From the NCBI GenBank assembly GCA_022823775.1, contig JAJEHI010000162.1:1-64000 (forward strand): a DNA stretch of 64,000 nt. The letters run 5' to 3'. Positions 1 through 64,000 of the stretch are shown here, in pieces. A model generated the notes under the pieces. It was not told where the DNA came from. It worked only from the letters and a program-made list of their open reading frames with translations, and ran no database searches. The stretch comes from Defluviicoccus sp. Its GTDB lineage: Bacteria; Pseudomonadota; Alphaproteobacteria; MPNO01. Made by a program: the position numbers and the translations under genes. Numbering within the stretch: position 1 is the first letter of the stretch; each line of letters opens with the position of its first letter.

Positions 1-485
1 GCGGTGCGGCCGCGGATGCGCGCTTTCGTCCCCTCCGGCAGGCGGTCATAGGCGGTGTACATGTTGGCGAACAGCGTGTTGCCGCCGGTCGACGGTATCT
101 CGATGGCGTAGAGCATCGTCGCCTGGTGCGGATTCTCGTCGTAGCACATGTCGGAGTGGAACCACATCTCGCCGTCATGGGCGAGGCCGAGCGGCTTTCC
201 GCCGCGCCGGATGTTGGAGACCATCATGATGCCGGGTTCGAGGGGCTCGCCGTCGAGGCCGCGCTGCGGGCGCGGCGAGAACACCCCGCCGGGCTGGCCG
301 AACAGCCGGGTGAAGGCGAGCTGCGCGTGCTGGTCGATGTCCTGCCCGCGGAACACCAGAACGAGGTAGTCGAGCCAGGCCCTGCGCAGCAGCGCCGCAA
401 CGTCGCCGTCGATCGGCCGGCTCAGATCGACGCCCGCGACCTCGGCGCCGAGGGCGTCGCTGGCGGGCAGGATCTCGATGCTCAT
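1..485 (-). CDS. TauD/TfdA-family Fe(II)/2-oxoglutarate dioxygenase (C-terminal part cut by window edge)
   Basis: The first ~161 residues of a non-haem iron, 2-oxoglutarate-dependent dioxygenase are present; the rest lies beyond the left edge. The N-terminal half is typical of the TauD/TfdA family, with a GAEVAGVDLSRP segment near residue 13 and the FHSD motif, whose His and Asp are two of the three iron ligands. It is followed by a stretch on the ATMLYAIEIP / GGNTLFANM pattern seen in this family. The distal His and the Arg that bind 2-oxoglutarate are not in the window. The ATG at 485 has AGAGGA about eight bases upstream. The family hydroxylates taurine, 2,4-D, alkyl sulfates and similar anions; the substrate here cannot be read. 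It is divergent from the TRAP transporter, which may import its substrate (inference). Confidence 0.85.
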   Translation of the reverse strand, partial: MSIEILPASDALGAEVAGVDLSRPIDGDVAALLRRAWLDYLVLVFRGQDIDQHAQLAFTRLFGQPGGVFSPRPQRGLDGEPLEPGIMMVSNIRRGGKPLGLAHDGEMWFHSDMCYDENPHQATMLYAIEIPSTGGNTLFANMYTAYDRLPEGTKARIRGRT

Positions 486-783
486 CGGCTGTTTCCTCTG
501 CACAATTCCGCGCCTCGATCCGGTTCGCGCATCAGGTCGCGGCCACGGACCCTCATTGAAATCCCGTAAGCGGCGATTATGGCGAGGCCCGGATTCGGGC
601 GCAATCGGACGGTCTTTAGGTATTGACGGCGCGGACGCCCCCGGCCAGCATGGCGGCGAAAAAAAACACAGAAATCCGAGGGAGTCTCAAGCTGCAACGG
701 CACCGGCGGAAAACCGCCGGCAGGGCGGGTCGGGTCGGCAGGCCGGACCAGCGAACCGCGCCGACAACGATGGGAGTACGACA
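486..783. promoter_or_regulatory. Divergent intergenic region, TauD-type gene / TRAP operon
   Basis: This 298-base gap separates two divergent genes and must hold both promoters. No strong consensus promoter stands out; a TTGAAA near 555 has no good -10 at the right distance. An open frame runs through the gap in phase with the downstream dctP-like gene, but its codons encode low-complexity sequence. The signal peptide start at 784, with GGGAG seven bases before it, marks the true gene start. Confidence 0.4.
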
Positions 784-1809
784 ATGAAGTCACACAATAT
801 CCTGCTCGCCTCCGCGGTAGCGGCGGCATTGACCGCGACCACCGCGACGGCGAAGGAAGAGCTCGGCGCTGTGACCGCGCTCCAGCGCAGCAACACGATC
901 GCCAAGGCTTTTATCGAGACGTACCTGAACGCGAGCAACGCGGCCAACGGCCCGATCAAGATCAAGTATATCGGCGGTCAGGAAGTCGTGCCCCCGCGCA
1001 AGGCGGCCAACGCGCTCAAGCGCGGTCAATTCGACATGCTGAGCTGCCCAACGGCGTACTACATCGGTACCGTCCCGGAGGGCTACGCGCTGCTCGCCGG
1101 CAACCAGGGGCCGCGCGCGCTGCGCGAGAACGGCGCCTGGGAAATCCTTCAGGAGGTGTACATGAAGAAGGCCGGCGCGCATCTGCTGGCCTGGGGCGAG
1201 AACATGACGTCCTACAACACCTATCTGATGGTCATGCCCAAGTTCCGCGCCGACGGAGTGCCGGACCTGACGGGCCTCAAGATGCGCGCGACCGGGACCT
1301 ACCGGCCGCTGTTCCGCGCGCTCGGCGCCTCGACGATCAACATCAAGTCGTCGGAGATATTCACCGCGATCCAGCGCGGCACGGTGGTCGGCTTCGGCTG
1401 GCCGGACGTCGCGGTGGTGGCGCTCGGGCTGCACAAGATCGTCAAGTACCGGGTCACCCCCAACTACTACCAGACCAACCAGGTGTTGACGGTCAACCCC
1501 AAGATCTGGGACTCGCTGACCAAGGAACAGAAGGCGTTTCTGGAGAAGCAGGCGCTGACCTACGAGACCGAGTCGGTCAAGTGGCTTGAGGAGCGGCGTG
1601 CGAAGGAAGAAAAGGAAATGCTGGCCGCAGGGGTCAAGGACATCGCGCTCCAGGGTGACGCGGCGGCGAGGTATCTCGACATCGCCCACCAGGAGATCTG
1701 GAAGCAGCTCAAGGAGCGGTCGGAGTACCACGACAAGCTCAAGCCGCTGATGTACATACCCGGCAAGCCCAACCGGCAGGTCGATATCGGGCGCGCTCTC
1801 CGGAAATAG
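784..1809 (+). CDS. TRAP-type transporter periplasmic solute-binding protein (DctP family), copy 1
   Basis: A 341-residue DctP-family binding protein that would capture a small organic acid in the periplasm and pass it to the QM membrane pair downstream. Residues 1-23 form a signal peptide ending in an A-T-A cleavage site. Arg168 in the LKMRATG motif matches the family arginine that pairs with the substrate carboxylate. The start is the ATG at 784, seven bases after GGGAG. It is clearly paralogous to the next gene, with identical DNA runs near 1180-1228 and 2396-2446 and matching C-termini. In the usual GTVDGF motif the Asp is replaced by Val202, and the following residues differ, so ligand choice or partner contact may have drifted. 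Family assignment is secure; the ligand is unknown. Confidence 0.9.
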   Translation: MKSHNILLASAVAAALTATTATAKEELGAVTALQRSNTIAKAFIETYLNASNAANGPIKIKYIGGQEVVPPRKAANALKRGQFDMLSCPTAYYIGTVPEGYALLAGNQGPRALRENGAWEILQEVYMKKAGAHLLAWGENMTSYNTYLMVMPKFRADGVPDLTGLKMRATGTYRPLFRALGASTINIKSSEIFTAIQRGTVVGFGWPDVAVVALGLHKIVKYRVTPNYYQTNQVLTVNPKIWDSLTKEQKAFLEKQALTYETESVKWLEERRAKEEKEMLAAGVKDIALQGDAAARYLDIAHQEIWKQLKERSEYHDKLKPLMYIPGKPNRQVDIGRALRK

Positions 1810-1989
1810 AAGATTGCCCGCAGGCTGCGTCGCCGGAATTCGGAGACCGCGAGGAAGGGACGCCGATCGTAGCCGGTCGACGGCCCGGCATTGCGCCGGT
1901 CGGCCATTGTCGGTATCGACTGCGCAGGGCGTTGGCGCGGACCGTCGCGCTTGCCTGTGTTGGATAAACCAAGACTGGGAATGAGGAAC

Positions 1990-3027
1990 ATGAAGACAGG
2001 ATTCGCACTCACCGCTCTCGCCGCGGTCACCGCCGTGGCGGCGGGCGCCGGCACGGCGGCAGCCATGACCGACAAGCTCAACGCGGTCACCTCGCTCGAC
2101 CAGAACAACGTGCTGGTAGTGAGCTTCAAGACCAACTACCTCAATCCGGCCAACGAAAAGTTCAAGGGCAAGATCGAGATCAAGTATCTCGGCGGGCAGG
2201 AGATCGTGCCGCCGCGCAAGGCCGTCACGGCGCTCAGGCGCGGCCAGTTCAACGTGCTGCACAGCCCGACCGCCTATTACATCGGCACCGTGCCCGAGGG
2301 CTACGCCATCCTCGCCGCCAACCAGGGTCCGAAGGCGCTGCGCGCGAACGGGGCATGGGAGATCCTGCAGGAGGTCTATCTCAAGAAGGCCGGGGCGCAT
2401 CTGCTGGCCTGGGGCGAGAACATGACGTCCTACAACACCTATCTCCTCAAGATGCCCAAGTTCGACAAGGACGGCGTGCCCGACCTGACGGGCTTGAAGA
2501 TGCGGGCGACGGGCACCTACCGTCCGCTGTTCCGGGCGCTCGGGGCGACGACCATCAACATCAAGTCCTCCGAGGTCTTCACCGCGCTGCAGCGCGGCAC
2601 GGTCGACGGTTTCGGGTTCACCGACATCTCGATCGTCCCGCTCGGCGTGCACAAGATCATCAAGTTCCGGATCCAGCCCAACTACTACCAGACCAACACC
2701 GTGGTGACGGTCCACGCCGATACCTGGAACAAGCTCGCGCGCGAGAAGAAGGACGCGATGACCGAGCTCGCGAAGGAGTACGAGACCACCTCGGTGCACT
2801 GGATCGAGAAGCAGCGCAAGGCCGAGGACAAGCAGGTCATGGCGGCTGGCGTCAAGGACATCGTGCTTGAGGGCAAGGCGGCGGCGCGCTACCTCGACAT
2901 CGCGCACCAGGAAGTCTGGAAGCAGCTCAAGGAGCGGTCCGAGTATCACGACAAGCTCAAGCCCCTGATGTACATCCCGGGCAAGCCCAACCGCCAGGCC
3001 GATCTCGGCCGCGCGCTCCGGCAATAG
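1990..3027 (+). CDS. TRAP-type transporter periplasmic solute-binding protein (DctP family), copy 2
   Basis: A second DctP-family protein (345 residues), a tandem paralogue of the gene before it. The signal peptide spans about the first 26 residues, with a hydrophobic core rich in Ala and Val. Arg172 in LKMRATG and Asp206 in the GTVDGF motif are both present, so this copy keeps the family consensus that copy 1 has lost. The start could be the ATG at 1981 or at 1990; 1990 gives the better signal peptide and has GGGA nine bases upstream. It lies 31 bases before the DctQ-like gene and is probably co-transcribed with it. Its position next to the membrane genes makes it the likely default binding protein of this transporter (inference). 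Confidence 0.9.
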   Translation: MKTGFALTALAAVTAVAAGAGTAAAMTDKLNAVTSLDQNNVLVVSFKTNYLNPANEKFKGKIEIKYLGGQEIVPPRKAVTALRRGQFNVLHSPTAYYIGTVPEGYAILAANQGPKALRANGAWEILQEVYLKKAGAHLLAWGENMTSYNTYLLKMPKFDKDGVPDLTGLKMRATGTYRPLFRALGATTINIKSSEVFTALQRGTVDGFGFTDISIVPLGVHKIIKFRIQPNYYQTNTVVTVHADTWNKLAREKKDAMTELAKEYETTSVHWIEKQRKAEDKQVMAAGVKDIVLEGKAAARYLDIAHQEVWKQLKERSEYHDKLKPLMYIPGKPNRQADLGRALRQ

Positions 3028-3058
3028 GGGAGTCACGGCGGCGGGGACGGGAGCGACC

Positions 3059-3580
3059 GTGTCGCTCGAAGCGTTCGATCAAAGGCTCGGGGTAGTCGTC
3101 CGCGCCCTGGTGTGGATTGCCTGCGCGCTGATCCCGTGCATCTTCACGATGATCGTGATCGACGTGTCGATCAGGACCATCGGCTTCACCCCGCCGCTCT
3201 TCACCTCTTCGGTGGTGGAGTACGCGCTGCTCTATGTGGCGATGTGCTCCGCCCCGTGGCTGGTGCGGGAGAAAGGGCATGTGGCGATCGAGGCGCTGGT
3301 CACCTTTCTGCCCCCGGTCGTCCGCGAGCCTTTGGCCAAGGCGGTCTATTTCGTCTGCGCCGTGCTCGGGTTCTATTTCGCCTGGCTCTCGATCGAACTG
3401 TTCATCGAGGCCATCCAGACCGGCAATCTCGACGTGCGCGGCATCGACATGCCGTACTGGCTCCAGTTCCTGCCTATGCCGTTCGGTTACGGGTTGGTGG
3501 CGCTTGAGTTCACGATGTATCTGGCGGGGCTGCGCCACTACTACACCTACGACCTCGGCGAGGTGAAGGACAGCGTCTGA
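3059..3580 (+). CDS. TRAP transporter small permease subunit (DctQ family)
   Basis: A 173-residue inner-membrane protein with about four hydrophobic segments, the normal size and layout of DctQ small subunits, which pair with the large permease DctM. The start is GTG at 3059 with a GGGAG-type ribosome site upstream. It follows the second binding protein by 31 bases and precedes DctM by three bases, so the order P-P-Q-M is one transcription unit. A conserved-looking segment around YVAMCSAPWLVREKGHV matches the DctQ pattern of Trp/Arg-Lys-x-H following the second membrane segment. Confidence 0.88.
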   Translation: MSLEAFDQRLGVVVRALVWIACALIPCIFTMIVIDVSIRTIGFTPPLFTSSVVEYALLYVAMCSAPWLVREKGHVAIEALVTFLPPVVREPLAKAVYFVCAVLGFYFAWLSIELFIEAIQTGNLDVRGIDMPYWLQFLPMPFGYGLVALEFTMYLAGLRHYYTYDLGEVKDSV

Positions 3581-3583
3581 GTC

Positions 3584-4891
3584 ATGGAATGGTATGAGGC
3601 CGGAGCGGTTCTTCTCGGCTGCGTCGTCGCAGGGATGGCGCTCGGCTTTCCGGTCGCGTTCACCTTTCTGATCGCCAACGTGATCGGCATGTTCGTGTTC
3701 GCGAACGGCTGGTCGAACCTGATCCAGATCGCCGACAACGCGCCTCAGCTGATCACCACCTTCACGCTTTCGCCTATCCCGATGTTCATCCTGATGGGCG
3801 CGCTGTTCTTTCATACCGGGCTGGCGATCCGGGTGTTCGACGCGCTTGACAAGCTGCTCGGGCGGATTCCGGGCCGGCTCTGCTTCCTGACTGTCATCGG
3901 CGGGTCGTTGTTCTCGACGCTGACCGGCTCGACCATGGCGAACACCGCCATGCTGGGTTCGCTGCTGGTCCCCGAGATGACGCGGCGCGGCTACAACAAG
4001 CGCATGTCGATGGGGCCGATCCTGGGCACCGGCGGGCTTGCGATGATCATTCCGCCGTCCTCGCTCGGCGTGCTGCTGGCCTCGATCGCGGGCGTCGACG
4101 TGGGCGCGCTCCTGATCGCGGGACTCCTGCCGGGCTTCCTGCTCGCGGCGCTCTACGCCGCGATGATCCTGCTCCAGCTCAAGATCAATCCCGACGCCGC
4201 GCCGAGCTACGACATCGAGCCCACCAGCTGGAAGGAAAAGATCTACCAGGTCGTGGTCAACATCCTGCCGATGGGGCTGGTCGTCTTCATGGTGATCGGC
4301 TTCATCGTGCTGGGCTGGGCGACCCCGTCCGAATCGGCGTCGTTCGGCGTGGTCGGCGTGTGCATCCTCGCCGTCGCCTTCCGCGCCTTTACCTGGGATG
4401 CGTTCAAGACCTCGCTGGTCGGCGCCATCCGGGTGGTCGGGATGGTGTTCTTCATCCTGATGAACTCGACCGTGTTCAGCCAGCTCTTGTCCATGTCGGG
4501 CGCCGGGCGCGGGCTCACCGAGTGGGCGACCGGGTTCGAGGTCGCGCCGCTGGTCATCCTGTCGGCGATGTTCCTGGTCCTGATCCTGCTCGGCATGTTC
4601 ATGGATCAGGTGTCGATGATGCTGATCACCGTGCCGATCTTCTATCCGATCGCGCAGACGCTCGGCTACGACCTGATCTGGTTCTCGCTGATCGTGCTGA
4701 TGTCGCTCGAGATGAGCGCGACCACGCCTCCCTTCGGGCTGTTGCTCTACATCATGATGGGAATGGTCCGCGGGACGACTCTCTTCGAGGTCGCGTCCTA
4801 TGCGATTCCGTTCCTGTTCTGCGATCTCATCCTGATCATCATCCTGATCATCGCGCCGGGCATCGCCCTCTATTTGCCCAGCCTGATGTGA
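3584..4891 (+). CDS. TRAP transporter large permease subunit (DctM family)
   Basis: A 435-residue polytopic membrane protein of the DctM family, the sodium-coupled transport channel of TRAP systems. Its length is the family norm. Typical elements are visible: the early PIPMFILMGALFFHTG stretch, the GGSLFSTLTGSTMANTAMLG segment near residue 105, the IIPPSS motif, and a C-terminal TTPPFGLLLYIM segment. The ATG at 3584 follows DctQ by three bases. It completes one intact QM pair served by two upstream binding proteins. The substrate is unknown, but the deacetylase and hydrolase that follow suggest an N-containing or aromatic acid (inference). Confidence 0.92.
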   Translation: MEWYEAGAVLLGCVVAGMALGFPVAFTFLIANVIGMFVFANGWSNLIQIADNAPQLITTFTLSPIPMFILMGALFFHTGLAIRVFDALDKLLGRIPGRLCFLTVIGGSLFSTLTGSTMANTAMLGSLLVPEMTRRGYNKRMSMGPILGTGGLAMIIPPSSLGVLLASIAGVDVGALLIAGLLPGFLLAALYAAMILLQLKINPDAAPSYDIEPTSWKEKIYQVVVNILPMGLVVFMVIGFIVLGWATPSESASFGVVGVCILAVAFRAFTWDAFKTSLVGAIRVVGMVFFILMNSTVFSQLLSMSGAGRGLTEWATGFEVAPLVILSAMFLVLILLGMFMDQVSMMLITVPIFYPIAQTLGYDLIWFSLIVLMSLEMSATTPPFGLLLYIMMGMVRGTTLFEVASYAIPFLFCDLILIIILIIAPGIALYLPSLM

Positions 4892-4940
4892 GACCGACCG
4901 GCACGGGCGAAGCGCGCCCGGATTCAGGGGAGGAAGGATC

Positions 4941-5810
4941 GTGGACCCACGCGAGCGCATCGAATACAGCGCCATCGTCGACCGGCCGCCGCTGAGTCTG
5001 CCCGGCGGCGCGCGGATCGTCGTCTGGCCGGTCTACAACATCGAAAACTGGGACACCGACAAGCCGATGCCGAGGACGGTGCTGACACCGCCCCGCGAGA
5101 CGCTGTTCGTCCCCGACGTGCCCAACTGGAGCTGGCAGGAATACGGCATGCGGGTCGGGTTCTGGCGGATCAAGGACGCCTTCGACCGGCTCGGCATCAA
5201 ACCCACCTTCTCGCTCAACGCGTCGGTCTGCGACGTTTATCCGAGGGTCGCCCAGGCCGCGCTCGACGCGGGCTGGGAGTTCCTGCCGCACACCTACCAC
5301 CAGGGCCCGATGCACCTCTTGGAGGACGAGCGGGCGACGATCGATCGGACCGTCGAGCGGATCGAAGAGTTCACGGGAACCAGGCCGCGCGGCTGGATCG
5401 GCCCCGGCCTCACCCAGACCTACGAGACCTCCGACCTGCTCAAGGAGGCGGGGCTGGACTATGTCGCCGATTTCGTCTGGGACGACGAACCCACACTGGT
5501 GAAAACCCGCGCCGGCGATCTGGTCAACGTGCCGTATTCGGTCGAACTCAACGACATCGCCATGATGATCCTGCAGAATCACCGCGGCGCCGAGCTCTAC
5601 GACCGCACCATGGATCAGTTCGACCGGCTCTACGAGGAGAGCGCCGAGCGGGCCAAGTTCATGGGATTCGGCATCCACCCCTATATCAGCGGGGTGCCGC
5701 ACCGCATCAAGCATCTGGAGGCGATGCTCGCACAGATGGCGGCGCGGCCGGGCGTCGTCTTCTGGTCGGGCGCCGAGATCGCCGACTGGTACAGGTCGAC
5801 GCTAGATTAG
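4941..5810 (+). CDS. Polysaccharide deacetylase-family hydrolase (allantoinase/PuuE-like)
   Basis: A 289-residue NodB-fold hydrolase. No signal peptide is seen, so it is likely cytoplasmic, as in the PuuE-like branch that acts on small amides rather than on polysaccharide. The start of the fold (RIVVWPVYNIENW) and the motif HTYHQ near residue 119 are typical; the two His in HTYH are likely metal ligands. The C-terminal segment with FGIHPYISG also fits the family. GTG at 4941 has GGGGAGGAAGG just upstream. It lies 49 bases after DctM, in the same direction, so it probably acts on what the transporter brings in. Its 3' end overlaps the convergent next gene by nine bases. The exact substrate is not determinable. 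Confidence 0.82.
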   Translation: MDPRERIEYSAIVDRPPLSLPGGARIVVWPVYNIENWDTDKPMPRTVLTPPRETLFVPDVPNWSWQEYGMRVGFWRIKDAFDRLGIKPTFSLNASVCDVYPRVAQAALDAGWEFLPHTYHQGPMHLLEDERATIDRTVERIEEFTGTRPRGWIGPGLTQTYETSDLLKEAGLDYVADFVWDDEPTLVKTRAGDLVNVPYSVELNDIAMMILQNHRGAELYDRTMDQFDRLYEESAERAKFMGFGIHPYISGVPHRIKHLEAMLAQMAARPGVVFWSGAEIADWYRSTLD

Positions 5811-6803
5811 GCCGAGCAGCCGCTTCGCGTTGCCCGACAGAATTTTCCCGCGGGCCGCTTCGTCGATGCCGTCGTGCCCGGTCACGACCTCGACCGGGCG
5901 TTCGTATCCCATGTCGAAGCAGTAGTCGCTTCCGAGCATCACCCGGTCGGCGCCTACCAGGTCGATGAGGTAGGCGAGCGCCTTGTCAGAGTGGCTGACG
6001 GTGTCGTAATGGAAGCGCCTTATGTACTCCATCGGCCCCTTGCCGCGCTCGCGATGCGCCATTTCCGGACGCACGTTGTGGCCGTGCTGGAGCCGGCCTA
6101 CGACGTAGGGAAAGACCCCGCCGGCATGGGGCAGGCAGATGTCGAGATTCGGGAACCTGTCGAGCACGCCCGAGAAGATCAGGTGCGCCGCCGCGATGCC
6201 GGATTCCATCGGGTTGCCGAGGAGGTTGGTCAGGTAGTAGCGCGCGAGCCGCTGCGGATCGACCACGTGAACCGGGTGGAGAAACAGCGGAAGGCCCAGC
6301 CCGTCGATGGCTTCGAAGATCGGCAGGTACGCCTCGTCTCCGAGTTCTCCTCCGCGCACGCGGGTCATCGAATAGACCCCCCGGATTCCGGGAAGCCCGG
6401 CCGCGCGCTCCAATTCTTTCACGGCGAGCCCGGGCTCGTGCCAGGGAAGCATCGCCAGTCCCGCAAGCCGGTCGGGATATTTCTCGTGCGCCGCCACGCA
6501 GCCGTCGTTGAACGCCGCCGCCAGCGCGAGCGCGTCCTCGCCGTCGGCGAAATCGACCATCGGAGCGGTCAGCGAGAGCGCGTGGACCTCGACGCCCGTC
6601 TCGTCCATCTCGGCGACACGCAGTTCGACATCCGTGAACTTGAAGGGCAGGGGGCCCATCGAGACCGGCCCGCCCGTAACGGTGAACCCGTCTTCGCCGG
6701 AACTCACGCCGCCGCCGTATCGATGGCCGTTCCGCTCCAGCGTCTTGAGGTATTCGGTCGGATAGAAATGGGCATGGATGTCGATGGGCGAGTGGGCGTG
6801 CAA
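5802..6803 (-). CDS. Amidohydrolase-family metal-dependent hydrolase/decarboxylase (ACMSD-like)
   Basis: A 333-residue TIM-barrel amidohydrolase of the group containing aminocarboxymuconate-semialdehyde decarboxylase and gamma-resorcylate decarboxylase. The metal-binding HxH is in the IDIHAHFYP segment near the N-terminus; later ligands are in LFLHPVH, LPHAGG and the Asp in MLGSDYCFD. The frame stays open upstream, but that part runs into a palindromic repeat. A TTG at 6803 with a perfect AAGGAG eight bases before it (6812-6817) is the most credible start; an ATG at 6854 is the alternative. The gene is convergent with the deacetylase and divergent from the LigB-type dioxygenase. Related enzymes work on ring-cleavage products, so a role in the same aromatic pathway is plausible. 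Confidence 0.85.
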   Translation of the reverse strand: MHAHSPIDIHAHFYPTEYLKTLERNGHRYGGGVSSGEDGFTVTGGPVSMGPLPFKFTDVELRVAEMDETGVEVHALSLTAPMVDFADGEDALALAAAFNDGCVAAHEKYPDRLAGLAMLPWHEPGLAVKELERAAGLPGIRGVYSMTRVRGGELGDEAYLPIFEAIDGLGLPLFLHPVHVVDPQRLARYYLTNLLGNPMESGIAAAHLIFSGVLDRFPNLDICLPHAGGVFPYVVGRLQHGHNVRPEMAHRERGKGPMEYIRRFHYDTVSHSDKALAYLIDLVGADRVMLGSDYCFDMGYERPVEVVTGHDGIDEAARGKILSGNAKRLLGLI

Positions 6804-6888
6804 CGCGGGTTCTCCTTCTCGTCGGGGCGCCGGGACCGGTAGCGGCGGCACCATAGAGGGGTTTTCCGGCTTCGTCGAAGCGCCGCTT

Positions 6889-6986
6889 TCCCCCGACCCC
6901 TGCCGCAAGCGGGAGGGGAGAAGATGAGTCGGAGTCGGCGAACGAGTCCCCCTCTCCCCCACGGGGAGAGGGCCGGGGTGAGGGGA
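6889..6986. repeat. Palindromic intergenic repeat, copy A
   Basis: This ~98-base element consists of two GC-rich arms. The first carries the hairpin CCGCAAGCGG inside a cccct...aggggag context. The second carries cctctcccccacggggagagg followed by gccggggtgagggg. The same two arms with a similar middle segment recur in the opposite orientation at 21904-22008. The form is that of a REP/BIME-type dispersed element. It sits between divergent genes upstream of the LigB-type dioxygenase. Confidence 0.8.
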
Positions 6987-7074
6987 TGCAGTCAGGCGGC
7001 AGATGGCGGCAATCGTGCCCGGTCGAAAAATGCGCTAAACTCCGCCCCGCAGCGAGTGCCCGGGAGGCGAAGCC

Positions 7075-8139
7075 ATGACGTCGCACGTGCTGGGCGGTGC
7101 GTTCGTTCCCCATGCGCCCCAATTTTTCACCATGCCCGAGACCGAGGACCCGGCCACCGTGGAACGGGTGCGCGAGGTCGCGGGCCGGATAGGCGAGGCG
7201 CTCGCCGCGCTCGAACCCGACATCTGGATCGTTATCGCCAACGACCACGTCAACCAGTTCTTCCTGCACTGCACGCCCGCGTTCGCGCTCCATACCGGCG
7301 CCGAGGTCAAGGGCTCGTTCGCCGGGCGCGACTTCCGCTACGAGGTGGCGAGCGGGACCGCGCACGGGCTCATCCGCCACCTCCAGGCGGAGGGGTTCGA
7401 TCCGGCCTTCACGTCGACCGCGGAAATCGACTACGCCTTCGGGATCCCGCTTTCCCATCTCGGGGTCGACGCGCCGATCGTTCCCATCTACGCCAACGCC
7501 TACGTTCCGCCGCAGCCCTCGATGGAGCGCTGCTATGGCTTCGGGCAGGCGCTGGCGCGCGCGCTCGCCGCTATCGATGTCCGCGCGGTCGTCATAGCCA
7601 GCGGCGGCATGTCGCATTTTCCCGGGACTGAGCGCTATTCCGATCCCGATCTCGACTTCGACAAGGCCCTGCTGGAGCCCCTGAGCCGGGGCCGGCTGCG
7701 GACGCTGCTTTCGCTCGACGAAAAGCAGCTGGACGATACGGGCAACGTCGAGCTCAGATGCTGGGCCATCGGCGCCGGCGCGCTGGGGGAAAGGGTCCCC
7801 GACGTGGTCCAGCTGGATCCGAGCTGGCACCACATTTACGGCTCTCTCGGGTGGTTCGCGCCGCAATCGGCGTCCGCCCACACGCCGCATTATCCGCCGG
7901 TCCATGCAGAGCGGGTCGAGCTCACGCGCATTTTGCACCTGCTGTCCAACAGCGCCTCCGAGCGCGCGCGCTATGTCGGCGATCCCGACGGCTACGCGTC
8001 GGAAGCCGGGCTTGGCGCCGAGGAAACCGAGGCGCTTGCCAGCCTCGACATGGACCGGATGCGCTCGCTCGGTGTCCACCCGATGGTCCCCTTCCTTACC
8101 AGGCTGCAAATCGACCACGAACGGCCCAAGACCGCCTGA
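7075..8139 (+). CDS. Class III extradiol ring-cleavage dioxygenase, LigB domain fused to a LigA-like domain
   Basis: A 354-residue protein. Residues 1 to about 275 match the LigB catalytic fold of protocatechuate 4,5-dioxygenase-type enzymes: FVPHAPQFF with a likely iron-ligand His, then NDHVNQFF, and the SGGMSHFPG segment. Residues from about 283 to the end resemble the small helical LigA subunit (ELTRILHLLSNSASERARY ... LGVHPM). A B-then-A fusion in one chain is known in gallate dioxygenases, so cleavage of a catechol-carboxylate such as gallate is a reasonable guess. The ATG at 7075 follows a GGGAGGCGAAGCC site. Its stop codon shares one base with the start of hpnB, giving tight coupling to an unrelated pathway. 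Confidence 0.82.
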   Translation: MTSHVLGGAFVPHAPQFFTMPETEDPATVERVREVAGRIGEALAALEPDIWIVIANDHVNQFFLHCTPAFALHTGAEVKGSFAGRDFRYEVASGTAHGLIRHLQAEGFDPAFTSTAEIDYAFGIPLSHLGVDAPIVPIYANAYVPPQPSMERCYGFGQALARALAAIDVRAVVIASGGMSHFPGTERYSDPDLDFDKALLEPLSRGRLRTLLSLDEKQLDDTGNVELRCWAIGAGALGERVPDVVQLDPSWHHIYGSLGWFAPQSASAHTPHYPPVHAERVELTRILHLLSNSASERARYVGDPDGYASEAGLGAEETEALASLDMDRMRSLGVHPMVPFLTRLQIDHERPKTA

Positions 8140-9308
8140 TGATATCGACCGGCCTCGCGGGGATCGCGCTGGCTGCCTGGATCGGCCTTATCTTTCTGCG
8201 CGGCGGTTTCTGGCGCATCGAGCCTCGTCTCGACGGGGCGGCCGGCGCCGCGCCGGCGCCCGGGGACTGGCCCGAGGTCGCGGCCGTAGTCCCGGCGCGG
8301 GACGAGGCGGAGACCGTGGGCGAGGCCGTGCGCTCGCTCGGGGAACAGGACTACCCGGGCAGGTTCTCGATCGTCGTGGTCGACGACGAGAGCAGCGATG
8401 GAACCGCCCGGATCGCGCGCGACGCCGGAGGGGGCGGAGCGGTTGATGTCATCCGTTCCGGCCCGCTCCCGGAGGGCTGGAAGGGCAAGGTCTGGGCGCT
8501 CTCCCGAGGGCTGGCGCATGTTGCGAGGGAGCGGTCCGATGCCCAGTATCTGTGGCTGACGGATGCCGATGTGGTGCACCAGCCCGACATGCTGCGCGCG
8601 CTGGTGTGCGAGGCCGAGGCCCGCTCGCTCGACCTTCTCTCGCTGATGGTCCGGTTGCGCGCGGAGTCTTTCTGGGAAAGGCTTCTGATACCGCCTTTCG
8701 TGTTCTTCTTCCGCAAGCTCTACCCGTTCGCCTGGGTCAACGATCCCGGTCGAGGGATTGCGGCGGCGGCCGGCGGTTGCGTCCTGCTGCGGCGGAGCGC
8801 GCTGGAGCGGATCGGCGGTATCGGCGCCATTCGGGACGCGCTGATCGACGACATCGCGCTCGCGCGGGCGGTGAAGCCCGGCGGCCCGATCCGGCTGGCC
8901 CTGACCGGAGAATCGATAAGTATCCGGCGCTACCGTTCCCTCGACGGGATTTGGGCCATGGTGGCGCGTTCCGCCTTCGATCTGCTCCGATACTCCGCGC
9001 TCGCGCTGGTCGGGACGGTTGTCGCGATGACGATCGTTTACCTCGTACCGCCGGTTCTGGTGTTGTCGTGGCCGCTCCATGGCGACCCGGCGGCAGCCGT
9101 TCTCGGCGTTTGCGCCTGGGCTGCGATGGCGCTTGCGGCTTGGCCCACCGGCCGGTTCTACGGGCTTTCTCCCTGGGCCGGCCTCGTCTTGCCTGTCGCG
9201 GCGGCGCTCTACGTCGCGATGACGGCCGATTCCGCGCGCCGCCACTGGACCGGCGGCGGCGGCGCGTGGAAGTCGCGCGTATACGCGGCGGAGCGCGGCG
9301 GTGGCTGA
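8139..9308 (+). CDS. hpnB: Hopanoid-locus family 2 glycosyltransferase HpnB
   Basis: A 389-residue GT2-type glycosyltransferase matching HpnB, a protein of unknown exact role found in hopanoid clusters. An N-terminal membrane segment is followed by the GT-A domain with PARDEAETVGEAVRSL, the VVDDESSDGT nucleotide-sugar motif and a LTDADVVH metal-binding DxD-type motif near residue 145. Two or three hydrophobic segments lie at the C-terminus. The frame is open far upstream, but the upstream codons overlap the dioxygenase; the ATG at 8139 overlaps its stop (TGATG). It overlaps hpnC by eight bases, so hpnB and hpnC are one unit. Confidence 0.9.
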   Translation: MISTGLAGIALAAWIGLIFLRGGFWRIEPRLDGAAGAAPAPGDWPEVAAVVPARDEAETVGEAVRSLGEQDYPGRFSIVVVDDESSDGTARIARDAGGGGAVDVIRSGPLPEGWKGKVWALSRGLAHVARERSDAQYLWLTDADVVHQPDMLRALVCEAEARSLDLLSLMVRLRAESFWERLLIPPFVFFFRKLYPFAWVNDPGRGIAAAAGGCVLLRRSALERIGGIGAIRDALIDDIALARAVKPGGPIRLALTGESISIRRYRSLDGIWAMVARSAFDLLRYSALALVGTVVAMTIVYLVPPVLVLSWPLHGDPAAAVLGVCAWAAMALAAWPTGRFYGLSPWAGLVLPVAAALYVAMTADSARRHWTGGGGAWKSRVYAAERGGG

Positions 9309-10167
9309 CGCGGCGGCGAAGACGGGGACGCTGGAAACCCCGTCCGGAAAGTGGTCGGGAGACGAGAACTTTCCCGTCGGGTCGTGGCTGCTGCCCGCCG
9401 GGCTGCGCCCGCACGTCGCCGCGTACTACGCGATCGCCCGGACCACCGACGACATCGCCGACAATCCGGACCTGTCTCCCGAAGAGAAGCTCCGCCGGCT
9501 CGATGCCTTCGAGTCGGCGGTAAAGGACGAGACCCCCGGAGAGCCCATTCCCGCTACCGCCCGGCGAATGCGCGAAAGCCTGGCCCAGACCGGCCTCGGC
9601 CCGCGCCACGTCGTCGACATCATCGCCGCCTTCAAGCAGGACGCGACCAAGCAGCGTTACGACGATTGGGACGACCTGATGGGCTATTGCATGCTTTCCG
9701 CGTCTCCCGTCGGGCGGTATGTCCTCGACCTGCACGGCGAGGACCGCTCCACCTGGAAGGCGTCCGACGCGCTGTGCAATGCGCTCCAGGTGCTGAATCA
9801 CCTGCAGGACTGCCAGGACGATTACCGGGCGCTCGATCGGGTGTATGTGCCCGAAACCTGGTTGCGGGAGGCGGGAATCGGTGTCGACGCTCTCGACGCC
9901 GACCGTGCCAGCGCCGCGCTGCGCTCCGTCATCGACCGGTTGCTCGACGGCGTCGACGATTTGATGGTGCAGGCCCGCGGTCTGCCCGGCGTCGTCAGGA
10001 ATCGGCGGCTCGCGATGGAAACCGCGATCATCGTCCGCCTCGCCGCCCGGCTGAGCGCGCTTCTCAGGGCCGGCGACCCGCTCGCCGGCCGCGTGGCGCT
10101 GAGCCGCTGGGACTTTGCCCGCGCGGGCGCGGGCGGCGTTGTCGGCGGGCTGATCTTCGGTCGATAG
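9301..10167 (+). CDS. hpnC: HpnC, squalene/phytoene synthase-family enzyme (hydroxysqualene synthase)
   Basis: A 288-residue member of the squalene/phytoene synthase family. It carries the two aspartate-rich motifs, TTDDIADN near residue 50 and LQDCQDDYRALDRVYVP near 163-178. Of the two family members in this window, this one lies beside hpnB and matches HpnC, known to convert presqualene diphosphate to hydroxysqualene. HpnD (14950-15822) makes presqualene diphosphate, and HpnE would finish the route to squalene; HpnE is not in the window. The start is GTG at 9301, inside the end of hpnB. Confidence 0.92.
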   Translation: MADAAAKTGTLETPSGKWSGDENFPVGSWLLPAGLRPHVAAYYAIARTTDDIADNPDLSPEEKLRRLDAFESAVKDETPGEPIPATARRMRESLAQTGLGPRHVVDIIAAFKQDATKQRYDDWDDLMGYCMLSASPVGRYVLDLHGEDRSTWKASDALCNALQVLNHLQDCQDDYRALDRVYVPETWLREAGIGVDALDADRASAALRSVIDRLLDGVDDLMVQARGLPGVVRNRRLAMETAIIVRLAARLSALLRAGDPLAGRVALSRWDFARAGAGGVVGGLIFGR

Positions 10168-10193
10168 GGCGCGCGCCGAACCGGGGGTGCCGT

Positions 10194-10874
10194 TCAGGAG
10201 TCGCGGTCTTCCTTCGGCGGTGCGGGCGTGCGGCTCGCCTCCGCCTTGAGAGCGGCGACCTTTTTCCGGATTTCCTTCACCAGTTCGCCTACGCCGCGTT
10301 TGCGCAATATCGACGCGTACTCGGAGCGCTTGGTGGCTGCTTCGCTGATCGAGCCCTTGAGATAGATGTCGATGGCGCGCCATCCGCCGTCGAAACGGCG
10401 GACGAGATAGTTCAGTTTGGTGTTTCTCCTCCCCGATCGGGTCCGTTGCGTCCCGTCTATGCGGGTTTTGACGAGAACCGTATCCGGACGCAGCGAAGCC
10501 GTCTCGAGAACCCGGAAAGACTGGCCCGAATACCCGTCGAAGCGGTGCGCGTAGGTCGCGGTGACCAGATCGGAGAAAGCGGAGACGAATTCGTCCCTCT
10601 CCGCTGTCGAGAAACGCTTCCAGTTGCGCCGTCCGGCGACCGTCCGGCTCATCGACCGGAGATGGAAAGCCTTTCCGATCGCCGGGGCGAGCGCTCGATA
10701 GCGGCCCTCGTAACCGAGCGTCCCGGCCTCCTTCATCACCCGCAGGAGAGTGGCATGAAACGTCTCGATGACCTTCGCGGGTTGGGGAGCGGCGGCCGTC
10801 GCCGGCGCAGATAGCAGCGCCGCGACCGTCAGCGTCCCAATCGCCAAACGAAAGGAGAGGCTCGGAACCGTCAT
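10194..10874 (-). CDS. hpnM: HpnM, MlaC/Ttg2-family periplasmic lipid-binding protein
   Basis: A 226-residue secreted protein with a signal peptide over about residues 1-28 (positive start, hydrophobic core, APATAAA). The mature part matches the MlaC/toluene-tolerance auxiliary fold: the FSTAERDEFVSAFSDLV segment, YAHRFDGYSGQ, and the paired strands KLNYLVRR / GWRAIDIYLKG. HpnM is the hopanoid-cluster version of these proteins and is thought to carry hopanoids or other lipids across the periplasm. The ATG at 10874 has AAGGAG four to five bases upstream. It lies tail to tail with hpnC (26 bases apart) and is divergent from hpnH, so it is not in the hpnBC unit. Confidence 0.9.
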   Translation of the reverse strand: MTVPSLSFRLAIGTLTVAALLSAPATAAAPQPAKVIETFHATLLRVMKEAGTLGYEGRYRALAPAIGKAFHLRSMSRTVAGRRNWKRFSTAERDEFVSAFSDLVTATYAHRFDGYSGQSFRVLETASLRPDTVLVKTRIDGTQRTRSGRRNTKLNYLVRRFDGGWRAIDIYLKGSISEAATKRSEYASILRKRGVGELVKEIRKKVAALKAEASRTPAPPKEDRDS

Positions 10875-11006
10875 CGGGACTCCTTCAAGCCAGGGCAGAA
10901 GCCGGCCGCATTCGGACATCGTACCGTCTGCCGGGCACGGGAGATATGTTTGCGGCACGTTGCGTTCCGTCGCCGCGGGTCCGATCGCATCCCGGGCATC
11001 GGGCGA

Positions 11007-11036
11007 TTGGATTACCGTCCCCTCATGGTTTAATAA
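11007..11036 (+). promoter_or_regulatory. hpnH: Putative sigma-70-type promoter of hpnH
   Basis: In the 192-base gap between divergent hpnM and hpnH, TTGGAT (11007-11012) and TAATAA (11031-11036) are separated by 18 bases, a fair match to the housekeeping consensus. The -10 box ends 30 bases before the hpnH ATG, with GAGGGG at 11051-11056 as the ribosome site. The position and orientation fit hpnH. Confidence 0.5.
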
Positions 11037-11066
11037 TCCTGGGCAGGATCGAGGGGTAAATGCCGC

Positions 11067-12212
11067 ATGAGCGTCCCGCTGTCCCAGCAGTTGCGTATTG
11101 GCGCCTACATCGTGAGGCAGCGGTTGCTCGGGGTGCGGCGGTACCCGCTGGTCCTGATGCTCGAACCGTTGTTCAGATGCAACCTGGCCTGCGCCGGCTG
11201 CGGCAAGATCGACTACCCGGATTCGATCCTGGACAAACGAATGAGCGTCGAGGATGCGATCGGCGCGGTCGAGGAGTGCGGCGCTCCGGTCGTCTCGATC
11301 GCCGGCGGCGAGCCTCTGATTCATCGCGAGATCGGGAGGATCGTGGAGGGCATCGTCGCGCGAAAGCGGTATGTCTATCTGTGCACCAACGCGCTGCTGC
11401 TGGAAAAGAAGCTTCACCTCTTCGAACCGAGCCCGTTCTTCTCGTTCTCCATCCATCTCGACGGTACGCGCGAGGTGCATGATCGTTCGGTCTGCGAGGA
11501 GGGCGTTTACGACAAGGCAGTGCACGCGATCGCCACGGCGATCGACGGGGGTTTCCGGGTGTCCATCAACTGCACCTTGTTCGACGGCATCGATGCGGAA
11601 GAGGTGGCGGAGTTCTTCGATGCGATGACCGGGCTCGGAGTCGACGGCGTCACGGTTTCGCCCGGCTACGCGTACGAGCGCGCCCCCGACCAGCAGCATT
11701 TCCTGAATCGCCGCAAGACCAAGGATCTGTTCCGCGCCGTTTTCGAGCGCGGCCGCGGGAAGAAATGGCCGCTCAATCATTCTCCTCTCTATCTCGATTT
11801 CCTCGCTGGCAACCGGGACTACCGCTGCACGCCCTGGGGCAACCCGACGCGCAACGTCTTCGGCTGGCAGCGCCCGTGCTACCTGCTGGGCGAGGGCTAC
11901 GCGTCGTCCTTCCGGGAGCTGATGGACGAGACCGACTGGGAATCCTACGGCACCGGCAACTACGAAAAATGCGCCGATTGCATGGCCCATTGCGGGTATG
12001 AGGCGACGGCGGTCGACGATCTGGCCTCGAACCCCTGGAAAATGTTCAGGTTCGCCCTGTCGGGAGTACGCACCGAAGGACCGATGGCACCCGAGATACC
12101 GCTCGGTGACGCCCGGCCCGCGCAATATGTCTTCGCGGAACTGGTCCAGCAGCGCACGGCGCTAGACGAAAAAGCCGAAGCGGAACCCGCCCAGCACAGC
12201 GACGCTGCGTAG
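11067..12212 (+). CDS. hpnH: HpnH, radical SAM adenosylhopane synthase
   Basis: A 381-residue radical S-adenosylmethionine enzyme. HpnH joins the 5'-deoxyadenosyl group to diploptene to give adenosylhopane, the first step of C35 hopanoid side-chain building. The [4Fe-4S] cluster motif is C-x3-C-x2-C at Cys38, Cys42 and Cys45 (CNLACAGC), followed by the SAM-contact segment SIAGGEPL. Two further Cys pairs near the C-terminus ([13 protein letters not shown]) match the family. The ATG at 11067 is preferred over an out-of-frame ATG at 11060. Its last 51 bases overlap the 3' end of hpnG on the other strand. Confidence 0.95.
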
Positions 12213-12857
12213 CGAGCGGAGCGCTCGCCGATAATCCCGGGCCAGGCCGACCAACGCCAGGAGGTCGGCCGGCCGCCCGAGGCTTTCCATCAGCAACCGA
12301 CTGGCGCGCGGTCCGCCTTCGGACGAAAACGCGGAGAGAAGCGATGACGGGAGACGGCGTTCCGCCGGATCGGCGATGACCCGGACCGCCGCTACGGGCA
12401 GCCCCGCCGCGGCGGCGACCCGCGCCACCGCATGGCTCTCCATGTCGACGACCGCGGCACCCGACGAAGCGGCAAGGGCTGCCTTGGCCGCAACGTCAGC
12501 CAGGGGACTTTCCGTTCCCGCTATCGGCGCGATGACGGTCTCGGGCCCCGATCTCGGCACGGCGGCGAGGCGCGCCGTCCAATCCCCGTCTACCTCCAAT
12601 ATTTCGCCCGCGGGCGCGAGGATTTCGCTTGCGATGACCACGGTCCCCGCGGAAAGCCCCGGCCGCAACCCTCCCGCCGTCCCGAAGCTGAGCAGCCCGG
12701 CCGCACCCCGATCGACCAGGGATCGGGCGAGGGATTCCGCCCGCGCCGTCGAGGCGCCGCAGCACAGGATGCGGACGTTCTCGTTTTTGCCGCCGCGGGC
12801 GGCCCGGGCTTCGGCCGGGAGGCCCGCGACGATCCCCAGCCGCCGCCCGGGAGTCAC
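12162..12857 (-). CDS. hpnG: HpnG, nucleosidase/phosphorylase of hopanoid side-chain synthesis
   Basis: A 231-residue protein of the purine/nucleoside phosphorylase (MTAN) fold. HpnG removes adenine from adenosylhopane to give the ribosyl intermediate. Visible features are the N-terminal [12 protein letters not shown] start, LSFGTAGGL, and the [13 protein letters not shown] motif, whose Glu and following segment bind the nucleoside ribose. The GTG start at 12857 overlaps the TGA of squalene-hopene cyclase (GTGA), so translation is coupled to it. The substrate of HpnG is the product of HpnH, and the two genes face each other with overlapping 3' ends. This arrangement may allow mutual interference (inference). 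Confidence 0.9.
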
Positions 12858-14824
12858 AATCCGAAGGGAGAGGTCTTCGCGTTGCCGCCGCGAAGACGGC
12901 GGTAGCGGGCGAGCGCCCAGACGGGGAAATAGGCGCTGTAGCCGTGATACTTGAGATAAAAGACGCGGGGAAATCCCACCGCGTTGTAGTGGTCTTCCCG
13001 CCACGACCCGTCCTCGCGCGGCGCGTTGAGCAGGTATTCGACGCCGCGGCGGACCGCGGTGCCGTCGACCTCCCCCGCGGCCATCAGGCCGAGCACCGCC
13101 CAGGCCGTCTGGCTGGGCGTGGAGGTCTTCGCCTCGTCCCGGCGGTCCGGCCAGTAGCTCGCCCCGTCCTCGCCCCAGCCGCCGTCGTCGCGTTGACGCT
13201 GCTCCAGCCACCGGACCGCGCGCCGGATGTGCGGCGATGAAGGGTCCTCTCCGGCCGCGTTGAGCGCCGAAAGCACGCTCCACGTGCCGTAGACGTAGTT
13301 GGTTCCCCACCGGCCGTACCAGGACCCATCTTTCTCCTGCTCTCGAATCAGGAATTCGATGCCGCGCGCCACCGAAGGATCGGCCCGGGAACGGCCGAGC
13401 TGGGCAAGCATTCCGACGCAGCGCGCGGTCACGTCCGATGTCGGGGGATCCAGCAGCGCGCCGTGATCGGCGAAGGGAATGCTGTCGAGATAGTGCTTGT
13501 TGTTGTCGACGTCGAAAGAGCCCCAACCGCCGTTGGAGCTCTGCATGCCGACGATCCACTCCGCGCCGCGCTTGACGGAGTCGTCGACGCCGGTTCGCCG
13601 CGCGCGGTCTATCGCCATCACGACGACCGCCGTGTCGTCGGTGTCGGGATAGTAGTCGTTGCGGTATTCGAATGCCCAGCCTCCGGGGGCGAGTTGCGGA
13701 CGGGCACGCGCCCAGTCGCCCTTCACGTCGGTGATCTGCTCGTTCGCCAGCCATCCGGAAGCGCGCTCGGCCGCGGCGTCGTTATCCGCCCCGCCCGCTT
13801 CCATCAGCGCGTGCGCCGCGAGCGCGGTATCCCACACCGGGGACAGGCAAGGCTGGCAGAAGGTGCGCTCTTTCCGCACGACAAGGAGCTTCCCGATCGC
13901 GCTCAGGGCATCGGCATAGCGCGGATCGTCCTTCCCGTAACCGAGCGTATGAAACGCCATGACCGTGTTGGCCATCGCGGGGAATATGCCGCCCAGCCCG
14001 TGCTCTCCGTTGAGACGCTTCCCGATGAAGTCGACCGCCCGGTCGAGCGCGCGCCGCCGGAGCGCCGGCGGGCTCAACGGGGTAAGCAGCCGGAGCGCGC
14101 GGTCGACCGCGAGAAATACGGTATCGAGGAGCCCGCCGGTCGGTTTGACCAAGGGAGGACATCGTTTCCAGGGGTCTCGATGGAAAAGCTCTTCGACACT
14201 CGCGTTCCGAGGATTGGCCGCGCCCGGCCTACGGTCGAGAAGCACCAGAAGGGGCACGATCACCGTGCGGGACCAGTAGGAGACCTTGTCGAGATGGATG
14301 GGAAACCAGCGTGGCAACAGCATGATTTCGATCGGCATCACCGGCACCGCCCGCCACGGGAGCTGTCCGAACAGGGCCAGCGAGACACGGGTGAACACGT
14401 TGCACTGCGCCGCCCCGCCGCGCTCGAGAATCGCTTCGCGTGCCCGCCGCATGTGAGGGGCTTCGGGATCGTCGCCCACGCATTTGAGCGCGAAATAGGC
14501 CTTTACCGATGCGCTGACGTCGGCGTCGCCTTCGTGGAACAGCGGCCAGCCGCCATCCTCTCCCTGGCGGTCCCGGATGTAGTCGGCGAGCCGGCCCTCA
14601 AGCTCGGGGTCGATGTCGTCGATGAAGTGCTCGAGAAGGATGTACTCGGCCGGGATCGTCACATCGGCTTCGAGCGGGAATACCCAGTGGCCGTCGGACG
14701 ACTGCCGAGCGCGGAGGGACGCTCCGGCGGCTTCGATGGCACGGTCGACGCGCGCTTCCAGGTCCCGCGTTGGGTCCGGTCCGGTCGGGGCGATGGGTGC
14801 GCTTGCCCGGGTCTCGCCGGCCAT
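12854..14824 (-). CDS. shc: Squalene-hopene cyclase
   Basis: A 656-residue cyclase that turns squalene into hopene/diplopterol at the inner membrane. The catalytic acid motif D-x-D-D is at residues 394-397 (PDTDDTA). Several QW-type repeats are present, for example GEDGGWPLF, SSNGGWGSFD, EKDGSWYGRWG, QRDDGGWGED and REDGSWRED. The GTNYVYGTW segment is also typical. Length is normal for the family. The ATG at 14824 gives MAGETRAS; a GTG ten codons upstream is possible. The frame stays open far upstream, but that part overlaps hpnD and is not coding. Downstream hpnG overlaps by four bases. Confidence 0.95.
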   Translation of the reverse strand: MAGETRASAPIAPTGPDPTRDLEARVDRAIEAAGASLRARQSSDGHWVFPLEADVTIPAEYILLEHFIDDIDPELEGRLADYIRDRQGEDGGWPLFHEGDADVSASVKAYFALKCVGDDPEAPHMRRAREAILERGGAAQCNVFTRVSLALFGQLPWRAVPVMPIEIMLLPRWFPIHLDKVSYWSRTVIVPLLVLLDRRPGAANPRNASVEELFHRDPWKRCPPLVKPTGGLLDTVFLAVDRALRLLTPLSPPALRRRALDRAVDFIGKRLNGEHGLGGIFPAMANTVMAFHTLGYGKDDPRYADALSAIGKLLVVRKERTFCQPCLSPVWDTALAAHALMEAGGADNDAAAERASGWLANEQITDVKGDWARARPQLAPGGWAFEYRNDYYPDTDDTAVVVMAIDRARRTGVDDSVKRGAEWIVGMQSSNGGWGSFDVDNNKHYLDSIPFADHGALLDPPTSDVTARCVGMLAQLGRSRADPSVARGIEFLIREQEKDGSWYGRWGTNYVYGTWSVLSALNAAGEDPSSPHIRRAVRWLEQRQRDDGGWGEDGASYWPDRRDEAKTSTPSQTAWAVLGLMAAGEVDGTAVRRGVEYLLNAPREDGSWREDHYNAVGFPRVFYLKYHGYSAYFPVWALARYRRLRGGNAKTSPFGL

Positions 14825-14949
14825 GCGTTCCCACGTGGAACCTTCCACCGAGCCCCTCCGAATCGCTACCGATAGTCCCAACCGGCCAACCGACCGACCG
14901 CTACAATAACTAGTTTCGCGCCCCCCGTCTGTCCAGAATCCTCGGTAAG
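14825..14949. promoter_or_regulatory. Gap between hpnD and shc
   Basis: This 125-base gap lies upstream of shc on the minus strand and would hold its promoter if shc is not read through from hpnD. It contains short repeats of a GGTCG-like unit (cgaccgaccg on the plus strand) and the only AT-rich patch nearby (acaataactagt, 14903-14914). No convincing -35/-10 pair at normal spacing was found. Confidence 0.3.
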
Positions 14950-15822
14950 TCAGGCGAATACGCCGTGACGAAGGGCGATCAGGATCTTCTCCGGCCTGGA
15001 GATCCGGACGGGAACGTCGAGCCCGGTCCAGCCCCGTTCCTCCAGCGCTTCCAGAAGCCGCCGATAGTGCACCATCATCACGACCGCCGGACGAAGCGCG
15101 CGGCGATCGCATTTCTCCAGCGCCGCCACGGCGGCGGCGAACCTGTCTTTCGCGATCCGCGCCAGGGCGTCGCAGACCCCCGGGATCGCGGGGTGACGGA
15201 GAACGTCGCGCGGCTCCGCGACCTCTATGCCCGCTTCGGTCAGCAATTCCCGCGGCAGATAGAGCCTGCCGCGCTCCGCGTCTTCCATCAGATCGCGCAG
15301 GATATTCGTGAGCTGCAGCGCCGTCCCGAGCGCGAGCGCGAACGCTTCGGCGTGCGCGCCGCTCGCGCCGAAGGCGCGTATCGAGAGAAGACCCACCGCA
15401 CCGGCAACCCGATGGCAATACAGTTCCAGCTCCTCGAAACCCGGCGCCGTCAGGCCGTCGCCGAGATCCATCTCCATGCCGTCGATTACCGCGAGGAAAT
15501 CCTCCCGGCGCATGCCAAAGCGGCGGACCGGCTCCACGAGGGCGCGTGCGGTCGGGAACGCGGGGTTGCCGGAGTAAAGGGAGTCGATCTCCTCGCGCCA
15601 CCTGTCGAGGCGCCGCCGCTTGTCGTCGGGCGATTCCTCCCCGTCGGCGATGTCGTCGACCTCGCGGCAAAAGGCGTAGATCGCGAACATCGCTTCCCGG
15701 CGGGCCCGCGGCAAAAAGCGCATCGCCCAGTAGAACGAAGTGCCGGAAGCTACGGTGACGGCGCGGACATGCGCTCTTGCCTCGTCGTCGGCGCCGACCC
15801 CGCGCTCGGGTCTGTTCCGCAT
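14950..15822 (-). CDS. hpnD: HpnD, presqualene diphosphate synthase
   Basis: A 290-residue squalene/phytoene synthase-family enzyme matching HpnD, which condenses two farnesyl diphosphates to presqualene diphosphate. It carries both aspartate-rich motifs, REVDDIADGEE near residue 59 and NILRDLMEDAERGRLYLP near residue 177-194, and the MRFLPRARREAMFAIYAFCR segment. It acts before HpnC, which lies about 4.8 kb away on the other strand. The ATG at 15822 is preferred; a TTG three codons upstream is possible. shc and hpnG follow in the same direction, so hpnD-shc-hpnG may form one unit. Confidence 0.93.
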   Translation of the reverse strand: MRNRPERGVGADDEARAHVRAVTVASGTSFYWAMRFLPRARREAMFAIYAFCREVDDIADGEESPDDKRRRLDRWREEIDSLYSGNPAFPTARALVEPVRRFGMRREDFLAVIDGMEMDLGDGLTAPGFEELELYCHRVAGAVGLLSIRAFGASGAHAEAFALALGTALQLTNILRDLMEDAERGRLYLPRELLTEAGIEVAEPRDVLRHPAIPGVCDALARIAKDRFAAAVAALEKCDRRALRPAVVMMVHYRRLLEALEERGWTGLDVPVRISRPEKILIALRHGVFA

Positions 15823-15951
15823 GCAGGACAACTATCGCGGCACGGAGAGCCGCGCAACCGCCGAAGGATTGACCCGAATTATCCCAGGCCATACCGTGAA
15901 TCCCGGAAACGGCGTCCGAATTCCGCGTCCGCGTTCTGCAGGAGGCTTGCC

Positions 15952-16185
15952 TTGCCCGTCCCTTACCACGAGCCGGAAAATATCCGGCTGCAGACACAGG
16001 TGGACGCGGCTCCGACCGCGTACGCCGCACGGCTGGCCGACAGGCTCGAAGAGATTTTCGGGCGGGGGATCCACGATCTCGAGGGAGTCGTCGCGGCGCT
16101 GAACGAATCGGGTCCCGCCCCGGAGGGTGCGGACAGGTGGACCGCCGAGGTCCTGGAGGCGGAGATGATCCGTCTCGGCCCGTAG
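15952..16185 (+). CDS. Small 77-residue protein, recombinase-like helix-turn-helix type
   Basis: A short gene with a TTG start at 15952, six bases after a strong AGGAGG (15940-15945). The product (begins MPVPYHEPENIRLQTQ) is one compact helical unit with the pattern YAARLADRLEEIFGRGIHDLEGVVAALN followed by a W-T segment. From memory, this resembles small recombinase-like helix-turn-helix proteins seen beside aromatic-ring oxygenase genes; the function of those is unknown. It ends nine bases before the Rieske oxygenase start and is the first gene of a seven-gene run. It could be a small regulator or an oxygenase accessory subunit; the sequence does not decide. Confidence 0.7.
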   Translation: MPVPYHEPENIRLQTQVDAAPTAYAARLADRLEEIFGRGIHDLEGVVAALNESGPAPEGADRWTAEVLEAEMIRLGP

Positions 16186-16194
16186 CCGGAGAGG

Positions 16195-17244
16195 ATGGAG
16201 ATGAGGATGACGGCACATCGAGACGCGGTGGACGAGCTCGTCGATCTCGGCGTCCGCAACCGCTGGTACCCGATCGCGTCGAGCTGGATGATTCGCGACA
16301 AGCCGGTTGCGCTGACGCGGCTCGGCGAGCCCATCGTCGTCTGGCGCGGCGGGGAGGGCGAGGTCCATGTGCTCGCCGACCGCTGCCCGCATCGCGGCGC
16401 GCAGCTCTCCAAGGGATGGAATCTCGGCGACCGCCTGGCCTGCTGGTATCACGGGCTGGAGGTCGACGGCAGCGGCACCGTGCTCGCCATGCCGGCGATC
16501 GGCGAGTGTCCGCTGGTGGGCACCCAGGGCGTGAAGTCCTATCCCGCCTTCGAGCACATGGGCGGGATCTTCGCCTATTTCGGCGATGAGCTGCATCCCG
16601 AGCCCGTGCCGTTCGAATATCCGGAGGAACTCCGCTCGCCGGAGTGGAGCGCGATCCTCTGCACCTCGCACTGGCGCTGCAACTACCGCTACGCCATCGA
16701 CAACGTCATGGATCCGATGCACGGCGCCTATCTGCACGCCGAGTCGCATTCCATGGGGCGCGGAAACAAGGATGCGCGGATGCGGATCCGCGACACCGAG
16801 CACGGGTTGATATTCGAGAAGACCAATCAGCGCGGGGTCAATTTCGACTGGGTGGAGTTCGCCGACACCGGCGCGCACTGGATGCGTCTGTCGATCCCCT
16901 ACCAGCGCAACGCGGGGCCGGGCGGCTCGTTCGGGATCGTCGGTTTCGTGACCCCGATCGACCGGGAGAACTGCCGGGTCTTCTTCTGGCGCACCCGGAA
17001 GGTGGAGGGATGGGAGCGCGCGGTCTGGCGCTTCATGTACAAGCACAAGCTGGAAACCCTGCACTGGGACGTGCTCGAGCAGGATCGGATCGTCCTCGAA
17101 GGAATGCCCAACGACGCCCGGGACCGCGAATTCCTTTACCAGCACGACACCGGACTCGCGCGCATCAGGCGGTTGATCCAGGAGGAGGCGGAGCGCCAGG
17201 TCGCGGCCCTCGCGGCAAACGAGCAGGTCGTCGCGGCCGAATAG
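16195..17244 (+). CDS. Rieske non-haem iron oxygenase (large subunit)
   Basis: A 349-residue Rieske oxygenase. The [2Fe-2S] ligands are Cys64 and His66 (CPHRG) and Cys83 and His86 (CWYH). The mononuclear iron site is in DNVMDPMHGAYLH, with likely bridging Asp169 and ligands His176 and His181. It belongs with the single-component-type oxygenases that demethylate or hydroxylate aromatic acids (vanillate demethylase, phthalate dioxygenase), which need a separate reductase. None is encoded nearby. ATGs at 16195, 16201 and 16207 are all possible; spacing to GGAGAGG favours 16201 or 16207. It is second in a co-directional seven-gene cluster and probably makes the first attack on the substrate (inference). 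Confidence 0.92.
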   Translation: MEMRMTAHRDAVDELVDLGVRNRWYPIASSWMIRDKPVALTRLGEPIVVWRGGEGEVHVLADRCPHRGAQLSKGWNLGDRLACWYHGLEVDGSGTVLAMPAIGECPLVGTQGVKSYPAFEHMGGIFAYFGDELHPEPVPFEYPEELRSPEWSAILCTSHWRCNYRYAIDNVMDPMHGAYLHAESHSMGRGNKDARMRIRDTEHGLIFEKTNQRGVNFDWVEFADTGAHWMRLSIPYQRNAGPGGSFGIVGFVTPIDRENCRVFFWRTRKVEGWERAVWRFMYKHKLETLHWDVLEQDRIVLEGMPNDARDREFLYQHDTGLARIRRLIQEEAERQVAALAANEQVVAAE

Positions 17245-17258
17245 AAGGACGAGACCCG

Positions 17259-17771
17259 ATGAGCACCGAGACAGAAACCGCCGAGCGCACCCTCGCTGAC
17301 TGGATGGAGACCCGGATCGCGCGCTACGAGACCCGGCGTTACGACTGGGGCGCGCTCAAGTTCCAGGCCGATTTCGACCCGAAATACCGCCGGGCGCAGA
17401 TGCGTTATCTCGGCACCGGCGGCACCGGGGTGGCCGACGACTCCAATGCCGTGCCCTCCGAACATTTCACGTTCTCGACCATGGTGCTTCCTCCCGGCTG
17501 CGAGGGCCCGCCGCACGTCCATGACGACGTGGAGGAGGTGTTCTTCATGCTTCGCGGGAAGATCCGCCTTACGCTCGAACGGAACGGCGAGACATTCGAG
17601 ACCGAGCTCGGCGAGCGCGACCTGATCTCGGTGCCGCCCGGCGTCTATCGCGGCCTGGTGAACGACGGCGAAGAGGAAGCGCTGATGTGCGTCATGCTGG
17701 GCGCGGCCAGGCCCCGCATCCCGACCTATCCGCCCGAGCACCCCCTGGCGAAGATCAAGCGCAAGGCGTGA
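17259..17771 (+). CDS. Cupin-domain protein
   Basis: A 170-residue single-domain cupin. The metal-binding motif is in GPPHVHDDVEEVFFMLRG, with two His and a Glu; the second cupin motif lies in the DLISVPPGVYRGLVN segment. Small cupins of this type serve as dioxygenases, isomerases or regulators, so the role is open. AAGGA lies eleven bases before the ATG at 17259. Its TGA overlaps the GTG of the next gene (GTGA), so the two are translationally coupled. Confidence 0.82.
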   Translation: MSTETETAERTLADWMETRIARYETRRYDWGALKFQADFDPKYRRAQMRYLGTGGTGVADDSNAVPSEHFTFSTMVLPPGCEGPPHVHDDVEEVFFMLRGKIRLTLERNGETFETELGERDLISVPPGVYRGLVNDGEEEALMCVMLGAARPRIPTYPPEHPLAKIKRKA

Positions 17772-18577
17772 CCCTCCCCCCGCTAGAGACCGTCCGGCGG
17801 AACGGTCGCGCGATCGCCTACCGGGCGGCAGGCGAGGGGCCGCCCGTGCTCCTGCTGCACGGGATCGGCTCTGGCTCGGCGTCATGGGAGGCGCAGTTCG
17901 ATGGGCTTTCGGGGCGCTTTCGGATCGTTGCCTGGGACACGCCGGGCTATGGAGCATCGGACCCTCTCCCCGGCGAGCGGCCGGATTCGGGCGCCTACGG
18001 CGACGCGGTCGCCGACCTTCTCGACGGGCTCGGGCTGGAGCGGATCCACCTGCTGGGCCATTCGCTGGGCGGGTTGATCGCGGCCGCGTTCGCCGCCCGG
18101 CACCCTCGAAGACTGCTCAGCGTGACCCTGTCGGATGCCGCGGCGGGTTACCTGAACGGTCCGAAGGAACTCCGCGTCGACCGTCTGAACGCGCGGATCG
18201 AGGCGATGACCGACCTCGGACCGGCGGAGGTGGCGAAGCGGCGCGCGCGCGAAGTGCTGTCGCCCTCCGCGCCGGAGGGGGCCTACCGCAAGGTCGTCGC
18301 GGTGCAGAGCAGGGTCCGGCCCGACGGCTATGCCCAGGCGGCCCGGATGCTGCACAATTCCGACATCTTCGCTGACGCGGCGACGATCGGGGTGCCCGCG
18401 CTGGTGATGTACGGCAGCGAAGATACGGTCACGCCGGAGTCGATCGGCCGCGACATCGCCGCGGCGATAGGCGGAGCCCGCTACGTCACCCTCCAGGGGC
18501 TCGGCCACGCCAGCTATGTCGAGGGGCCGGAAGCATTCAACGCCGCGCTCACCGGGTTCCTCGACGGTCTGGAATGA
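17768..18577 (+). CDS. Alpha/beta hydrolase
   Basis: A 269-residue alpha/beta-hydrolase of the MhpC/BphD-like kind, which hydrolyses C-C bonds or esters of ring-cleavage products. The oxyanion-hole segment LLLHGIGSGSASW and the nucleophile elbow GHSLGG (Ser99) are present. The acid is probably in MYGSEDTVTP, and the catalytic His in GLGHASYVEGP. The GTG start at 17768 overlaps the stop of the cupin gene. It is the fourth gene of the Rieske-TPP operon and likely cleaves an ester, lactone or vinylogous diketone made by the oxygenase steps (inference). Confidence 0.9.
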   Translation: MTLPPLETVRRNGRAIAYRAAGEGPPVLLLHGIGSGSASWEAQFDGLSGRFRIVAWDTPGYGASDPLPGERPDSGAYGDAVADLLDGLGLERIHLLGHSLGGLIAAAFAARHPRRLLSVTLSDAAAGYLNGPKELRVDRLNARIEAMTDLGPAEVAKRRAREVLSPSAPEGAYRKVVAVQSRVRPDGYAQAARMLHNSDIFADAATIGVPALVMYGSEDTVTPESIGRDIAAAIGGARYVTLQGLGHASYVEGPEAFNAALTGFLDGLE

Positions 18578-18624
18578 ACCCCGACCGCCGGCCGGGTCGG
18601 GCTGCGCAGAGATAGGACCGCGAG

Positions 18625-19419
18625 ATGGATCTCGGGCTTTCGGACAAGGTGGCGGTCGTGACCGGCGGGTCGTCGGGTATTGGGCTTGCAGCGGCACGGA
18701 TATTTCTCGAAGAGGGTGCCCGGGTCGGGATTTGCGGCAGGTCCGGGGACCGGCTGGCCGTGGCGGAGCGGTCGCTCGCCGGGCCGCACGGCGCTGACCG
18801 CGTACTCTCCGCGGCGTGCGACGTGCTCGACCCCGCGCAAGTAGAGGGCTTTCGCGACCGCGTGGCGGAACGCTTCGGTCGCGCGGACATTCTGGTCGCC
18901 AATGCCGGGCAGGCGCGCCGCGGGGGGATCGACGACCTAGGCGACGACGAATGGCGCGCCGAGCTCGACCTGAAGTTCTTCTCGGTCCTGCATCCCGCCC
19001 GCGCCTTTCTGCCTCTGCTGGAATCGGCCGCGCCGTCCGCCATCGTCTGCACGAACGCGCTGCTGGCGCGGCGCCCCGAGCCCTGGCTGGCGGCGACCTC
19101 CGCCGCGCGGGCCGGTGCTCTCAACCTTGCCAAGACGATGAGCCGGGACTTCGCGCCCAGGGGAATCCGGGTCAACTCGATTCTGATCGGGCTGGTCGAT
19201 TCGGGGCAGTGGAACCGCCGTTTCGAACAGGGCGAGGCCGGCGGAAAGAGCAAGGAAGAATGGTTCGCCGAGCTCGCCGCCGAGCGGGGAATACCGCTTG
19301 GCCGACTGGGGGAAGCCGACGAAGCGGCGAGGGTGATGGTTTTTCTCGCCTCCCCGGCGGCGAGCTACCTGACCGGGGAGACGATCGAAATCGCGGGCGG
19401 GCAGGGGCACCATGTCTGA
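18625..19419 (+). CDS. Short-chain dehydrogenase/reductase-fold protein lacking the Y-x3-K catalytic pair
   Basis: A 264-residue SDR-fold protein. The cofactor-binding TGGSSGIG (residues 13-20) and the NAG motif are intact, and the C-terminus has the normal SYLTGETIEIAGGQG. At the active site, however, the usual Tyr-x3-Lys is replaced by Thr158-x3-Arg162 (ATSAARAGALN), and the Ser about 13 residues earlier is not kept (TNALLA). A normal SDR redox reaction is therefore unlikely. It could bind NAD(P) and catalyse another step, or be a structural partner. It overlaps the thiamine-diphosphate enzyme by eight bases. The rest of the chain is well preserved, so it is not a pseudogene. Confidence 0.85.
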   Translation: MDLGLSDKVAVVTGGSSGIGLAAARIFLEEGARVGICGRSGDRLAVAERSLAGPHGADRVLSAACDVLDPAQVEGFRDRVAERFGRADILVANAGQARRGGIDDLGDDEWRAELDLKFFSVLHPARAFLPLLESAAPSAIVCTNALLARRPEPWLAATSAARAGALNLAKTMSRDFAPRGIRVNSILIGLVDSGQWNRRFEQGEAGGKSKEEWFAELAAERGIPLGRLGEADEAARVMVFLASPAASYLTGETIEIAGGQGHHV

Positions 19420-21058
19420 TCGGATCTCCGCCGGAGAGCTGGTCGCCGCGCTCCTCGAATCCGCGGGCGTCGACACCGCTTTCGGGGTTATCTCGATCCA
19501 CAACATGCCGATGCTGGATGCGATCGGGCAGCGCAACCGCATCCGTTTCGTGCCGGCGCGGGGGGAGGCGGGCGCGGTCAACATGGCGGATGCGAACGCG
19601 CGGGTCTCCGGCGGGCTCGGCGTCGCGTTCACCAGCACCGGGACGGGGGCAGGCAACGCGTGCGGCGCGCTGGTCGAGGCGCAGACCGCGGGCACCCCGC
19701 TGCTCCACCTGACCGGGCAGATCGAAACGAAATACCTCGACCAGGAGCGCGGCTACATTCACGAGGCGCGCGACCAGTTGACCATGCTGCGCGGCGCCTC
19801 CAAGGCGGCCTACAGGGTAAGGAGCGTATCCGACCTGCCGGGCACGCTGCGCGAAGCCGTCCGAGTGGCGCAGAGCCCTCCGGCCGGCCCGGTGAGCGTC
19901 GAGATACCGGTCGACATTCAGGAATCCTCGCTCGACAGACCGGCCTCGCTCGCGCCGCTCGCACCCGCGCGCCCCGAGCCCGATGGGGCGGCGCTGGACC
20001 TCCTGGCCGACGCGCTGGCGGGCTCGCGCCGGCCGATGCTCTGGCTCGGCGGCGGCGCGCGCGGAGCGTCGGCGGAAGCCCGCGCGCTGGCCGGTCTCGG
20101 CTTCGGCGTCGTCACCAGTATCCACGGGCGGGGCGCGATACCGGAAGGCGATCCGATGTCGCTCGGCGCCTACAACTTCCAGCCGGCCGTGGAGGCGTTC
20201 TATGCGAACTGCGACGCGATGCTGGTCGTCGGTTCCCGGCTGAGGAGCAACGAGACGCTGAACTATAAGCTGGCGTTGCCGCGCCCGCTCTACCGGATCG
20301 ATGCCGATCCCCGGGCAGACGGGCGGTCCTTCGCCAACGACATTTTCGTCTGCGGCGACGCGGCGATGTCGCTGGCGGGGCTCGCCCAACGGCTGGACGG
20401 GCGAACGGAAATCGACCCCGGCTTTGCCACGGACCTCGCCGCTGCCCGCGAATCGGCGCAAAGCGCGCTTCGCGGCACGCTCGGGCCGTATACAAGACTC
20501 ATGGACGATCTCCAGGCGGCGGTTCCGGACGATGTCGTCTGGGTGCGCGACATCACGCTTTCCAACAGCACGTGGGGCAACCGCGCGCCGCGTCTTTCGG
20601 GACCGCGCGACGGTGTCCATGCCGTGGGCGGCGGCATCGGGCAGGCGCTGCCGATGGCGGTCGGCGCCGCGCTCGCCGCGAACGGGCGAAAGACCGTTGC
20701 GCTCGCGGGCGACGGCGGGCTCGCGCTTTCCCTCGGCGAGATTTCCACCCTCGTCCAGGAGCGCGCCGATGTCGCGCTGATCGTCATGAACGACGGCGGC
20801 TATGGCGTGATCCGGAACATCCAGGATCGCAAGTTCGACGGCAGGCGCCTCTATGCCGACATCGCGCTGCCCGACCTGGGTGCGCTCGCGCGCGGGCTCG
20901 GGCTTCCGTTCCGCCGCGTCTCCGATACCGGCGGAATGCGGCCGGCGCTCGACTGGGCGATCTCGGCCGACGGGCCGGCCATGTTGGAGATCGACATGAG
21001 CGCGGTCGGCCCGTTCGCGGTGCCGTTCGCCGGGCCGCCCGCCCGCCCGAAGGATTAA
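19412..21058 (+). CDS. Thiamine-diphosphate-dependent enzyme (acetolactate synthase/benzoylformate decarboxylase type)
   Basis: A 548-residue three-domain thiamine-diphosphate enzyme. Glu52 (PARGEAGAV) is the conserved glutamate that activates the cofactor. The diphosphate/Mg motif is GDGG at 433-436, with Asn460 in MNDGGYG, the normal GDG-x24-27-N spacing. The middle domain resembles the central TPP-enzyme domain. The reaction is decarboxylation or carboligation of a 2-oxoacid; the substrate cannot be read. It overlaps the SDR-like gene by eight bases and is followed four bases later by the aspartate-dehydrogenase-like gene, so the trio is made together and may handle one 2-oxo- or imino-acid intermediate (inference). 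Confidence 0.9.
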   Translation: MSDRISAGELVAALLESAGVDTAFGVISIHNMPMLDAIGQRNRIRFVPARGEAGAVNMADANARVSGGLGVAFTSTGTGAGNACGALVEAQTAGTPLLHLTGQIETKYLDQERGYIHEARDQLTMLRGASKAAYRVRSVSDLPGTLREAVRVAQSPPAGPVSVEIPVDIQESSLDRPASLAPLAPARPEPDGAALDLLADALAGSRRPMLWLGGGARGASAEARALAGLGFGVVTSIHGRGAIPEGDPMSLGAYNFQPAVEAFYANCDAMLVVGSRLRSNETLNYKLALPRPLYRIDADPRADGRSFANDIFVCGDAAMSLAGLAQRLDGRTEIDPGFATDLAAARESAQSALRGTLGPYTRLMDDLQAAVPDDVVWVRDITLSNSTWGNRAPRLSGPRDGVHAVGGGIGQALPMAVGAALAANGRKTVALAGDGGLALSLGEISTLVQERADVALIVMNDGGYGVIRNIQDRKFDGRRLYADIALPDLGALARGLGLPFRRVSDTGGMRPALDWAISADGPAMLEIDMSAVGPFAVPFAGPPARPKD

Positions 21059-21062
21059 GCCC

Positions 21063-21860
21063 ATGCTGAACGTCGTTCTGATCGGTCGCGGCGCGATCGC
21101 CACGGAGGTCCTGAAACACATCCGGCCCGGCGGCGGGGTGAGCGTCACCGGCGTCATCGTCCGCCCCGGCCGGGAGGCCGAAGCGCGCGAGGCGCTCCCG
21201 CCCGCCATCGAGGTGGCGAGCGCCATCGGCGATTTCACCGCCTCGCCCGACCTGATCGCCGAGTGCGCGGGCCATGCCGCGGTGGCCGAATTCGGCGAGG
21301 AAGCGCTGAGGCGCGGCATCGACTTCCTCGTCATTTCCATCGGCGCGCTGGCCGATGCGGCTCTCCGCAACCGGCTGGAGGCGGCGGCGGAGGCCGGCGG
21401 GGGCAAGCTGATCCTTCCCGCCGGCGCGGTCGCCGGCGCCGATGCGCTGACGGCCGCCCGCATCGGCGGTCTGCAACGGGTGGTCTACACCTCGCGCAAG
21501 CCGCCGGCGGCGTGGCGCGGAACGCCGGCCGAGAAAGCGCACGATCTCGACGCGCTCGCCGAACCGACGACGCTGTTCGAGGGCGCGGCCGACGAGGCGG
21601 CGACGCTCTATCCGCAGAACGCGAACGTGGCGGCCACTATCGCTCTCGCCGGGGCCGGGTTCGACCGGACCGACGTGAAGCTGATCGCCGATCCGGGCGC
21701 CGGCGGCAACATCCATCAAGTCCGGGTCGAGGGGACGTTCGGCGCCTTCGACATCGAGGTGCGCGGCAAGCCGTTGCCCGACAACCCCAAGACCTCGACG
21801 CTTGCCGCCCACAGCGTCGTCGCCGAGATTCTGCGCCGCGCCGCCGCGGTGGAGATTTAG
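21063..21860 (+). CDS. Aspartate dehydrogenase-like NAD(P)-dependent enzyme
   Basis: A 265-residue member of the L-aspartate dehydrogenase (NadX) family. The N-terminal nucleotide-binding segment is VVLIGRGAIATEV; the signature LPAGAVAGADAL and the likely catalytic His218 in GGNIHQV are both present. Known members oxidise L-aspartate to iminoaspartate/oxaloacetate, sometimes for NAD synthesis. Here no nadA or nadC is nearby and the gene is the last of a catabolic operon, so action on a related amino acid or imino acid is more likely (inference). The ATG at 21063 follows the TPP enzyme by four bases. Confidence 0.87.
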   Translation: MLNVVLIGRGAIATEVLKHIRPGGGVSVTGVIVRPGREAEAREALPPAIEVASAIGDFTASPDLIAECAGHAAVAEFGEEALRRGIDFLVISIGALADAALRNRLEAAAEAGGGKLILPAGAVAGADALTAARIGGLQRVVYTSRKPPAAWRGTPAEKAHDLDALAEPTTLFEGAADEAATLYPQNANVAATIALAGAGFDRTDVKLIADPGAGGNIHQVRVEGTFGAFDIEVRGKPLPDNPKTSTLAAHSVVAEILRRAAAVEI

Positions 21861-21903
21861 TTTTTCGACCGGACACGATCAGGGGGGTGCTGATGTCCGA
21901 GAC

Positions 21904-22008
21904 GCCCCCTCACCCCGGCCCTCTCCCCCGGGGGGGAGTGGGGGATTTGCCCGCCTACTCGTCCTTACCTTCTCCCCTCCCGCTTGCGGGAGGGGCCGGG
22001 GGAGGGCG
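21904..22008. repeat. Palindromic intergenic repeat, copy B (inverse of copy A)
   Basis: A ~105-base element whose reverse complement matches 6889-6986 across both arms and the middle. One arm has cctcaccccggccctctccc; the other has CCCGCTTGCGGG inside a cccct...aggggccgggggaggg context. It fills the gap between the convergent aspartate-dehydrogenase-like gene and the minus-strand hydrolase and could act as a bidirectional terminator. No other copy was noticed in the window. Confidence 0.8.
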
Positions 22009-22026
22009 CCTCCTCGGCGCTTCCGC

Positions 22027-22866
22027 TCAGTTCAATCCGGCGAGGAAGGCGGCGACGGTTTCGGCCGTTTCTTCCGGCTTTTCGATGAAGGGAATGTGGC
22101 CGCCGCCGGGAATCTCGGCATAGACCGCGCCGGGGATCGCCTCGGCGATGATTTTCGAGAACTTCGCCGGAATGAAATAGTCGTTGTCGCCGGTGAGCAC
22201 GAGCGTCGGACACGAAACGCTCCGGATCTTCTCGGTCCAGAGCGGCTCGTTCTCCTGGCCCGGAAGGCGGCGGCCCCACGACAGGATCGAGTCCAGGAAG
22301 GCGGTATAGAGGCCGGGATCGTTGGCGCGGACGTTCTCCTGGTTGGCCCGCATGACCGCGAGCCCTTCGTCGGTGTCCATGAATTCCCGCGTCATGGTCG
22401 ATAGCCCCATGAAATCGGCGAGCTCCTCGCCCATGCCGATCTTCGCGACGATCTTCTTGCGGAGCGCAAAATTCATCTCCATCGCCCGGTCGAGCTCGGA
22501 GAACCCGCCGACCACGATCATCGAGCGCACCGCATCCGGATGACGCACCGCCATCGCCTGGGCTATCGATCCGCCGAGCGAGGAGCCCAGGATGTCGACG
22601 CTCTCCCATCCCGCCTCGCGGGCCAGCGCGGCGAAGTCGTCGGCCCAAAGCTCGGACGTGTAGCGGACCTCCGACGGATCGTCCTTCCGCGAGCGGCCCA
22701 CGCCGCGCGGATCGAGGAGGACCGTCGTGCAGCTCTCGCGCAGCAGCGGCTCGCCGAGCCGGTAGTAGCGGTGGTCCATGCCGAGTCCCGGAAAGAGCAT
22801 CAGCGGATGTCCGCTGCCCTGGGTCTCGTACCAGATCTCGGTACCGTTGACCGATGCGGTCGGCAT
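22027..22866 (-). CDS. Alpha/beta hydrolase
   Basis: A 279-residue alpha/beta hydrolase. The oxyanion-hole segment is LMLFPGLGMDHRYY, with LLDPRGVGRS after it; the nucleophile elbow is GSSLGG, a Ser variant of the more common GHS. The acid probably lies in LTGDNDYFIP and the His in GGGHIPFIEKP. The ATG at 22866 has a strong GGAGGAGGG site. It starts 12 bases after the stop of the molybdenum hydroxylase gene in the same direction and is likely co-transcribed, hydrolysing an ester, amide or lactone near that oxidation step (inference). Confidence 0.88.
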   Translation of the reverse strand: MPTASVNGTEIWYETQGSGHPLMLFPGLGMDHRYYRLGEPLLRESCTTVLLDPRGVGRSRKDDPSEVRYTSELWADDFAALAREAGWESVDILGSSLGGSIAQAMAVRHPDAVRSMIVVGGFSELDRAMEMNFALRKKIVAKIGMGEELADFMGLSTMTREFMDTDEGLAVMRANQENVRANDPGLYTAFLDSILSWGRRLPGQENEPLWTEKIRSVSCPTLVLTGDNDYFIPAKFSKIIAEAIPGAVYAEIPGGGHIPFIEKPEETAETVAAFLAGLN

Positions 22867-22878
22867 GGTCCCTCCTCC

Positions 22879-25230
22879 TCAGCCTTGCGCGGCTCGCAGC
22901 GCCTGCCATACGCGGTGGGGGCTCGCCGGGAGCGGCAGTTCCGCCACACCGCGCGCGGCCAGAGCATCGAGAATAGCGAGGATCGCCGCAGGGTATGAGC
23001 CCCCGTTGCCGGCTTCGCCGCAGCCCTTCACGCCGAGCGGGTTGGTCGTGCACGGCACCGGGTGGGTGGCGAAGTCGACCCATGCCATGTGGTCCGCGCG
23101 CGGCATCGCGTAGTCCATGTAGGACCCGGTGACGAGCTGGCCGTCGTCGTCGTAGACGGTGTTCTCCAGCAGCACCTGACCGAGGCCCTGGGCGATTCCC
23201 CCGTGCACCTGTCCCTCGACGATCGGCGGGTTGAGAACGGTGCCGAAATCGTCGACCACGGTATAGCGGTCGACCGCGGTCTCGCCGGTGTCGGGGTCGA
23301 TCTCCACCTCGCAGACATGGCAACCGTTGGGGAAGCTGATCGGGCTCGTGTCGTGCGAGCACTTCGCGTCGAGCCCGTCCGAGAGGTCTTCGGGCAGCGC
23401 GGGGTTCCGGCGGGCTTCCGCCGCGAGGCTCATGATGTCCTTCGACCGGTCGGTCCCCGCCACGCGGAAGACCCCGCCCGCGAATTCGATGTCCTCCACC
23501 GCCGCTTCCAGCAGATGGCCCGCGATCTTTCGGCCGCGTTCGATGACCGCTTCGCCCGCCTCCAGAATGGCGCCGCTCGACGCGATCGCCGAGCGCGACC
23601 CGCCGGACCCGCCCGCGCCCGGGCTCATCTCGTCGGAATCGTGCTGGATCATGCGGATTCGTTCGAACGGCACGCCGAGCTTATCGCTCAGCACCTGCGC
23701 GAAGGGCGTCGCGTGTCCCATGCCGAAATCGCAGGTACCGGTGACCAGCGTCACCGTTCCATCGGCCTCGAAACGGATGTCGGCAAGTTCCGTGCCGGGC
23801 GCGGCGGTGGTCTCCAGATAAGGCGCGATGCCGAGCCCGCGGAGCTTGCCCGACGCCTCGCTGGCACGGCGGCGGCGGGCGAAACCGGCCGTATCTGCGC
23901 GCGCCATCGCTTCGTCCATGATCGCTTCGAAATCGCCCGAATCGTAGGTCAGCCCGACCGGTGTCTCGAACGGCATCTGGTCGGGCCGGACAAGGTTGCG
24001 GCGACGCAGCTCGATCCGGTCGATGCCGGTCTCGATGGCGGCCTTGTCGATAAGGAGCTCGAGGAAATATTTCGATTCCGGCCGCCCGGCGCCGCGATAG
24101 GGGCCGGTGGGGACGGTGTTGGTGAACACGCATTTCGCGCCATAGGAGAACAGCGGCGTCTTGTAGACGCTGATGATGTTGCGGCTGACCACCATGGTCA
24201 CCGGCCACGGCCCCATCGCCGTCAGGTAGGCGCCCATGTCGCCGAGCGCGTCGACCTTCAGGGCGAGAAAGTTGCCGTCCTCGTCGAGCCCCAGAGCGAG
24301 GTCGACCGTCATCGCTCGCCCCTGGTGGTCGGAGAGGAAGCTCTCCGAACGGTCCGCGCACCATTTGACCGGGCGGCCCAGCCGGCGGGCCGCGTACATG
24401 ACGCAGATCGCCTCGCTATAGGCCGCGCCCTTCATCCCGAAGGAGCCGCCGATATCGTCGCTGACGACCCGGATCCTTTCCGGCGGCACGCGGAAGATCG
24501 CGTTGGCGAGGGTGGCGCGATAGCCCGTGACGCCCTGGCTTCCGACATGGACGGTGAATTTTTCCTCCCGCGGATCGTATTGCGCGAGGGCCGCGCGCGG
24601 TTCCATCGCGTTGACCACCATGCGGGTATTGTCGAGCCGGATGCGGGAGACGTGATGGGCGCCGGCGAGCGCCGCGTCGACCGCCTCCTCGTCGCCCATG
24701 TGGAAGTCGAGGAACACGTTGCCCGGGGAAGACCCCCACAGTTGGGGAGCATCGGAATCGAGCGCGCGTTCGACGGAGGCCGCGACGGGGAGGGACGAGA
24801 TCTCGAACGGTATCGACTCCGCGGCGTCGTGGGCAGCGGCGAGGGTCTCCGCGACGACGACCGCCACCGGATCGCCGACATGGCGCACCCGCCCGACGGC
24901 GAGCGCCGGGCGCGGCGGCACGCTGGGCGCCGAGCCGTCGCGGTTCTTCATCGGCACCGGGCACGGGATGTGCCCGATGCCGTCGGCTTCCAGGTCGGCG
25001 CCCGTGTAAACCGCGAGCACGCCGGGCGAGTCGGCGACGGCGGAGACGTCGAGCGTCGCGATCTCGCCGTGGGCCGCCGGCGAGCGCAGGAAGACCGCGT
25101 AGGCCTGGCCGGGCGCGTTGCGGTCGTCGGTGTAGCGCCCGCCTCCGGAGAGCAGGCGCGGGTCCTCGGTCCTGGGGACCGGCTGCCCGATCCCGAATTT
25201 CAGCGCTTCCTGTCCGCTTTCTCCGGCCAT
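22879..25230 (-). CDS. Xanthine dehydrogenase-family molybdopterin-binding subunit, without its Fe-S and FAD partners
   Basis: A 783-residue large subunit of the molybdenum hydroxylase family. It begins with the usual GIGQPVPRTEDPRLLSGGGRYTDD segment. It has the GGSFGMKG pterin-binding loop, the PYRGAGRPE motif, and near the C-terminus the GVKGCGEAGN segment with the catalytic Glu. The YRGAGR motif places it with aldehyde/heterocycle oxidases and form II CoxL relatives, not true CO dehydrogenase, which has a Cys-containing loop. The matching 2Fe-2S and FAD subunits are not next to it; the set at 55-56 kb belongs to another large subunit. It must share subunits or use ones encoded elsewhere. 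Confidence 0.92.
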   Translation of the reverse strand: MAGESGQEALKFGIGQPVPRTEDPRLLSGGGRYTDDRNAPGQAYAVFLRSPAAHGEIATLDVSAVADSPGVLAVYTGADLEADGIGHIPCPVPMKNRDGSAPSVPPRPALAVGRVRHVGDPVAVVVAETLAAAHDAAESIPFEISSLPVAASVERALDSDAPQLWGSSPGNVFLDFHMGDEEAVDAALAGAHHVSRIRLDNTRMVVNAMEPRAALAQYDPREEKFTVHVGSQGVTGYRATLANAIFRVPPERIRVVSDDIGGSFGMKGAAYSEAICVMYAARRLGRPVKWCADRSESFLSDHQGRAMTVDLALGLDEDGNFLALKVDALGDMGAYLTAMGPWPVTMVVSRNIISVYKTPLFSYGAKCVFTNTVPTGPYRGAGRPESKYFLELLIDKAAIETGIDRIELRRRNLVRPDQMPFETPVGLTYDSGDFEAIMDEAMARADTAGFARRRRASEASGKLRGLGIAPYLETTAAPGTELADIRFEADGTVTLVTGTCDFGMGHATPFAQVLSDKLGVPFERIRMIQHDSDEMSPGAGGSGGSRSAIASSGAILEAGEAVIERGRKIAGHLLEAAVEDIEFAGGVFRVAGTDRSKDIMSLAAEARRNPALPEDLSDGLDAKCSHDTSPISFPNGCHVCEVEIDPDTGETAVDRYTVVDDFGTVLNPPIVEGQVHGGIAQGLGQVLLENTVYDDDGQLVTGSYMDYAMPRADHMAWVDFATHPVPCTTNPLGVKGCGEAGNGGSYPAAILAILDALAARGVAELPLPASPHRVWQALRAAQG

Positions 25231-25311
25231 CTCGTTCCATTCGTCGTTGTGTCGAAACGGGCCGGGCGGCCCATGGACCGCCCGGCGGTGTCGCTGTCGG
25301 GACGATCGCCC

Positions 25312-26022
25312 CTATTCGGCGGCGGCGTTCTCGTTGCGGCGGGAGGAGGCTTCCAGCCTCGCGACCAGCTCGTCGGTCTGCTGCACGTCTCCGAAGTAAA
25401 GATAGAAATTGCCGAGCGCCGCGGCATGCTCGCCGTCGCTCATCGTCGCGCATCCGTCGGAGACCATCAGCGATCGGTAGTTGAGCATCATCGCGTCGCG
25501 CGCCGTGGATTCGCAGCACACATTGGTCGCCACCCCGGTGACGATGATGGTCTCGATCCCGTGGTCGCGCAGGACGATTTCGATATTGGACGATCCGTGG
25601 ATGAAGGCGCTGTAACGCCGCTTGACGACGATCTCGTCCTCCTCGCGGACATCGAGGGTGGGCCAGAGCTGGAAGGCCCGCGAATCGCGCTGCATGGAAT
25701 TCAGGCGGCGCTCGCCCTTCTCCGGGGTGTAGCGCTCATGCGCGACCGACCAGCTGTCGAGCGACTCCTTCGTCGCGAGGTTCTGCAGCCAGATCACCAG
25801 CCCCCCGGCGTTCCGTACCGCTTCGGCGAGGCGGTTCACGTTGGGGACGATCTCCTGCGCCACCGGCGCGGCGCCGAGCTGGCCTTCCTCCATGAAATAG
25901 ATCTGCATGTCGACCACCACCAGGGCGGTCTTCGGGCCGTCGAAGGTCTCGCAGGTATGGGGTCGGCCCTGACGTTCGACCATCCGGTCGACATACTCCT
26001 TGGGCATCTCGAATGGGTGCAT
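25312..26022 (-). CDS. Isochorismatase-family cysteine hydrolase
   Basis: A 236-residue cysteine hydrolase. The catalytic triad is visible: Asp38 in ALVVVDMQ, a Lys in IVVKRRYSAF, and Cys169 in TGVATNVCCESTARDA. The family hydrolyses isochorismate, nicotinamide, N-carbamoylsarcosine and ureidoacrylate; the TNVCCESTARDA pattern is closest to the amidase-like branch (RutB, carbamoylsarcosine amidase). A GGGAGG site lies five bases before the ATG at 26022. It is 81 bases upstream of the molybdenum hydroxylase and may belong to the same degradation route, for example removing an amide or carbamoyl nitrogen (inference). It is divergent from the TRAP QM genes. Confidence 0.88.
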   Translation of the reverse strand: MHPFEMPKEYVDRMVERQGRPHTCETFDGPKTALVVVDMQIYFMEEGQLGAAPVAQEIVPNVNRLAEAVRNAGGLVIWLQNLATKESLDSWSVAHERYTPEKGERRLNSMQRDSRAFQLWPTLDVREEDEIVVKRRYSAFIHGSSNIEIVLRDHGIETIIVTGVATNVCCESTARDAMMLNYRSLMVSDGCATMSDGEHAAALGNFYLYFGDVQQTDELVARLEASSRRNENAAAE

Positions 26023-26226
26023 CGGCGCCTCCCGAATTTGCCGGATCGACTATAGGTCCGCCTTGCGCACGCGGCAATCGCGCGGTGCCCGGCCGGCCTT
26101 GCAATGTCGCGGTATTCTCGCCACGATGATCGCAACATGGTGGCCGACTGCGCGCGTGGGCAAGCGTCCGTGCCCCGAACCGCGCCGGGCCGACAATGGC
26201 AACGCAGGACGATCGCGGGGACGGCT

Positions 26227-26811
26227 ATGAGCGATATCGGCCAGGAGAACGGCTCGGCCCTGAGCCGGGTTGTCGGCGCCGGGGTGGTGACCCTGCCGCG
26301 ACTCATCATCGGCTCGCTGATCCTGTTCGGCATCGCGGTCAACTTCGCCAACGTCCTCGGCCGCTACCTGTTTCTCGCGCCCATCGTCTGGGCCGAGGAG
26401 ATCATGATCTATTCGATGGTGTGGATGGTGTTCATCGGGGCGGTGCTGGTGAGCTGGGACGGCCACCACCTCAAGATGGATTTCTTTTCGATCATGCTGC
26501 CGTCCCCGTTCAAGGAGATCATGAACTTCACCGGCGTGGTGTGCTTTCTCCTGGTCTGCATCTTCGTGCTGCCCCAGACCTTCACGGTGACCGAGCTGAT
26601 GTTCCGGCTCGACCAGCGCAGCGTGGTGGCGGAGATCCCGATGGTGATCCCGCACTTCGCGATCCTGCTGGGCTTCATCATGATGTTCGTGGTGATCGTG
26701 TGGCGATTCAAGCGGTTGATACGCGGCGACCTCTCCAGCGAGGTCGAGGACCTGATCGCGGCCACCGAAAAGCAGCAGGACGTACCGCTCAACCGGGGCG
26801 CATCCGGCTGA
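26227..26811 (+). CDS. TRAP transporter small permease subunit (DctQ family), second system
   Basis: A 194-residue small TRAP subunit with four hydrophobic segments. The NVLGRYLF...WAEEIMIYSMVWMVF region and DGHHLKMDFF match the DctQ pattern. The frame is open further upstream, but MSDIGQEN at 26227 is the natural start. DctM follows after 55 bases. No DctP-type gene lies beside this pair: upstream is the divergent cysteine hydrolase and downstream a TctC-like protein. The charged C-terminal tail extends about 30 residues past the last membrane segment. Confidence 0.9.
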   Translation: MSDIGQENGSALSRVVGAGVVTLPRLIIGSLILFGIAVNFANVLGRYLFLAPIVWAEEIMIYSMVWMVFIGAVLVSWDGHHLKMDFFSIMLPSPFKEIMNFTGVVCFLLVCIFVLPQTFTVTELMFRLDQRSVVAEIPMVIPHFAILLGFIMMFVVIVWRFKRLIRGDLSSEVEDLIAATEKQQDVPLNRGASG

Positions 26812-26866
26812 GCGCGGTCCGCGGCCGCGCAGGGAAACGCTGGGCAGGGTATCGGGGAGACAGGGT

Positions 26867-28141
26867 ATGGAGTGGGTGATGGTGCTGATGCCGATCGGTC
26901 TTCTGATCCTCGGCTTCCCGATTTTCATCATCCTGCTCGCCACCTCGGCGATCATTCTCCTGTTCTTCATGCAGGTGCCGCTGACCGCGGTTCACCAGGT
27001 CATGTTCGGCAGCGTCGACAAGTTCGCGCTGATGGCGGTGCCGTTCTTCATTTTCGCCGGCGAGCTGATGGGCATGGGCGGCATCTCCCAGCGCATCATC
27101 GCATGGGTCATGTCGGTGATCGGCGGGATGCGGGGCAGCCTGCCGCTGACCACAGTCGGTACCTGCACCATTTTCGGCGCGATCTCCGGATCGAGCCCGG
27201 CCACGGTGGCCGCGGTCGGCCGGCTGATGTACCCGCCGCTCCGCGAGAAGGGCTACAACGAGAAATTCTCGACCGGCGTGCTGACCTCCTCCGGCGCCAT
27301 CGCCATCGTCATCCCGCCGTCGATCAGCATGATTCTCTACGGCGCATCCGCCGAGCAGTCGGTGTCGCATTTGTTCATCGCCGGCATCTTTCCGGGCCTC
27401 CTGATGTCGCTGATGATGGGCGGCTACATCTACTGGTACGCCGCCCGCCGCGACATCCGCGAGGGCCAACCCTTCCAGATGCGGGAGTTCCTGCGGGCCA
27501 GCAAGTCCGGTATCTGGGCGCTCGGCACGCCGGGCATCATCCTCGGCGGCATCTATGCCGGCGTCTTCTCGCCGACCGAGGCGGCGGGCATCGCCTGCGT
27601 CTACGCGATCCTCGTCACCAAGTTCATCTACGGCGACATATCCTGGCGCGGAATCTGGGACGTCTCGATCAACTCGATGTATCTGACCGCGCAGGTGCTG
27701 ATCATCGTCGCCGGCGCGGGCGTGTTCTCCTGGCTGCTGACCGTCAGCGGCATCCCGCAGGCCGCGGTCGCCGCGATTCAGGCGCTCGAGGTCCCGCCCT
27801 GGGTCATCCTGATGATCATCAACGTGTTCCTGCTGATCGTCGGCTGCCTGCTCGACCCCGGGTCGGCGATCCTGGTTCTGACCCCGCTGCTCGCACCGAT
27901 CGCGGCGGCGCTCGGCGTCGATCTGGTGCATTTCGGGGTCATCATGACAGTGAACCTCGCGATCGGGATGTTCACCCCGCCCTTCGGTCTGAACATCTTC
28001 GTGGCCCAGGCTTTGTTCAAGGCGCCGCTGAGCAGCATTTATCCCGGGCTGGTGCCGTTCATCGTGATCAACATCCTCGCACTGGTGATCGTCACCTATG
28101 TGCCCGAACTGTCGCTCTACCTGCTGAAGTTCCTGGGATGA
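26867..28141 (+). CDS. TRAP transporter large permease subunit (DctM family), second system
   Basis: A 424-residue DctM-type permease. The family segments are clear: the AVPFFIFAGELMGMGGIS stretch, the IFGAISGSSPATVAAVG segment, the IPPSISMILYGA motif, and TPPFGLNIFV near the C-terminus. GGGGAGA lies seven bases before the ATG at 26867. It forms a QM pair with the gene before it but has no neighbouring DctP binding protein. A TctC-like protein starts 62 bases downstream, but that family normally works with TctAB, whose gene follows it. Confidence 0.93.
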   Translation: MEWVMVLMPIGLLILGFPIFIILLATSAIILLFFMQVPLTAVHQVMFGSVDKFALMAVPFFIFAGELMGMGGISQRIIAWVMSVIGGMRGSLPLTTVGTCTIFGAISGSSPATVAAVGRLMYPPLREKGYNEKFSTGVLTSSGAIAIVIPPSISMILYGASAEQSVSHLFIAGIFPGLLMSLMMGGYIYWYAARRDIREGQPFQMREFLRASKSGIWALGTPGIILGGIYAGVFSPTEAAGIACVYAILVTKFIYGDISWRGIWDVSINSMYLTAQVLIIVAGAGVFSWLLTVSGIPQAAVAAIQALEVPPWVILMIINVFLLIVGCLLDPGSAILVLTPLLAPIAAALGVDLVHFGVIMTVNLAIGMFTPPFGLNIFVAQALFKAPLSSIYPGLVPFIVINILALVIVTYVPELSLYLLKFLG

Positions 28142-28203
28142 TCCGCGCGTTCCAGGCCGGACGGGACGGCGACCGCCGCGAGGTTCGCAAAAGGAGAAAC
28201 CGA

Positions 28204-29301
28204 ATGTCCTCGAAAAGAAGCTCCCTTCGGCACGTGGCCGCCGGCATCGGGGCGACTCTCCTCGCCGCCCTGCCCGTGTCGGCGGCGGCGGACATGTCCG
28301 GAAAAACGGTCCAGTGGGTAATCCCGTTCTCCGAGACCGGCGGTTCGGCCAAATGGGCCAATTTCTTCGCGCCGCTGTTGAGCGAAGCTCTGCCGGGCAA
28401 GCCGACCGTTGTGGTGAAATTCATGCCGGGCGCCGGGTCGACGAAGGGCGCGAACTGGTTCCAGCGGCAGAAGCACAAGGACGGTACGCTGCTGTTCGGA
28501 TCCTCCGGGTCGACCCAGTTCCCCTACCTTCTCGGCGACCCGCGGGTGCGTTACGAGTACAAGGACTGGAACCCCGTCATGGCGACGGGCACCGGCGGGG
28601 TGGCCTATCTGGACAAGAAGAGCGGCGCCAGGTTCGACGGGACCGCGAACAAGCTCAAGGACATCGAGTTCATCTACGGTTCGCAGGGCGCGACCCGGCT
28701 GGACCTAGTTCCGCTCCTGGCCTGGCGGATGCTGGGGATGAAGGTCGAGCCGGTCTTCGGCATCAAGGGGCGCGGCGACGGCCGGCTGATGTTCGAACGC
28801 GGCGAGGCCAATATCGACTACCAGACTTCGTCGGCCTACCTCTCCGGATCGATGCCGCTCGTCAAGGCGGGCACGGCGGTTCCGATGATGTCGTGGGGCG
28901 CGCTGGATGCGAACGGCAATATCGTGCGCGATCCGACCTTCCCCGACATCGCGACTTTCAAGGAAGTCTGCGAAGCGACGGCCGGCTGCGAGACCAAGGG
29001 CGATGCCTGGGATGCGTGGAAGGCCTTCTTCGTCGCCGGTTTCCCGTCGCAGAAGATCGCCTTCCTGCCGCGCGGAACGCCCAAGGAGGTGATCGATACC
29101 TACGAGACGGCGTTCGCCAAGGTGAAGGCGCGTCCGGACTTCGCGAAGATTTCGGCGAAGAGGGTCGGCAAGTACCCGATGTTCGTGGGCGCCGAAGCCA
29201 AGGCCGCCCTGGGCACCGCCACCTCGGTGCCCGACAAGGCCAAGGCTTTCGTGACCGGCTGGCTCAAGGAAGCCTACGGCGTCTCTCTCAAGAAGAAGTG
29301 A
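28204..29301 (+). CDS. TctC-like periplasmic binding protein (tripartite tricarboxylate transporter family)
   Basis: A 365-residue secreted binding protein. Residues 1 to about 29 are a signal peptide ending in SAAAD. The mature chain follows the TctC/Bug pattern, though diverged: a first strand KTVQWVIPFSETGGSAKWANFF, then PGAGSTKGANWF in place of the usual PGAGGNIG region, and KDGTLLFG. It should bind an organic anion in the periplasm for the permease at 29391. AAGGAG lies seven bases before the ATG at 28204. The slightly long chain and unusual inserts suggest a distinct ligand. It lies between a TRAP QM pair and a TctA-type permease, so both could in principle use it, but the family pairs with TctA. 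Confidence 0.85.
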   Translation: MSSKRSSLRHVAAGIGATLLAALPVSAAADMSGKTVQWVIPFSETGGSAKWANFFAPLLSEALPGKPTVVVKFMPGAGSTKGANWFQRQKHKDGTLLFGSSGSTQFPYLLGDPRVRYEYKDWNPVMATGTGGVAYLDKKSGARFDGTANKLKDIEFIYGSQGATRLDLVPLLAWRMLGMKVEPVFGIKGRGDGRLMFERGEANIDYQTSSAYLSGSMPLVKAGTAVPMMSWGALDANGNIVRDPTFPDIATFKEVCEATAGCETKGDAWDAWKAFFVAGFPSQKIAFLPRGTPKEVIDTYETAFAKVKARPDFAKISAKRVGKYPMFVGAEAKAALGTATSVPDKAKAFVTGWLKEAYGVSLKKK

Positions 29302-29390
29302 CGGCCTTGATCCATACGCTGCCCGAACGCCGCCGCGGGGTGCCGCCCATCTAGCGAGAGAACCGCAACGGGCCGGAGGAAAGGTCTCCC

Positions 29391-31421
29391 ATGGAACTTC
29401 TGACCGCGGCGCTGCCGGCGCTGGGCGAAGCCGCGAACCTGATCTTCCAGCCCGTCGTTCTCGGATACCTGGTCCTCGGCGTGGTAATGGGCCTCGCCAT
29501 CGGCGTCTTTCCGGGGCTCGGCGGAATCGCGGGCCTCTCGCTGCTGCTGCCGTTCATGTTCGGTATGGAGCCGGTTCTCGGCCTCGCGCTGATGATCGGC
29601 ATGGTGGCGGTGGTCCCGACGTCGGACACCTTCGCATCCGTCCTGATGGGCATCCCCGGCTCGTCGGCGTCGCAGGCGACGGTGCTCGACGGGTTTCCCC
29701 TGGCGCGGAAAGGGGAGGCCGCGCGCGCTCTGTCGGCGGCCTTCTCGTCTTCGCTGTTCGGCGGCCTGGTCGGCGCAACCTTCCTGACCTTCTTCATCCT
29801 CGCGGCACGGCCCCTGGTTCTCGCCTTCGGGCTGCCGGAGATGCTGATGGTGACGATCCTCGGCCTTTCCATGGTGGCCATTCTGGCCGGACGGATCGCG
29901 CTCAAGGGGCTCGCGGCGGCCGGGCTCGGGTTGCTGGTGGGGACCATCGGAGAGGCCGACGCGGGCGGCAGCCTCCGCATGGCGACCTACGACATTCCCT
30001 ATCTGACCGACGGGCTCAAGCTGGTCATCGTCGGCCTCGGTATTTTCGCCATTCCCGAGATCGTTTCCCTGCTGCGTCAGGACAAGTCGATTTCGAGCAC
30101 GGCGACGCTCGGAGGCGGCTGGCTGGACGGTGTGCGGGACTGGTTCGCCAATATCTGGCTCTCGGTCCGCTGCTCCATGATCGGCGTGGCGGTCGGGGTG
30201 ATCCCCGGCCTCGGAGGATCGGTCGTCGACTGGATCGCTTACGGCCACGCCGTGCAGACCACGAAGGACAAGTCGCAATTCGGCAAGGGCGAAATTCGCG
30301 GGATCGTCGGGCCGGAAAGCTCAAACAACGCCAAGGAAGGCGGCGGGCTGGTGCCCACGCTGCTGTTCGGCATCCCGGGCTCGGGCTCCATGGCGGTGTT
30401 CATCGGCGCGGTGGCGCTGCTCGGCTCCGGCGATATCGAAGTCGGACCGTCGATGCTGAAGAACAATCTCGACATCACTTATTCGATCGTCTGGCTGCTG
30501 GCGCTGGCCAACGTGGTCGGCACCCTGCTCTGCATCGCCGCCTCGGGCGGGATCGCGCGTCTGACGACCATCCGGTTCACGCTGGTGGCGCCGTTCCTGT
30601 TCATGCTGATCGCCTTCGCGGCGTTCCAGTCCGGACAGGACCTCTTCGACCTGGTGGCGCTCTTCGCCATCGGTCTTATCGGGATCTTCCTGCGTCGGTT
30701 CGACTGGTCGCGACCGGCTTTCCTGATCGGTTTCGTGCTGTCGAACCCGGCCGAGACGTTCACCAACCAGGCCTATCAGATCGCGGCGAGCCGGTTCCGC
30801 AGGGGGTTCGAGGAAGGTATCGACTATATCTTCAGCCCCATCGTCATCGTGCTGATCGTCGTGACGGTCGTCTCGATCTTCTTCGGCATCCGCCAGGCAA
30901 AGTCGATTCAGGCCGAAGGCGACGTCCAGTCGGGCTCGAAGCGCGCGCCGCTGATCTTCCTTCTCCTGTTCACCGCCTATCTGGTGATCGCCGTCGTCGA
31001 CGCCTCCACGATCCCCGACGACGTCTTTACCGACAAGGTGTTTCCGCTGACGGTCGGCAGCATCTCGGTGGTGTGCTGCCTCTACCTGCTTTTTCGGATG
31101 ATGACCCGGCCGGAGACGGACACGATATTCGCCGACAAGGAGGTCGCCGGCGAAGACGCGGAGGCGGGCCGCGGACTCTGGTCCACGCTCGCGTGGTTCG
31201 CCGGGCTTCTCGTGCTCAGCGCGGTATTCGGCTTCATCGTCGCCCTGGCGCTCTTCCTGCTCGCCTTCTTCCGGGTCCGGGCAGGTCTGGAGTGGGCGTG
31301 GTCGGCGCTCCTGACCGCGGCGGGGATCGCCTTCATGTGCCTCGTCGCCGGGCTGCTCAACCGGGATTTCCCGCCCGGCCTGCTCCAGTCCCTGGTCGAG
31401 CTTCCCTGGCCGCTGACGTAA
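29391..31421 (+). CDS. Tripartite tricarboxylate transporter permease, TctA-TctB fusion
   Basis: A 676-residue membrane protein. Residues 1 to about 500 match TctA, with the diagnostic GVFPGLGGIAGLSLLLP near residue 38, GIPGSSASQATVLDGFPLA, and the repeat-related GVIPGLGGSVVDWIAYG and GIPGSGSMAVFIGA. From about residue 520 a further domain has four hydrophobic segments (APLIFLLLFTAYLV, FPLTVGSISVVCCLYLLF, and two in the last 70 residues). That is the size and layout of the small subunit TctB, normally a separate gene. The fusion makes a two-gene TTT system with the TctC-like gene upstream. GGAGGA lies ten bases before the ATG. Confidence 0.87.
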   Translation: MELLTAALPALGEAANLIFQPVVLGYLVLGVVMGLAIGVFPGLGGIAGLSLLLPFMFGMEPVLGLALMIGMVAVVPTSDTFASVLMGIPGSSASQATVLDGFPLARKGEAARALSAAFSSSLFGGLVGATFLTFFILAARPLVLAFGLPEMLMVTILGLSMVAILAGRIALKGLAAAGLGLLVGTIGEADAGGSLRMATYDIPYLTDGLKLVIVGLGIFAIPEIVSLLRQDKSISSTATLGGGWLDGVRDWFANIWLSVRCSMIGVAVGVIPGLGGSVVDWIAYGHAVQTTKDKSQFGKGEIRGIVGPESSNNAKEGGGLVPTLLFGIPGSGSMAVFIGAVALLGSGDIEVGPSMLKNNLDITYSIVWLLALANVVGTLLCIAASGGIARLTTIRFTLVAPFLFMLIAFAAFQSGQDLFDLVALFAIGLIGIFLRRFDWSRPAFLIGFVLSNPAETFTNQAYQIAASRFRRGFEEGIDYIFSPIVIVLIVVTVVSIFFGIRQAKSIQAEGDVQSGSKRAPLIFLLLFTAYLVIAVVDASTIPDDVFTDKVFPLTVGSISVVCCLYLLFRMMTRPETDTIFADKEVAGEDAEAGRGLWSTLAWFAGLLVLSAVFGFIVALALFLLAFFRVRAGLEWAWSALLTAAGIAFMCLVAGLLNRDFPPGLLQSLVELPWPLT

Positions 31422-31431
31422 GCCGCGCCGG

Positions 31432-33153
31432 TCAGGCGAGCGCTTCGGCGAGCAGCTTTCGGACGTGCTCGTTGACTTCCCGGCTGCGGTGGCGCGCGAT
31501 CTTGCCCGACGGGTGCAGCGGTTCGTCGTAGAAGAAGTCGGGAAGCTCGTCGTCCTCTTCGGTGAAGCCGGCCTGGCGGTTGAACTCCCACTCGTCGCGC
31601 AGCGTCTCGTGACCCAGCCGGCGGTAGAACGATTCGTCGAGATCGGTGCCGTGCGCGTCGTTGAGCGCGTTGACCATGAAGTCGATGTTCTCGTTGGTCA
31701 CGGTGCGCCCGAAGACGCAGAGCCCGAGCGAATCGGCGGTCGCGCACAAGGTCTGCACGTCGAAGCTCGCCTCGGTCAGCTCCTCGGTCGTCTTTCCGTC
31801 GCAAACGAAAGCGGGGATGTTGCCGGTCGTGTGATCGGCGCCCTGGGCCGTCACCATCATCGAGATACCGGTGACCTCGATCACGCGCGGATCGTAGGCG
31901 CTGATGCCCTGCTTCTTGATCGTCGGCACGCGGGCGACCTCGTAGTGCTCGCCCACCCTGGCCGTGCCCTGGGCGAAGATCCTGCCGCGCTCGGTCCCGT
32001 CGCGGATGTCCTGCAGCACATCGGCCATGAAGGCGGGATCGCCGAACTCGCCCAGCCCCGCTTCCATGAGGACGCCGATGGTGGCGCCGATCTCGATGGA
32101 ATCGACGCCGAGATCGTTGGCGACGTGGTTGAGCCGGGCGACGTCGTCCGGGTCTTCCAGCCCGCAATTGGTCCCCATCAGGCCCAGGGTCTCGTACTCG
32201 AGCGGCGAGACGATCTCCTCGCCCTCCGGTCCGGCATAGATGTTCGAGCAGCGGATCATGCAGCCCGGCATGCAGGCGTGCGTCGGCTCGCCGCCGCGCG
32301 CCAGATTGCGCTCGCGAATGTGCTCGCCGCCGAGCTTGAAGGTTTCCTTCTCCTTGTCGACCAGCTGGCCGGAGGAGAAGTTGCGCGTCGGCAGCCCGCC
32401 GATGGTGTTGGTGAAATCGCCGACCATCGCCGTGCCGAGGTTGCGCAGCGCGTTGATCGCGGCATCCGCGTCCAGCATCTTGTTGTAGTCGCGGACCGAG
32501 CCCATCAGCTTCTTGCGGTCGTGGAAGGTCGGCATCCTGTCGCGGTCGACGACGATCGCCTTCACCTTCTTGCTGCCCATCACCGCGCCGACGCCGCCGC
32601 GCGCCGCGATCCGGACCGGCCGACCCTCCGGATCGGTGAAGGAGATGCCCGCGATCAGGCCCATATACTCGCCGACCGGGCCGCACAGCCCGACGCTTAC
32701 CTTGTCGCCGTATTTCTCGAGCAACAGCCTGGCCGCCTCGATGTTGCCCTTGCCCAGATAGGGTTCGGCATCCTCGAAGGTGATCTCGCCGTCCTTGTGA
32801 ATGTAGATCACCGTCCAGTCGTCGGACGCTCCGTAGAGGTTGAACCCGGCGATCTCGAGCTGACCCAGGGCGAAGGCGAAGGTGCCGCCCGAATTGGCTT
32901 CCTTGACGCCCCCGGTGAGCGGGCTCTTGCACCCGATGGAGAGGCGGTTGGCGTTGGAGAAGTTGGAGCCCGCGAACGGGCCGGCGGAGAAGATCAGCGG
33001 GTTTTCCGGAGACAGCGGGTCCGCCTTGGCGGCGCCCTTCTCCAGCAACGTCTTGGCGATGAGATGGCGGCCCGCGCGGACGATCGCCTCGCCGTGCAGT
33101 TCCTCGGTCTCGATCGACCGGTCGCCGAGGTCGATATGCAGATATTTTCTCAT
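31432..33153 (-). CDS. Aldehyde:ferredoxin oxidoreductase-family tungsten/molybdenum enzyme
   Basis: A 573-residue member of the AOR family, whose members hold a tungsto-bispterin and one [4Fe-4S] cluster and oxidise aldehydes or reduce acids; the class II benzoyl-CoA reductase subunit BamB also belongs here. The N-terminal domain has FSAGPFAGSNFSNANR and the AARGGVGAVMGSKKVKAI segment that binds the pterins. Three cluster Cys are at 294, 298 and 302 (CMPGCMIRC), spaced C-x3-C-x3-C rather than the C-x2-C-x3-C of archaeal AOR; a fourth is probably in LCATADSLGLC. It is convergent with the TctAB gene and lies 73 bases after an acyl-CoA synthetase on the same strand. Confidence 0.92.
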   Translation of the reverse strand: MRKYLHIDLGDRSIETEELHGEAIVRAGRHLIAKTLLEKGAAKADPLSPENPLIFSAGPFAGSNFSNANRLSIGCKSPLTGGVKEANSGGTFAFALGQLEIAGFNLYGASDDWTVIYIHKDGEITFEDAEPYLGKGNIEAARLLLEKYGDKVSVGLCGPVGEYMGLIAGISFTDPEGRPVRIAARGGVGAVMGSKKVKAIVVDRDRMPTFHDRKKLMGSVRDYNKMLDADAAINALRNLGTAMVGDFTNTIGGLPTRNFSSGQLVDKEKETFKLGGEHIRERNLARGGEPTHACMPGCMIRCSNIYAGPEGEEIVSPLEYETLGLMGTNCGLEDPDDVARLNHVANDLGVDSIEIGATIGVLMEAGLGEFGDPAFMADVLQDIRDGTERGRIFAQGTARVGEHYEVARVPTIKKQGISAYDPRVIEVTGISMMVTAQGADHTTGNIPAFVCDGKTTEELTEASFDVQTLCATADSLGLCVFGRTVTNENIDFMVNALNDAHGTDLDESFYRRLGHETLRDEWEFNRQAGFTEEDDELPDFFYDEPLHPSGKIARHRSREVNEHVRKLLAEALA

Positions 33154-33226
33154 TCTGTCCGCGTCTCCGGGTCACACAGGATCGGCTGCCATATTGCGGG
33201 AATTTGCCCGCTCTATTCCAGTTCTT

Positions 33227-34822
33227 TTACCGCGCCCGGGATTTGCCCGGCCCTTCGTCGGCGTATTCCAGCCACAACGCCTTCAACGCCTCGCGCCGGA
33301 TCTTGCCCCGGTCCGATTTGGGCAGGCTGTCGACCAGGATCACCGACTTGGGCAGTTTGAAGTCCGGCAAATGGCGAGCGCAGCCCGAGATCACGCTTTC
33401 CGGGTCCACGGGCGCGCTTGTCCGGGCGACCACGAAGGCCGCGATTTCCTCTCCGTAGATCGGATCGGGAACGCCCACGGCGGCCGCCTCTTCGATCCCG
33501 GGAAGCCGCATCAGCACGCGGTCGATCTCGAGCGGTGCGATGTTGACCCCGCCCCGGATAATCAGGTCCTTGACCCGCCCGGTCACCGTGACGAAGCCGT
33601 CTTCGTCGGCGACGCCGATGTCGCCGGTTCGAAACCACTCGGTAAGCCGGGTGGGGCGCATGTCCCGGTATTCGCCCGTGGGAGCGATCGCGGCGACCGC
33701 CGTCTGGGGCCCGCGAATCGCGATCTCCCCTTCGATGCCTGCCCGGCAAGGATCCCCGTCCGGGCCGAGGATCGCGAACTCCATGTGCCGGGCGGGCCGG
33801 CCGACGGTTCCCAGCTTCCGGCGGTCGTGCCGGTTGCCGCACAGCCAGCCGCCTTCGGACGCGCCGTAGAATTGCAGCAGCGTGATCCCGTAGGTCTCCT
33901 CGAACCTGCGCCATCTGTCAGGCGAAAGCGGGGCGGAGCTCGACGTCATCAGCCGCAGCGAATCGATCCGCTTCCGGTCTATGTCGACCGGCCGGTTGAG
34001 CAGCATGTTGATCACCGTCGGCACGCCGATTGCGACCGTGATCCGGTTCTCCTCGATCCAGTCGAAGAAACGGCCGTGCGAGAACCGCCGCGCCATGTGC
34101 AGCGTGAGCCCGGTTTGCAGAAAGGGCATCAGCGCGAGGATCTGGGGAGAGAGCCAGCTGAAGGTCCGGTATTCGAGCAGCCGGTCCTCGCCGGTCATCC
34201 CGGTGAAGTCGAGACTCGAAAGGCCGCAGAGCCAGAGCCCCATATGGTCCCACTCCACGCATTTGGGGCGGTCGGTCGTGCCCGACGTGGAAAAGATGCA
34301 GGCGGTATCGGTCGCGAAATTGGTTCCCCGGGGCGCGTCCCCGCCATCCCGGCCGCGGACGGCGGCGAACAGCTCGTCCGGCTCGGGTCCGCCGTCGGGC
34401 CACGAGGAAAACCGCACCGAGGGGTAGCCCAGCCCTTCGATGATTTCGTCGCCGTTCAGCTCCGCATGCCACAGCACCAGCCGCGGGTCTATATAGGTGA
34501 CGATGGCGCGAAGGTGCTCGAGGCTCATCTCCACGTGGAACGGGCATGCGATCGCGCCCACCCGCCAGACGGCGAGAAAAACGAGCAGTTTCTCCAACCG
34601 CTCGTCGGCCAGCACCACCACCTTGTCGCCCCGGCCGACGCCGGTTTCGTCGAGCCAGCCGGCAATCCGTTCGACCGCGTCCCGCAGTCCCGCGAAATCG
34701 ATTTTCTTGCGCCCGTCGAGATCCGCGATCGCGGTTTTTTCCGGGTGTGCCCCGGCATGCCGCGCCAGCAGATCGGCGACCGTGGAAAAGGGTATGGCAA
34801 GGTCGCGGGAAGTCTCCTGCAT
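33227..34822 (-). CDS. AMP-dependent acyl-CoA synthetase/ligase
   Basis: A 531-residue acyl-adenylate-forming enzyme that would activate a carboxylic acid with ATP and CoA. The P-loop-like motif is STSGTTDRPKCVEW near residue 182, a slightly unusual version of the TSGTTGxPK consensus with Asp for Gly. The YGASEG motif, WFRTGDIG and the C-terminal GRVKDLIIRGG hinge are all clear, and the catalytic Lys lies in LPKSDRGKIRR. It belongs with the fatty/aromatic acid branch; the acid is unknown. It is followed by the AOR-family gene on the same strand and is divergent from rpsM. A link between CoA activation and low-potential reduction is possible (inference). Confidence 0.92.
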   Translation of the reverse strand: MQETSRDLAIPFSTVADLLARHAGAHPEKTAIADLDGRKKIDFAGLRDAVERIAGWLDETGVGRGDKVVVLADERLEKLLVFLAVWRVGAIACPFHVEMSLEHLRAIVTYIDPRLVLWHAELNGDEIIEGLGYPSVRFSSWPDGGPEPDELFAAVRGRDGGDAPRGTNFATDTACIFSTSGTTDRPKCVEWDHMGLWLCGLSSLDFTGMTGEDRLLEYRTFSWLSPQILALMPFLQTGLTLHMARRFSHGRFFDWIEENRITVAIGVPTVINMLLNRPVDIDRKRIDSLRLMTSSSAPLSPDRWRRFEETYGITLLQFYGASEGGWLCGNRHDRRKLGTVGRPARHMEFAILGPDGDPCRAGIEGEIAIRGPQTAVAAIAPTGEYRDMRPTRLTEWFRTGDIGVADEDGFVTVTGRVKDLIIRGGVNIAPLEIDRVLMRLPGIEEAAAVGVPDPIYGEEIAAFVVARTSAPVDPESVISGCARHLPDFKLPKSVILVDSLPKSDRGKIRREALKALWLEYADEGPGKSRAR

Positions 34823-34938
34823 CGCGCGAACCTAGTCGATTCGCGAGCCGAGGCGAAGTCTCCGCCCCGAACCGGGAGGGGCGAATCGGATTCGGACCGT
34901 TTCCGGCAACTCCATGATTTCCGAGCGCCGGCGGACGG

Positions 34939-34966
34939 TTGACTGGCGCCGGCGAGTCCCTATAAT
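34939..34966 (+). promoter_or_regulatory. rpsM: Consensus sigma-70 promoter of the rpsM-rpsK-rpoA-rplQ operon
   Basis: TTGACT (34939-34944) and a perfect TATAAT (34961-34966), 16 bases apart, lie in the 212-base gap between the divergent CoA ligase and rpsM. This is the best promoter match in the window. The -10 box is 68 bases before the GTG start, leaving room for a leader. It explains how the alpha operon is read although secY and adk are not upstream. Confidence 0.8.
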
Positions 34967-35034
34967 CCCGCCGCCCGGATGGGGATACCCATTTTCGGAA
35001 CCCCGAACCTGATGCCGTAGCTGGAGGCCGCGTC

Positions 35035-35397
<363 letters not shown>

Positions 35398-35424
35398 CCC
35401 CGGCCGGCGCATACCGAGGACGAG

Positions 35425-35817
35425 ATGGCACGACAGACCTCCAGCCGCGTTCGCCGGCGCGAGCGAAAGAACATCACCGCGGGCGTCGCGCATGTGAATG
35501 CGTCGTTCAACAACACCAAGATCACCATCACCGACGCCCAGGGCAACACGATTTCGTGGTCGTCCGCGGGCTCCCAGGGTTTCAAGGGTTCGCGCAAGTC
35601 GACGCCCTATGCCGCGCAGATCGCCGCGGAAGACGCCGGGCGGAAGGCGATGGAGCACGGCATGAAGACGCTCGAAATCGAGGTCAAGGGGCCGGGCTCG
35701 GGGCGCGAATCGGCGCTGCGCGCGCTGCAGGCGGTCGGTTTCTCGATCACCTCGATCCGTGACGTGACGCCCATCCCGCATAACGGTTGCCGTCCGCGCA
35801 AGCGCCGCCGGGTCTAG
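35425..35817 (+). CDS. rpsK: 30S ribosomal protein S11
   Basis: A 130-residue S11 protein of the platform of the small subunit. Diagnostic segments include [41 protein letters not shown] and the C-terminal [16 protein letters not shown]. It lies 27 bases after rpsM in the standard order. The ATG at 35425 follows a GAGGACGAG ribosome site. Nothing unusual is seen. Confidence 0.98.
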
Positions 35818-35909
35818 GCCGCGCACCCGTCTCAGAGCCGCGGCCGGTCCGCGGTCCGACCGGCGGCGCCAGTGCCGCCGGGTCACAAACGCCTCTAGGG
35901 ATCGAAACG

Positions 35910-36932
35910 ATGTCGATTATTCAGAAGAACTGGCAGGAACTGATCAAGCCGAGCAAGCTCGAGATCGTTCCCGGCGCCGACCCGAGCCGGTTCGCCAGGA
36001 TCGTCGCGGAACCGCTGGAGCGCGGGTTCGGCGTCACGCTGGGCAACGCGCTCAGGCGCGTTCTCCTGTCTTCCCTCCAGGGCGCCGCGTGCACCGCCAT
36101 CCAGATCGACGGCGTGCTGCACGAATTCTCCTCGATTCCCGGCGTGAGGGAGGACGTGACCGACATCGTCCTCAACGTGAAAAGCCTCGCGCTCCGCATG
36201 CACGGGGACGGGCCCAAGCGCATGTACCTCGAAGGCAACGGCCCGGGCGAGATCACCGCCGGCATGATCGAGGCCGGCCACGACATCGAAATCGTCGAGC
36301 CGGATATCGCTATCTGCACGCTCGACGACGGCGCCAAGATCTCCATGGAGCTCACCGTCGATTCGGGCAAGGGCTATATCCCGGCGACGCAGAATCGCGC
36401 GGCCGACGCTCCGATCGGGCTGGTGCCGGTCGACGCGGTGTTCAGCCCGGTTCGGAAGGTGGCGTTCCAGGTCGAGAACACGCGCGTCGGCCAGATCACC
36501 GATTACGACAAGCTCTCTCTCGATGTCGAGACCAACGGCGTGATCACGCCGGACGACGCCGTGGCCCTCGCCGCCCGGATACTGCAGGACCAATTGCAGC
36601 TCTTCATCAACTTCGAGGAGCCTTCGACCAGGACCGAGGAGGCCTTGCCCGCCGAGCCGACTTTCAACAGGAACCTGCTCAGGAAGGTGGACGAGCTGGA
36701 ACTGTCCGTGCGCTCCGCCAACTGCCTCAAGAACGACAACATCATTTACATCGGCGACCTGGTGCAGAAGAGCGAGCAGGAGATGCTCCGCACCCCCAAT
36801 TTCGGTCGCAAGTCGCTGAACGAGATCAAGGAGGTGCTGGCCCAGATGGGGCTCGAGCTCGGCATGGAGATCGTCAACTGGCCGCCGGAGAATATCGAGG
36901 AGCTCGCCCGGCGGCTCGACGAGCCCTTCTAG
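35910..36932 (+). CDS. rpoA: DNA-directed RNA polymerase subunit alpha
   Basis: A 340-residue RNA polymerase alpha subunit. The N-terminal assembly domain has [22 protein letters not shown] and [22 protein letters not shown]. The C-terminal domain, which contacts UP elements and activators, has [17 protein letters not shown] and [18 protein letters not shown]. The frame is open upstream through the 92-base gap, but [18 protein letters not shown] at 35910 is the conserved alphaproteobacterial start. Normal length and order. Confidence 0.98.
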
Positions 36933-36961
36933 ACGAACGGCTACCGGAGGGAAGACGCGCC

Positions 36962-37402
36962 ATGCGACATCGTCTGAAGGGCCGCAAGCTCAACCGGACC
37001 AGCGCACACCGCACGGCCATGTTCCGCAACATGGCCGCGGCGCTGGTCAAGCACGAGCAGATTACCACCACCCTGCCCAAGGCGAAGGAGCTGAGGCCCA
37101 TCGTCGACCGGCTCATCACGCTCGGAAAGCGCGGACCGCAGGATCTCCATGCCCGGCGCCAGGCGATTCGCAGGCTTGCCGGCGACGCCGGGCTCGCCGA
37201 CAAGCTGTTCACGACGCTCGCCGAACGCTACGCCGACCGGAAGGGCGGTTACACGAGGGTGCTGCGGGCGGGCTTCCGCTACGGCGATTCGGCGCCCATG
37301 GCGGTGATCGAGCTGGTCGACCGCGATCCGGAGGCCAAGGGTCTCGATTCCGGCCCAGTGCCTGAACGCGAGGCGATCGAGGAGGAGGAAGCGGTCGCCT
37401 GA
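36962..37402 (+). CDS. rplQ: 50S ribosomal protein L17
   Basis: A 146-residue L17 protein of the large subunit. The start [23 protein letters not shown]-type segment ([19 protein letters not shown]) and [26 protein letters not shown] are diagnostic. After the core there is an acidic tail ([12 protein letters not shown]), common in alphaproteobacterial L17. GGAGG lies about eleven bases before the ATG at 36962. It closes the ribosomal part of the operon and is followed by a terminator. Confidence 0.98.
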
Positions 37403-37427
37403 CCGGGCGGAGCGGTCGAACGGATCG

Positions 37428-37460
37428 GGGGTAGCGCACGGCGCTGCCCCTTTTCATTTT
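37428..37460 (+). terminator. Rho-independent terminator after rplQ
   Basis: A ten-base stem, ggggtagcgc (37428-37437) and gcgctgcccc (37441-37450), pairs fully with one T-G wobble around a three-base loop. It is followed by a T-rich run (ttttcattttt). It lies 26 bases after the rplQ stop and separates the ribosomal operon from the protease gene. Confidence 0.88.
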
Positions 37461-37507
37461 TGGGGCCGCGCGGCATGGTGCCGGTTCCGGGAAGGAGCCG
37501 TTGGACC

Positions 37508-38929
37508 ATGATGTCGATGCGCGGCGCATTGTGGCTTGCCGCCGCCGGCCTCGCGCTGGCGGTCGCGGGCACGGCAATCGCGGATGCCGGGAAGCGCCCG
37601 CCCGCGGGGCGGGAGGAAATGCGGCTTTCCTTCGCCCCCCTGGTAAAACGCGCAGCGCCCGCCGTCGTCAATATCTACGCGAGGCGCGTGGTGCGCAGCG
37701 CGCCCGTCTCGCCGTTCTTCAACGATCCCTTTTTCCGGAGATTCTTCGGCGAGGACTTTTCCTTCGGGCGTCCACGCGAACGAGTACAGAATTCGCTGGG
37801 ATCGGGCGTGGTCGTTCGCCCGGACGGGCTGGTCGTCACCAATCACCACGTCATCAAGGACGCAAGCGAAATCACCGTCGTGTTCGCCGACCGTCGGGAG
37901 TTCGACGCGAAGCTCGTAGGTTCGGACGAGCGGACCGATCTCGCCGTGCTCCGGATCGATCCCGGCGGGCAGAGCCTGCCCCATCTAGAGCTGCGCGATT
38001 CCGACGATCTCAAGGTCGGCGATCTGGTGCTCGCCATCGGCAACCCGTTCGGGGTCGGTCAGACCGTGACGAGCGGCATCGTATCGGCTCTAGCGCGAAC
38101 GGCGGCCGGCATCTCGGATTTCGGGTTCTTCATCCAGACCGACGCCGCAATAAACCCGGGCAATTCGGGCGGCGCGCTGGTGTCCGTCGAAGGCCGCCTG
38201 GTCGGCATCAACACCGCGATCTATTCCAAGGGCGGCGGATCGGTCGGAATCGGCTTCGCGATCCCCTCCAACATGGTTGCCATGGTGGTCGATTCGGTGG
38301 ATCGGACGGGCCGGGTCGTCCGGCCCTGGATCGGAGCGCGCGCGCAGGACGTCACGGCGGCCATCGCCGCCTCGCTCGGCCAGTCGCGCCCGGTCGGCGC
38401 CATCGTACGAGAGGTCTATCCCGGCGGGCCGACGGACCGGGCCGGGCTCCGGGTGGGCGATGTCATTCTCGCGGTCAACGGGCGGAAGACCCTCGATCGC
38501 GCGGGCCTCCTGTTCCGTTTGGCAACCCTCCGCCTCGATTCCAACGCCGAGTTGACGGTGCTCCGCCAGGGGCGCGAACGCTCGCTTCGCTTCCGTGTCA
38601 TCGCCCCGCCCGAAATCCCTCCCCGCAATGTTACCGAGCTTGAGGGCCGGCATCCTTTTTCCGGCGCCGCCATGGCCGACCTTTCGCCGGCGCTCGCCGA
38701 GGAGCTCGGGGTAGAGGGCGTCGAGAGGGGTGTCGTCGTCATGCGGATGCGCCGTGGAAGTATCGCCCGCCGCCTGGGCTTTCGGCGGAGCGATGTCGTG
38801 CTTCGGATAAACGGCAGCGAACCGCGGTCCGTCGCGGGGCTCAAGCGCCTGCTCTCATCCACGGTCGACCGCTGGCGGGTCTCCCTGCTGCGCGACGGCC
38901 AGACGGTCTCGTTCGTGTTCGGGGCCTGA
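37508..38929 (+). CDS. Do-like (DegP/DegQ-family) periplasmic serine endoprotease
   Basis: A 473-residue HtrA/Do-family protease for quality control of envelope proteins. A signal peptide covers roughly the first 26 residues. The trypsin-like domain has the triad His114 (TNHHV), Asp144 (RTDLAVLRI) and Ser220 (INPGNSGG). Two PDZ domains follow: the first around YPGGPTDRAGLRVGDVILAVNG, the second around RMRRGSIARRLGFRRSDVVLRING. It has the FGVGQTVTSGIVSA loop seen in this family. The ATG at 37508 or 37511 lies ten to thirteen bases after GGAG. It follows rplQ as in many alphaproteobacteria but sits behind a terminator. Confidence 0.94.
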   Translation: MMSMRGALWLAAAGLALAVAGTAIADAGKRPPAGREEMRLSFAPLVKRAAPAVVNIYARRVVRSAPVSPFFNDPFFRRFFGEDFSFGRPRERVQNSLGSGVVVRPDGLVVTNHHVIKDASEITVVFADRREFDAKLVGSDERTDLAVLRIDPGGQSLPHLELRDSDDLKVGDLVLAIGNPFGVGQTVTSGIVSALARTAAGISDFGFFIQTDAAINPGNSGGALVSVEGRLVGINTAIYSKGGGSVGIGFAIPSNMVAMVVDSVDRTGRVVRPWIGARAQDVTAAIAASLGQSRPVGAIVREVYPGGPTDRAGLRVGDVILAVNGRKTLDRAGLLFRLATLRLDSNAELTVLRQGRERSLRFRVIAPPEIPPRNVTELEGRHPFSGAAMADLSPALAEELGVEGVERGVVVMRMRRGSIARRLGFRRSDVVLRINGSEPRSVAGLKRLLSSTVDRWRVSLLRDGQTVSFVFGA

Positions 38930-38932
38930 ACC

Positions 38933-40243
38933 GTGACCGCCGGCAACGAGCGGGAGCCCGGGCTGTTCGAGGCGGACGCGCCGCGGCCGCTTGCCGACCG
39001 GCTGCGTCCCGCGAGGCTCGAGGACGTGCTGGGCCAGGACCACCTGCTCGGTCCCGACGGCCCGATCGGGCGCATGGTGGCCGAAGCCCGGCTCACGTCG
39101 ATGGTTCTCTGGGGGCCGCCGGGCAGCGGAAAGACGACGATCGCACGCCTGCTGGCCAACGCGACGGCGCATCATTTCGAGCCCCTGTCGGCGGTCTTTT
39201 CCGGCGTCGCCGACCTCAAGCGGGTGTTCGAAGAGGCGCGCGGCCGCCGCGCCGGCGGGCAGGGGACCGTCCTGTTCGTCGACGAGATCCACCGCTTCAA
39301 CCGCGCCCAGCAGGACGGGTTCCTGCCGGTCGTCGAAGACGGGACCGTCACCCTGATCGGCGCCACCACGGAGAACCCCTCCTTCGAGCTCAACGGGGCC
39401 CTGCTCTCCCGCTGTCAGGTCTTCGTGCTTCGGCGGCTGGACGAGGCGGCGATGGAAACCCTGCTGCGGCGGGCGGAGTCCGAAATCGGACATCGCCTCC
39501 CTCTCGATGCGGCCGCCCGCGCGGCGCTTCTCGCCATGGCGGACGGCGACGGGCGCTACGCGCTCAATCTCGCCGAGGAGCTCGCGACGCTGCCCGATGG
39601 CGAGGCGCTGGATATCGCGGGCCTGTCGCAGGCCGTCCAGCGCCGCGCCCCGCTCTACGACAAGTCACGGGACGGGCACTACAACCTGATCAGCGCGTTG
39701 CACAAGTCGATTCGGGGGTCGGACGCGGACGCGGCGCTCTACTGGCTCTCCCGCATGCTCCAGGGCGGCGAGGACCCGCGCTACGTCGCGCGGCGGCTGA
39801 CCCGCCTCGCGGCCGAGGATGTCGGGCTCGCGGACCCGCAGGCGCTGGTGCAGGCGGTGGCCGCCTGGCAGGCCTACGAGCGGCTGGGATCCCCCGAAGG
39901 CGAGCTCGCCATCGCACAGTCGGTCGTGTACCTGGCGAACGCGGCGAAATCGAACGCGCTCTACAAGGGCTTCAACGCCGCGTGGGCGGCGGCGGAGCGG
40001 ACCGGCTCGCTGATGCCGCCGAGCCATATCCTGAATGCGCCCACGCGGCTGATGAAGGATCTTGGCTACGGTGCCGGCTATCGCTACGACCACGACGTCG
40101 AGGGCGGAGTCTCGGGCCAGAACTACTTTCCGGACGGCATGGAGCCCGAGACGTTCTACCGGCCCACCGACCGGGGCGCGGAAGCCGAAATCGCCGTCCG
40201 GATCGACGCCTTTCGGGCGAAGAGGAAGGGCGGAACGAGTTGA
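38933..40243 (+). CDS. rarA: Replication-associated recombination protein A (RarA/MgsA) AAA+ ATPase
   Basis: A 436-residue AAA+ ATPase that acts at stalled replication forks. Features are the N-terminal PLADRLRPARLEDVLGQDHLLG, Walker A GPPGSGKT near residue 60, Walker B VLFVDEIHRFNRAQQDGFLP, sensor 1 in LIGATTENPSFELNGALLSRC, and the C-terminal tetramer domain with HYNLISALHKSIRGSDADAALYW. GTG at 38933 is three bases after the protease stop. The stop overlaps the TTG of crcB by four bases. Confidence 0.96.
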   Translation: MTAGNEREPGLFEADAPRPLADRLRPARLEDVLGQDHLLGPDGPIGRMVAEARLTSMVLWGPPGSGKTTIARLLANATAHHFEPLSAVFSGVADLKRVFEEARGRRAGGQGTVLFVDEIHRFNRAQQDGFLPVVEDGTVTLIGATTENPSFELNGALLSRCQVFVLRRLDEAAMETLLRRAESEIGHRLPLDAAARAALLAMADGDGRYALNLAEELATLPDGEALDIAGLSQAVQRRAPLYDKSRDGHYNLISALHKSIRGSDADAALYWLSRMLQGGEDPRYVARRLTRLAAEDVGLADPQALVQAVAAWQAYERLGSPEGELAIAQSVVYLANAAKSNALYKGFNAAWAAAERTGSLMPPSHILNAPTRLMKDLGYGAGYRYDHDVEGGVSGQNYFPDGMEPETFYRPTDRGAEAEIAVRIDAFRAKRKGGTS

Positions 40244-40620
40244 AGCTGCTCGTTTCCATCGCGATCGGGGGCGCGGCGGGCGCACTGGCGCGTCACTTCG
40301 TTTCCCAGCAGATGATGCACTGGCTCGGCACGGGCCTGCCCTGGGGCACGTTCACGGTAAACGTGGTGGGCTCGTTCCTGCTCGGCGTACTGGCCGAGAC
40401 CTTCGCGCTCGCCGTCGACGCGAGCGCCGCTTTGCGCGGATTCCTGATCGTGGGCCTCCTCGGAAGCTTCACGACCTTCTCGACGTTTTCGCTCGACGTC
40501 GCGCTGCTGGTGCAGCGCGGCCGCATCGACCTTGCCGCGTTTTACATCGCCGGATCGGTGATCCTTGCCATTGCCGGGCTCTATGCCGGGCTCAGGCTGG
40601 TCCGAACGGTGGCGGGATGA
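40240..40620 (+). CDS. crcB: Fluoride ion exporter CrcB/Fluc
   Basis: A 126-residue membrane protein with four hydrophobic segments, the normal form of the Fluc fluoride channel. Signature segments are GGAAGALARH, GTFTVNVVGSFLLG and GLLGSFTTFSTFS, the last holding the polar track and the phenylalanines lining the pore. The start is TTG at 40240, overlapping the rarA stop (TTGA), with GGAAGGGCGGAA upstream. It is embedded in a housekeeping operon and no fluoride riboswitch is seen upstream, so expression is probably constitutive. Confidence 0.93.
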   Translation: MKLLVSIAIGGAAGALARHFVSQQMMHWLGTGLPWGTFTVNVVGSFLLGVLAETFALAVDASAALRGFLIVGLLGSFTTFSTFSLDVALLVQRGRIDLAAFYIAGSVILAIAGLYAGLRLVRTVAG

Positions 40621-41591
40621 GCCGCGTCCGAATCGCTACCGTCGGACCGGGCGACCACGACATCCGTCTCGATCGCTGGTTCAAGCGGCATTTTCCCGAT
40701 CTAGGCCACGGCCGGCTGGAAAAGCTGCTGCGCACCGGACAGATCAGGGTCGACGGAGGGCGGGCCAGGGCCTCGACCCGGGTCGCCGCCGGGTGCGCGG
40801 TCAGGATACCGCCGGGCCTCGCCGAAAATTTCGCCCGGCCGGATCGCCGGACTCCCGTCTCCCCGGCGGATGCCGCCTATATCCGCGGCCGCGTTCTCTA
40901 CCGCGACGAGGACGTGGTCGCGATCGACAAGCCCGCCGGGCTCGCCGTCCAGGGCGGTTCCAAAGTGAAGGCTTCGGTCGATGCCATGCTGGATGCGCTC
41001 CGTTTCGACGGCGAGGAACGCCCGAGGCTGGTCCATCGGCTCGACAAGGACACCAGCGGCGTGCTCGCCATCGCGAGAACCAGGCGGGCCGCGGCAGCGT
41101 TGGTTGCCGCCTTTCGCGAAGGCCGGGTGGAGAAAGAATACTGGGCGCTTGTCGCGGGAGTGCCGGAGCCGCCGCGCGGTATCGTGGACCTTGCGCTCGC
41201 CAAGTCGGCGACGCCGGGCGGCGACGGGGAAATCGTGCGGGCCGACGTCTCCGGCGCGAAGAAGGCCCGGACCGCCTATGCCGTCCTCGCGGAGGCGCGC
41301 CGCGTGTCCTGGCTTTCCCTGGCGCCCGAGACCGGCAGGACCCACCAGATTCGCGTGCACTGCCGGGAAATCGGCGCACCGATTCTGGGGGACAGGAAAT
41401 ACGGTGCTGGCACGGAGCCAATCGATGGCCCGCCGCCCGTGAATCGTCTCATGCTGCATGCCCGCAGGCTCGTGCTGCCGGGTCCGAAAGGAGCTTCCGT
41501 TACGGTGACGGCCCCCCTCGATACGGATATGCGGGCGCAATGGTCGTTCTGGGGGTTCGACGAGGCGATCCCGGGAACGGACGAGCCGTGA
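40617..41591 (+). CDS. RluA/RluC-family 23S rRNA pseudouridine synthase
   Basis: A 324-residue pseudouridine synthase. An N-terminal S4-like RNA-binding domain (RLDRWFKRHFPDLGHGRLEKLLRTGQIRV) is followed by the catalytic domain with HRLDKDTSG and the catalytic Asp143. GRTHQIRVHC and GDRKYG are further family motifs. In the alphaproteobacterial context this is most likely RluC, which modifies 23S rRNA; the exact uridines cannot be inferred. The ATG at 40617 overlaps the crcB stop (ATGA), and the stop overlaps the next GTG. Confidence 0.94.
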   Translation: MSRVRIATVGPGDHDIRLDRWFKRHFPDLGHGRLEKLLRTGQIRVDGGRARASTRVAAGCAVRIPPGLAENFARPDRRTPVSPADAAYIRGRVLYRDEDVVAIDKPAGLAVQGGSKVKASVDAMLDALRFDGEERPRLVHRLDKDTSGVLAIARTRRAAAALVAAFREGRVEKEYWALVAGVPEPPRGIVDLALAKSATPGGDGEIVRADVSGAKKARTAYAVLAEARRVSWLSLAPETGRTHQIRVHCREIGAPILGDRKYGAGTEPIDGPPPVNRLMLHARRLVLPGPKGASVTVTAPLDTDMRAQWSFWGFDEAIPGTDEP

Positions 41592-42271
41592 AGAAGAACG
41601 GCGCCCTTCTGGCCGCGTTCGACCTGGACGGGACCCTGCTGGATAGCGCGGGTTCCATCGTCGAACGCGTGATTGCGTGCTGGGAGGCGTGCGGATTCCC
41701 GCCGCCGGATCCGGCCCTCGCCCGGCGCATCATCGGGCTGCCGTGGCAGGAGAGCGTGCTTACCCTCTTGCCCGATGCGGGACCGGACGAGTTCGCGAAG
41801 ATCCGGGCGTTTTACGAAGACGTTCGCGAAGGCCGGCGCGCCGCGCCGCCGGTGTCCGAAGCGTTGTTCGAAGGCGCTCGGGGGACGCTCGAACAGCTGC
41901 ACGATCGAGGGTTCGCGCTCGCCATCGTGACCAGCCGCAACAGCGACCGGCTGGCGGAGTTGCTGAGCCAACACGGAATCGACGAGTTTTTCTTCGCCTG
42001 CAAGACCGCCGACATGGGGCCTGCCAAACCGGACCCCTATTTGCTCAGGGCCGCAATGGCGGAGGCGGGGGCGAGCGCGAAGAGCACGGTGATGATCGGC
42101 GACACCACCTTCGACATCGAGATGGCGGTCGAAGCCGGTGCGGGAGCGGTGGGGGTAAGCTGGGGCGTGCACGAGGTCGGGGAATTGCGAACCGCCGGCG
42201 CGCACCGGATCGTCGATAGCTTCGGAGACGTGCGGGATGCCGCGGTCGCGATGACGGAGGCGGGCGCGTAG
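41588..42271 (+). CDS. HAD-superfamily hydrolase, phosphoglycolate phosphatase-like
   Basis: A 227-residue HAD phosphatase. Motif I is FDLDGTLLDS with the nucleophile Asp12 and acid/base Asp14; motif II is in IVTSRNS; the motif III Lys lies in GPAKPDPY; motif IV is MIGDTTFDIEMA. It resembles the Gph-like phosphatase that follows rluC in many alphaproteobacteria. GTG at 41588 overlaps the upstream stop (GTGA). It is the last gene of the chain that starts with the protease or rarA. Confidence 0.92.
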   Translation: MKKNGALLAAFDLDGTLLDSAGSIVERVIACWEACGFPPPDPALARRIIGLPWQESVLTLLPDAGPDEFAKIRAFYEDVREGRRAAPPVSEALFEGARGTLEQLHDRGFALAIVTSRNSDRLAELLSQHGIDEFFFACKTADMGPAKPDPYLLRAAMAEAGASAKSTVMIGDTTFDIEMAVEAGAGAVGVSWGVHEVGELRTAGAHRIVDSFGDVRDAAVAMTEAGA

Positions 42272-42367
42272 CGGCCGTTCTCCTGACCGGGCTGCATGCG
42301 GTCGGTCCCGGGAGTAATATCGGGATCCAATGCAACACTCCGATTCCCGGCCAGGGCCGGTAGACCG

Positions 42368-43603
42368 ATGACGCTGTTCGATTGGAACCCCGAAGACTTC
42401 AGCGAGATTCCCTATGCCTTCTACTCCGACGAGCAAATCTATCGTCGCGAGTTGAAGCAGGTCTTTCAGGGCGAGGCATGGAATTTCCTGGCGCTGGAAT
42501 GCGAAATTCCCGACGCCGGAGACTACAAGACCGCCGCCGTCGGGGATATTCCGGTCATCGTGGTCCGGGACGAGGCCGGCACGGTCAACGCGATGGTCAA
42601 TCGCTGCGCCCACCGAGGCAACCTCGTTTGCATCGACGAGGCGGGAAATACCGAGCGGCTGACCTGCGTCTACCACAACTGGACATATGATCTGCGCGGC
42701 AAGCTGGCGAGCATCGCCTTCGAGCGCGGTATCCAGGGCAAGGGCGGCATGGCGGCGGATTTCGACCGGTCGAGCCACGGCTTGCAGCGCTTGCGGGTCG
42801 AGACCTGCAACGGCCTGGTCTTCGGCACGTTCTCCGACGAGGTGCCGCCGCTCGCGGATTATCTCGGCCCCGAGATGCGCGCCAATATCGACCGGGTCCT
42901 CGGCCGCGAGATGGAGATTCTCGGCAAGTTCCAGCACGGGCTCGACGGCAACTGGAAGCTCTACATCGAGAACGTCCGAGACACCTATCACGCGACGCTC
43001 CTCCATTCCTTCTTCCCCACCTTCGGGCTCAATCGCCTGTCGATGAGGGGCGGGATCGAGCTGAGCGAAGGCGGGCTGCACCACCTGACCTATTCCATTG
43101 GGGCGACCGACCGGCCGGAGTCGCAATACAACGCCCGGGACCTGCGCGCAGTGAAGGATGGCTACGCACTCAATGCGCCGGAACTCCTCGACACCTGGCC
43201 GGAATACGCGTGCGGTACGACGCTCGCGATCCAGAGCATTTTCCCCAACTTCTCCGTCCAGCAGGTTTCCAACGTCGTCACCGTCCGGCTGCTCCTCCCG
43301 AAGGGTCCGGACAGGAGCGTGCTCATTTGGTGGATTCTGGGCGCGGTTGAGGACACGGCCGAACAACGCACCATGCGGTTGCGCCAGGCGAACCTGATCG
43401 GTCCCGGAGGGTACATCGCGATGGAAGACGGTGCGGTGGTCGGGTGGGTGCGCCGGGGCGTCGCCGGCGCGGAGGACAGGAATTCCGTTCTCGCCATGGG
43501 CGGGCGCGGTGTCGAGCGGGATTCCGACAGCCGCTGCAACGAACTCTCCGTGCGCGGCTTCTGGCAAGGTTGGCACGGGCTGATGCGGGACCCCGCGGCG
43601 TGA
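42368..43603 (+). CDS. Aromatic-ring-hydroxylating dioxygenase, alpha subunit
   Basis: A 411-residue Rieske oxygenase alpha subunit. The [2Fe-2S] ligands are Cys80 and His82 (CAHRG) and Cys100 and His103 (CVYHNW). The mononuclear iron site has bridging Asp205 and ligands His208 and His213 (ENVRDTYHATLLHSF). The layout matches benzoate/anthranilate/salicylate-type hydroxylases. The beta subunit gene follows with a four-base overlap. No ferredoxin or reductase gene is adjacent, so electrons must come from elsewhere. The ATG at 42368 is the conserved start; the open frame extends 24 codons upstream without support. The substrate is probably an aromatic acid (inference). Confidence 0.93.
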   Translation: MTLFDWNPEDFSEIPYAFYSDEQIYRRELKQVFQGEAWNFLALECEIPDAGDYKTAAVGDIPVIVVRDEAGTVNAMVNRCAHRGNLVCIDEAGNTERLTCVYHNWTYDLRGKLASIAFERGIQGKGGMAADFDRSSHGLQRLRVETCNGLVFGTFSDEVPPLADYLGPEMRANIDRVLGREMEILGKFQHGLDGNWKLYIENVRDTYHATLLHSFFPTFGLNRLSMRGGIELSEGGLHHLTYSIGATDRPESQYNARDLRAVKDGYALNAPELLDTWPEYACGTTLAIQSIFPNFSVQQVSNVVTVRLLLPKGPDRSVLIWWILGAVEDTAEQRTMRLRQANLIGPGGYIAMEDGAVVGWVRRGVAGAEDRNSVLAMGGRGVERDSDSRCNELSVRGFWQGWHGLMRDPAA

Positions 43604-44076
43604 CCGAAGCTGCGGCGCTTTCCGCTCGACTCGATGCGCTCAACCGACTCTACGGCCATGCCATCGACGACGGTCGATATGAGCAATGGCCGGAATTCTT
43701 CCTGCCGGATGCGCTCTACAAGATTACGACGCGCTGGAACCACGACCGCGCCATGCCAGCCGGCCTTATGCTGTGCCAAGGTCGCGCGATGATGGAAGAC
43801 CGCGTGTCCGCGCTTCGCACCGCAAATGTCTACGAGCCCCATCATTACCGGCACCTGATCGACCCGCCTGTGGTAACCCGCGCGTCGGGCGGCACGATTT
43901 CGGCGACCGCGGGTTTCGCGGTCTACCGCACCATGCAGTCCGGCGTGCCGGAAATCTTCTGCACAGGGAAATATGTCGACAAGATCGTCGAGGCCGACGG
44001 CCGCCTGAAATTCAGCGAGCGGATCGTCGTTTGCGACGGCGAGCGGATCGACACGATGATCGTCCTGCCCCTGTAG
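43600..44076 (+). CDS. Aromatic-ring-hydroxylating dioxygenase, beta subunit
   Basis: A 158-residue protein of the NTF2/SnoaL-like fold typical of dioxygenase beta subunits, which give structural support to the alpha subunit in an alpha3beta3 hexamer. Features are the N-terminal LYGHAIDDGRYEQWPEFF helix and the TANVYEPHHYRHLI segment. GTG at 43600 overlaps the alpha stop (GTGA), so the pair is co-translated. It ends three bases from the convergent cupin gene. Confidence 0.9.
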   Translation: MTEAAALSARLDALNRLYGHAIDDGRYEQWPEFFLPDALYKITTRWNHDRAMPAGLMLCQGRAMMEDRVSALRTANVYEPHHYRHLIDPPVVTRASGGTISATAGFAVYRTMQSGVPEIFCTGKYVDKIVEADGRLKFSERIVVCDGERIDTMIVLPL

Positions 44077-44079
44077 AGT

Positions 44080-44490
44080 TTATTCGCCGTCAGACAGGTT
44101 GACCGGCCAGTAGGGGTCTACCTCGATCCATTCGCCGTCCGATTCGGCGGGCCATGGCGGCATCGTGACCCCGAACGCCGATAACGCTTCTTCCCCGGTC
44201 GCGCGGAACTGGAAAGACGTGCCCATTGGAATTGTCAGGCACAAATCGGATTCCAGCGCGACCACCTCTTCCTCCCTGCCGTCGCCGCGCCACATCTCGC
44301 CGCGCCCGGAAAGGATGTACCAGATCTCTTCCACCGTGCTGTGGCGGCCGGCGCGCGAGACCTCGCCGGGCGCGAGCCGGAAATGCGCCGCGCTGCCGCC
44401 GTCGAGCGCCGGCAGCACCCTTACCTCGGATCCGTCTGGCGCGACGGTGTCCGGTTCGGCGGGAAGCGGCCGGGCGGTGAAGCGAGCCAC
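44080..44490 (-). CDS. Small cupin-domain protein
   Basis: A 136-residue single cupin. The metal site is in RHSTVEEIWYILSGRGEMW, with His and Glu in the usual order; the second motif is around DLCLTIPMGTSFQFRA. The best start is GTG at 44490, which lies four bases after the stop of the GST gene and gives a normal small cupin; the frame is open upstream only through overlap with GST. The gene follows GST on the same strand and is convergent with the dioxygenase beta subunit. No specific function can be named. Confidence 0.75.
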   Translation of the reverse strand: MARFTARPLPAEPDTVAPDGSEVRVLPALDGGSAAHFRLAPGEVSRAGRHSTVEEIWYILSGRGEMWRGDGREEEVVALESDLCLTIPMGTSFQFRATGEEALSAFGVTMPPWPAESDGEWIEVDPYWPVNLSDGE

Positions 44491-44494
44491 CGTT

Positions 44495-45187
44495 TCAGCG
44501 TTTCTCGTACTGCGCGGCGCCGAACATGTTGGACCAGTTCTCCTCGTTCCATTCCCATTGGTCGGCCGTGTCGGTGAGCCGTTCCATGTCTCCGGCGACG
44601 GCGGGGCGTGCGGCGATCGTCTCGAACCAGCGGAGCACGTTGGGATGATCTTCCAGCCGCTGGCCCTGCCGCCCATGCAGCCGGCACCACGGGAAGATCG
44701 CCATGTCGGCGATCGAATACTCGCCCGCGACGTATTCCGCCTCGCCCAGCCGTCGGTCCAGCACCTGATAGAGCCGGCGGGCCTCGTTGGTGTAGCGGTC
44801 ATAGGCGTAGTCGATCTTCTCGGGCGCGTAGGCGCGGAAATGATGCGCCTGGCCCAGCATCGGGCCGAAGCTTGCCATCTGCCACATCAGCCATTGCAAG
44901 ACTTCGAGCCGGGCGCGCGGCTCGTCGGGCATGAACCGCCCGGTCTTCTCCGCCAGATAGAGCAGGATCGCGCCAGATTCGAAGACCGCGATGGGCTCTC
45001 CGTCCGGTCCGTCGTCGTCGGCCAGCGCGGGTATCTTGTTGTTCGGGCTGATCGCGAGGAATTTCGGGTCGAACTGCTCGCCCTTTTCGAGGTCCACCCA
45101 GTGCTCGTCATAGGCAAGCCCGGTCTCTTCCAGCATGATGTGGATCTTCTGACCGTTGGGCGTGGCCGAGGTGTAGAGATCGATCAC
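44495..45187 (-). CDS. Glutathione S-transferase family protein
   Basis: A 230-residue GST. The N-terminal thioredoxin-like domain begins IDLYTSATPNGQKIHIMLEE, has the cis-Pro in NNKIPAL and the glutathione-contact segment FESGAILLYLAE. The C-terminal helical domain contains SIADMAIFPWCR. The TSATPNGQK start resembles YghU/YfcG-type disulfide-bond oxidoreductases. The GTG at 45187, seven bases after GGGAG, gives the right N-terminus. It is followed by the small cupin and is divergent from a ChaC-like gene that also handles glutathione. Confidence 0.9.
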   Translation of the reverse strand: MIDLYTSATPNGQKIHIMLEETGLAYDEHWVDLEKGEQFDPKFLAISPNNKIPALADDDGPDGEPIAVFESGAILLYLAEKTGRFMPDEPRARLEVLQWLMWQMASFGPMLGQAHHFRAYAPEKIDYAYDRYTNEARRLYQVLDRRLGEAEYVAGEYSIADMAIFPWCRLHGRQGQRLEDHPNVLRWFETIAARPAVAGDMERLTDTADQWEWNEENWSNMFGAAQYEKR

Positions 45188-45273
45188 GTTCCGCTCCCGG
45201 CGGTTGTTCAGGGACGGCGCAGGAAACCACAATCGATCCGCGCCGGGAACAGGCTCCGGGAGCGCATGACGGC

Positions 45274-45807
45274 TTGAGCGCCTGGATTTTCGGTTACGGG
45301 TCGCTGATCTGGCGGCCCGATTTCCCCTTTGCCGAGCGAAGGACGGCGGCAATCCGCGGTTGGTCGCGCCGATTCTGGCAGGGCTCCACCGATCACCGCG
45401 GCGTGCCCGGCGATCCCGGGCGGGTCGTCACGTTGATTCGCGAGGACGGGGCCGAGTGCTGGGGCAGGGCCTACCGCATCGAATCGGGGAATGGAGACGA
45501 AATATTCGACCGGCTCGCCTACCGGGAAAAGGGCGGGTACGACCGTATTACTCTCGACCTCCACTTTTCCGGGACGCGGGCAAAGCCGGTCGCGGGCTTC
45601 GTCTATTTCGCCAACCCGGAAAACCCCAACTGGCTCGGTCCCGCGCCGCTTCCCGACATCGCCCGCCAGGTCCGGCGCAGCAAGGGTCCCAGCGGCGCCA
45701 ACACCGAATACGTGCTGCAACTCGCCGACGCGCTGCGCGACATGGGCGTGGAGGACGAGCATGTCTTCGCTCTCGCCGACCTCGTCAAAGGCGGTGGCGC
45801 ACCCTAA
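45274..45807 (+). CDS. ChaC-family glutathione-specific gamma-glutamylcyclotransferase
   Basis: A 177-residue protein of the gamma-glutamylcyclotransferase fold. The signature GYGSLIW lies at residues 7-13; REKGGY carries the likely catalytic Glu; a C-terminal [18 protein letters not shown] matches the family. ChaC enzymes cleave glutathione to 5-oxoproline and Cys-Gly. The start is TTG at 45274; an ATG eight bases upstream is out of frame and stops after three codons. It precedes msrA by 31 bases on the same strand and is divergent from GST, giving a small glutathione/oxidation group. Confidence 0.9.
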
Positions 45808-45838
45808 ATTAACCACGAAACCGGAACGGAGGACGGCG

Positions 45839-46312
45839 ATGGCGAAAGCGACATTCGGAGCCGGCTGTTTCTGGGGCGTCGAGGAGGCCTATCGGCAGGT
45901 CGACGGCGTCACCGCCACCGCGGTCGGCTATGCCGGCGGGACCGTGGACAACCCGAGCTACGAGATGGTGTGCTCCGGGCGGACCGGACATGCCGAGGTG
46001 GTCCAGGTCGAGTACGACCCCGGCAAGGTAAGTTACGAAGCGCTGCTCAAGCTGTTTTGGCAGGTGCACGATCCGACCCAGGTCAACCGCCAGGGTCCCG
46101 ATATCGGCACCCAGTACCGGACCGTGATCTTCGCCCACGACGAGGACCAGGCCGAGGCCGCCCGGCGCTCCCTCGACGACGAACAGGCGAGCGGGCGCCA
46201 CCGCCGCGACATCGCGACGCGGATCGAGCCTGCCCCGACCTTCTGGATGGCCGAGGACTACCACCAGCAATATTTCTCCAAGCGCGGCCATCGGAGATTC
46301 GGGCTGTTCTAG
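45839..46312 (+). CDS. msrA: Peptide-methionine (S)-S-oxide reductase MsrA
   Basis: A 157-residue MsrA that repairs oxidised methionine. The catalytic Cys10 is in [27 protein letters not shown] and [13 protein letters not shown] are further signature segments. No MsrB domain is fused. A GGAGGACGG site precedes the ATG at 45839. It is read together with the ChaC gene. An 11-base perfect inverted repeat follows the stop. Confidence 0.95.
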
Positions 46313-46316
46313 GAAA

Positions 46317-46341
46317 TCGACCGGCCGCGCCGGCCGGTCGA
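46317..46341 (+). terminator. Stem-loop after msrA without T tract
   Basis: tcgaccggccg (46317-46327) and its exact complement (46331-46341) form an 11-base perfect stem around a three-base loop, five bases after the msrA stop. No run of T follows, so it is either a Rho-assisted or weak terminator or an RNA-stabilising hairpin. Confidence 0.5.
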
Positions 46342-46402
46342 GGCCGGGACGACTCGTTCGGTCGGTTCGCGTAATATCCGCGCGCATTGCGGGAGTGCGC
46401 GC

Positions 46403-47590
46403 ATGGCCACCAGGGCTAAGGAAATCGTTACGGGCGCGGAGTTGATCGAGCGCGCTCAGGCATTCGTGCCGACCTTGGCGGCGCGGGCGGAGGAGACCGC
46501 CGCGCTGAGGCGCATGCCGGACGAGACCTTCCGGGACCTGCGCGAACTCGATCTGCTGAAGGCGGCGCGCGCCGAACGCTTCGGCGGGTATGCGCTCGGC
46601 CTCGACGAGGTCCTCGAAATCGTCGTCCGGCTAGGCCGGGGTTGCGGATCCTCCGCCTGGGTCTATGGCATCTATTGCGATCACGCGATCACAGTCGGCA
46701 TGTTCGAGCCGGAGGCGCAGGACGAGGTCTGGGGCGCGAATCCGGAAGCGGTGATCTCCTCCGGTCTGGCGCCTTCCGGGAAAGTCGAACGCCTCTCCGA
46801 CGGCTTTCGGCTCAGCGGGCGCTGGCAGTTCTCAAGCGGTTGCGATCACGCGGACTGGGTATTCGTCCAGAGCATGATTCCGCCCGCCGGGGACGGGGAG
46901 GGGCCGACACCGGCCTATTTCCTGCTGCCGCGCAACGACTGGGAGATCGAAGATACCTGGTTCGTCACCGGCCTCGCCGGCACCGGCAGCAAGGACATTC
47001 TGGTCGCGGACGCGTTCGTCCCCCGGCACCGGATGCAACCCATCGCCCCGCTGAACACCGGCGAAGGCCCCGGGGCGCGCGTGAACCCGGCCCCGATCTT
47101 TCGGCTGCCGCGGATATCGACGGTGCCGTTCTCGCTGGTCGCGCCGGCACTCGGCGTCGCCGACGCGATGATCGATGCGTTCGTGGACAGGACGAGCGCG
47201 CGGGCGACGCGGGGGGTACGCCACGCGGAACTCACCACGGTCCAGCTACGGCTTGCCGAGGCGGCCGCCGAGCGGGATTGCGCGCGGCTTCTTCTATCCC
47301 GCGCGACGCAGGAGACGATGGCGGCGATGAGGAGTGCCGGAAAGCTCTCGCTGGAACAACGCGCGCGCAACCGGCGCGACATGGCGTATATCGCGGTGCT
47401 GCTGACCCGAGCGGCCGACCGCATTTACACCGTTACGGGCGCGAGCGGGCTGTTCGACGGCAACGCGATGAAGCGGATGTTCCACGACATCCGCGCGGTC
47501 GGCGCGCACCACATTACGGCCTGGGACATCGCCGGGCCGACCTTCGGGCAGGTCGCGCTGGGCGTCGAACCGACCAACCCGCTCGTCTAG
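46403..47590 (+). CDS. Acyl-CoA dehydrogenase-fold flavin-dependent monooxygenase (group D type)
   Basis: A 395-residue acyl-CoA dehydrogenase-fold protein of the type that includes HsaA, DszC and p-hydroxyphenylacetate hydroxylase C2. These use reduced flavin from a separate reductase to hydroxylate aromatic or S/N-containing compounds. It has GGYALGLDEVLEIVVRLGRGCGSSAWVYG, SSGCDHADW and GLAGTGSKDI, all typical of that group, and a C-terminal RMFHDIRAVGAHHI segment with a His pair. No catalytic Glu of true dehydrogenases is evident. GGGAG is seven bases before the ATG. No reductase is adjacent. It ends in a four-base overlap with the convergent AhpD-like gene. Confidence 0.87.
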   Translation: MATRAKEIVTGAELIERAQAFVPTLAARAEETAALRRMPDETFRDLRELDLLKAARAERFGGYALGLDEVLEIVVRLGRGCGSSAWVYGIYCDHAITVGMFEPEAQDEVWGANPEAVISSGLAPSGKVERLSDGFRLSGRWQFSSGCDHADWVFVQSMIPPAGDGEGPTPAYFLLPRNDWEIEDTWFVTGLAGTGSKDILVADAFVPRHRMQPIAPLNTGEGPGARVNPAPIFRLPRISTVPFSLVAPALGVADAMIDAFVDRTSARATRGVRHAELTTVQLRLAEAAAERDCARLLLSRATQETMAAMRSAGKLSLEQRARNRRDMAYIAVLLTRAADRIYTVTGASGLFDGNAMKRMFHDIRAVGAHHITAWDIAGPTFGQVALGVEPTNPLV

Positions 47591-48183
47591 ACGGACCGGT
47601 CTTCGTCCAGCAACGTGGCCTCGATCGGCACGCCAAGGCTCTCGTGGATGCCGTTGTACATCTTCCAGAAGCCGACAAGGCACGCGAGCTCGACTACCTG
47701 CGGCGGAGTCAAAGTGTCGGCGAGGCGGTCGAGGACTTCCTGCGGAACGTCCGCCGGATCCAGGGTTGCCGCGCGCGCATAGGCGAAGCAGGCGCTTTCC
47801 ACGGGGTCTTCCGGCTCGTAGCCGGGGTCGAGCAGGGGGTCGATGTCCTCCGCCGAGTAACCCCAGCCTTCGCTTTCCCCGCCGGCGGCCGAAGCGAGCG
47901 TGTTGCTGTTGTGCGCGACACAATAGGCGGACCGGTTGAGGCTGCTGCAGAACGCGGCGATCCGGCGCTTGAGTTCGCGGTCGAGATGGCCGGCCGGATC
48001 GCGCATCACCGTGTTATTGAGCCGGATCAGGCATTCCAGCAGTTCCGGCCGGTGCATGTAGAGCCGGAGCGCGTTGGGCAGGAAGCCCATGCGTCTTTCA
48101 TAGGCGTCCACGGCGGCCGCCAGCTCGCCGGTAAGGCCGTCGCGGTCGGCGTAGGGAATCGGAGGGTCGGCTTCGTCCGTCAT
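47587..48183 (-). CDS. AhpD/carboxymuconolactone decarboxylase-fold protein
   Basis: A 198-residue all-helical protein of the AhpD-like/carboxymuconolactone decarboxylase fold. The usual C-x2-C redox pair is present only as SAYC, followed by the conserved His (YCVAH), so the first Cys is replaced by Ser. A peroxidase function through a disulfide is therefore unlikely, and a decarboxylase or lactonase-like role remains possible. The ATG at 48183 lies eight bases after the UbiD-type gene stop on the same strand, so the two are co-expressed and may act on the same substrate. Confidence 0.85.
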   Translation of the reverse strand: MTDEADPPIPYADRDGLTGELAAAVDAYERRMGFLPNALRLYMHRPELLECLIRLNNTVMRDPAGHLDRELKRRIAAFCSSLNRSAYCVAHNSNTLASAAGGESEGWGYSAEDIDPLLDPGYEPEDPVESACFAYARAATLDPADVPQEVLDRLADTLTPPQVVELACLVGFWKMYNGIHESLGVPIEATLLDEDRSV

Positions 48184-48191
48184 GTCGCGCC

Positions 48192-49607
48192 TCAGCTCAG
48201 ATAGTCTTCCAGCTTCACCTTGCCCCAGTTGAGGGGGAAGGCTTCCCGGTAATCGTCGTCCCCGCGATGCGGCTTGGGCGTCGCGTCGATGCCGATCTTG
48301 CCGACCAAGCGGAACGGTTCGTGCCCGGGGACGGGCGCGGCGGACGGATCGTAGGGCGAGCCCCGCGTTCCCGGCACCACGACGATGTCCCTCGCCGGGT
48401 CCACCCGGGTCGCCATCGCGCGATAGACGGCGCCGGGATTGTCGATATCCGTATCGGGGCCGATCGCGACGACCATCTTGGTATTCAGCCAGGGCGCCCC
48501 CATGGCCTGCATCAGCGCGTCGTTCACGAAGCCCTCGCGCGGGTAGCTCACCTGGAGGATGCAGGAGACCGCCGCGCCCCATGTCGGGAACCGGACATCG
48601 TGCACGGTAAGGCCGATCTCCGTGATCCGGTTGTAGAGCACCGCCTCGTGGCAGAGCCTGGGCAACGGCTGGTGGTCGGTCTCCGGCACGGTCTGGTGGT
48701 TGCGGTAGATCGGCTTGCCGCTACGCATCGTGATCGCGGTGATGTCGATGCGCGGAATCTTCTGCTCCCTGGGAAGGAAGTACATGGTGGGCGCGTTCAC
48801 CCCGCCGACTTCGTGCGTTCCGGAGAGGTCGACCGTCCCCTCCACCACGATCTCCGCATGGGCCGGCACGCGGAGGTCGATGGTCTCGCATGGCACCATC
48901 TCGACGTCCCGGTCCATGACCGTGCCCACCATCTCGATCTCGCCCCAGAGATCCATGTGCATCCCGGAAAAATTGGCCATGATCTCGTATGCCGGATGGA
49001 CCCCGAAGACGAGCGCGATCGGCATCTCCTTGAGCCCCATGGCGCGGTACTTGTCCATGACGATATGGGTGTGCGGGGTCGCGAAGCTGATCCATCCGTG
49101 GCGCGGACCGACCGGCGTGGTGCCGGCGTGTGACGAGTTGTAGAAGCCGGTCTCCGGATCGCGGACGATGTTCATCGCCGAGATGTAACGCTGGCCTTCC
49201 TCCGCCGAATGAATCGGCACCGGCAGTTTGAGCCAATCGACCGCGTCGCCTGTCCGCACGACCTCCTTGACCGGGCCGGTGGGCACGTCGACGAAGCCGC
49301 GCGGCGGTTCGCGCAGGCGGCGCGCCAGCGTCGGCAGGTATTCGTCCTGCGCAACCCCGAGCGCGCGGCACTGCGACCAGCGGTGCTTGACCAGGATGTC
49401 GCAGAGCCGGAAGTCGGGGTACTCGGTTATGTTCTCGAACAGGATCGGCCCCTCGGACTGCGCCGACAGCGCGCCGATGTCGTCGATCGAGACCGGCTTT
49501 TCGATCGTCGTCAGGATATCGGCGTTGGTTTCCAAGTAGCCGCGCAGATCCCGGTCGAGCCCCCGGTTGGTCGGCACGTGCGGTTTCTCGGATGCGGCGC
49601 CCGTCAT
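48192..49607 (-). CDS. UbiD-family prenylated-FMN-dependent decarboxylase
   Basis: A 471-residue UbiD-type (de)carboxylase. The chain shows the family order: an N-terminal RDLRGYLETN start, ENITEYPDFRLCDILV, IVRDPETGFYNSSHAGT, a central segment with the HGWISFATPHTH region, the Glu/Arg-rich VPETDHQPLPRLCHEAVLYN, and the C-terminal FVNDALMQAMGAPWLNTKMVVAIGPDTDIDNP. These enzymes need prenyl-FMN made by UbiX, and no ubiX is in the window. AGGAGG is five bases before the ATG. It is probably a catabolic aromatic-acid decarboxylase rather than the ubiquinone enzyme, since no ubiquinone gene is nearby. Confidence 0.92.
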   Translation of the reverse strand: MTGAASEKPHVPTNRGLDRDLRGYLETNADILTTIEKPVSIDDIGALSAQSEGPILFENITEYPDFRLCDILVKHRWSQCRALGVAQDEYLPTLARRLREPPRGFVDVPTGPVKEVVRTGDAVDWLKLPVPIHSAEEGQRYISAMNIVRDPETGFYNSSHAGTTPVGPRHGWISFATPHTHIVMDKYRAMGLKEMPIALVFGVHPAYEIMANFSGMHMDLWGEIEMVGTVMDRDVEMVPCETIDLRVPAHAEIVVEGTVDLSGTHEVGGVNAPTMYFLPREQKIPRIDITAITMRSGKPIYRNHQTVPETDHQPLPRLCHEAVLYNRITEIGLTVHDVRFPTWGAAVSCILQVSYPREGFVNDALMQAMGAPWLNTKMVVAIGPDTDIDNPGAVYRAMATRVDPARDIVVVPGTRGSPYDPSAAPVPGHEPFRLVGKIGIDATPKPHRGDDDYREAFPLNWGKVKLEDYLS

Positions 49608-49712
49608 GGTCGCCTCCTGGAGATTGTTACCGTAGTCTCAGGATATTCCGCGCCGGCCGGCGGACCAACCGGGCGGGGCGGCGCGTGCGGATAGCCGGGA
49701 GACGCGGCGGAC

Positions 49713-51014
49713 ATGAATCTCGGAATGTTCTACTGGCCCTGCGGGCACCACATGGCGGCGTGGCGGCATCCCGACGGCGTCGCCGATTCGGGCGGCAATA
49801 TCGCCCACATCGTGGAGCTGGCGAAGCTCGCCGAACGCGGCTTGTTCGACCTGTTCTTCATGGCCGATTCGGTCTCGTTCTGGCGCGGCGACCTCAAATC
49901 GATGACCCGGGATTCCTTCGGGACATGGATCGAGCCGTTCACCGTGATGTGCTCCGTCGCCCAGCACACGCGCCATATCGGGCTCGTTTGCACGTCCACC
50001 ACGACTTACGACCAGCCTTATCTGCTCGCCCGCCGGTTCGCCTCGCTCGACGTTACCAGCGGCGGCCGGGCCGGGTGGAACCTGATCACCTCCGCCAACA
50101 AGCTGGAAGCGGCCAGTTTCGGTCTCGACGAGCACCTGGAAAAAACCGAGCGCTACCGCCGCGCCCGCGAATTCGCCCTTGTCGTGCGCGGGCTGTGGAA
50201 CTCCTGGGGCGAGGACGTTTTCGTTCGCGACAAGGAAAGCGGCCTCTATTTCGACGAGAGCAAGCTCAACGTGATGGAGCATCGGGGCGAGCATTTCCGG
50301 GTGCGCGGGCCGATCAACGTGCCCCCCTCGCCCCAGGGCGAGCCGGTGATGGTGCAGGCGGGCGCGTCCGACGACGGGCGTCAGCTCGCCGCCGAAACCG
50401 CCGAGGTGATCTTCGGCGCGCAGCAGACCCTCGAAGGGGCGCGGGAGTTCTACGCCGACGTGAAGGGCCGGATGGAGGCCATCGGGCGCGATCCCGATTC
50501 GCTCAAGGTCCTGCCCGGGCTCGCCGTCTGTGTCGGCCGGACCCAGTCGGAGGCCGAAGACAAGTACGAAGTCCTGCAAGACCTCATCGATCCGCTCGCC
50601 GGGATGCAGCTTCTCTCGAGGCGGGTCGATTTCGACCTCACCGGCTACGATGTGGACGGGCCGTTGCCGGAGCTTCCACCCAACAAGGTCGTTTCCACCC
50701 GGGCGCAGCTGTTCGCCGAGATCGGGCGCCGGGAAAACCTGACCATCCGCGACCTCTACCGCCGCATCGCCGGCGCGCGCGGACACTACGAGATCATTGG
50801 CACTCCGGAGAGCATCGCCGACATGATGGAGGAGTGGGTGCGCGAGCGCGGCTGCGACGGGTTCAACATTATGCCGCCCGTGTTCCCGTCGAGCCTGGAG
50901 GACTTCATCGAACTGGTGATCCCCGAGCTCCAGCGGCGCGGGCTCTACCGCACCGAGTACGCAGGTACGACGCTGAGGGAAAATCTCGGGATTACCCGCC
51001 CGGTCTGGCCGTGA
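49713..51014 (+). CDS. LLM-class flavin-dependent monooxygenase (NtaA/SnaA/DszA type)
   Basis: A 433-residue luciferase-like monooxygenase of the NtaA/SnaA/DszA branch. Family segments are LGMFYWPCGHHMAAWR, LFDLFFMADS, RRFASLDVTSGGRAGWNLITS and PVMVQAGASDDGRQLAAETAEVIF. These enzymes use reduced FMN and oxygen to cleave C-N or C-S bonds or hydroxylate. A GGGAGA site precedes the ATG at 49713. It is divergent from the UbiD gene across 105 bases. No flavin reductase is adjacent; the group D monooxygenase nearby would need the same supply. Confidence 0.93.
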   Translation: MNLGMFYWPCGHHMAAWRHPDGVADSGGNIAHIVELAKLAERGLFDLFFMADSVSFWRGDLKSMTRDSFGTWIEPFTVMCSVAQHTRHIGLVCTSTTTYDQPYLLARRFASLDVTSGGRAGWNLITSANKLEAASFGLDEHLEKTERYRRAREFALVVRGLWNSWGEDVFVRDKESGLYFDESKLNVMEHRGEHFRVRGPINVPPSPQGEPVMVQAGASDDGRQLAAETAEVIFGAQQTLEGAREFYADVKGRMEAIGRDPDSLKVLPGLAVCVGRTQSEAEDKYEVLQDLIDPLAGMQLLSRRVDFDLTGYDVDGPLPELPPNKVVSTRAQLFAEIGRRENLTIRDLYRRIAGARGHYEIIGTPESIADMMEEWVRERGCDGFNIMPPVFPSSLEDFIELVIPELQRRGLYRTEYAGTTLRENLGITRPVWP

Positions 51015-51056
51015 GGCATGTCTGTCGCGGTTCGATCCGCAGCGGCACGGCCCGTC

Positions 51057-51157
51057 CCTCGATACGGCGCTGCGCGCCTACTCGGGATGAGGAGCTCTTA
51101 CTTGAAACACTACCAATCTCCTCACCCTGAGTAGCGGCGAAGCCGCGTATCGAAGGG
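51057..51157. repeat. REP-like inverted repeat pair
   Basis: Left arm cctcgatacggcgctgcgcg... (51057-51092) and right arm cctcaccctgagtagcggcg... (51120-51157) are near-complementary over about 36 bases, with a 27-base spacer. Each arm also has a small internal palindrome. The CCTCGATACG/CCCTGAGTAG pattern is a dispersed palindromic element seen in many alphaproteobacterial genomes. It lies between convergent genes and may serve as a shared terminator. Confidence 0.75.
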
Positions 51158-51176
51158 CGACCGGACGCACGGTAGA

Positions 51177-52187
51177 TCAGAGAGTGTCGAGCCTGAGCAA
51201 ATCGCGAGCGTTCTTCTCGTAGATGCGCTCCCGCGCGGACGCATCGATGTCGAGCGAATCGACCGCGTCGATCGTGCCCCGGATGAACAGCGCGCCGCCT
51301 TCGGGGTCGAACGGCGCGTCGGTCGCGAACAGGCTTTGCCCGGCGCCGAAGAACTCGTACCCGCAGACCGTCGCGGGCCTGGATCCGTTCAAGGCGGTAT
51401 CGCCATACAGCATGCGGTAATAGTCGATCGGCTGCTTTTCGAGCCCGGCGCGCGCGGCGAGAGGGTTGTTGCCGACCCCGCCTTCGAAGAGCTGCTCGAA
51501 GCCGATGGCGATCTTCTCGGCGAAGAAGGGGATCATGCCGCCCATATGGTGGGTGATGATCTTGAGATCCGGCAGCGCGTCGAACAGGCCCGAGAAGATC
51601 AGCCGCGCCATGCAGGCGCTGGTCTCGTATGGCCAGCCGAAGGTGAACCAGATCTCGTGCTCCGACAGTTCCTCGCTCATGTAGTCGGGGTGGTTGGGCC
51701 CGCGGATCGGGTGCACCCAGACCGGCAGGTCGTAACCGGCGAGGCACTCGAAGAGGGGCCGGAAAGGGGCCGCGCCGATCGGCCGGCCGAGCACGTTGGT
51801 GAAGATCTGCACGCCGCGCGCCCCGAGGTCGTCGATCGCGCGTTGTGCCTCGGTGACCGCGCCGTCCGGGTCGTTCAGCGCGACCGAGGCGGTGAAGGCG
51901 GGAAACCGGTCGGGGTAACGCCCGCAAAGCTCGGCCATTCCGTCGTTGGCGATTCGCGCGAGTTCCGCGCTCTCGGCCGGCGTGCCCAGCGCTTCGAGCG
52001 GCGGGTTGGCGAGCGACAGCACCTGCCGGTAATCCTCGAACGCGTCCATCATGCGGAACCGGGCCTCGACATCGGTCAGAGTCGGCAGGAGCGGGTAGCG
52101 CTCCAACATCCGCTTGTCCGGGATGACCGCCTTCAGCCTGTCGAAATAAGCGGGCGGCAGGATGTGGTTGAAAACGTCCAGTTTCAT
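51177..52187 (-). CDS. Amidohydrolase-family protein with altered first metal-ligand motif
   Basis: A 336-residue amidohydrolase/decarboxylase (ACMSD-like superfamily). The N-terminal motif is DVFNHILP, where most members have D-x-H-x-H, so the first His is replaced by Phe. Later elements are kept: PVWVHPIRGPNHPD, IITHHMGGM, and the Asp in FATDAPFDPEGG. This F-N-H form also occurs in some decarboxylase-like relatives, so an active metal enzyme remains possible. The ATG at 52187 has GGAAG seven bases upstream. It is divergent from a cysteine-dioxygenase-like gene. It is distinct from the copy at 5802-6803, which has the full HxH. Confidence 0.82.
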   Translation of the reverse strand: MKLDVFNHILPPAYFDRLKAVIPDKRMLERYPLLPTLTDVEARFRMMDAFEDYRQVLSLANPPLEALGTPAESAELARIANDGMAELCGRYPDRFPAFTASVALNDPDGAVTEAQRAIDDLGARGVQIFTNVLGRPIGAAPFRPLFECLAGYDLPVWVHPIRGPNHPDYMSEELSEHEIWFTFGWPYETSACMARLIFSGLFDALPDLKIITHHMGGMIPFFAEKIAIGFEQLFEGGVGNNPLAARAGLEKQPIDYYRMLYGDTALNGSRPATVCGYEFFGAGQSLFATDAPFDPEGGALFIRGTIDAVDSLDIDASARERIYEKNARDLLRLDTL

Positions 52188-52284
52188 ATGCGGTCTTCCG
52201 GTCGGCTCATGCTTTCTCCCTCGGCGTCCGCATTGTAGCGTTGCACGGAAACCGTCGCTGCCCGAGGAACCCGGAGGCAACACG

Positions 52285-52863
52285 ATGTCCGGCTATACGG
52301 TCCCCGCATTCGCGCGCTTCATCGACGACCTTCGCGCCCATTTCGGGAAGGGCCTGCCCGAAGATGAGCACTGGCAGGGTGTCAGGGACCTGCTCGCGAC
52401 GCTGGTCGCCGATGAGAAGATGCGCGAAGCCTCGCGCGGCTGGACCGCCAAGAAGGGGCGCGAATACGTCCTCCATCACGACACCGATCACGGCTTCTTC
52501 GTCGGCGCCTTGGTGCGCGAGCCCGACCACCGCGCCTTCATCCACGACCATGCCCATACCTGGACCGTCTACGGTGTGCTCGACGGGGCCGAAATCACCC
52601 ATGTTTACGCGCGAACCGACGACGGCAAGATTCCGGGTAAGGCCACGCTGGAACTGATCGACAGGCACGATGCGCCGACCGGTCACGTCGATATCGTCGG
52701 CCCCTGGGTTCCGCACTCGGAATGGGGCGCGTCCGAACGCTCGGTCGCGATCACGGTGCGGAGCGACCGCCCCGGCGGCTACCGCCAGAACCGTTTCTTC
52801 CCCGAGACCGGCACCACCGACAACGACCACCGCGGACTGGTGCTGGTGCCGCTCGCGGTCTGA
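52285..52863 (+). CDS. Cysteine dioxygenase-like cupin protein
   Basis: A 192-residue cupin. The motif FIHDHAHTWTVYGVLDGAEITHVY has the H-x-H of the iron site and matches the cysteine dioxygenase-type I pattern; a later His lies in WVPHSEWG. Known relatives oxidise thiols or serve as dioxygenases of other small acids. GGAGG is nine bases before the ATG at 52285. It is convergent with the molybdenum hydroxylase large subunit and divergent from the amidohydrolase. The function is not specific from sequence. Confidence 0.75.
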   Translation: MSGYTVPAFARFIDDLRAHFGKGLPEDEHWQGVRDLLATLVADEKMREASRGWTAKKGREYVLHHDTDHGFFVGALVREPDHRAFIHDHAHTWTVYGVLDGAEITHVYARTDDGKIPGKATLELIDRHDAPTGHVDIVGPWVPHSEWGASERSVAITVRSDRPGGYRQNRFFPETGTTDNDHRGLVLVPLAV

Positions 52864-52867
52864 CGGC

Positions 52868-55165
52868 CTATTCGGCGGCGCCGTTCCCCGCTTCGCGGAT
52901 CGCCTTGAGCACCTTCGGCGGCGACATCGGCTGTTCGCGCAGCCGGATCCCGATGGCGTCGTGGATCGCGTTCGAGATCGCGGCGATCGGCGGAATGATC
53001 GGCACCTCGCCGATGCCGCGCACGCCGTACGGATGGTTGGGGTTCGGCACCTCCACGATCTCGGTGCCGATGAACGGCACGTCGGAGGCGACCGGAACGC
53101 GATAGTCGAGGAAGCCCGGGTTCTGGAGGGTTCCGTTCTCGTCGTAAATATATTCCTCGTTGAGCGCCCATCCGATCCCCTGCACGGCACCGCCCTGGAA
53201 CTGCCCCTCGACATAGGCCGGGTGAATCGCCTTGCCGGTGTCCTGAATCACGGTGTAGCGAAGGATCTTGACCAGCCCGGTCTTCCGGTCGACCTCGACG
53301 TCGACGATATGGGTGCCGAAGCCCGGCCCCGCGCCCTCGGCGGTGATTTCCGCATGTCCCGCGATGGGGCCGCCGGTCATTCCGGACTTGCGCGCGATCT
53401 CGGCGATGGAGAGAGGCTCGAACTCGCCGACATTGGAACTCGCCGGGCGCGCGTGGCCGTCTTCCCAGACCACGCCGTCCACCGGCACGTCCCAGGTCCG
53501 GGCCGCGCGCTCGCGCATCGTGTCGATCGCCTTGCGCGCGGCGACCGTCACCGCCATGCCGCTCGCGAAGGTGCCGCGGCTGCCGGCGGTCACGAAGTTG
53601 AAGCCGAGCGCCTGGGTGTCGCCGATCTGCGGACGCACCCGGTCGACGTCGATGCCGAGCTCTTCGGCGACCATCATCGCCATTGCCGCCCGCGAGCCGC
53701 CCGCGACGTCGATGGTGCCGAGGATCACGGTGACCGTGCCGTCCTCGTTGACGTTGAGCGTGGTGGTGGTCTCCTTGCCGATGTTGAACCAGAAGCCGGT
53801 CGCGATGCCGCGGCCCTGGTCCGGACCGAGCGGCTCCTTGAGATGCGGGTGCTCCAGCGCCTTCTTCAGCGTGTCCTCGTAGCCGATCGGCCCGAAGGTC
53901 GGGCCGTAATATGTCTGCGTGCCTTCCTTCGCGGCGTTGCGCATGCGGAGCTCGATCGGATCGATGCCGAGCTCGATCGCCATCTCGTCGAGGATGCTCT
54001 CCACCCCGAAGATCGAAATCGGCGCGCCCGGCGCCCGGTACGCCGCGACCTTGGGCCGGTTCACGGTGATGTCGTTGCCGGTGACCTTGACGTTCTCCAG
54101 GTCGTAGCGGGTGAAGGTGCACATCGACGCCATCGGCACCGACGAGCCCGCGAACGCTCCGGCCTGGAAGTCGAGCTGCGCCTCGGCGGCGGTGATGCGG
54201 CCGTCCTTGCGGCATCCGATCTTGATCCGCGTATGCGCGCCCGAGGTCGGGCCGGTCGAGCGGAACACGTCCTCCCGGCTCATGGTCATCTTGACCGGCC
54301 GGTTGGACTTCCTGGAAAGAACGATGGCGAGCGGCTCGAGATAGACATTGTTCTTGCCGCCGAATCCGCCGCCGAGCTCGGTCGGGATCACACGGATCTT
54401 CGAAATGTCCATCTGGAGAAGCTTCGCGCACTGCGCGCGGATGACGAAATGGCCCTGGGTGGCGGTGTAGACCTCCACCTGGCCGTCCTCGGTGTAGCTC
54501 GCGAGCGAGGCCTGGGGCTCGATATAGCCCTGGTGCACGGGCTTGGTGTTGAATTCGCGCTCGATGACGAGGTCCGCCTCCGCGAAGCCCTTCTCCACGT
54601 CGCCCTTGGCGAAATTGAACACCTTGGCGAGGTTGGACGGCTTCTCCGGCGCCGGGTCGACGCCCTCGGTGATCTGTTCCTCGTGCAGCAGCGGCGCGTC
54701 TTCGGCCATCGCCTGCACGGGGTCGATCACATGCGGCAGCACCTCGTAATCGACCTCGATCAGTCTGGCCGCGCGCCTCGCGACGGCGTCCGAGGTAGCG
54801 GCGACGGCGGCGACCGGGTGGCCGTCATAGAGCACCTTCTCGCGCGCCATCATGTTCCGGGTCACGTCGCGGAAATTGACGATCAGCTCGCCGGCGGCGG
54901 CGAATTCGACCGGCATCTCGGGAAAGTCGTCGCGGGTGACCACGGCCTTGACGCCCTTGAGTGCTTCGGCCTTGTCGGTGCGGATGGCGAGCACCCTCGC
55001 ATGGGCGTGGGGGCTCCGGACCACGCGGCCGTAGAGCTGTCCCGGCAGGTTGATGTCGGCGCCGTAGCGCGCGCGGCCGGTGACCTTGTCGACTCCGTCG
55101 GGGCGGATCGGCCTCGTGCCGACGACCTTGAGATCCTTGTCCTCGTATTTGAGCATCGTCGCCAT
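52868..55165 (-). CDS. Molybdenum hydroxylase large subunit (xanthine dehydrogenase/4-hydroxybenzoyl-CoA reductase type)
   Basis: A 765-residue molybdopterin-binding subunit. It has the RPDGVDKVTGRARYGADI start, the GGGFGGKN loop, the AYRAPGAP motif (not the CoxL Cys loop), GTFASGMAV, GAVQGIGWAL and the GIGEVPIIPP segment with the catalytic Glu. The AYRAPG form is seen in nicotinate, quinoline-type and 4-hydroxybenzoyl-CoA-type hydroxylases, so an aromatic or N-heterocyclic substrate is likely. The ATG at 55165 lies two bases after the 2Fe-2S subunit. With the two preceding genes it makes a complete FAD / 2Fe-2S / Mo set. Confidence 0.93.
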   Translation of the reverse strand: MATMLKYEDKDLKVVGTRPIRPDGVDKVTGRARYGADINLPGQLYGRVVRSPHAHARVLAIRTDKAEALKGVKAVVTRDDFPEMPVEFAAAGELIVNFRDVTRNMMAREKVLYDGHPVAAVAATSDAVARRAARLIEVDYEVLPHVIDPVQAMAEDAPLLHEEQITEGVDPAPEKPSNLAKVFNFAKGDVEKGFAEADLVIEREFNTKPVHQGYIEPQASLASYTEDGQVEVYTATQGHFVIRAQCAKLLQMDISKIRVIPTELGGGFGGKNNVYLEPLAIVLSRKSNRPVKMTMSREDVFRSTGPTSGAHTRIKIGCRKDGRITAAEAQLDFQAGAFAGSSVPMASMCTFTRYDLENVKVTGNDITVNRPKVAAYRAPGAPISIFGVESILDEMAIELGIDPIELRMRNAAKEGTQTYYGPTFGPIGYEDTLKKALEHPHLKEPLGPDQGRGIATGFWFNIGKETTTTLNVNEDGTVTVILGTIDVAGGSRAAMAMMVAEELGIDVDRVRPQIGDTQALGFNFVTAGSRGTFASGMAVTVAARKAIDTMRERAARTWDVPVDGVVWEDGHARPASSNVGEFEPLSIAEIARKSGMTGGPIAGHAEITAEGAGPGFGTHIVDVEVDRKTGLVKILRYTVIQDTGKAIHPAYVEGQFQGGAVQGIGWALNEEYIYDENGTLQNPGFLDYRVPVASDVPFIGTEIVEVPNPNHPYGVRGIGEVPIIPPIAAISNAIHDAIGIRLREQPMSPPKVLKAIREAGNGAAE

Positions 55166-55167
55166 GG

Positions 55168-55644
55168 TCAAACCTCCCTCATCTCGCGGGCCGCGTCGGC
55201 CACCGCTTCGACGATCTTGTGATAACCGGTGCAGCGGCAGAGATTGCCGGCGAGCCAGTAGCGGATTTCCGTCTCGGTCGGATCGGGGTTGCGTTCCAGG
55301 AGCGCGCGCGAGGCAATCAGCAGGCCCGGAGTGCAGATGCCGCACTGCAGCGCGGCGTGTTCGAGAAACTTCCGCTGCAGCGGGTGGAGCTCCTCGCCTT
55401 CCGCCATGCCCTCGATGGTCTCGACCCGCTTGCCCTCGACCTCGACGCCCAGCACCAGGCAGGAGCACATCAGGCGCCCGTCCACGGTGACCGAGCAGGC
55501 CCCGCAATCGCCCGTGCCGCAGCCTTCCTTGGTGCCGGTCATCACCAGTTCGTCGCGCAGAACCGAGAGCAGCGTCTGGTCGCTTTCGCAGAGGAAATCG
55601 ACCTCGTCGCCGTTGATCGTCGTCGTGATGTGATAGCGCGCCAT
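55168..55644 (-). CDS. Molybdenum hydroxylase 2Fe-2S subunit
   Basis: A 158-residue iron-sulfur subunit. The N-terminal plant-type [2Fe-2S] cluster has Cys in GTKEGCGTGDCGACSV, and the second cluster in QCGICTPG and NLCRCTGYH, the normal two-cluster layout. It passes electrons from the Mo centre to FAD. Its ATG at 55644 overlaps the last base of the FAD subunit gene. The open frame continues upstream inside that gene and is not coding. Confidence 0.96.
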   Translation of the reverse strand: MARYHITTTINGDEVDFLCESDQTLLSVLRDELVMTGTKEGCGTGDCGACSVTVDGRLMCSCLVLGVEVEGKRVETIEGMAEGEELHPLQRKFLEHAALQCGICTPGLLIASRALLERNPDPTETEIRYWLAGNLCRCTGYHKIVEAVADAAREMREV

Positions 55645-56504
55645 TACCTTTGCTCCGCCCGTTCGAGCGCGATCCGGGCCGCGCGTTCGGCGAGAACGCC
55701 GGCGACCTCGATCCTGAATTCTTTCGTGCCCCGCTTGTCGTCGATCGGCCGGCAGGCCTCGGACGCCGCCTTCGAGAGCTTCGCGAGGGCGTCGTCGTCC
55801 ACCCGCGTGCCGACCAGCGCGGCGGCGGCCTCCTCGACCGACAGCGGCCGTTCCGCGACCGCGCCCAGCGAGACCCGCGCCGCCGAGCAAACGCCCGACC
55901 CGTCGAGGGTAAGGTTTACGCCAACGCCAACCACCGCGATGTCCATCTCCGTCCTCGGCGTAAAGCGCAGATAGGCGTCGCCCGAGCGCGGCGGGCGTTC
56001 CGGCAAATCGAAGGAGACGACGATCTCGCCCGTTTTCAGCGAGGTCTGGCCCGGGCCGGTCGCGATCTCCTCCACCGGCGCCGAACGCCGCCCGTCCGGA
56101 CCGATCACCGAGGCGACCGCGCCGGCCGCGATCAGCGCCGGCACGCTGTCGGCGGCGGGCGATGCGTTGCACAGGTTGCCGCCCAGCGTCGCCCGGCCGC
56201 GTATCTGGATCGATCCGATCAGCTTGGCGCCGTCGACGATCCCCGGCCACGCGGCATTGAACGCCTCGTGTTCCATGATCTCCATGCCGGTCACCGCGGC
56301 GCCGATCCGGAACCGGCCCTGTTCTTCGGCGATTTCGCGCATCTCGTCGATGTTCTTGATATCGACGAGGAGCTCGGGCTCGACAATGTCGCCGCGCATC
56401 TGGATCAGCAGGTCCGTTCCGCCGGCCAGCACTCTCGCCGCGCCTTCCGCATCCGCGAGCAACCGCGTCGCCGCGTCCAGTGATCCCGGCGCTTCATAAC
56501 GCAT
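55644..56504 (-). CDS. Molybdenum hydroxylase FAD-binding subunit
   Basis: A 286-residue flavoprotein of the CoxM/XdhB type. The FAD motifs are VLAGGTDLLIQMR near residue 25 and RGRATLGGNLCNASPAADS near 102, with a C-terminal CO dehydrogenase flavoprotein domain. It is the first gene of the FAD-FeS-Mo operon. The ATG at 56504 has GGAGCGAACC upstream. It is divergent from the DUF805-like gene across a 213-base gap. Confidence 0.94.
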   Translation of the reverse strand: MRYEAPGSLDAATRLLADAEGAARVLAGGTDLLIQMRGDIVEPELLVDIKNIDEMREIAEEQGRFRIGAAVTGMEIMEHEAFNAAWPGIVDGAKLIGSIQIRGRATLGGNLCNASPAADSVPALIAAGAVASVIGPDGRRSAPVEEIATGPGQTSLKTGEIVVSFDLPERPPRSGDAYLRFTPRTEMDIAVVGVGVNLTLDGSGVCSAARVSLGAVAERPLSVEEAAAALVGTRVDDDALAKLSKAASEACRPIDDKRGTKEFRIEVAGVLAERAARIALERAEQR

Positions 56505-56640
56505 CTGGTTCGCTCCTTCTTCCCGCGATGAGGCCGATTGTCGTGCTCGGGCAACCCGTTCCGCGCAGTCATATACCGGCCCGCGGGGGGCAAGGGAAGC
56601 GCCGTTGCCCCGACGGCGCCGACCGCGCGATCCGCGAACC

Positions 56641-56685
56641 CGATATACCCTTTATGGTTGTATTACGTTGAAAGAAGGTATATCG
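56641..56685. promoter_or_regulatory. 11-base inverted repeat upstream of the DUF805-like genes
   Basis: cgatataccct (56641-56651) and aaggtatatcg (56675-56685) are inverted copies with one mismatch, 23 bases apart, in the gap between the divergent FAD-subunit and DUF805-like genes. They form one of the few AT-rich patches nearby. The right arm overlaps a possible -10 (TATATC, 56679-56684) 15 bases after TTGTAT (56658-56663). This could be an operator for a dimeric regulator or an RNA hairpin. Confidence 0.45.
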
Positions 56686-56717
56686 AAGGGCATTCCAATC
56701 AAGGAGAGGTAACGGGG

Positions 56718-57122
56718 ATGGAGACAGGCTCGGGGATCTTGTTCGGTGCGGCGATCGCCGCTCTCGTGTTGGTAATTGCGGTGCCGATAGTCGCGATATA
56801 CCGCGAGAACAGCGATCTCACGATGCGCAGGGGACGATTTGCGCTCTGGGTGTTGCTGTACCTGATCGTCGCGCCGACGGTCGCAAACGTCGTGGCGGAA
56901 ATCCTGCCGAATATCGCGGTATACGTCGTACTCGCGGTTATCGGGGGCATCGTCACCTATCTCTTCTACCAGCGCGTGGTCCGCCGTGCGCGGGACGCCG
57001 GCAAGGGCAAGCGCATCCCTTATATCGGCGTCATTCCGATCGCCAACCTGATCGTTTTCGTCATTCTGATGATCGTGAGAAGCGCCTCTTCCGCTGCCGC
57101 TGCCCCGACCGCCGACTCCTGA
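56718..57122 (+). CDS. Small integral membrane protein, DUF805-like
   Basis: A 134-residue membrane protein with four hydrophobic segments. The segment VVRRARDAGKGKRIPYIGVIPIANL resembles the R-R-x-x-D-x-G region typical of DUF805 proteins, whose function is unknown. The ATG at 56718 is eleven bases after AAGGAG; the frame is open upstream but without support. It is paralogous to the next gene. Confidence 0.75.
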   Translation: METGSGILFGAAIAALVLVIAVPIVAIYRENSDLTMRRGRFALWVLLYLIVAPTVANVVAEILPNIAVYVVLAVIGGIVTYLFYQRVVRRARDAGKGKRIPYIGVIPIANLIVFVILMIVRSASSAAAAPTADS

Positions 57123-57168
57123 CGGGCCCGTCGCGGAGGATCGGCAGCCCAACGCCAGCGTGGCGGCG

Positions 57169-57885
57169 ATGGCACCGCCTTCCGACCCTGTCCTTGTAGC
57201 TATCGGCGGGGCGATCAAGTGCCTGGTCATGCTTCCCGCGGCCGCGATCTTCTTCGAAGACGATTACTACTACAAAATGGGCAGAGGGGAGTTCGCCGTC
57301 TGGCTGGCGGGGTATCTGTTCTCCTGGTCGGTCCTGGTGGCGGTGACCCTGTTATGGCTGTCGACGAGCCGCTTCTTCTTCTTCGTGGTCGTCTGGCCGT
57401 GGATGCTCGTGGCCGGCGTCTGCGTCCACGCCATGTATCATTTCTTCGAGGCTGTGGTCCAACGGGCGCGGGATGTCGGACTGGGCAAGGGAATCGCCTA
57501 TGTCGCGGCCGTTCCCCCGCTCAACCTGGCCCTCTACGCCTTCCTCCTGCTCGCGCCCGGCAATCTCCGAAAGCCTGCCCGCCGCCGCAGGCGCAGGCGC
57601 GGGCCGGGCTGGCCATCCCGCGTCTCCGCCCGGCTGCTGCACTCGGCTCGAAATGCCCTGGCCGGACCGTCCTGCCCTGACGACGGGGCACCGGTTCCGT
57701 CGAAACCGGAATTGCTCTACGGTCCGCCGCCGGAGGGGCGATGGATTTCGAGTTTTCCGAAGAACAGGAGCAGTTCCGCGAGGCCGCCCGGGCGTTCGCC
57801 GAGGGCGAGCTCGCCCCGCGGGCGGCGGCGTGGGACGAGGACTCGGTCTTTCCGACGGAGGCGCTTCGCGCGGCGGCGGCGCTAG
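57169..57885 (+). CDS. Second DUF805-like membrane protein with an overlapping low-complexity tail
   Basis: A 238-residue open frame whose first ~130 residues are paralogous to the preceding gene: four hydrophobic segments and [26 protein letters not shown]. After residue ~135 the chain turns into an Arg/Ser/Pro-rich tail (RRRRRRR runs), and the last ~145 bases overlap the acyl-CoA dehydrogenase gene in another frame. The tail is probably not functional protein: a lost stop or a frameshift near 57570-57610 would explain it. The ATG at 57169 is preferred; GTG at 57160 is possible. Confidence 0.6.
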
Positions 57886-58883
57886 GCTTCGCCGGTCTCT
57901 ATGTGCGCGAGGACGTCGGCGGCACCGCGTGCCGGCGGCTCGACGCGGCCATCGTTCTCGAGGAGCTTGCGGCCGGCTGCACCTCTACGGCGGCCTATAT
58001 CTCGATCCACAACATGGCGGCGTGGATGATCGACGCGTTCGGGAACGAAGACCGGCGTCGCGCCTGGCTGCCGAAGCTCAACGCGATGGAGTGGTTCGCG
58101 AGCTATTGCCTGACCGAGCCGGGCGCCGGATCGGACGCCGCCTCTCTCGTCACTAAGGCGGTCCGCGACGGCGATGAGTATGTTCTGAACGGCGTCAAGG
58201 CGTTCATTTCGGGCGCCGGGAGCGCCGATCTCTACGTGACGATGGCGCGGACGGGCGGCGAGGGGCCTGACGGCATTTCCTGCATCGGCGTCGAGGCCGG
58301 CACTCCCGGGCTTTCCTTCGGCGAACAGGAAAAAAAACTCGGTTGGCACTCCCAGCCGACGGCAATGGTCTATTTCGACGATTGCCGGGTGCCCGCCGTC
58401 AACCGCATAGGCGCGGAAGGCGAGGGGTTCCGGATCGCCATGCAGGGGCTCGACGGCGGCCGGATCAATATCGGCGCATGCTCGATCGGCGGCGCGCGGG
58501 CGTGCTACGAGGCGGCTCGGACGTATGTGGGCGAGCGCCGCCAATTCGGCCGCGCAATAGCGGACTTCCAGATCACCCAGTTCAAGCTCGCGGACATGGC
58601 CACCGCACTGGAATCGGCGCGGCTGATGGTCTGGCGCGCCGCGGCGGCGCTCGATGCCGGCGAGGCGGATGCGACGCTTCGCTGCGCGATGGCGAAGCGG
58701 GTGGCGACCGATGCGGGGTTCGAGGTCTGCAACGAGGCCCTGCAGCTCCACGGCGGTTACGGCTATCTTCGCGATCATGCGGTGGAGCGCTATCTGCGTG
58801 ACCTCCGCGTCCACCAGATTCTCGAAGGGACCAACGAAATCATGCGCGTCATCATCGCCCGTCGGCTCCTGGCGCAGGCCTGA
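57741..58883 (+). CDS. Acyl-CoA dehydrogenase, isobutyryl-CoA dehydrogenase-like
   Basis: A 380-residue acyl-CoA dehydrogenase that oxidises an acyl-CoA with FAD and passes electrons to ETF. Family segments are [88 protein letters not shown]-type C-terminus, with the catalytic Glu in EGTNEI. The next two genes are a 3-hydroxyisobutyryl-CoA hydrolase-like protein and 3-hydroxyisobutyrate dehydrogenase, which points to isobutyryl-CoA in valine breakdown. The ATG at 57741 lies inside the tail of the preceding open frame. Its stop shares one base with the next ATG. Confidence 0.92.
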
Positions 58884-59932
58884 TGTCGGACCTCATCGAA
58901 TTCAGCGTGACCGGAGCCCTGGGCCGCGTCCACCTCAACTCCCCGTCCACTTTCAATGCGTTGACCCGCGACATGTGCATCGCCTTTCGCGGGAGGCTGC
59001 GGGAGTGGGCGGACGACCCGGCGATCGGTGCGGTCGCGGTGTCCGGCGAGGGCGACCGGGCGTTCTGCGCGGGCGGCGACATTCGCGCGCTCTACGATTC
59101 CCATCGGGCCGGCGACGACACGACGAACATGTTTTTCTGGGACGAATACCGGCTCGATTTTGCCGTCCATCAATTCCCCAAACCCTATGTTGCGCTGGTC
59201 GACGGGATCGCGATGGGCGGCGGAGTCGGCATTTCGGTCCACGGCTCCCACCGCGTGATGACCGAGCGCACCACATTCGCGATGCCGGAATGCGGAATCG
59301 GGCTGTTCCCGGATGTCGGGGGGACCGAATTCCTGCCGCGCGCGCCCGGCGAACTCGGCATGTATCTCGCGCTTACCGGAGCACGAATGAAGGCGGCGGA
59401 CGCGATCCATGCCGGGATCGGCACGCACTATGTGCCGAGCGCGAAGCTGGACGCTTTTCTGGAATGTCTATCGAATGCCGACCTGACCGGGGATGTCGCG
59501 TCGGTCGATGCCATTGTCGAGACATTTGCCGAAGACCCGGGGCCGGTCCAGGTTCGCGAGCACGCGCGTGTAATCGACCGCTGCTTCTCGGCGCCGACCG
59601 TTCCCGGCATCATCGACGCTCTCGAAGCCGAGGACGGGTATTTCGCGATCGAGACGGCCGATATTTTGCGCACCAAGTCGCCCACCAGCATGCTGGTGAC
59701 CCATCGCCAGCTCCGTGGCGGAAACGGGCTCGACTTCGAAGCCGTCATGCGCCGGGAGTACCGCATGGCCTGCGCCTTCCTCTCCGGGCACGATTTCTTC
59801 GAGGGCATTCGGGCGGCGGTGATCGACAAGGATCGCAAGCCCCGCTGGAAGCCGGCGCGGCTGGAAGATGTGACAGAAGCGGATGTCGAGCGCTATTTCG
59901 CGCCGGTGGAGCGCGAACTCGCCTTCGACTGA
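58883..59932 (+). CDS. 3-hydroxyisobutyryl-CoA hydrolase (enoyl-CoA hydratase/isomerase family)
   Basis: A 349-residue crotonase-fold enzyme. The oxyanion-hole segments are FCAGGDIRALYD and GIAMGGGVGISVHG. The signature MPECGIGLFPDVGGTEFLPR, with its catalytic Glu, marks the hydrolase branch rather than hydratases, and the extra C-terminal domain gives the longer length. It removes CoA from 3-hydroxyisobutyryl-CoA in valine degradation. It follows the dehydrogenase with a one-base overlap (TGATG) and precedes the mmsB-like gene by 13 bases. A separate enoyl-CoA hydratase and the methylmalonate-semialdehyde dehydrogenase are not in the window. Confidence 0.93.
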   Translation: MSDLIEFSVTGALGRVHLNSPSTFNALTRDMCIAFRGRLREWADDPAIGAVAVSGEGDRAFCAGGDIRALYDSHRAGDDTTNMFFWDEYRLDFAVHQFPKPYVALVDGIAMGGGVGISVHGSHRVMTERTTFAMPECGIGLFPDVGGTEFLPRAPGELGMYLALTGARMKAADAIHAGIGTHYVPSAKLDAFLECLSNADLTGDVASVDAIVETFAEDPGPVQVREHARVIDRCFSAPTVPGIIDALEAEDGYFAIETADILRTKSPTSMLVTHRQLRGGNGLDFEAVMRREYRMACAFLSGHDFFEGIRAAVIDKDRKPRWKPARLEDVTEADVERYFAPVERELAFD

Positions 59933-59945
59933 CGGGGGAGGAACC

Positions 59946-60836
59946 ATGGCGGAGATCGGTTTCATCGGGCTCGGCAATATGGGCCGGCCCATGGCCTCCC
60001 GACTCATCGCGGCCGGCCACGCCGTGCGCGGCTTCGATGTGGCGCCGCCCGCCCGCGAAGCTGCCGGGGCGGTTGGGATCCCGCTGGCCGCGGATCTGGG
60101 AGCGGCCGTGGACGGCGCGGAGGCGGTATTCACCATGCTGCCGGCCGGAGAAGACGTGCGCGCGGTCTATTGCGACGCCGGCGGGCTGCTGGAGGCGGCC
60201 GATCCGGATACGCTGCTCGTCGATTCCTCCACCATCGATCTCGAAACCGCGCGCTCCGTCCACAAGGAGGCATCCGCCGGCGGCTTCGCGATGCTGGACG
60301 CGCCGGTGTCCGGCGGGGTCGGCGGGGCCGAGGCCGGCACGTTGACCTTCATGGTCGGCGGCGGCGAGGAAGCCGTTGCGCGCGGCGAGCCGCTGATGGC
60401 GGCGATGGGCCGCAACATCGTCCACGCCGGCGGGCCCGGCAACGGCCAGGCCGCCAAGATGTGCAACAACATGGTGTTGGGCGTTTCCATGATCGCGGTG
60501 TCGGAGGCCTTCGCGCTGGCCGAGCGGGTCGGGCTCGATGCGCAGACCCTGTTCGACATCGTCTCCACCGCGTCCGGCCAGTGCTGGTCGCTCACCAGCT
60601 ATTGCCCGGTCCCGGGCCCGGTGCCGTCCTCGCCCGCGAACCGTGACTACCGGGCGGGCTTTACCGCGGCGATGATGCTCAAGGACCTCCGGCTCGCGCG
60701 GGGCGCCGCCCAGGCCAACGGCGCCAACGCGCCGCTCGGCAGCCACGCCGCTTCCCTGTACGAGCAGTACTGCGCGGACGGGGAAGGGGGCTCCGATTTC
60801 TCCGGCATCATCCGGATGTTGCGAAGCGGCGGCTGA
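59946..60836 (+). CDS. mmsB: 3-hydroxyisobutyrate dehydrogenase
   Basis: A 296-residue beta-hydroxyacid dehydrogenase. GFIGLGNMGRPMASRL binds NAD; LDAPVSGGVGGAEAGTL is the substrate-binding signature; the catalytic Lys is in GNGQAAKMCNNM. It oxidises 3-hydroxyisobutyrate to methylmalonate semialdehyde. A GGGGAGGAA site precedes the ATG at 59946. It completes a three-gene valine-degradation unit. Confidence 0.95.
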   Translation: MAEIGFIGLGNMGRPMASRLIAAGHAVRGFDVAPPAREAAGAVGIPLAADLGAAVDGAEAVFTMLPAGEDVRAVYCDAGGLLEAADPDTLLVDSSTIDLETARSVHKEASAGGFAMLDAPVSGGVGGAEAGTLTFMVGGGEEAVARGEPLMAAMGRNIVHAGGPGNGQAAKMCNNMVLGVSMIAVSEAFALAERVGLDAQTLFDIVSTASGQCWSLTSYCPVPGPVPSSPANRDYRAGFTAAMMLKDLRLARGAAQANGANAPLGSHAASLYEQYCADGEGGSDFSGIIRMLRSGG

Positions 60837-60926
60837 ACGATACCGCTTCCCGCGGCCGCCGGTTGACTCGACCCGGAGCCATTTCGATAGTCGCGGTCGC
60901 ACGGATTTCTCTCACTCGGATCAGGC

Positions 60927-63011
60927 ATGGCGGAACCGGAAATTCCCGGCGGTCTCAGGCTCGCCGCCGACATCGGCGGAACGTTCACCGACATCGCGGC
61001 TTTCGACCCGGCAACCGGAGCGCTCAGGCTCGGCAAGGCGCTGTCGACGCCTTCGCATCTGGTGGACGGAATCGCCGCCGGGGTGGAGCGGGCCGACGTC
61101 GCATTTTCCGACGCGGCGCTCTTCCTGCACGGCTCGACGATCGCCATCAACACGATGCTGGAACGGACCGGGGCGCGGGCGGCGCTGGTCATCACGAAAG
61201 GGTTTCGCGACATCTATGAGATCGGCCGGGTTAACCGGCCCGATTCCTACAACCTGTTCTTCAAGAAGCACCGCCCGCTGATCGAACGCGCGATGTGCTT
61301 CGAGCTCGACGAGCGGATGCTCGCCGAGGGCGAGCCGCTGAAGCCCCTCGATGAGACCGAAGTCCGCGCGCTCGGGGAGAAACTCGCGGCGCTCGATGTC
61401 GAGGCGGTCGCGATCCTGCTGCTGCATAGCTACCGCAACCCCGACCACGAGAGGCGGACCAAGGCAATCCTCGAATCGTGCCTGCCGGGCGCGTTCGTCA
61501 CCGCGTCTTACGAACTGTCCCAGGAATACCGCGAGTTCGAGCGCTGCTCGACGGTTGCCGCGAACGCTTATATCGGCCCGGGCGTGCGTAGCTACCTGGA
61601 CGGGATCGGCGACCATCTCGAAGCGCAATCCTTCCCCGGCGCGTTCCTGGTCGTGCAGTCGACGGGCGGGCTCTACGACGTTGCCCAGGCGCGCCACGAT
61701 TGCGTCCACATGCTCGAATCCGGCCCCGCGGCCGGTGTCATCGCCGGGCGCGCGCTGGCCCGCGCGGTGGGGATCGAGAACGCGATCACCTTCGACATGG
61801 GCGGCACGACGGCCAAGTCCGGGGTGATCTACGGCGGCGAGGCGCTGACCACCGGGAGCGCCAAGATCGGCGGCTACGAGCAGGGCCTGCCGGTGCAGAT
61901 CGCGATGATGGACATCTTCGAGGTCGGAACCGGCGGCGGGTCGATCGCGAGGACCGATGCGCAGGGCGCGCTCCGCGTCGGGCCCGAAAGCGCAGGCGCG
62001 AGCCCCGGTCCGGCCTGCTATGGAACCGGCGGGACGACGCCGACCGTGACCGACGCCAACCTGATCCTCGGGCGGATCGCCCCCGACAGGTTCCTGGGCG
62101 GCACCATGACGCTCGATCCCGACGCCGCGTTCGAGGCGATGAAGTCCGGTATCGCCGACCCGCTCGGAATGGACGTGGTGGAAGCGGCGGCGGGAGTCCT
62201 CCAGATCGCGGCGACCGCGATGTCGTTTGCCGTCAAGGGGGTTTCCACCGAGCGCGGACTCGATGCCGGCGAATTCGTGCTGGTGGCCTGCGGCGGTGCC
62301 GGGCCCCTGCATGCGAGCGCGGTCGCGCGCGAGATCGGCATGCGGGAAATCGTCGTGCCGCCCGCGCCGGGCCATTTCTCGGCGATCGGAATGCTGCACG
62401 CGGATCTCCGCTACGACTATGTGCGGACATGGTTCGCGCGGCTGGCCGAAGCGCCGCTGGACGAGGTCGAGCGCCTTTATGGCGAGATGGAAGCGGAAGG
62501 GCGCGCCGCGGTCGCCGCCACGGGCGCGGAGGTGTCGGAGATCGTCGTCGGACGCGCCGCCGACATGCGCTATGTCGGCCAGGAACACGCGGTCACGGTC
62601 GACCTCGCCGCCGAGCTGTTCGCCGCCGGCGATCGGGCGGCGATCAAGCAGCGCTTCGACGAGGTGCACGGGGTTCGCTACGGCACCTCGGCGCCCGACG
62701 AGCCGGCCGAGCTGGTGAGCCTGCGGACGACGGTTTCCGGCCTTCTGCCCAAGCCGCCCGCGGTGCGGGGAGACGAAGGCGGCTCGGCCGATCCGGCCCC
62801 GTTCGAAACCCGCCGCATCTACTTCTCCGAGACCGGCGATTTCGTCGCCGCGCCAGTCTATGCCAGGGCGGACATCGGCGCCGGTGCAACGCTAGACGGG
62901 CCGGCGGTGATCGAGGAGGCGGCATCGACGACGCTGCTGCTGCCGGGCGACCGTCTCCGCGTCGACGAATTCGGAAATCTCCGGATCCGCGTCGGATCGG
63001 GCGCGCTATGA
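60927..63011 (+). CDS. Hydantoinase/oxoprolinase-family protein, subunit A
   Basis: A 694-residue ATP-dependent hydantoinase/oxoprolinase A-type subunit. The sugar-kinase-like ATP fold starts with [14 protein letters not shown], followed by [53 protein letters not shown] and [11 protein letters not shown]. The family includes N-methylhydantoinase, 5-oxoprolinase and acetone/acetophenone carboxylases; sequence alone does not pick one. It is followed by subunit B with a four-base overlap and is preceded by 90 bases from mmsB. Full length for the family. Confidence 0.93.
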
Positions 63012-64000
63012 ACGGCGACCGCCCCCGCGTCGATCCCGTGGTTACCGAGCTGGTTCGGAACGGCGTGATCGCCATCACAGAGGAGATGAAGACCAACCTC
63101 ACCCGCACCGCCTACAACATGATCATCTACGAGGCCCTCGACTTCACCGTGGGACTGTTCACCGCGAGGGGCGAAACCGTATCGATCGGGCTCGGGCTGC
63201 CGATGTTCATCCGCGGCATGGCGGAGACGGTGAAGGCGAAGCTCGCGCATTTCGGCGACGACATCGTGCCGGGCGACATCCTGCTGACCAATGATGCCTA
63301 CATCACTGGCAGCCACCTCAACCATCTGACCTTCAGCATGCCGATTTTCGACAACGGCACGCTGGTCGGGTTCGCGGTCTGCATGGCGCACTGGCCGGAT
63401 ATCGGCGGCACCCTCGACGGGATGACGACCGACATCTATTCCGAAGGGCTGCAGATTCCGATCCTCAAGTACCGGAGGGCCGGCAAGGTCAACCAGGACC
63501 TGCTCGACATCCTGAGAATGAACGTCCGCCTGCCGGAGCGCGCGATGGGCGATCTCCGTGCTCAGCTGACCGCAATCTCGAGCGGAGAGCGGCGCTTTCT
63601 CGAATTGATACGCCGCTACGGCCGCGAGGCGGTGCTCGACAGCATCGCGGCGATCATGGACCAGTCCGAGGCTGCCGCCCGCGAACGCACGCTCGCGATA
63701 CCCGACGGCGTCTACGAGGCCGAGTCGTTCATGGACGATGACGGCGTCGACATCGCGCAGCCGGTCCCGATCCGCGTCAAGGTGATCGTCGAAGGCGAGA
63801 GGATGACGGTCGATCTCTCCGACGTGTCGGAGCAGGTGAAAGGGTTCTACAACTCGGGCGTGACCACCGGGTTCGCCTGTTCCCAGGTCGCTTTCAAGTG
63901 CCTGACCTCGCCGACCGACTATCCGATCAACGACGGCAGCTTCCGCAACCTCGACGTGGTCGTGCCGATGGGGCGGATCGTCAGCGCCGAGAAACCCGCG
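63008..64000 (+). CDS. Hydantoinase/oxoprolinase-family protein, subunit B (cut by right edge)
   Basis: The first 331 residues of a HyuB-type subunit. The ATG at 63008 overlaps the subunit A stop (ATGA). The chain has the family start DPVVTELVRNGVIAITEEMKTNL, TAYNMIIYEALDF, the GDILLTNDAYITGSHLNHL segment, a W-P-D-I-G-G motif and QIPILKYRRAGKVNQDLLDILRMN. The C-terminal part lies outside the window. With subunit A it forms an ATP-dependent ring-opening or carboxylating enzyme. Confidence 0.93.
   Translation, partial: MNGDRPRVDPVVTELVRNGVIAITEEMKTNLTRTAYNMIIYEALDFTVGLFTARGETVSIGLGLPMFIRGMAETVKAKLAHFGDDIVPGDILLTNDAYITGSHLNHLTFSMPIFDNGTLVGFAVCMAHWPDIGGTLDGMTTDIYSEGLQIPILKYRRAGKVNQDLLDILRMNVRLPERAMGDLRAQLTAISSGERRFLELIRRYGREAVLDSIAAIMDQSEAAARERTLAIPDGVYEAESFMDDDGVDIAQPVPIRVKVIVEGERMTVDLSDVSEQVKGFYNSGVTTGFACSQVAFKCLTSPTDYPINDGSFRNLDVVVPMGRIVSAEKPA

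Follow-up and report, generated by a model that had tools for sequence, protein, structure and literature searches.

A conserved Rieske, thiamine-diphosphate and aspartate dehydrogenase gene set in Defluviicoccus and other proteobacteria, with a candidate role in aromatic acid degradation

Introduction

What compound is consumed by an operon that joins a Rieske oxygenase to a thiamine-diphosphate (TPP) enzyme and an aspartate dehydrogenase (AspDH)? Seven such genes lie together in a 64,000-nucleotide stretch of DNA (the window) from the wastewater bacterium Defluviicoccus. The original prediction knew of no described pathway that uses this set, and none was found in the open-access literature: neither a pathway or function for the whole cluster nor bacterial kynurenate genes were encountered there, and a subscription paper on either could exist.

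Operon layout and conservation

All seven open reading frames are real and co-directional, as predicted, and the families first assigned to them are borne out by Pfam and NCBIfam profiles (Table 1). The successive intergenic gaps are 9, 14, -4, 47, -8 and +4, so that the largest gap of 47 stands, but there are two overlaps (-4 and -8) rather than the three originally counted. Across all seven genes dN/dS is 0.06-0.21, indicating purifying selection. The frames are intact in the window and in two further loci (L033 and L034), and the seven-gene order is identical in the Defluviicoccus loci. The gene set is also strongly syntenic in the Alpha-, Beta- and Gammaproteobacteria, a retention across three classes that answers the synteny question raised with the original prediction and that, together with the low dN/dS of every gene, places the association far above chance. 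On the minus strand of the window, a hydrolase, xdhA and an isochorismatase were considered as partners of the operon and rejected; the first two accompany it in L033 and L034, but not in L035.

Table 1. Position and profile matches of the operon and its genes in the window
Feature	Position	Strand	Length and class	Evidence
Seven-gene operon	15952-21860	+		all seven ORFs present, co-directional
HTH_62 small protein	15952..16185	+	77 aa, TTG start at 15952	PF20552, 70.5 bits (cut-off 27)
Rieske non-heme iron oxygenase, alpha subunit	16195..17244	+	349 aa	PF00355 + PF19112
Cupin	17259..17771	+	170 aa	PF07883
Alpha/beta hydrolase	17768..18577	+	269 aa, GTG start, PcaD/RutD/MhpC-like	PF00561
SDR-fold protein	18625..19419	+	264 aa, PRK07062	NF005468, 361.5 bits (cut-off 266)
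Thiamine-diphosphate enzyme	19412..21058	+	548 aa, PRK07064	NF005470, 811 bits (cut-off 495)
Aspartate dehydrogenase	21063..21860	+	265 aa	PF01958 + PF03447; NF009828 (PRK13303), 319 bits (cut-off 177)

The encoded proteins

The leader gene is preceded by AGGAGG, and its product has both the Pfam score and the helical HTH fold of the HTH_62 (recombinase-like helix-turn-helix) family, with a predicted three-helix model (pLDDT 81). In the collected loci, each of the 48 HTH_62 copies found precedes a Rieske gene on the same strand, and elsewhere in the genus, at G000:C166 as well as in two sister genomes, there is an in-frame HTH_62-Rieske oxygenase fusion. Because of this conserved fusion, the small protein is probably a partner of the Rieske oxygenase, and a role as regulator is disfavoured. 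The oxygenase itself carries the Rieske motifs C64-x-H66 (CPH) and C83-x2-H86 (CWYH) and the iron site DPMHGAYLH that define the family; its closest neighbours in a Rieske tree are cluster-borne proteins from UBA830 and other cluster genomes.

The cupin is the most conserved member of the operon between distant clusters, at 61-96% identity across loci. H86, H88, E92 and E93 are invariant, but the usual second-motif His is replaced by an equally invariant Arg131, and the protein thus departs from the three-His, one-Glu ligand set of cupin metalloenzymes. Its predicted model is moderate (pLDDT 69.5), and structure searches return general cupins only. The alpha/beta hydrolase has a catalytic triad, Ser99-Asp219-His247, and enol-lactonases and C-C hydrolases are among its closest relatives of solved structure.

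The SDR-fold protein was originally described as lacking the normal active site, and this holds in all 32 orthologues: YxxxK is replaced by TxxxR in 31 and by SxxxR in the remaining one (L068). The glycine-rich cofactor motif is retained, as is the upstream Ser in most orthologues, with Ala in Defluviicoccus. The protein is therefore placed in the PRK07062 family by fold, and not among the classical SDRs, which are defined by YxxxK and the upstream Ser. The closest solved relative is a Pseudomonas aeruginosa SDR (Q9HYA2, PDB 3lf1/3lf2; E=1e-82), which has reportedly been described as having an atypical catalytic centre and for which we know of no reaction.

The TPP enzyme has the Glu52, the GDG at 433 and the ND at 460 that, with its score, assign it to PRK07064; its PDB relatives are of the BFD/ALS type, and it is predicted to be a 2-oxo acid decarboxylase. 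The AspDH combines both domains of its family with a catalytic His218 in a GGNIH motif. AspDHs of two clusters agree at both termini with assayed Klebsiella and R. eutropha AspDHs; the match of cluster L066 is the K. pneumoniae enzyme, which has published NAD(P)-dependent activity on aspartate and oxaloacetate (PMC5554190). Work on the AspDHs from R. eutropha, K. pneumoniae and P. aeruginosa dealt with the individual enzymes, with aspartate production as its aim, and not with the whole cluster (PMC5554190 and references therein).

Fuller clusters in other proteobacteria

The seven genes had been taken as a complete system, a view that does not survive comparison with other genomes, where 14-16 genes occur. 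The fuller version adds a Rieske ferredoxin (AndAb/HcaC-like), a reductase (HcaD/AndAa-like), a classical SDR (SDR2), an HpaD-like extradiol VOC dioxygenase, an HpaE/BADH-like aldehyde dehydrogenase (ALDH), an IclR regulator and a transporter, which in Caballeronia is an aromatic-acid/H+ symporter; a porin also travels with AspDH. Membership was counted in a tblastn table covering 41 loci that carry the TPP gene. Near that gene are found the window families AspDH (40), alpha/beta hydrolase (40), SDR (38), cupin (37) and Rieske oxygenase (35), and the additional IclR (37), SDR2 (35), VOC (34) and ALDH (33). In the cluster VOC, the iron ligands known from homoprotocatechuate dioxygenase are retained, together with its second-sphere His and Tyr, so that the catalytic residues are intact.

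The TPP gene is carried by 95 of 200 sampled Burkholderiaceae genomes. The cluster occurs in environmental Burkholderiaceae, Klebsiella and Acinetobacter, with one member (via PDB 3lf1) in P. aeruginosa. The AspDH, ALDH and TPP genes of A. baumannii appear in a mucin study, and PA3505 is reported to be essential in host-like media; neither report indicates a substrate.

The TPP, SDR and AspDH genes had been proposed to form a tight unit and perhaps a physical complex. Their spacing in the window is indeed tight (-8 and +4), but they are not a fixed block, the order in Klebsiella and Acinetobacter being SDR-AspDH-ALDH-TPP, and nothing was found in favour of a complex.

A proposed pathway

The operon most probably serves the aerobic ring degradation of an aromatic acid, probably an N-heteroaromatic one, a reading to which we give a probability of roughly two in three. 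It agrees with the original picture of a catabolic operon with an oxidative start and the handling of 2-oxo or imino acids at its end, which the retention of the set across classes supports. The genes added in the fuller clusters point to an aromatic ring, being components of ring hydroxylation and ring cleavage. Nitrogen in the substrate is suggested by the AspDH of nearly all clusters, by a Rid-family protein (an imine/enamine hydrolase family) that adjoins the Rieske gene in 8 clusters, and by a molybdenum hydroxylase that lies within a tandem second Rieske-TPP-VOC module in Caballeronia NK8.

We infer the following order of reactions. The Rieske oxygenase, with its HTH_62 partner, would dihydroxylate the benzo ring, using a ferredoxin and reductase that are adjacent in other genomes and would be supplied from elsewhere in Defluviicoccus. 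The classical SDR2, which adjoins the Rieske gene in relatives, would rearomatise the diol. Cleavage of the ring most likely falls to the extradiol VOC dioxygenase, absent from the window locus, and would leave a side chain with a terminal 2-oxo acid, which the atypical SDR may prepare for the next step, for example by reduction. The TPP enzyme would then decarboxylate the 2-oxo acid to an aldehyde and the ALDH oxidise it, while the cupin and the alpha/beta hydrolase may open and split the leftover N-ring. AspDH would receive the released C4 imino or amino acid, converting iminosuccinate to L-aspartate or the reverse.

A substrate of the quinoline-carboxylate type seems most likely, and kynurenate is the best single candidate, though a tentative one. 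Its degradation by the 'quinoline pathway' of Pseudomonas was reportedly described by Hayaishi and co-workers in 1961-63. That pathway calls for a ring dioxygenase and its electron carriers, a dehydrogenase for the diol, an extradiol dioxygenase, a decarboxylase for a 2-oxo acid and an aldehyde dehydrogenase. What remains is a dihydroxypicolinate ring in which the C4-N portion is at the iminosuccinate level. The early kynurenate work of Hayaishi and co-workers appears as a reference in PMC11354673. The full clusters contain a gene for every enzyme type required, and the enzyme list appears to follow the 1960s route step by step; by carbon count, the last ring could yield iminosuccinate, the substrate of AspDH. 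However, the old scheme has no step for the cupin, the atypical SDR or the hydrolase. Linkage to tryptophan or kynurenine genes, which would be a supporting and not a defining feature of the pathway, was looked for with TDO; the gene, found in 144 of 200 Burkholderiaceae, is not near the cluster at any of the positions listed. A link to glutarate was rejected: a CoA-transferase and an acyl-CoA dehydrogenase beside the Pseudosulfitobacter cluster score better as other families and fall below every relevant cut-off.

Two other known systems are comparable. The lum operon for riboflavin/lumichrome in Nocardioides has a TPP heterocycle decarboxylase, a Rieske dioxygenase, an extradiol dioxygenase, a xanthine-oxidase-type hydroxylase and a cupin (PMC12746152), and thus, by its description, resembles the cluster in applying TPP, Rieske and extradiol enzymes and a cupin to an N-heteroaromatic compound. 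It differs in its 25 genes, which include a P450 and amidases, its actinobacterial host, its two-protein TPP enzyme (LumK/LumL) and its alpha/beta Rieske oxygenase, and the paper makes no mention of aspartate (PMC12746152). The naphthalene and biphenyl meta-cleavage operons share the chemical order Rieske, SDR, extradiol VOC, but their lower pathway consists of a hydratase and an aldolase, where the cluster has the TPP enzyme, ALDH and AspDH.

The reduced Defluviicoccus form and alternative readings

The ring dioxygenase system, diol dehydrogenase and extradiol dioxygenase occur together in the fuller clusters elsewhere, but not at the window locus, where SDR2, VOC, ALDH, ferredoxin, reductase and regulator are missing. 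On the sequence comparison, the window operon is a reduced form of the wider cluster, since a sister genus retains SDR2 and IclR in the operon (L136). VOC homologues at about 42% are present across the order with or without the cluster, and their presence in cluster-negative relatives, which serve as a control, means that the VOC of this genome cannot be taken as proof of a complete pathway. The Defluviicoccus copy could instead be a decaying or repurposed remnant with no working pathway, a reading suggested by the genes missing from the locus and by an in-frame stop in the best SDR2 elsewhere in the same genome (a MAG); the purifying selection on all seven genes, the intact frames and the shared gene order make this quite improbable.

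A different substrate would follow if the Rieske protein were a monooxygenase that removes O- or N-methyl groups (or acts on a side chain) and the operon handled a methoxylated compound or a methylated one resembling an amino acid, with no aromatic ring cleavage and with VOC and ALDH used separately. Its catalytic domain is VanA_C, its top PDB match is dicamba O-demethylase, and neither VOC nor ALDH is nearby in the window or in several Rhodospirillales clusters. However, the protein has matches to carbazole and 2-oxoquinoline oxygenases as well, VOC and SDR2, both so frequent among the 41 loci, are typical of cis-diol and catechol routes, and the transporter in Caballeronia belongs with those for aromatic acids, so that demethylation seems unlikely. 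Less likely again is a role centred on L-aspartate, in which AspDH would form oxaloacetate, the TPP enzyme would decarboxylate this to malonate semialdehyde, and ALDH or SDR would finish the route, feeding PHA synthesis in Ralstonia. The cluster AspDHs do match true aspartate dehydrogenases, and Li et al. in 2011 reportedly found that L-aspartate induces the AspDH gene cluster of R. eutropha JMP134 and that this cluster is connected with PHA accumulation, but such a role leaves the Rieske system, extradiol dioxygenase, aromatic-acid transporter, porin, cupin and hydrolase unexplained.

Significance

Within the preferred reading of aromatic acid degradation, it is possible, if somewhat doubtful, that these genes encode the bacterial kynurenate pathway, a route described since the early 1960s as biochemistry only. 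HTH_62 would then be a small Rieske partner of a new kind, and the atypical SDR, cupin and hydrolase would carry out the steps from dihydroxypicolinate to the iminosuccinate used by AspDH. The enzymes of that route have, to our knowledge, been without genes for sixty years. If kynurenate or a near relative is the substrate, the cluster would provide those genes, common host-associated bacteria would be able to eliminate a tryptophan metabolite with neural and immune activity, and the SDR with its unusual active site could be matched to a reaction and the HTH_62 family to a role.

Conservation and extent of the operon

The seven genes encode, in order, HTH_62, a Rieske non-heme iron oxygenase, a cupin, an alpha/beta hydrolase (ABH), an atypical short-chain dehydrogenase (SDR, PRK07062 family), a thiamine-diphosphate (TPP) enzyme (PRK07064 family) and an aspartate dehydrogenase (AspDH), families that ORF reading and family matches confirm as originally predicted. 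Three overlaps had been claimed; there are two, since the gaps are 9, 14, -4, 47, -8 and +4 bases. Catalytic residues are present in the window's Rieske enzyme, hydrolase, TPP enzyme and AspDH, and dN/dS values of 0.06-0.21 between Defluviicoccus genomes indicate purifying selection on 7/7 genes. The SDR does lack the normal active site, with TxxxR where YxxxK is usual; TxxxR occurs in 31 of 32 orthologues and SxxxR in the remaining one. The window's assembly comprises 198 contigs (4.8 Mb), and the named near relatives are Defluviicoccus MAGs (TPP identity 79-88%).

Coordinates of the operon, its surroundings and related genes
Location	Strand	Feature	Possible reading
Window 15952-21860	+	Seven-gene operon	
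Window 21900-22010		GC-rich repeated stretch between converging operons (ccctctcccccggggggg / cccctcccgcttgcgggaggggccgggggaggg)	Repeat element or bidirectional terminator
Window 22027-26022	-	Alpha/beta hydrolase, lone molybdenum-hydroxylase large subunit, isochorismatase-family hydrolase (RutB/nicotinamidase-like); converges on operon; adjoins it in L033 and L034, not L035	
Window 26227-31421	+	TRAP transporter genes (DctM-type at 26867), then 676-aa multi-membrane protein	Protein TctA-like by eye
L035:11658-12433 (Defluviicoccus bin129)		AspDH over two overlapping frames	Frameshift of gene or of assembly
G000:C166:161-1447 (L114:161-1450), window's genome		Second HTH_62 copy, fused in frame to Rieske oxygenase	
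G000:C166:1490-2239 (L114:1484-2245), window's genome		SDR2 orthologue, 62% to L036, beside fused Rieske gene; one in-frame TAG	Pseudogene or assembly error

Synteny elsewhere, the proposed check, is borne out: gene calling and tblastn searches of the collected loci place this gene set in members of the Alpha-, Beta- and Gammaproteobacteria. Among 200 Burkholderiaceae genomes, 95 have the cluster-type TPP gene, as do 22 of a sample of 61 taken around the genus of the window; the cluster is found in annotated plasmid-collection records of Klebsiella, Acinetobacter, Caballeronia and Pseudosulfitobacter. Among 41 TPP-gene loci, AspDH and ABH are each present in 40, the SDR in 38, the cupin and the regulator IclR in 37, the Rieske gene and a second SDR (SDR2) in 35, an extradiol dioxygenase (VOC) in 34, an aldehyde dehydrogenase (ALDH) in 33 and HTH_62 in 32; because these loci were selected by the TPP gene and are phylogenetically related, these figures characterize the cluster and should not be read as estimates of a rate.

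Fuller clusters and a candidate pathway

Fuller clusters add a Rieske ferredoxin (AndAb/HcaC-like), an FAD reductase (HcaD/AndAa-like) or Fer2-type reductase, SDR2 with a classical YxxxK, a two-domain VOC protein, ALDH, IclR, a porin, and an MFS or NMT1-type ABC transporter. Alignment of the VOC protein with homoprotocatechuate 2,3-dioxygenase shows the iron ligands and second-sphere His and Tyr retained. Given these additional genes and intact residues, the family resembles a pathway of ring hydroxylation and extradiol ring cleavage. Judged by gene content, the locus in Defluviicoccus is a pared-down version, since a sister-genus locus (L136) retains both SDR2 and IclR.

In Pseudomonas, kynurenate is broken down through the 7,8-dihydrodiol and 7,8-dihydroxykynurenate; extradiol 8,8a cleavage then yields a 2-oxo-acid side chain, which is reduced, decarboxylated to an aldehyde and oxidized to 5-(2-carboxyethyl)-4,6-dihydroxypicolinate. 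The cluster's Rieske system, SDR2, VOC, perhaps the atypical SDR, TPP enzyme and ALDH agree with this route in number and type, and would catalyze these steps in that order, the SDR being a queried candidate for the reduction. By our carbon count, lactam opening and a C4-C5 split of the dihydroxypicolinate ring would give glutarate and iminosuccinate, the latter being the substrate of AspDH, with ABH and the cupin left over for these two reactions. It may be, on this chemistry, that the cluster is a kynurenate pathway yielding glutarate and iminosuccinate. Three tests did not favor the kynurenate reading: TDO, a tryptophan/kynurenine gene, was not found beside the cluster in the genomes listed, a search for glutarate genes gave none that were clear, and VOC homologues like those in the window's genome also occur in cluster-negative relatives, so they are not specific to cluster carriers.

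HTH_62 and nitrogen-related genes

All 48 HTH_62 copies in the collected loci, which were not chosen independently of Rieske genes, have a Rieske gene downstream on the same strand (40 directly, 8 with intervening genes). Two sister genomes (G496:C150 and G495:C196) retain the HTH_62-Rieske fusion with 87-90% identity, so that it occurs in three Defluviicoccus genomes. A three-helix fold is predicted for HTH_62. A role as Rieske partner fits better than one as regulator, and DNA binding is also compatible.

AspDH is encoded in nearly every cluster, and a Rid-family protein, of a family that hydrolyzes imines and enamines, adjoins the Rieske gene in 8. On Caballeronia NK8 pNK84 (L068/L108), a second module comes after the complete cluster; it contains Rieske, TPP and VOC genes, a chemoreceptor and a three-subunit XDH-type molybdenum hydroxylase, a type often used on N-heteroaromatics. 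In five gammaproteobacterial loci (L047, L048, L049, L051 and L053) an xdhA-type gene lies upstream of a distant TPP relative (31-33%), a pair that may be a separate TPP/molybdenum-hydroxylase system. The window's genome has three more AspDH-family matches (contigs C100, C166 and C18); the match on C166 lies on the same contig as the HTH_62-Rieske fusion and a molybdenum-hydroxylase gene. Primers for the Klebsiella AspDH that was assayed in PMC5554190 read MKKVMLIGY...CRELA, and this enzyme agrees with the L066 cluster enzyme at its two termini. The R. eutropha AspDH (MSMLHVSM...HAVSI; PMC5554190) matches the cluster enzymes of L086-L089.

No paper assigning the cluster was found in the open-access literature, and only single members are already known, namely these AspDHs and the P. 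aeruginosa SDR Q9HYA2, related to the cluster SDR. The finding is therefore a widely conserved catabolic operon without an assigned function, present here in a reduced version, and it is valuable in that it opens a long-standing question to testing.
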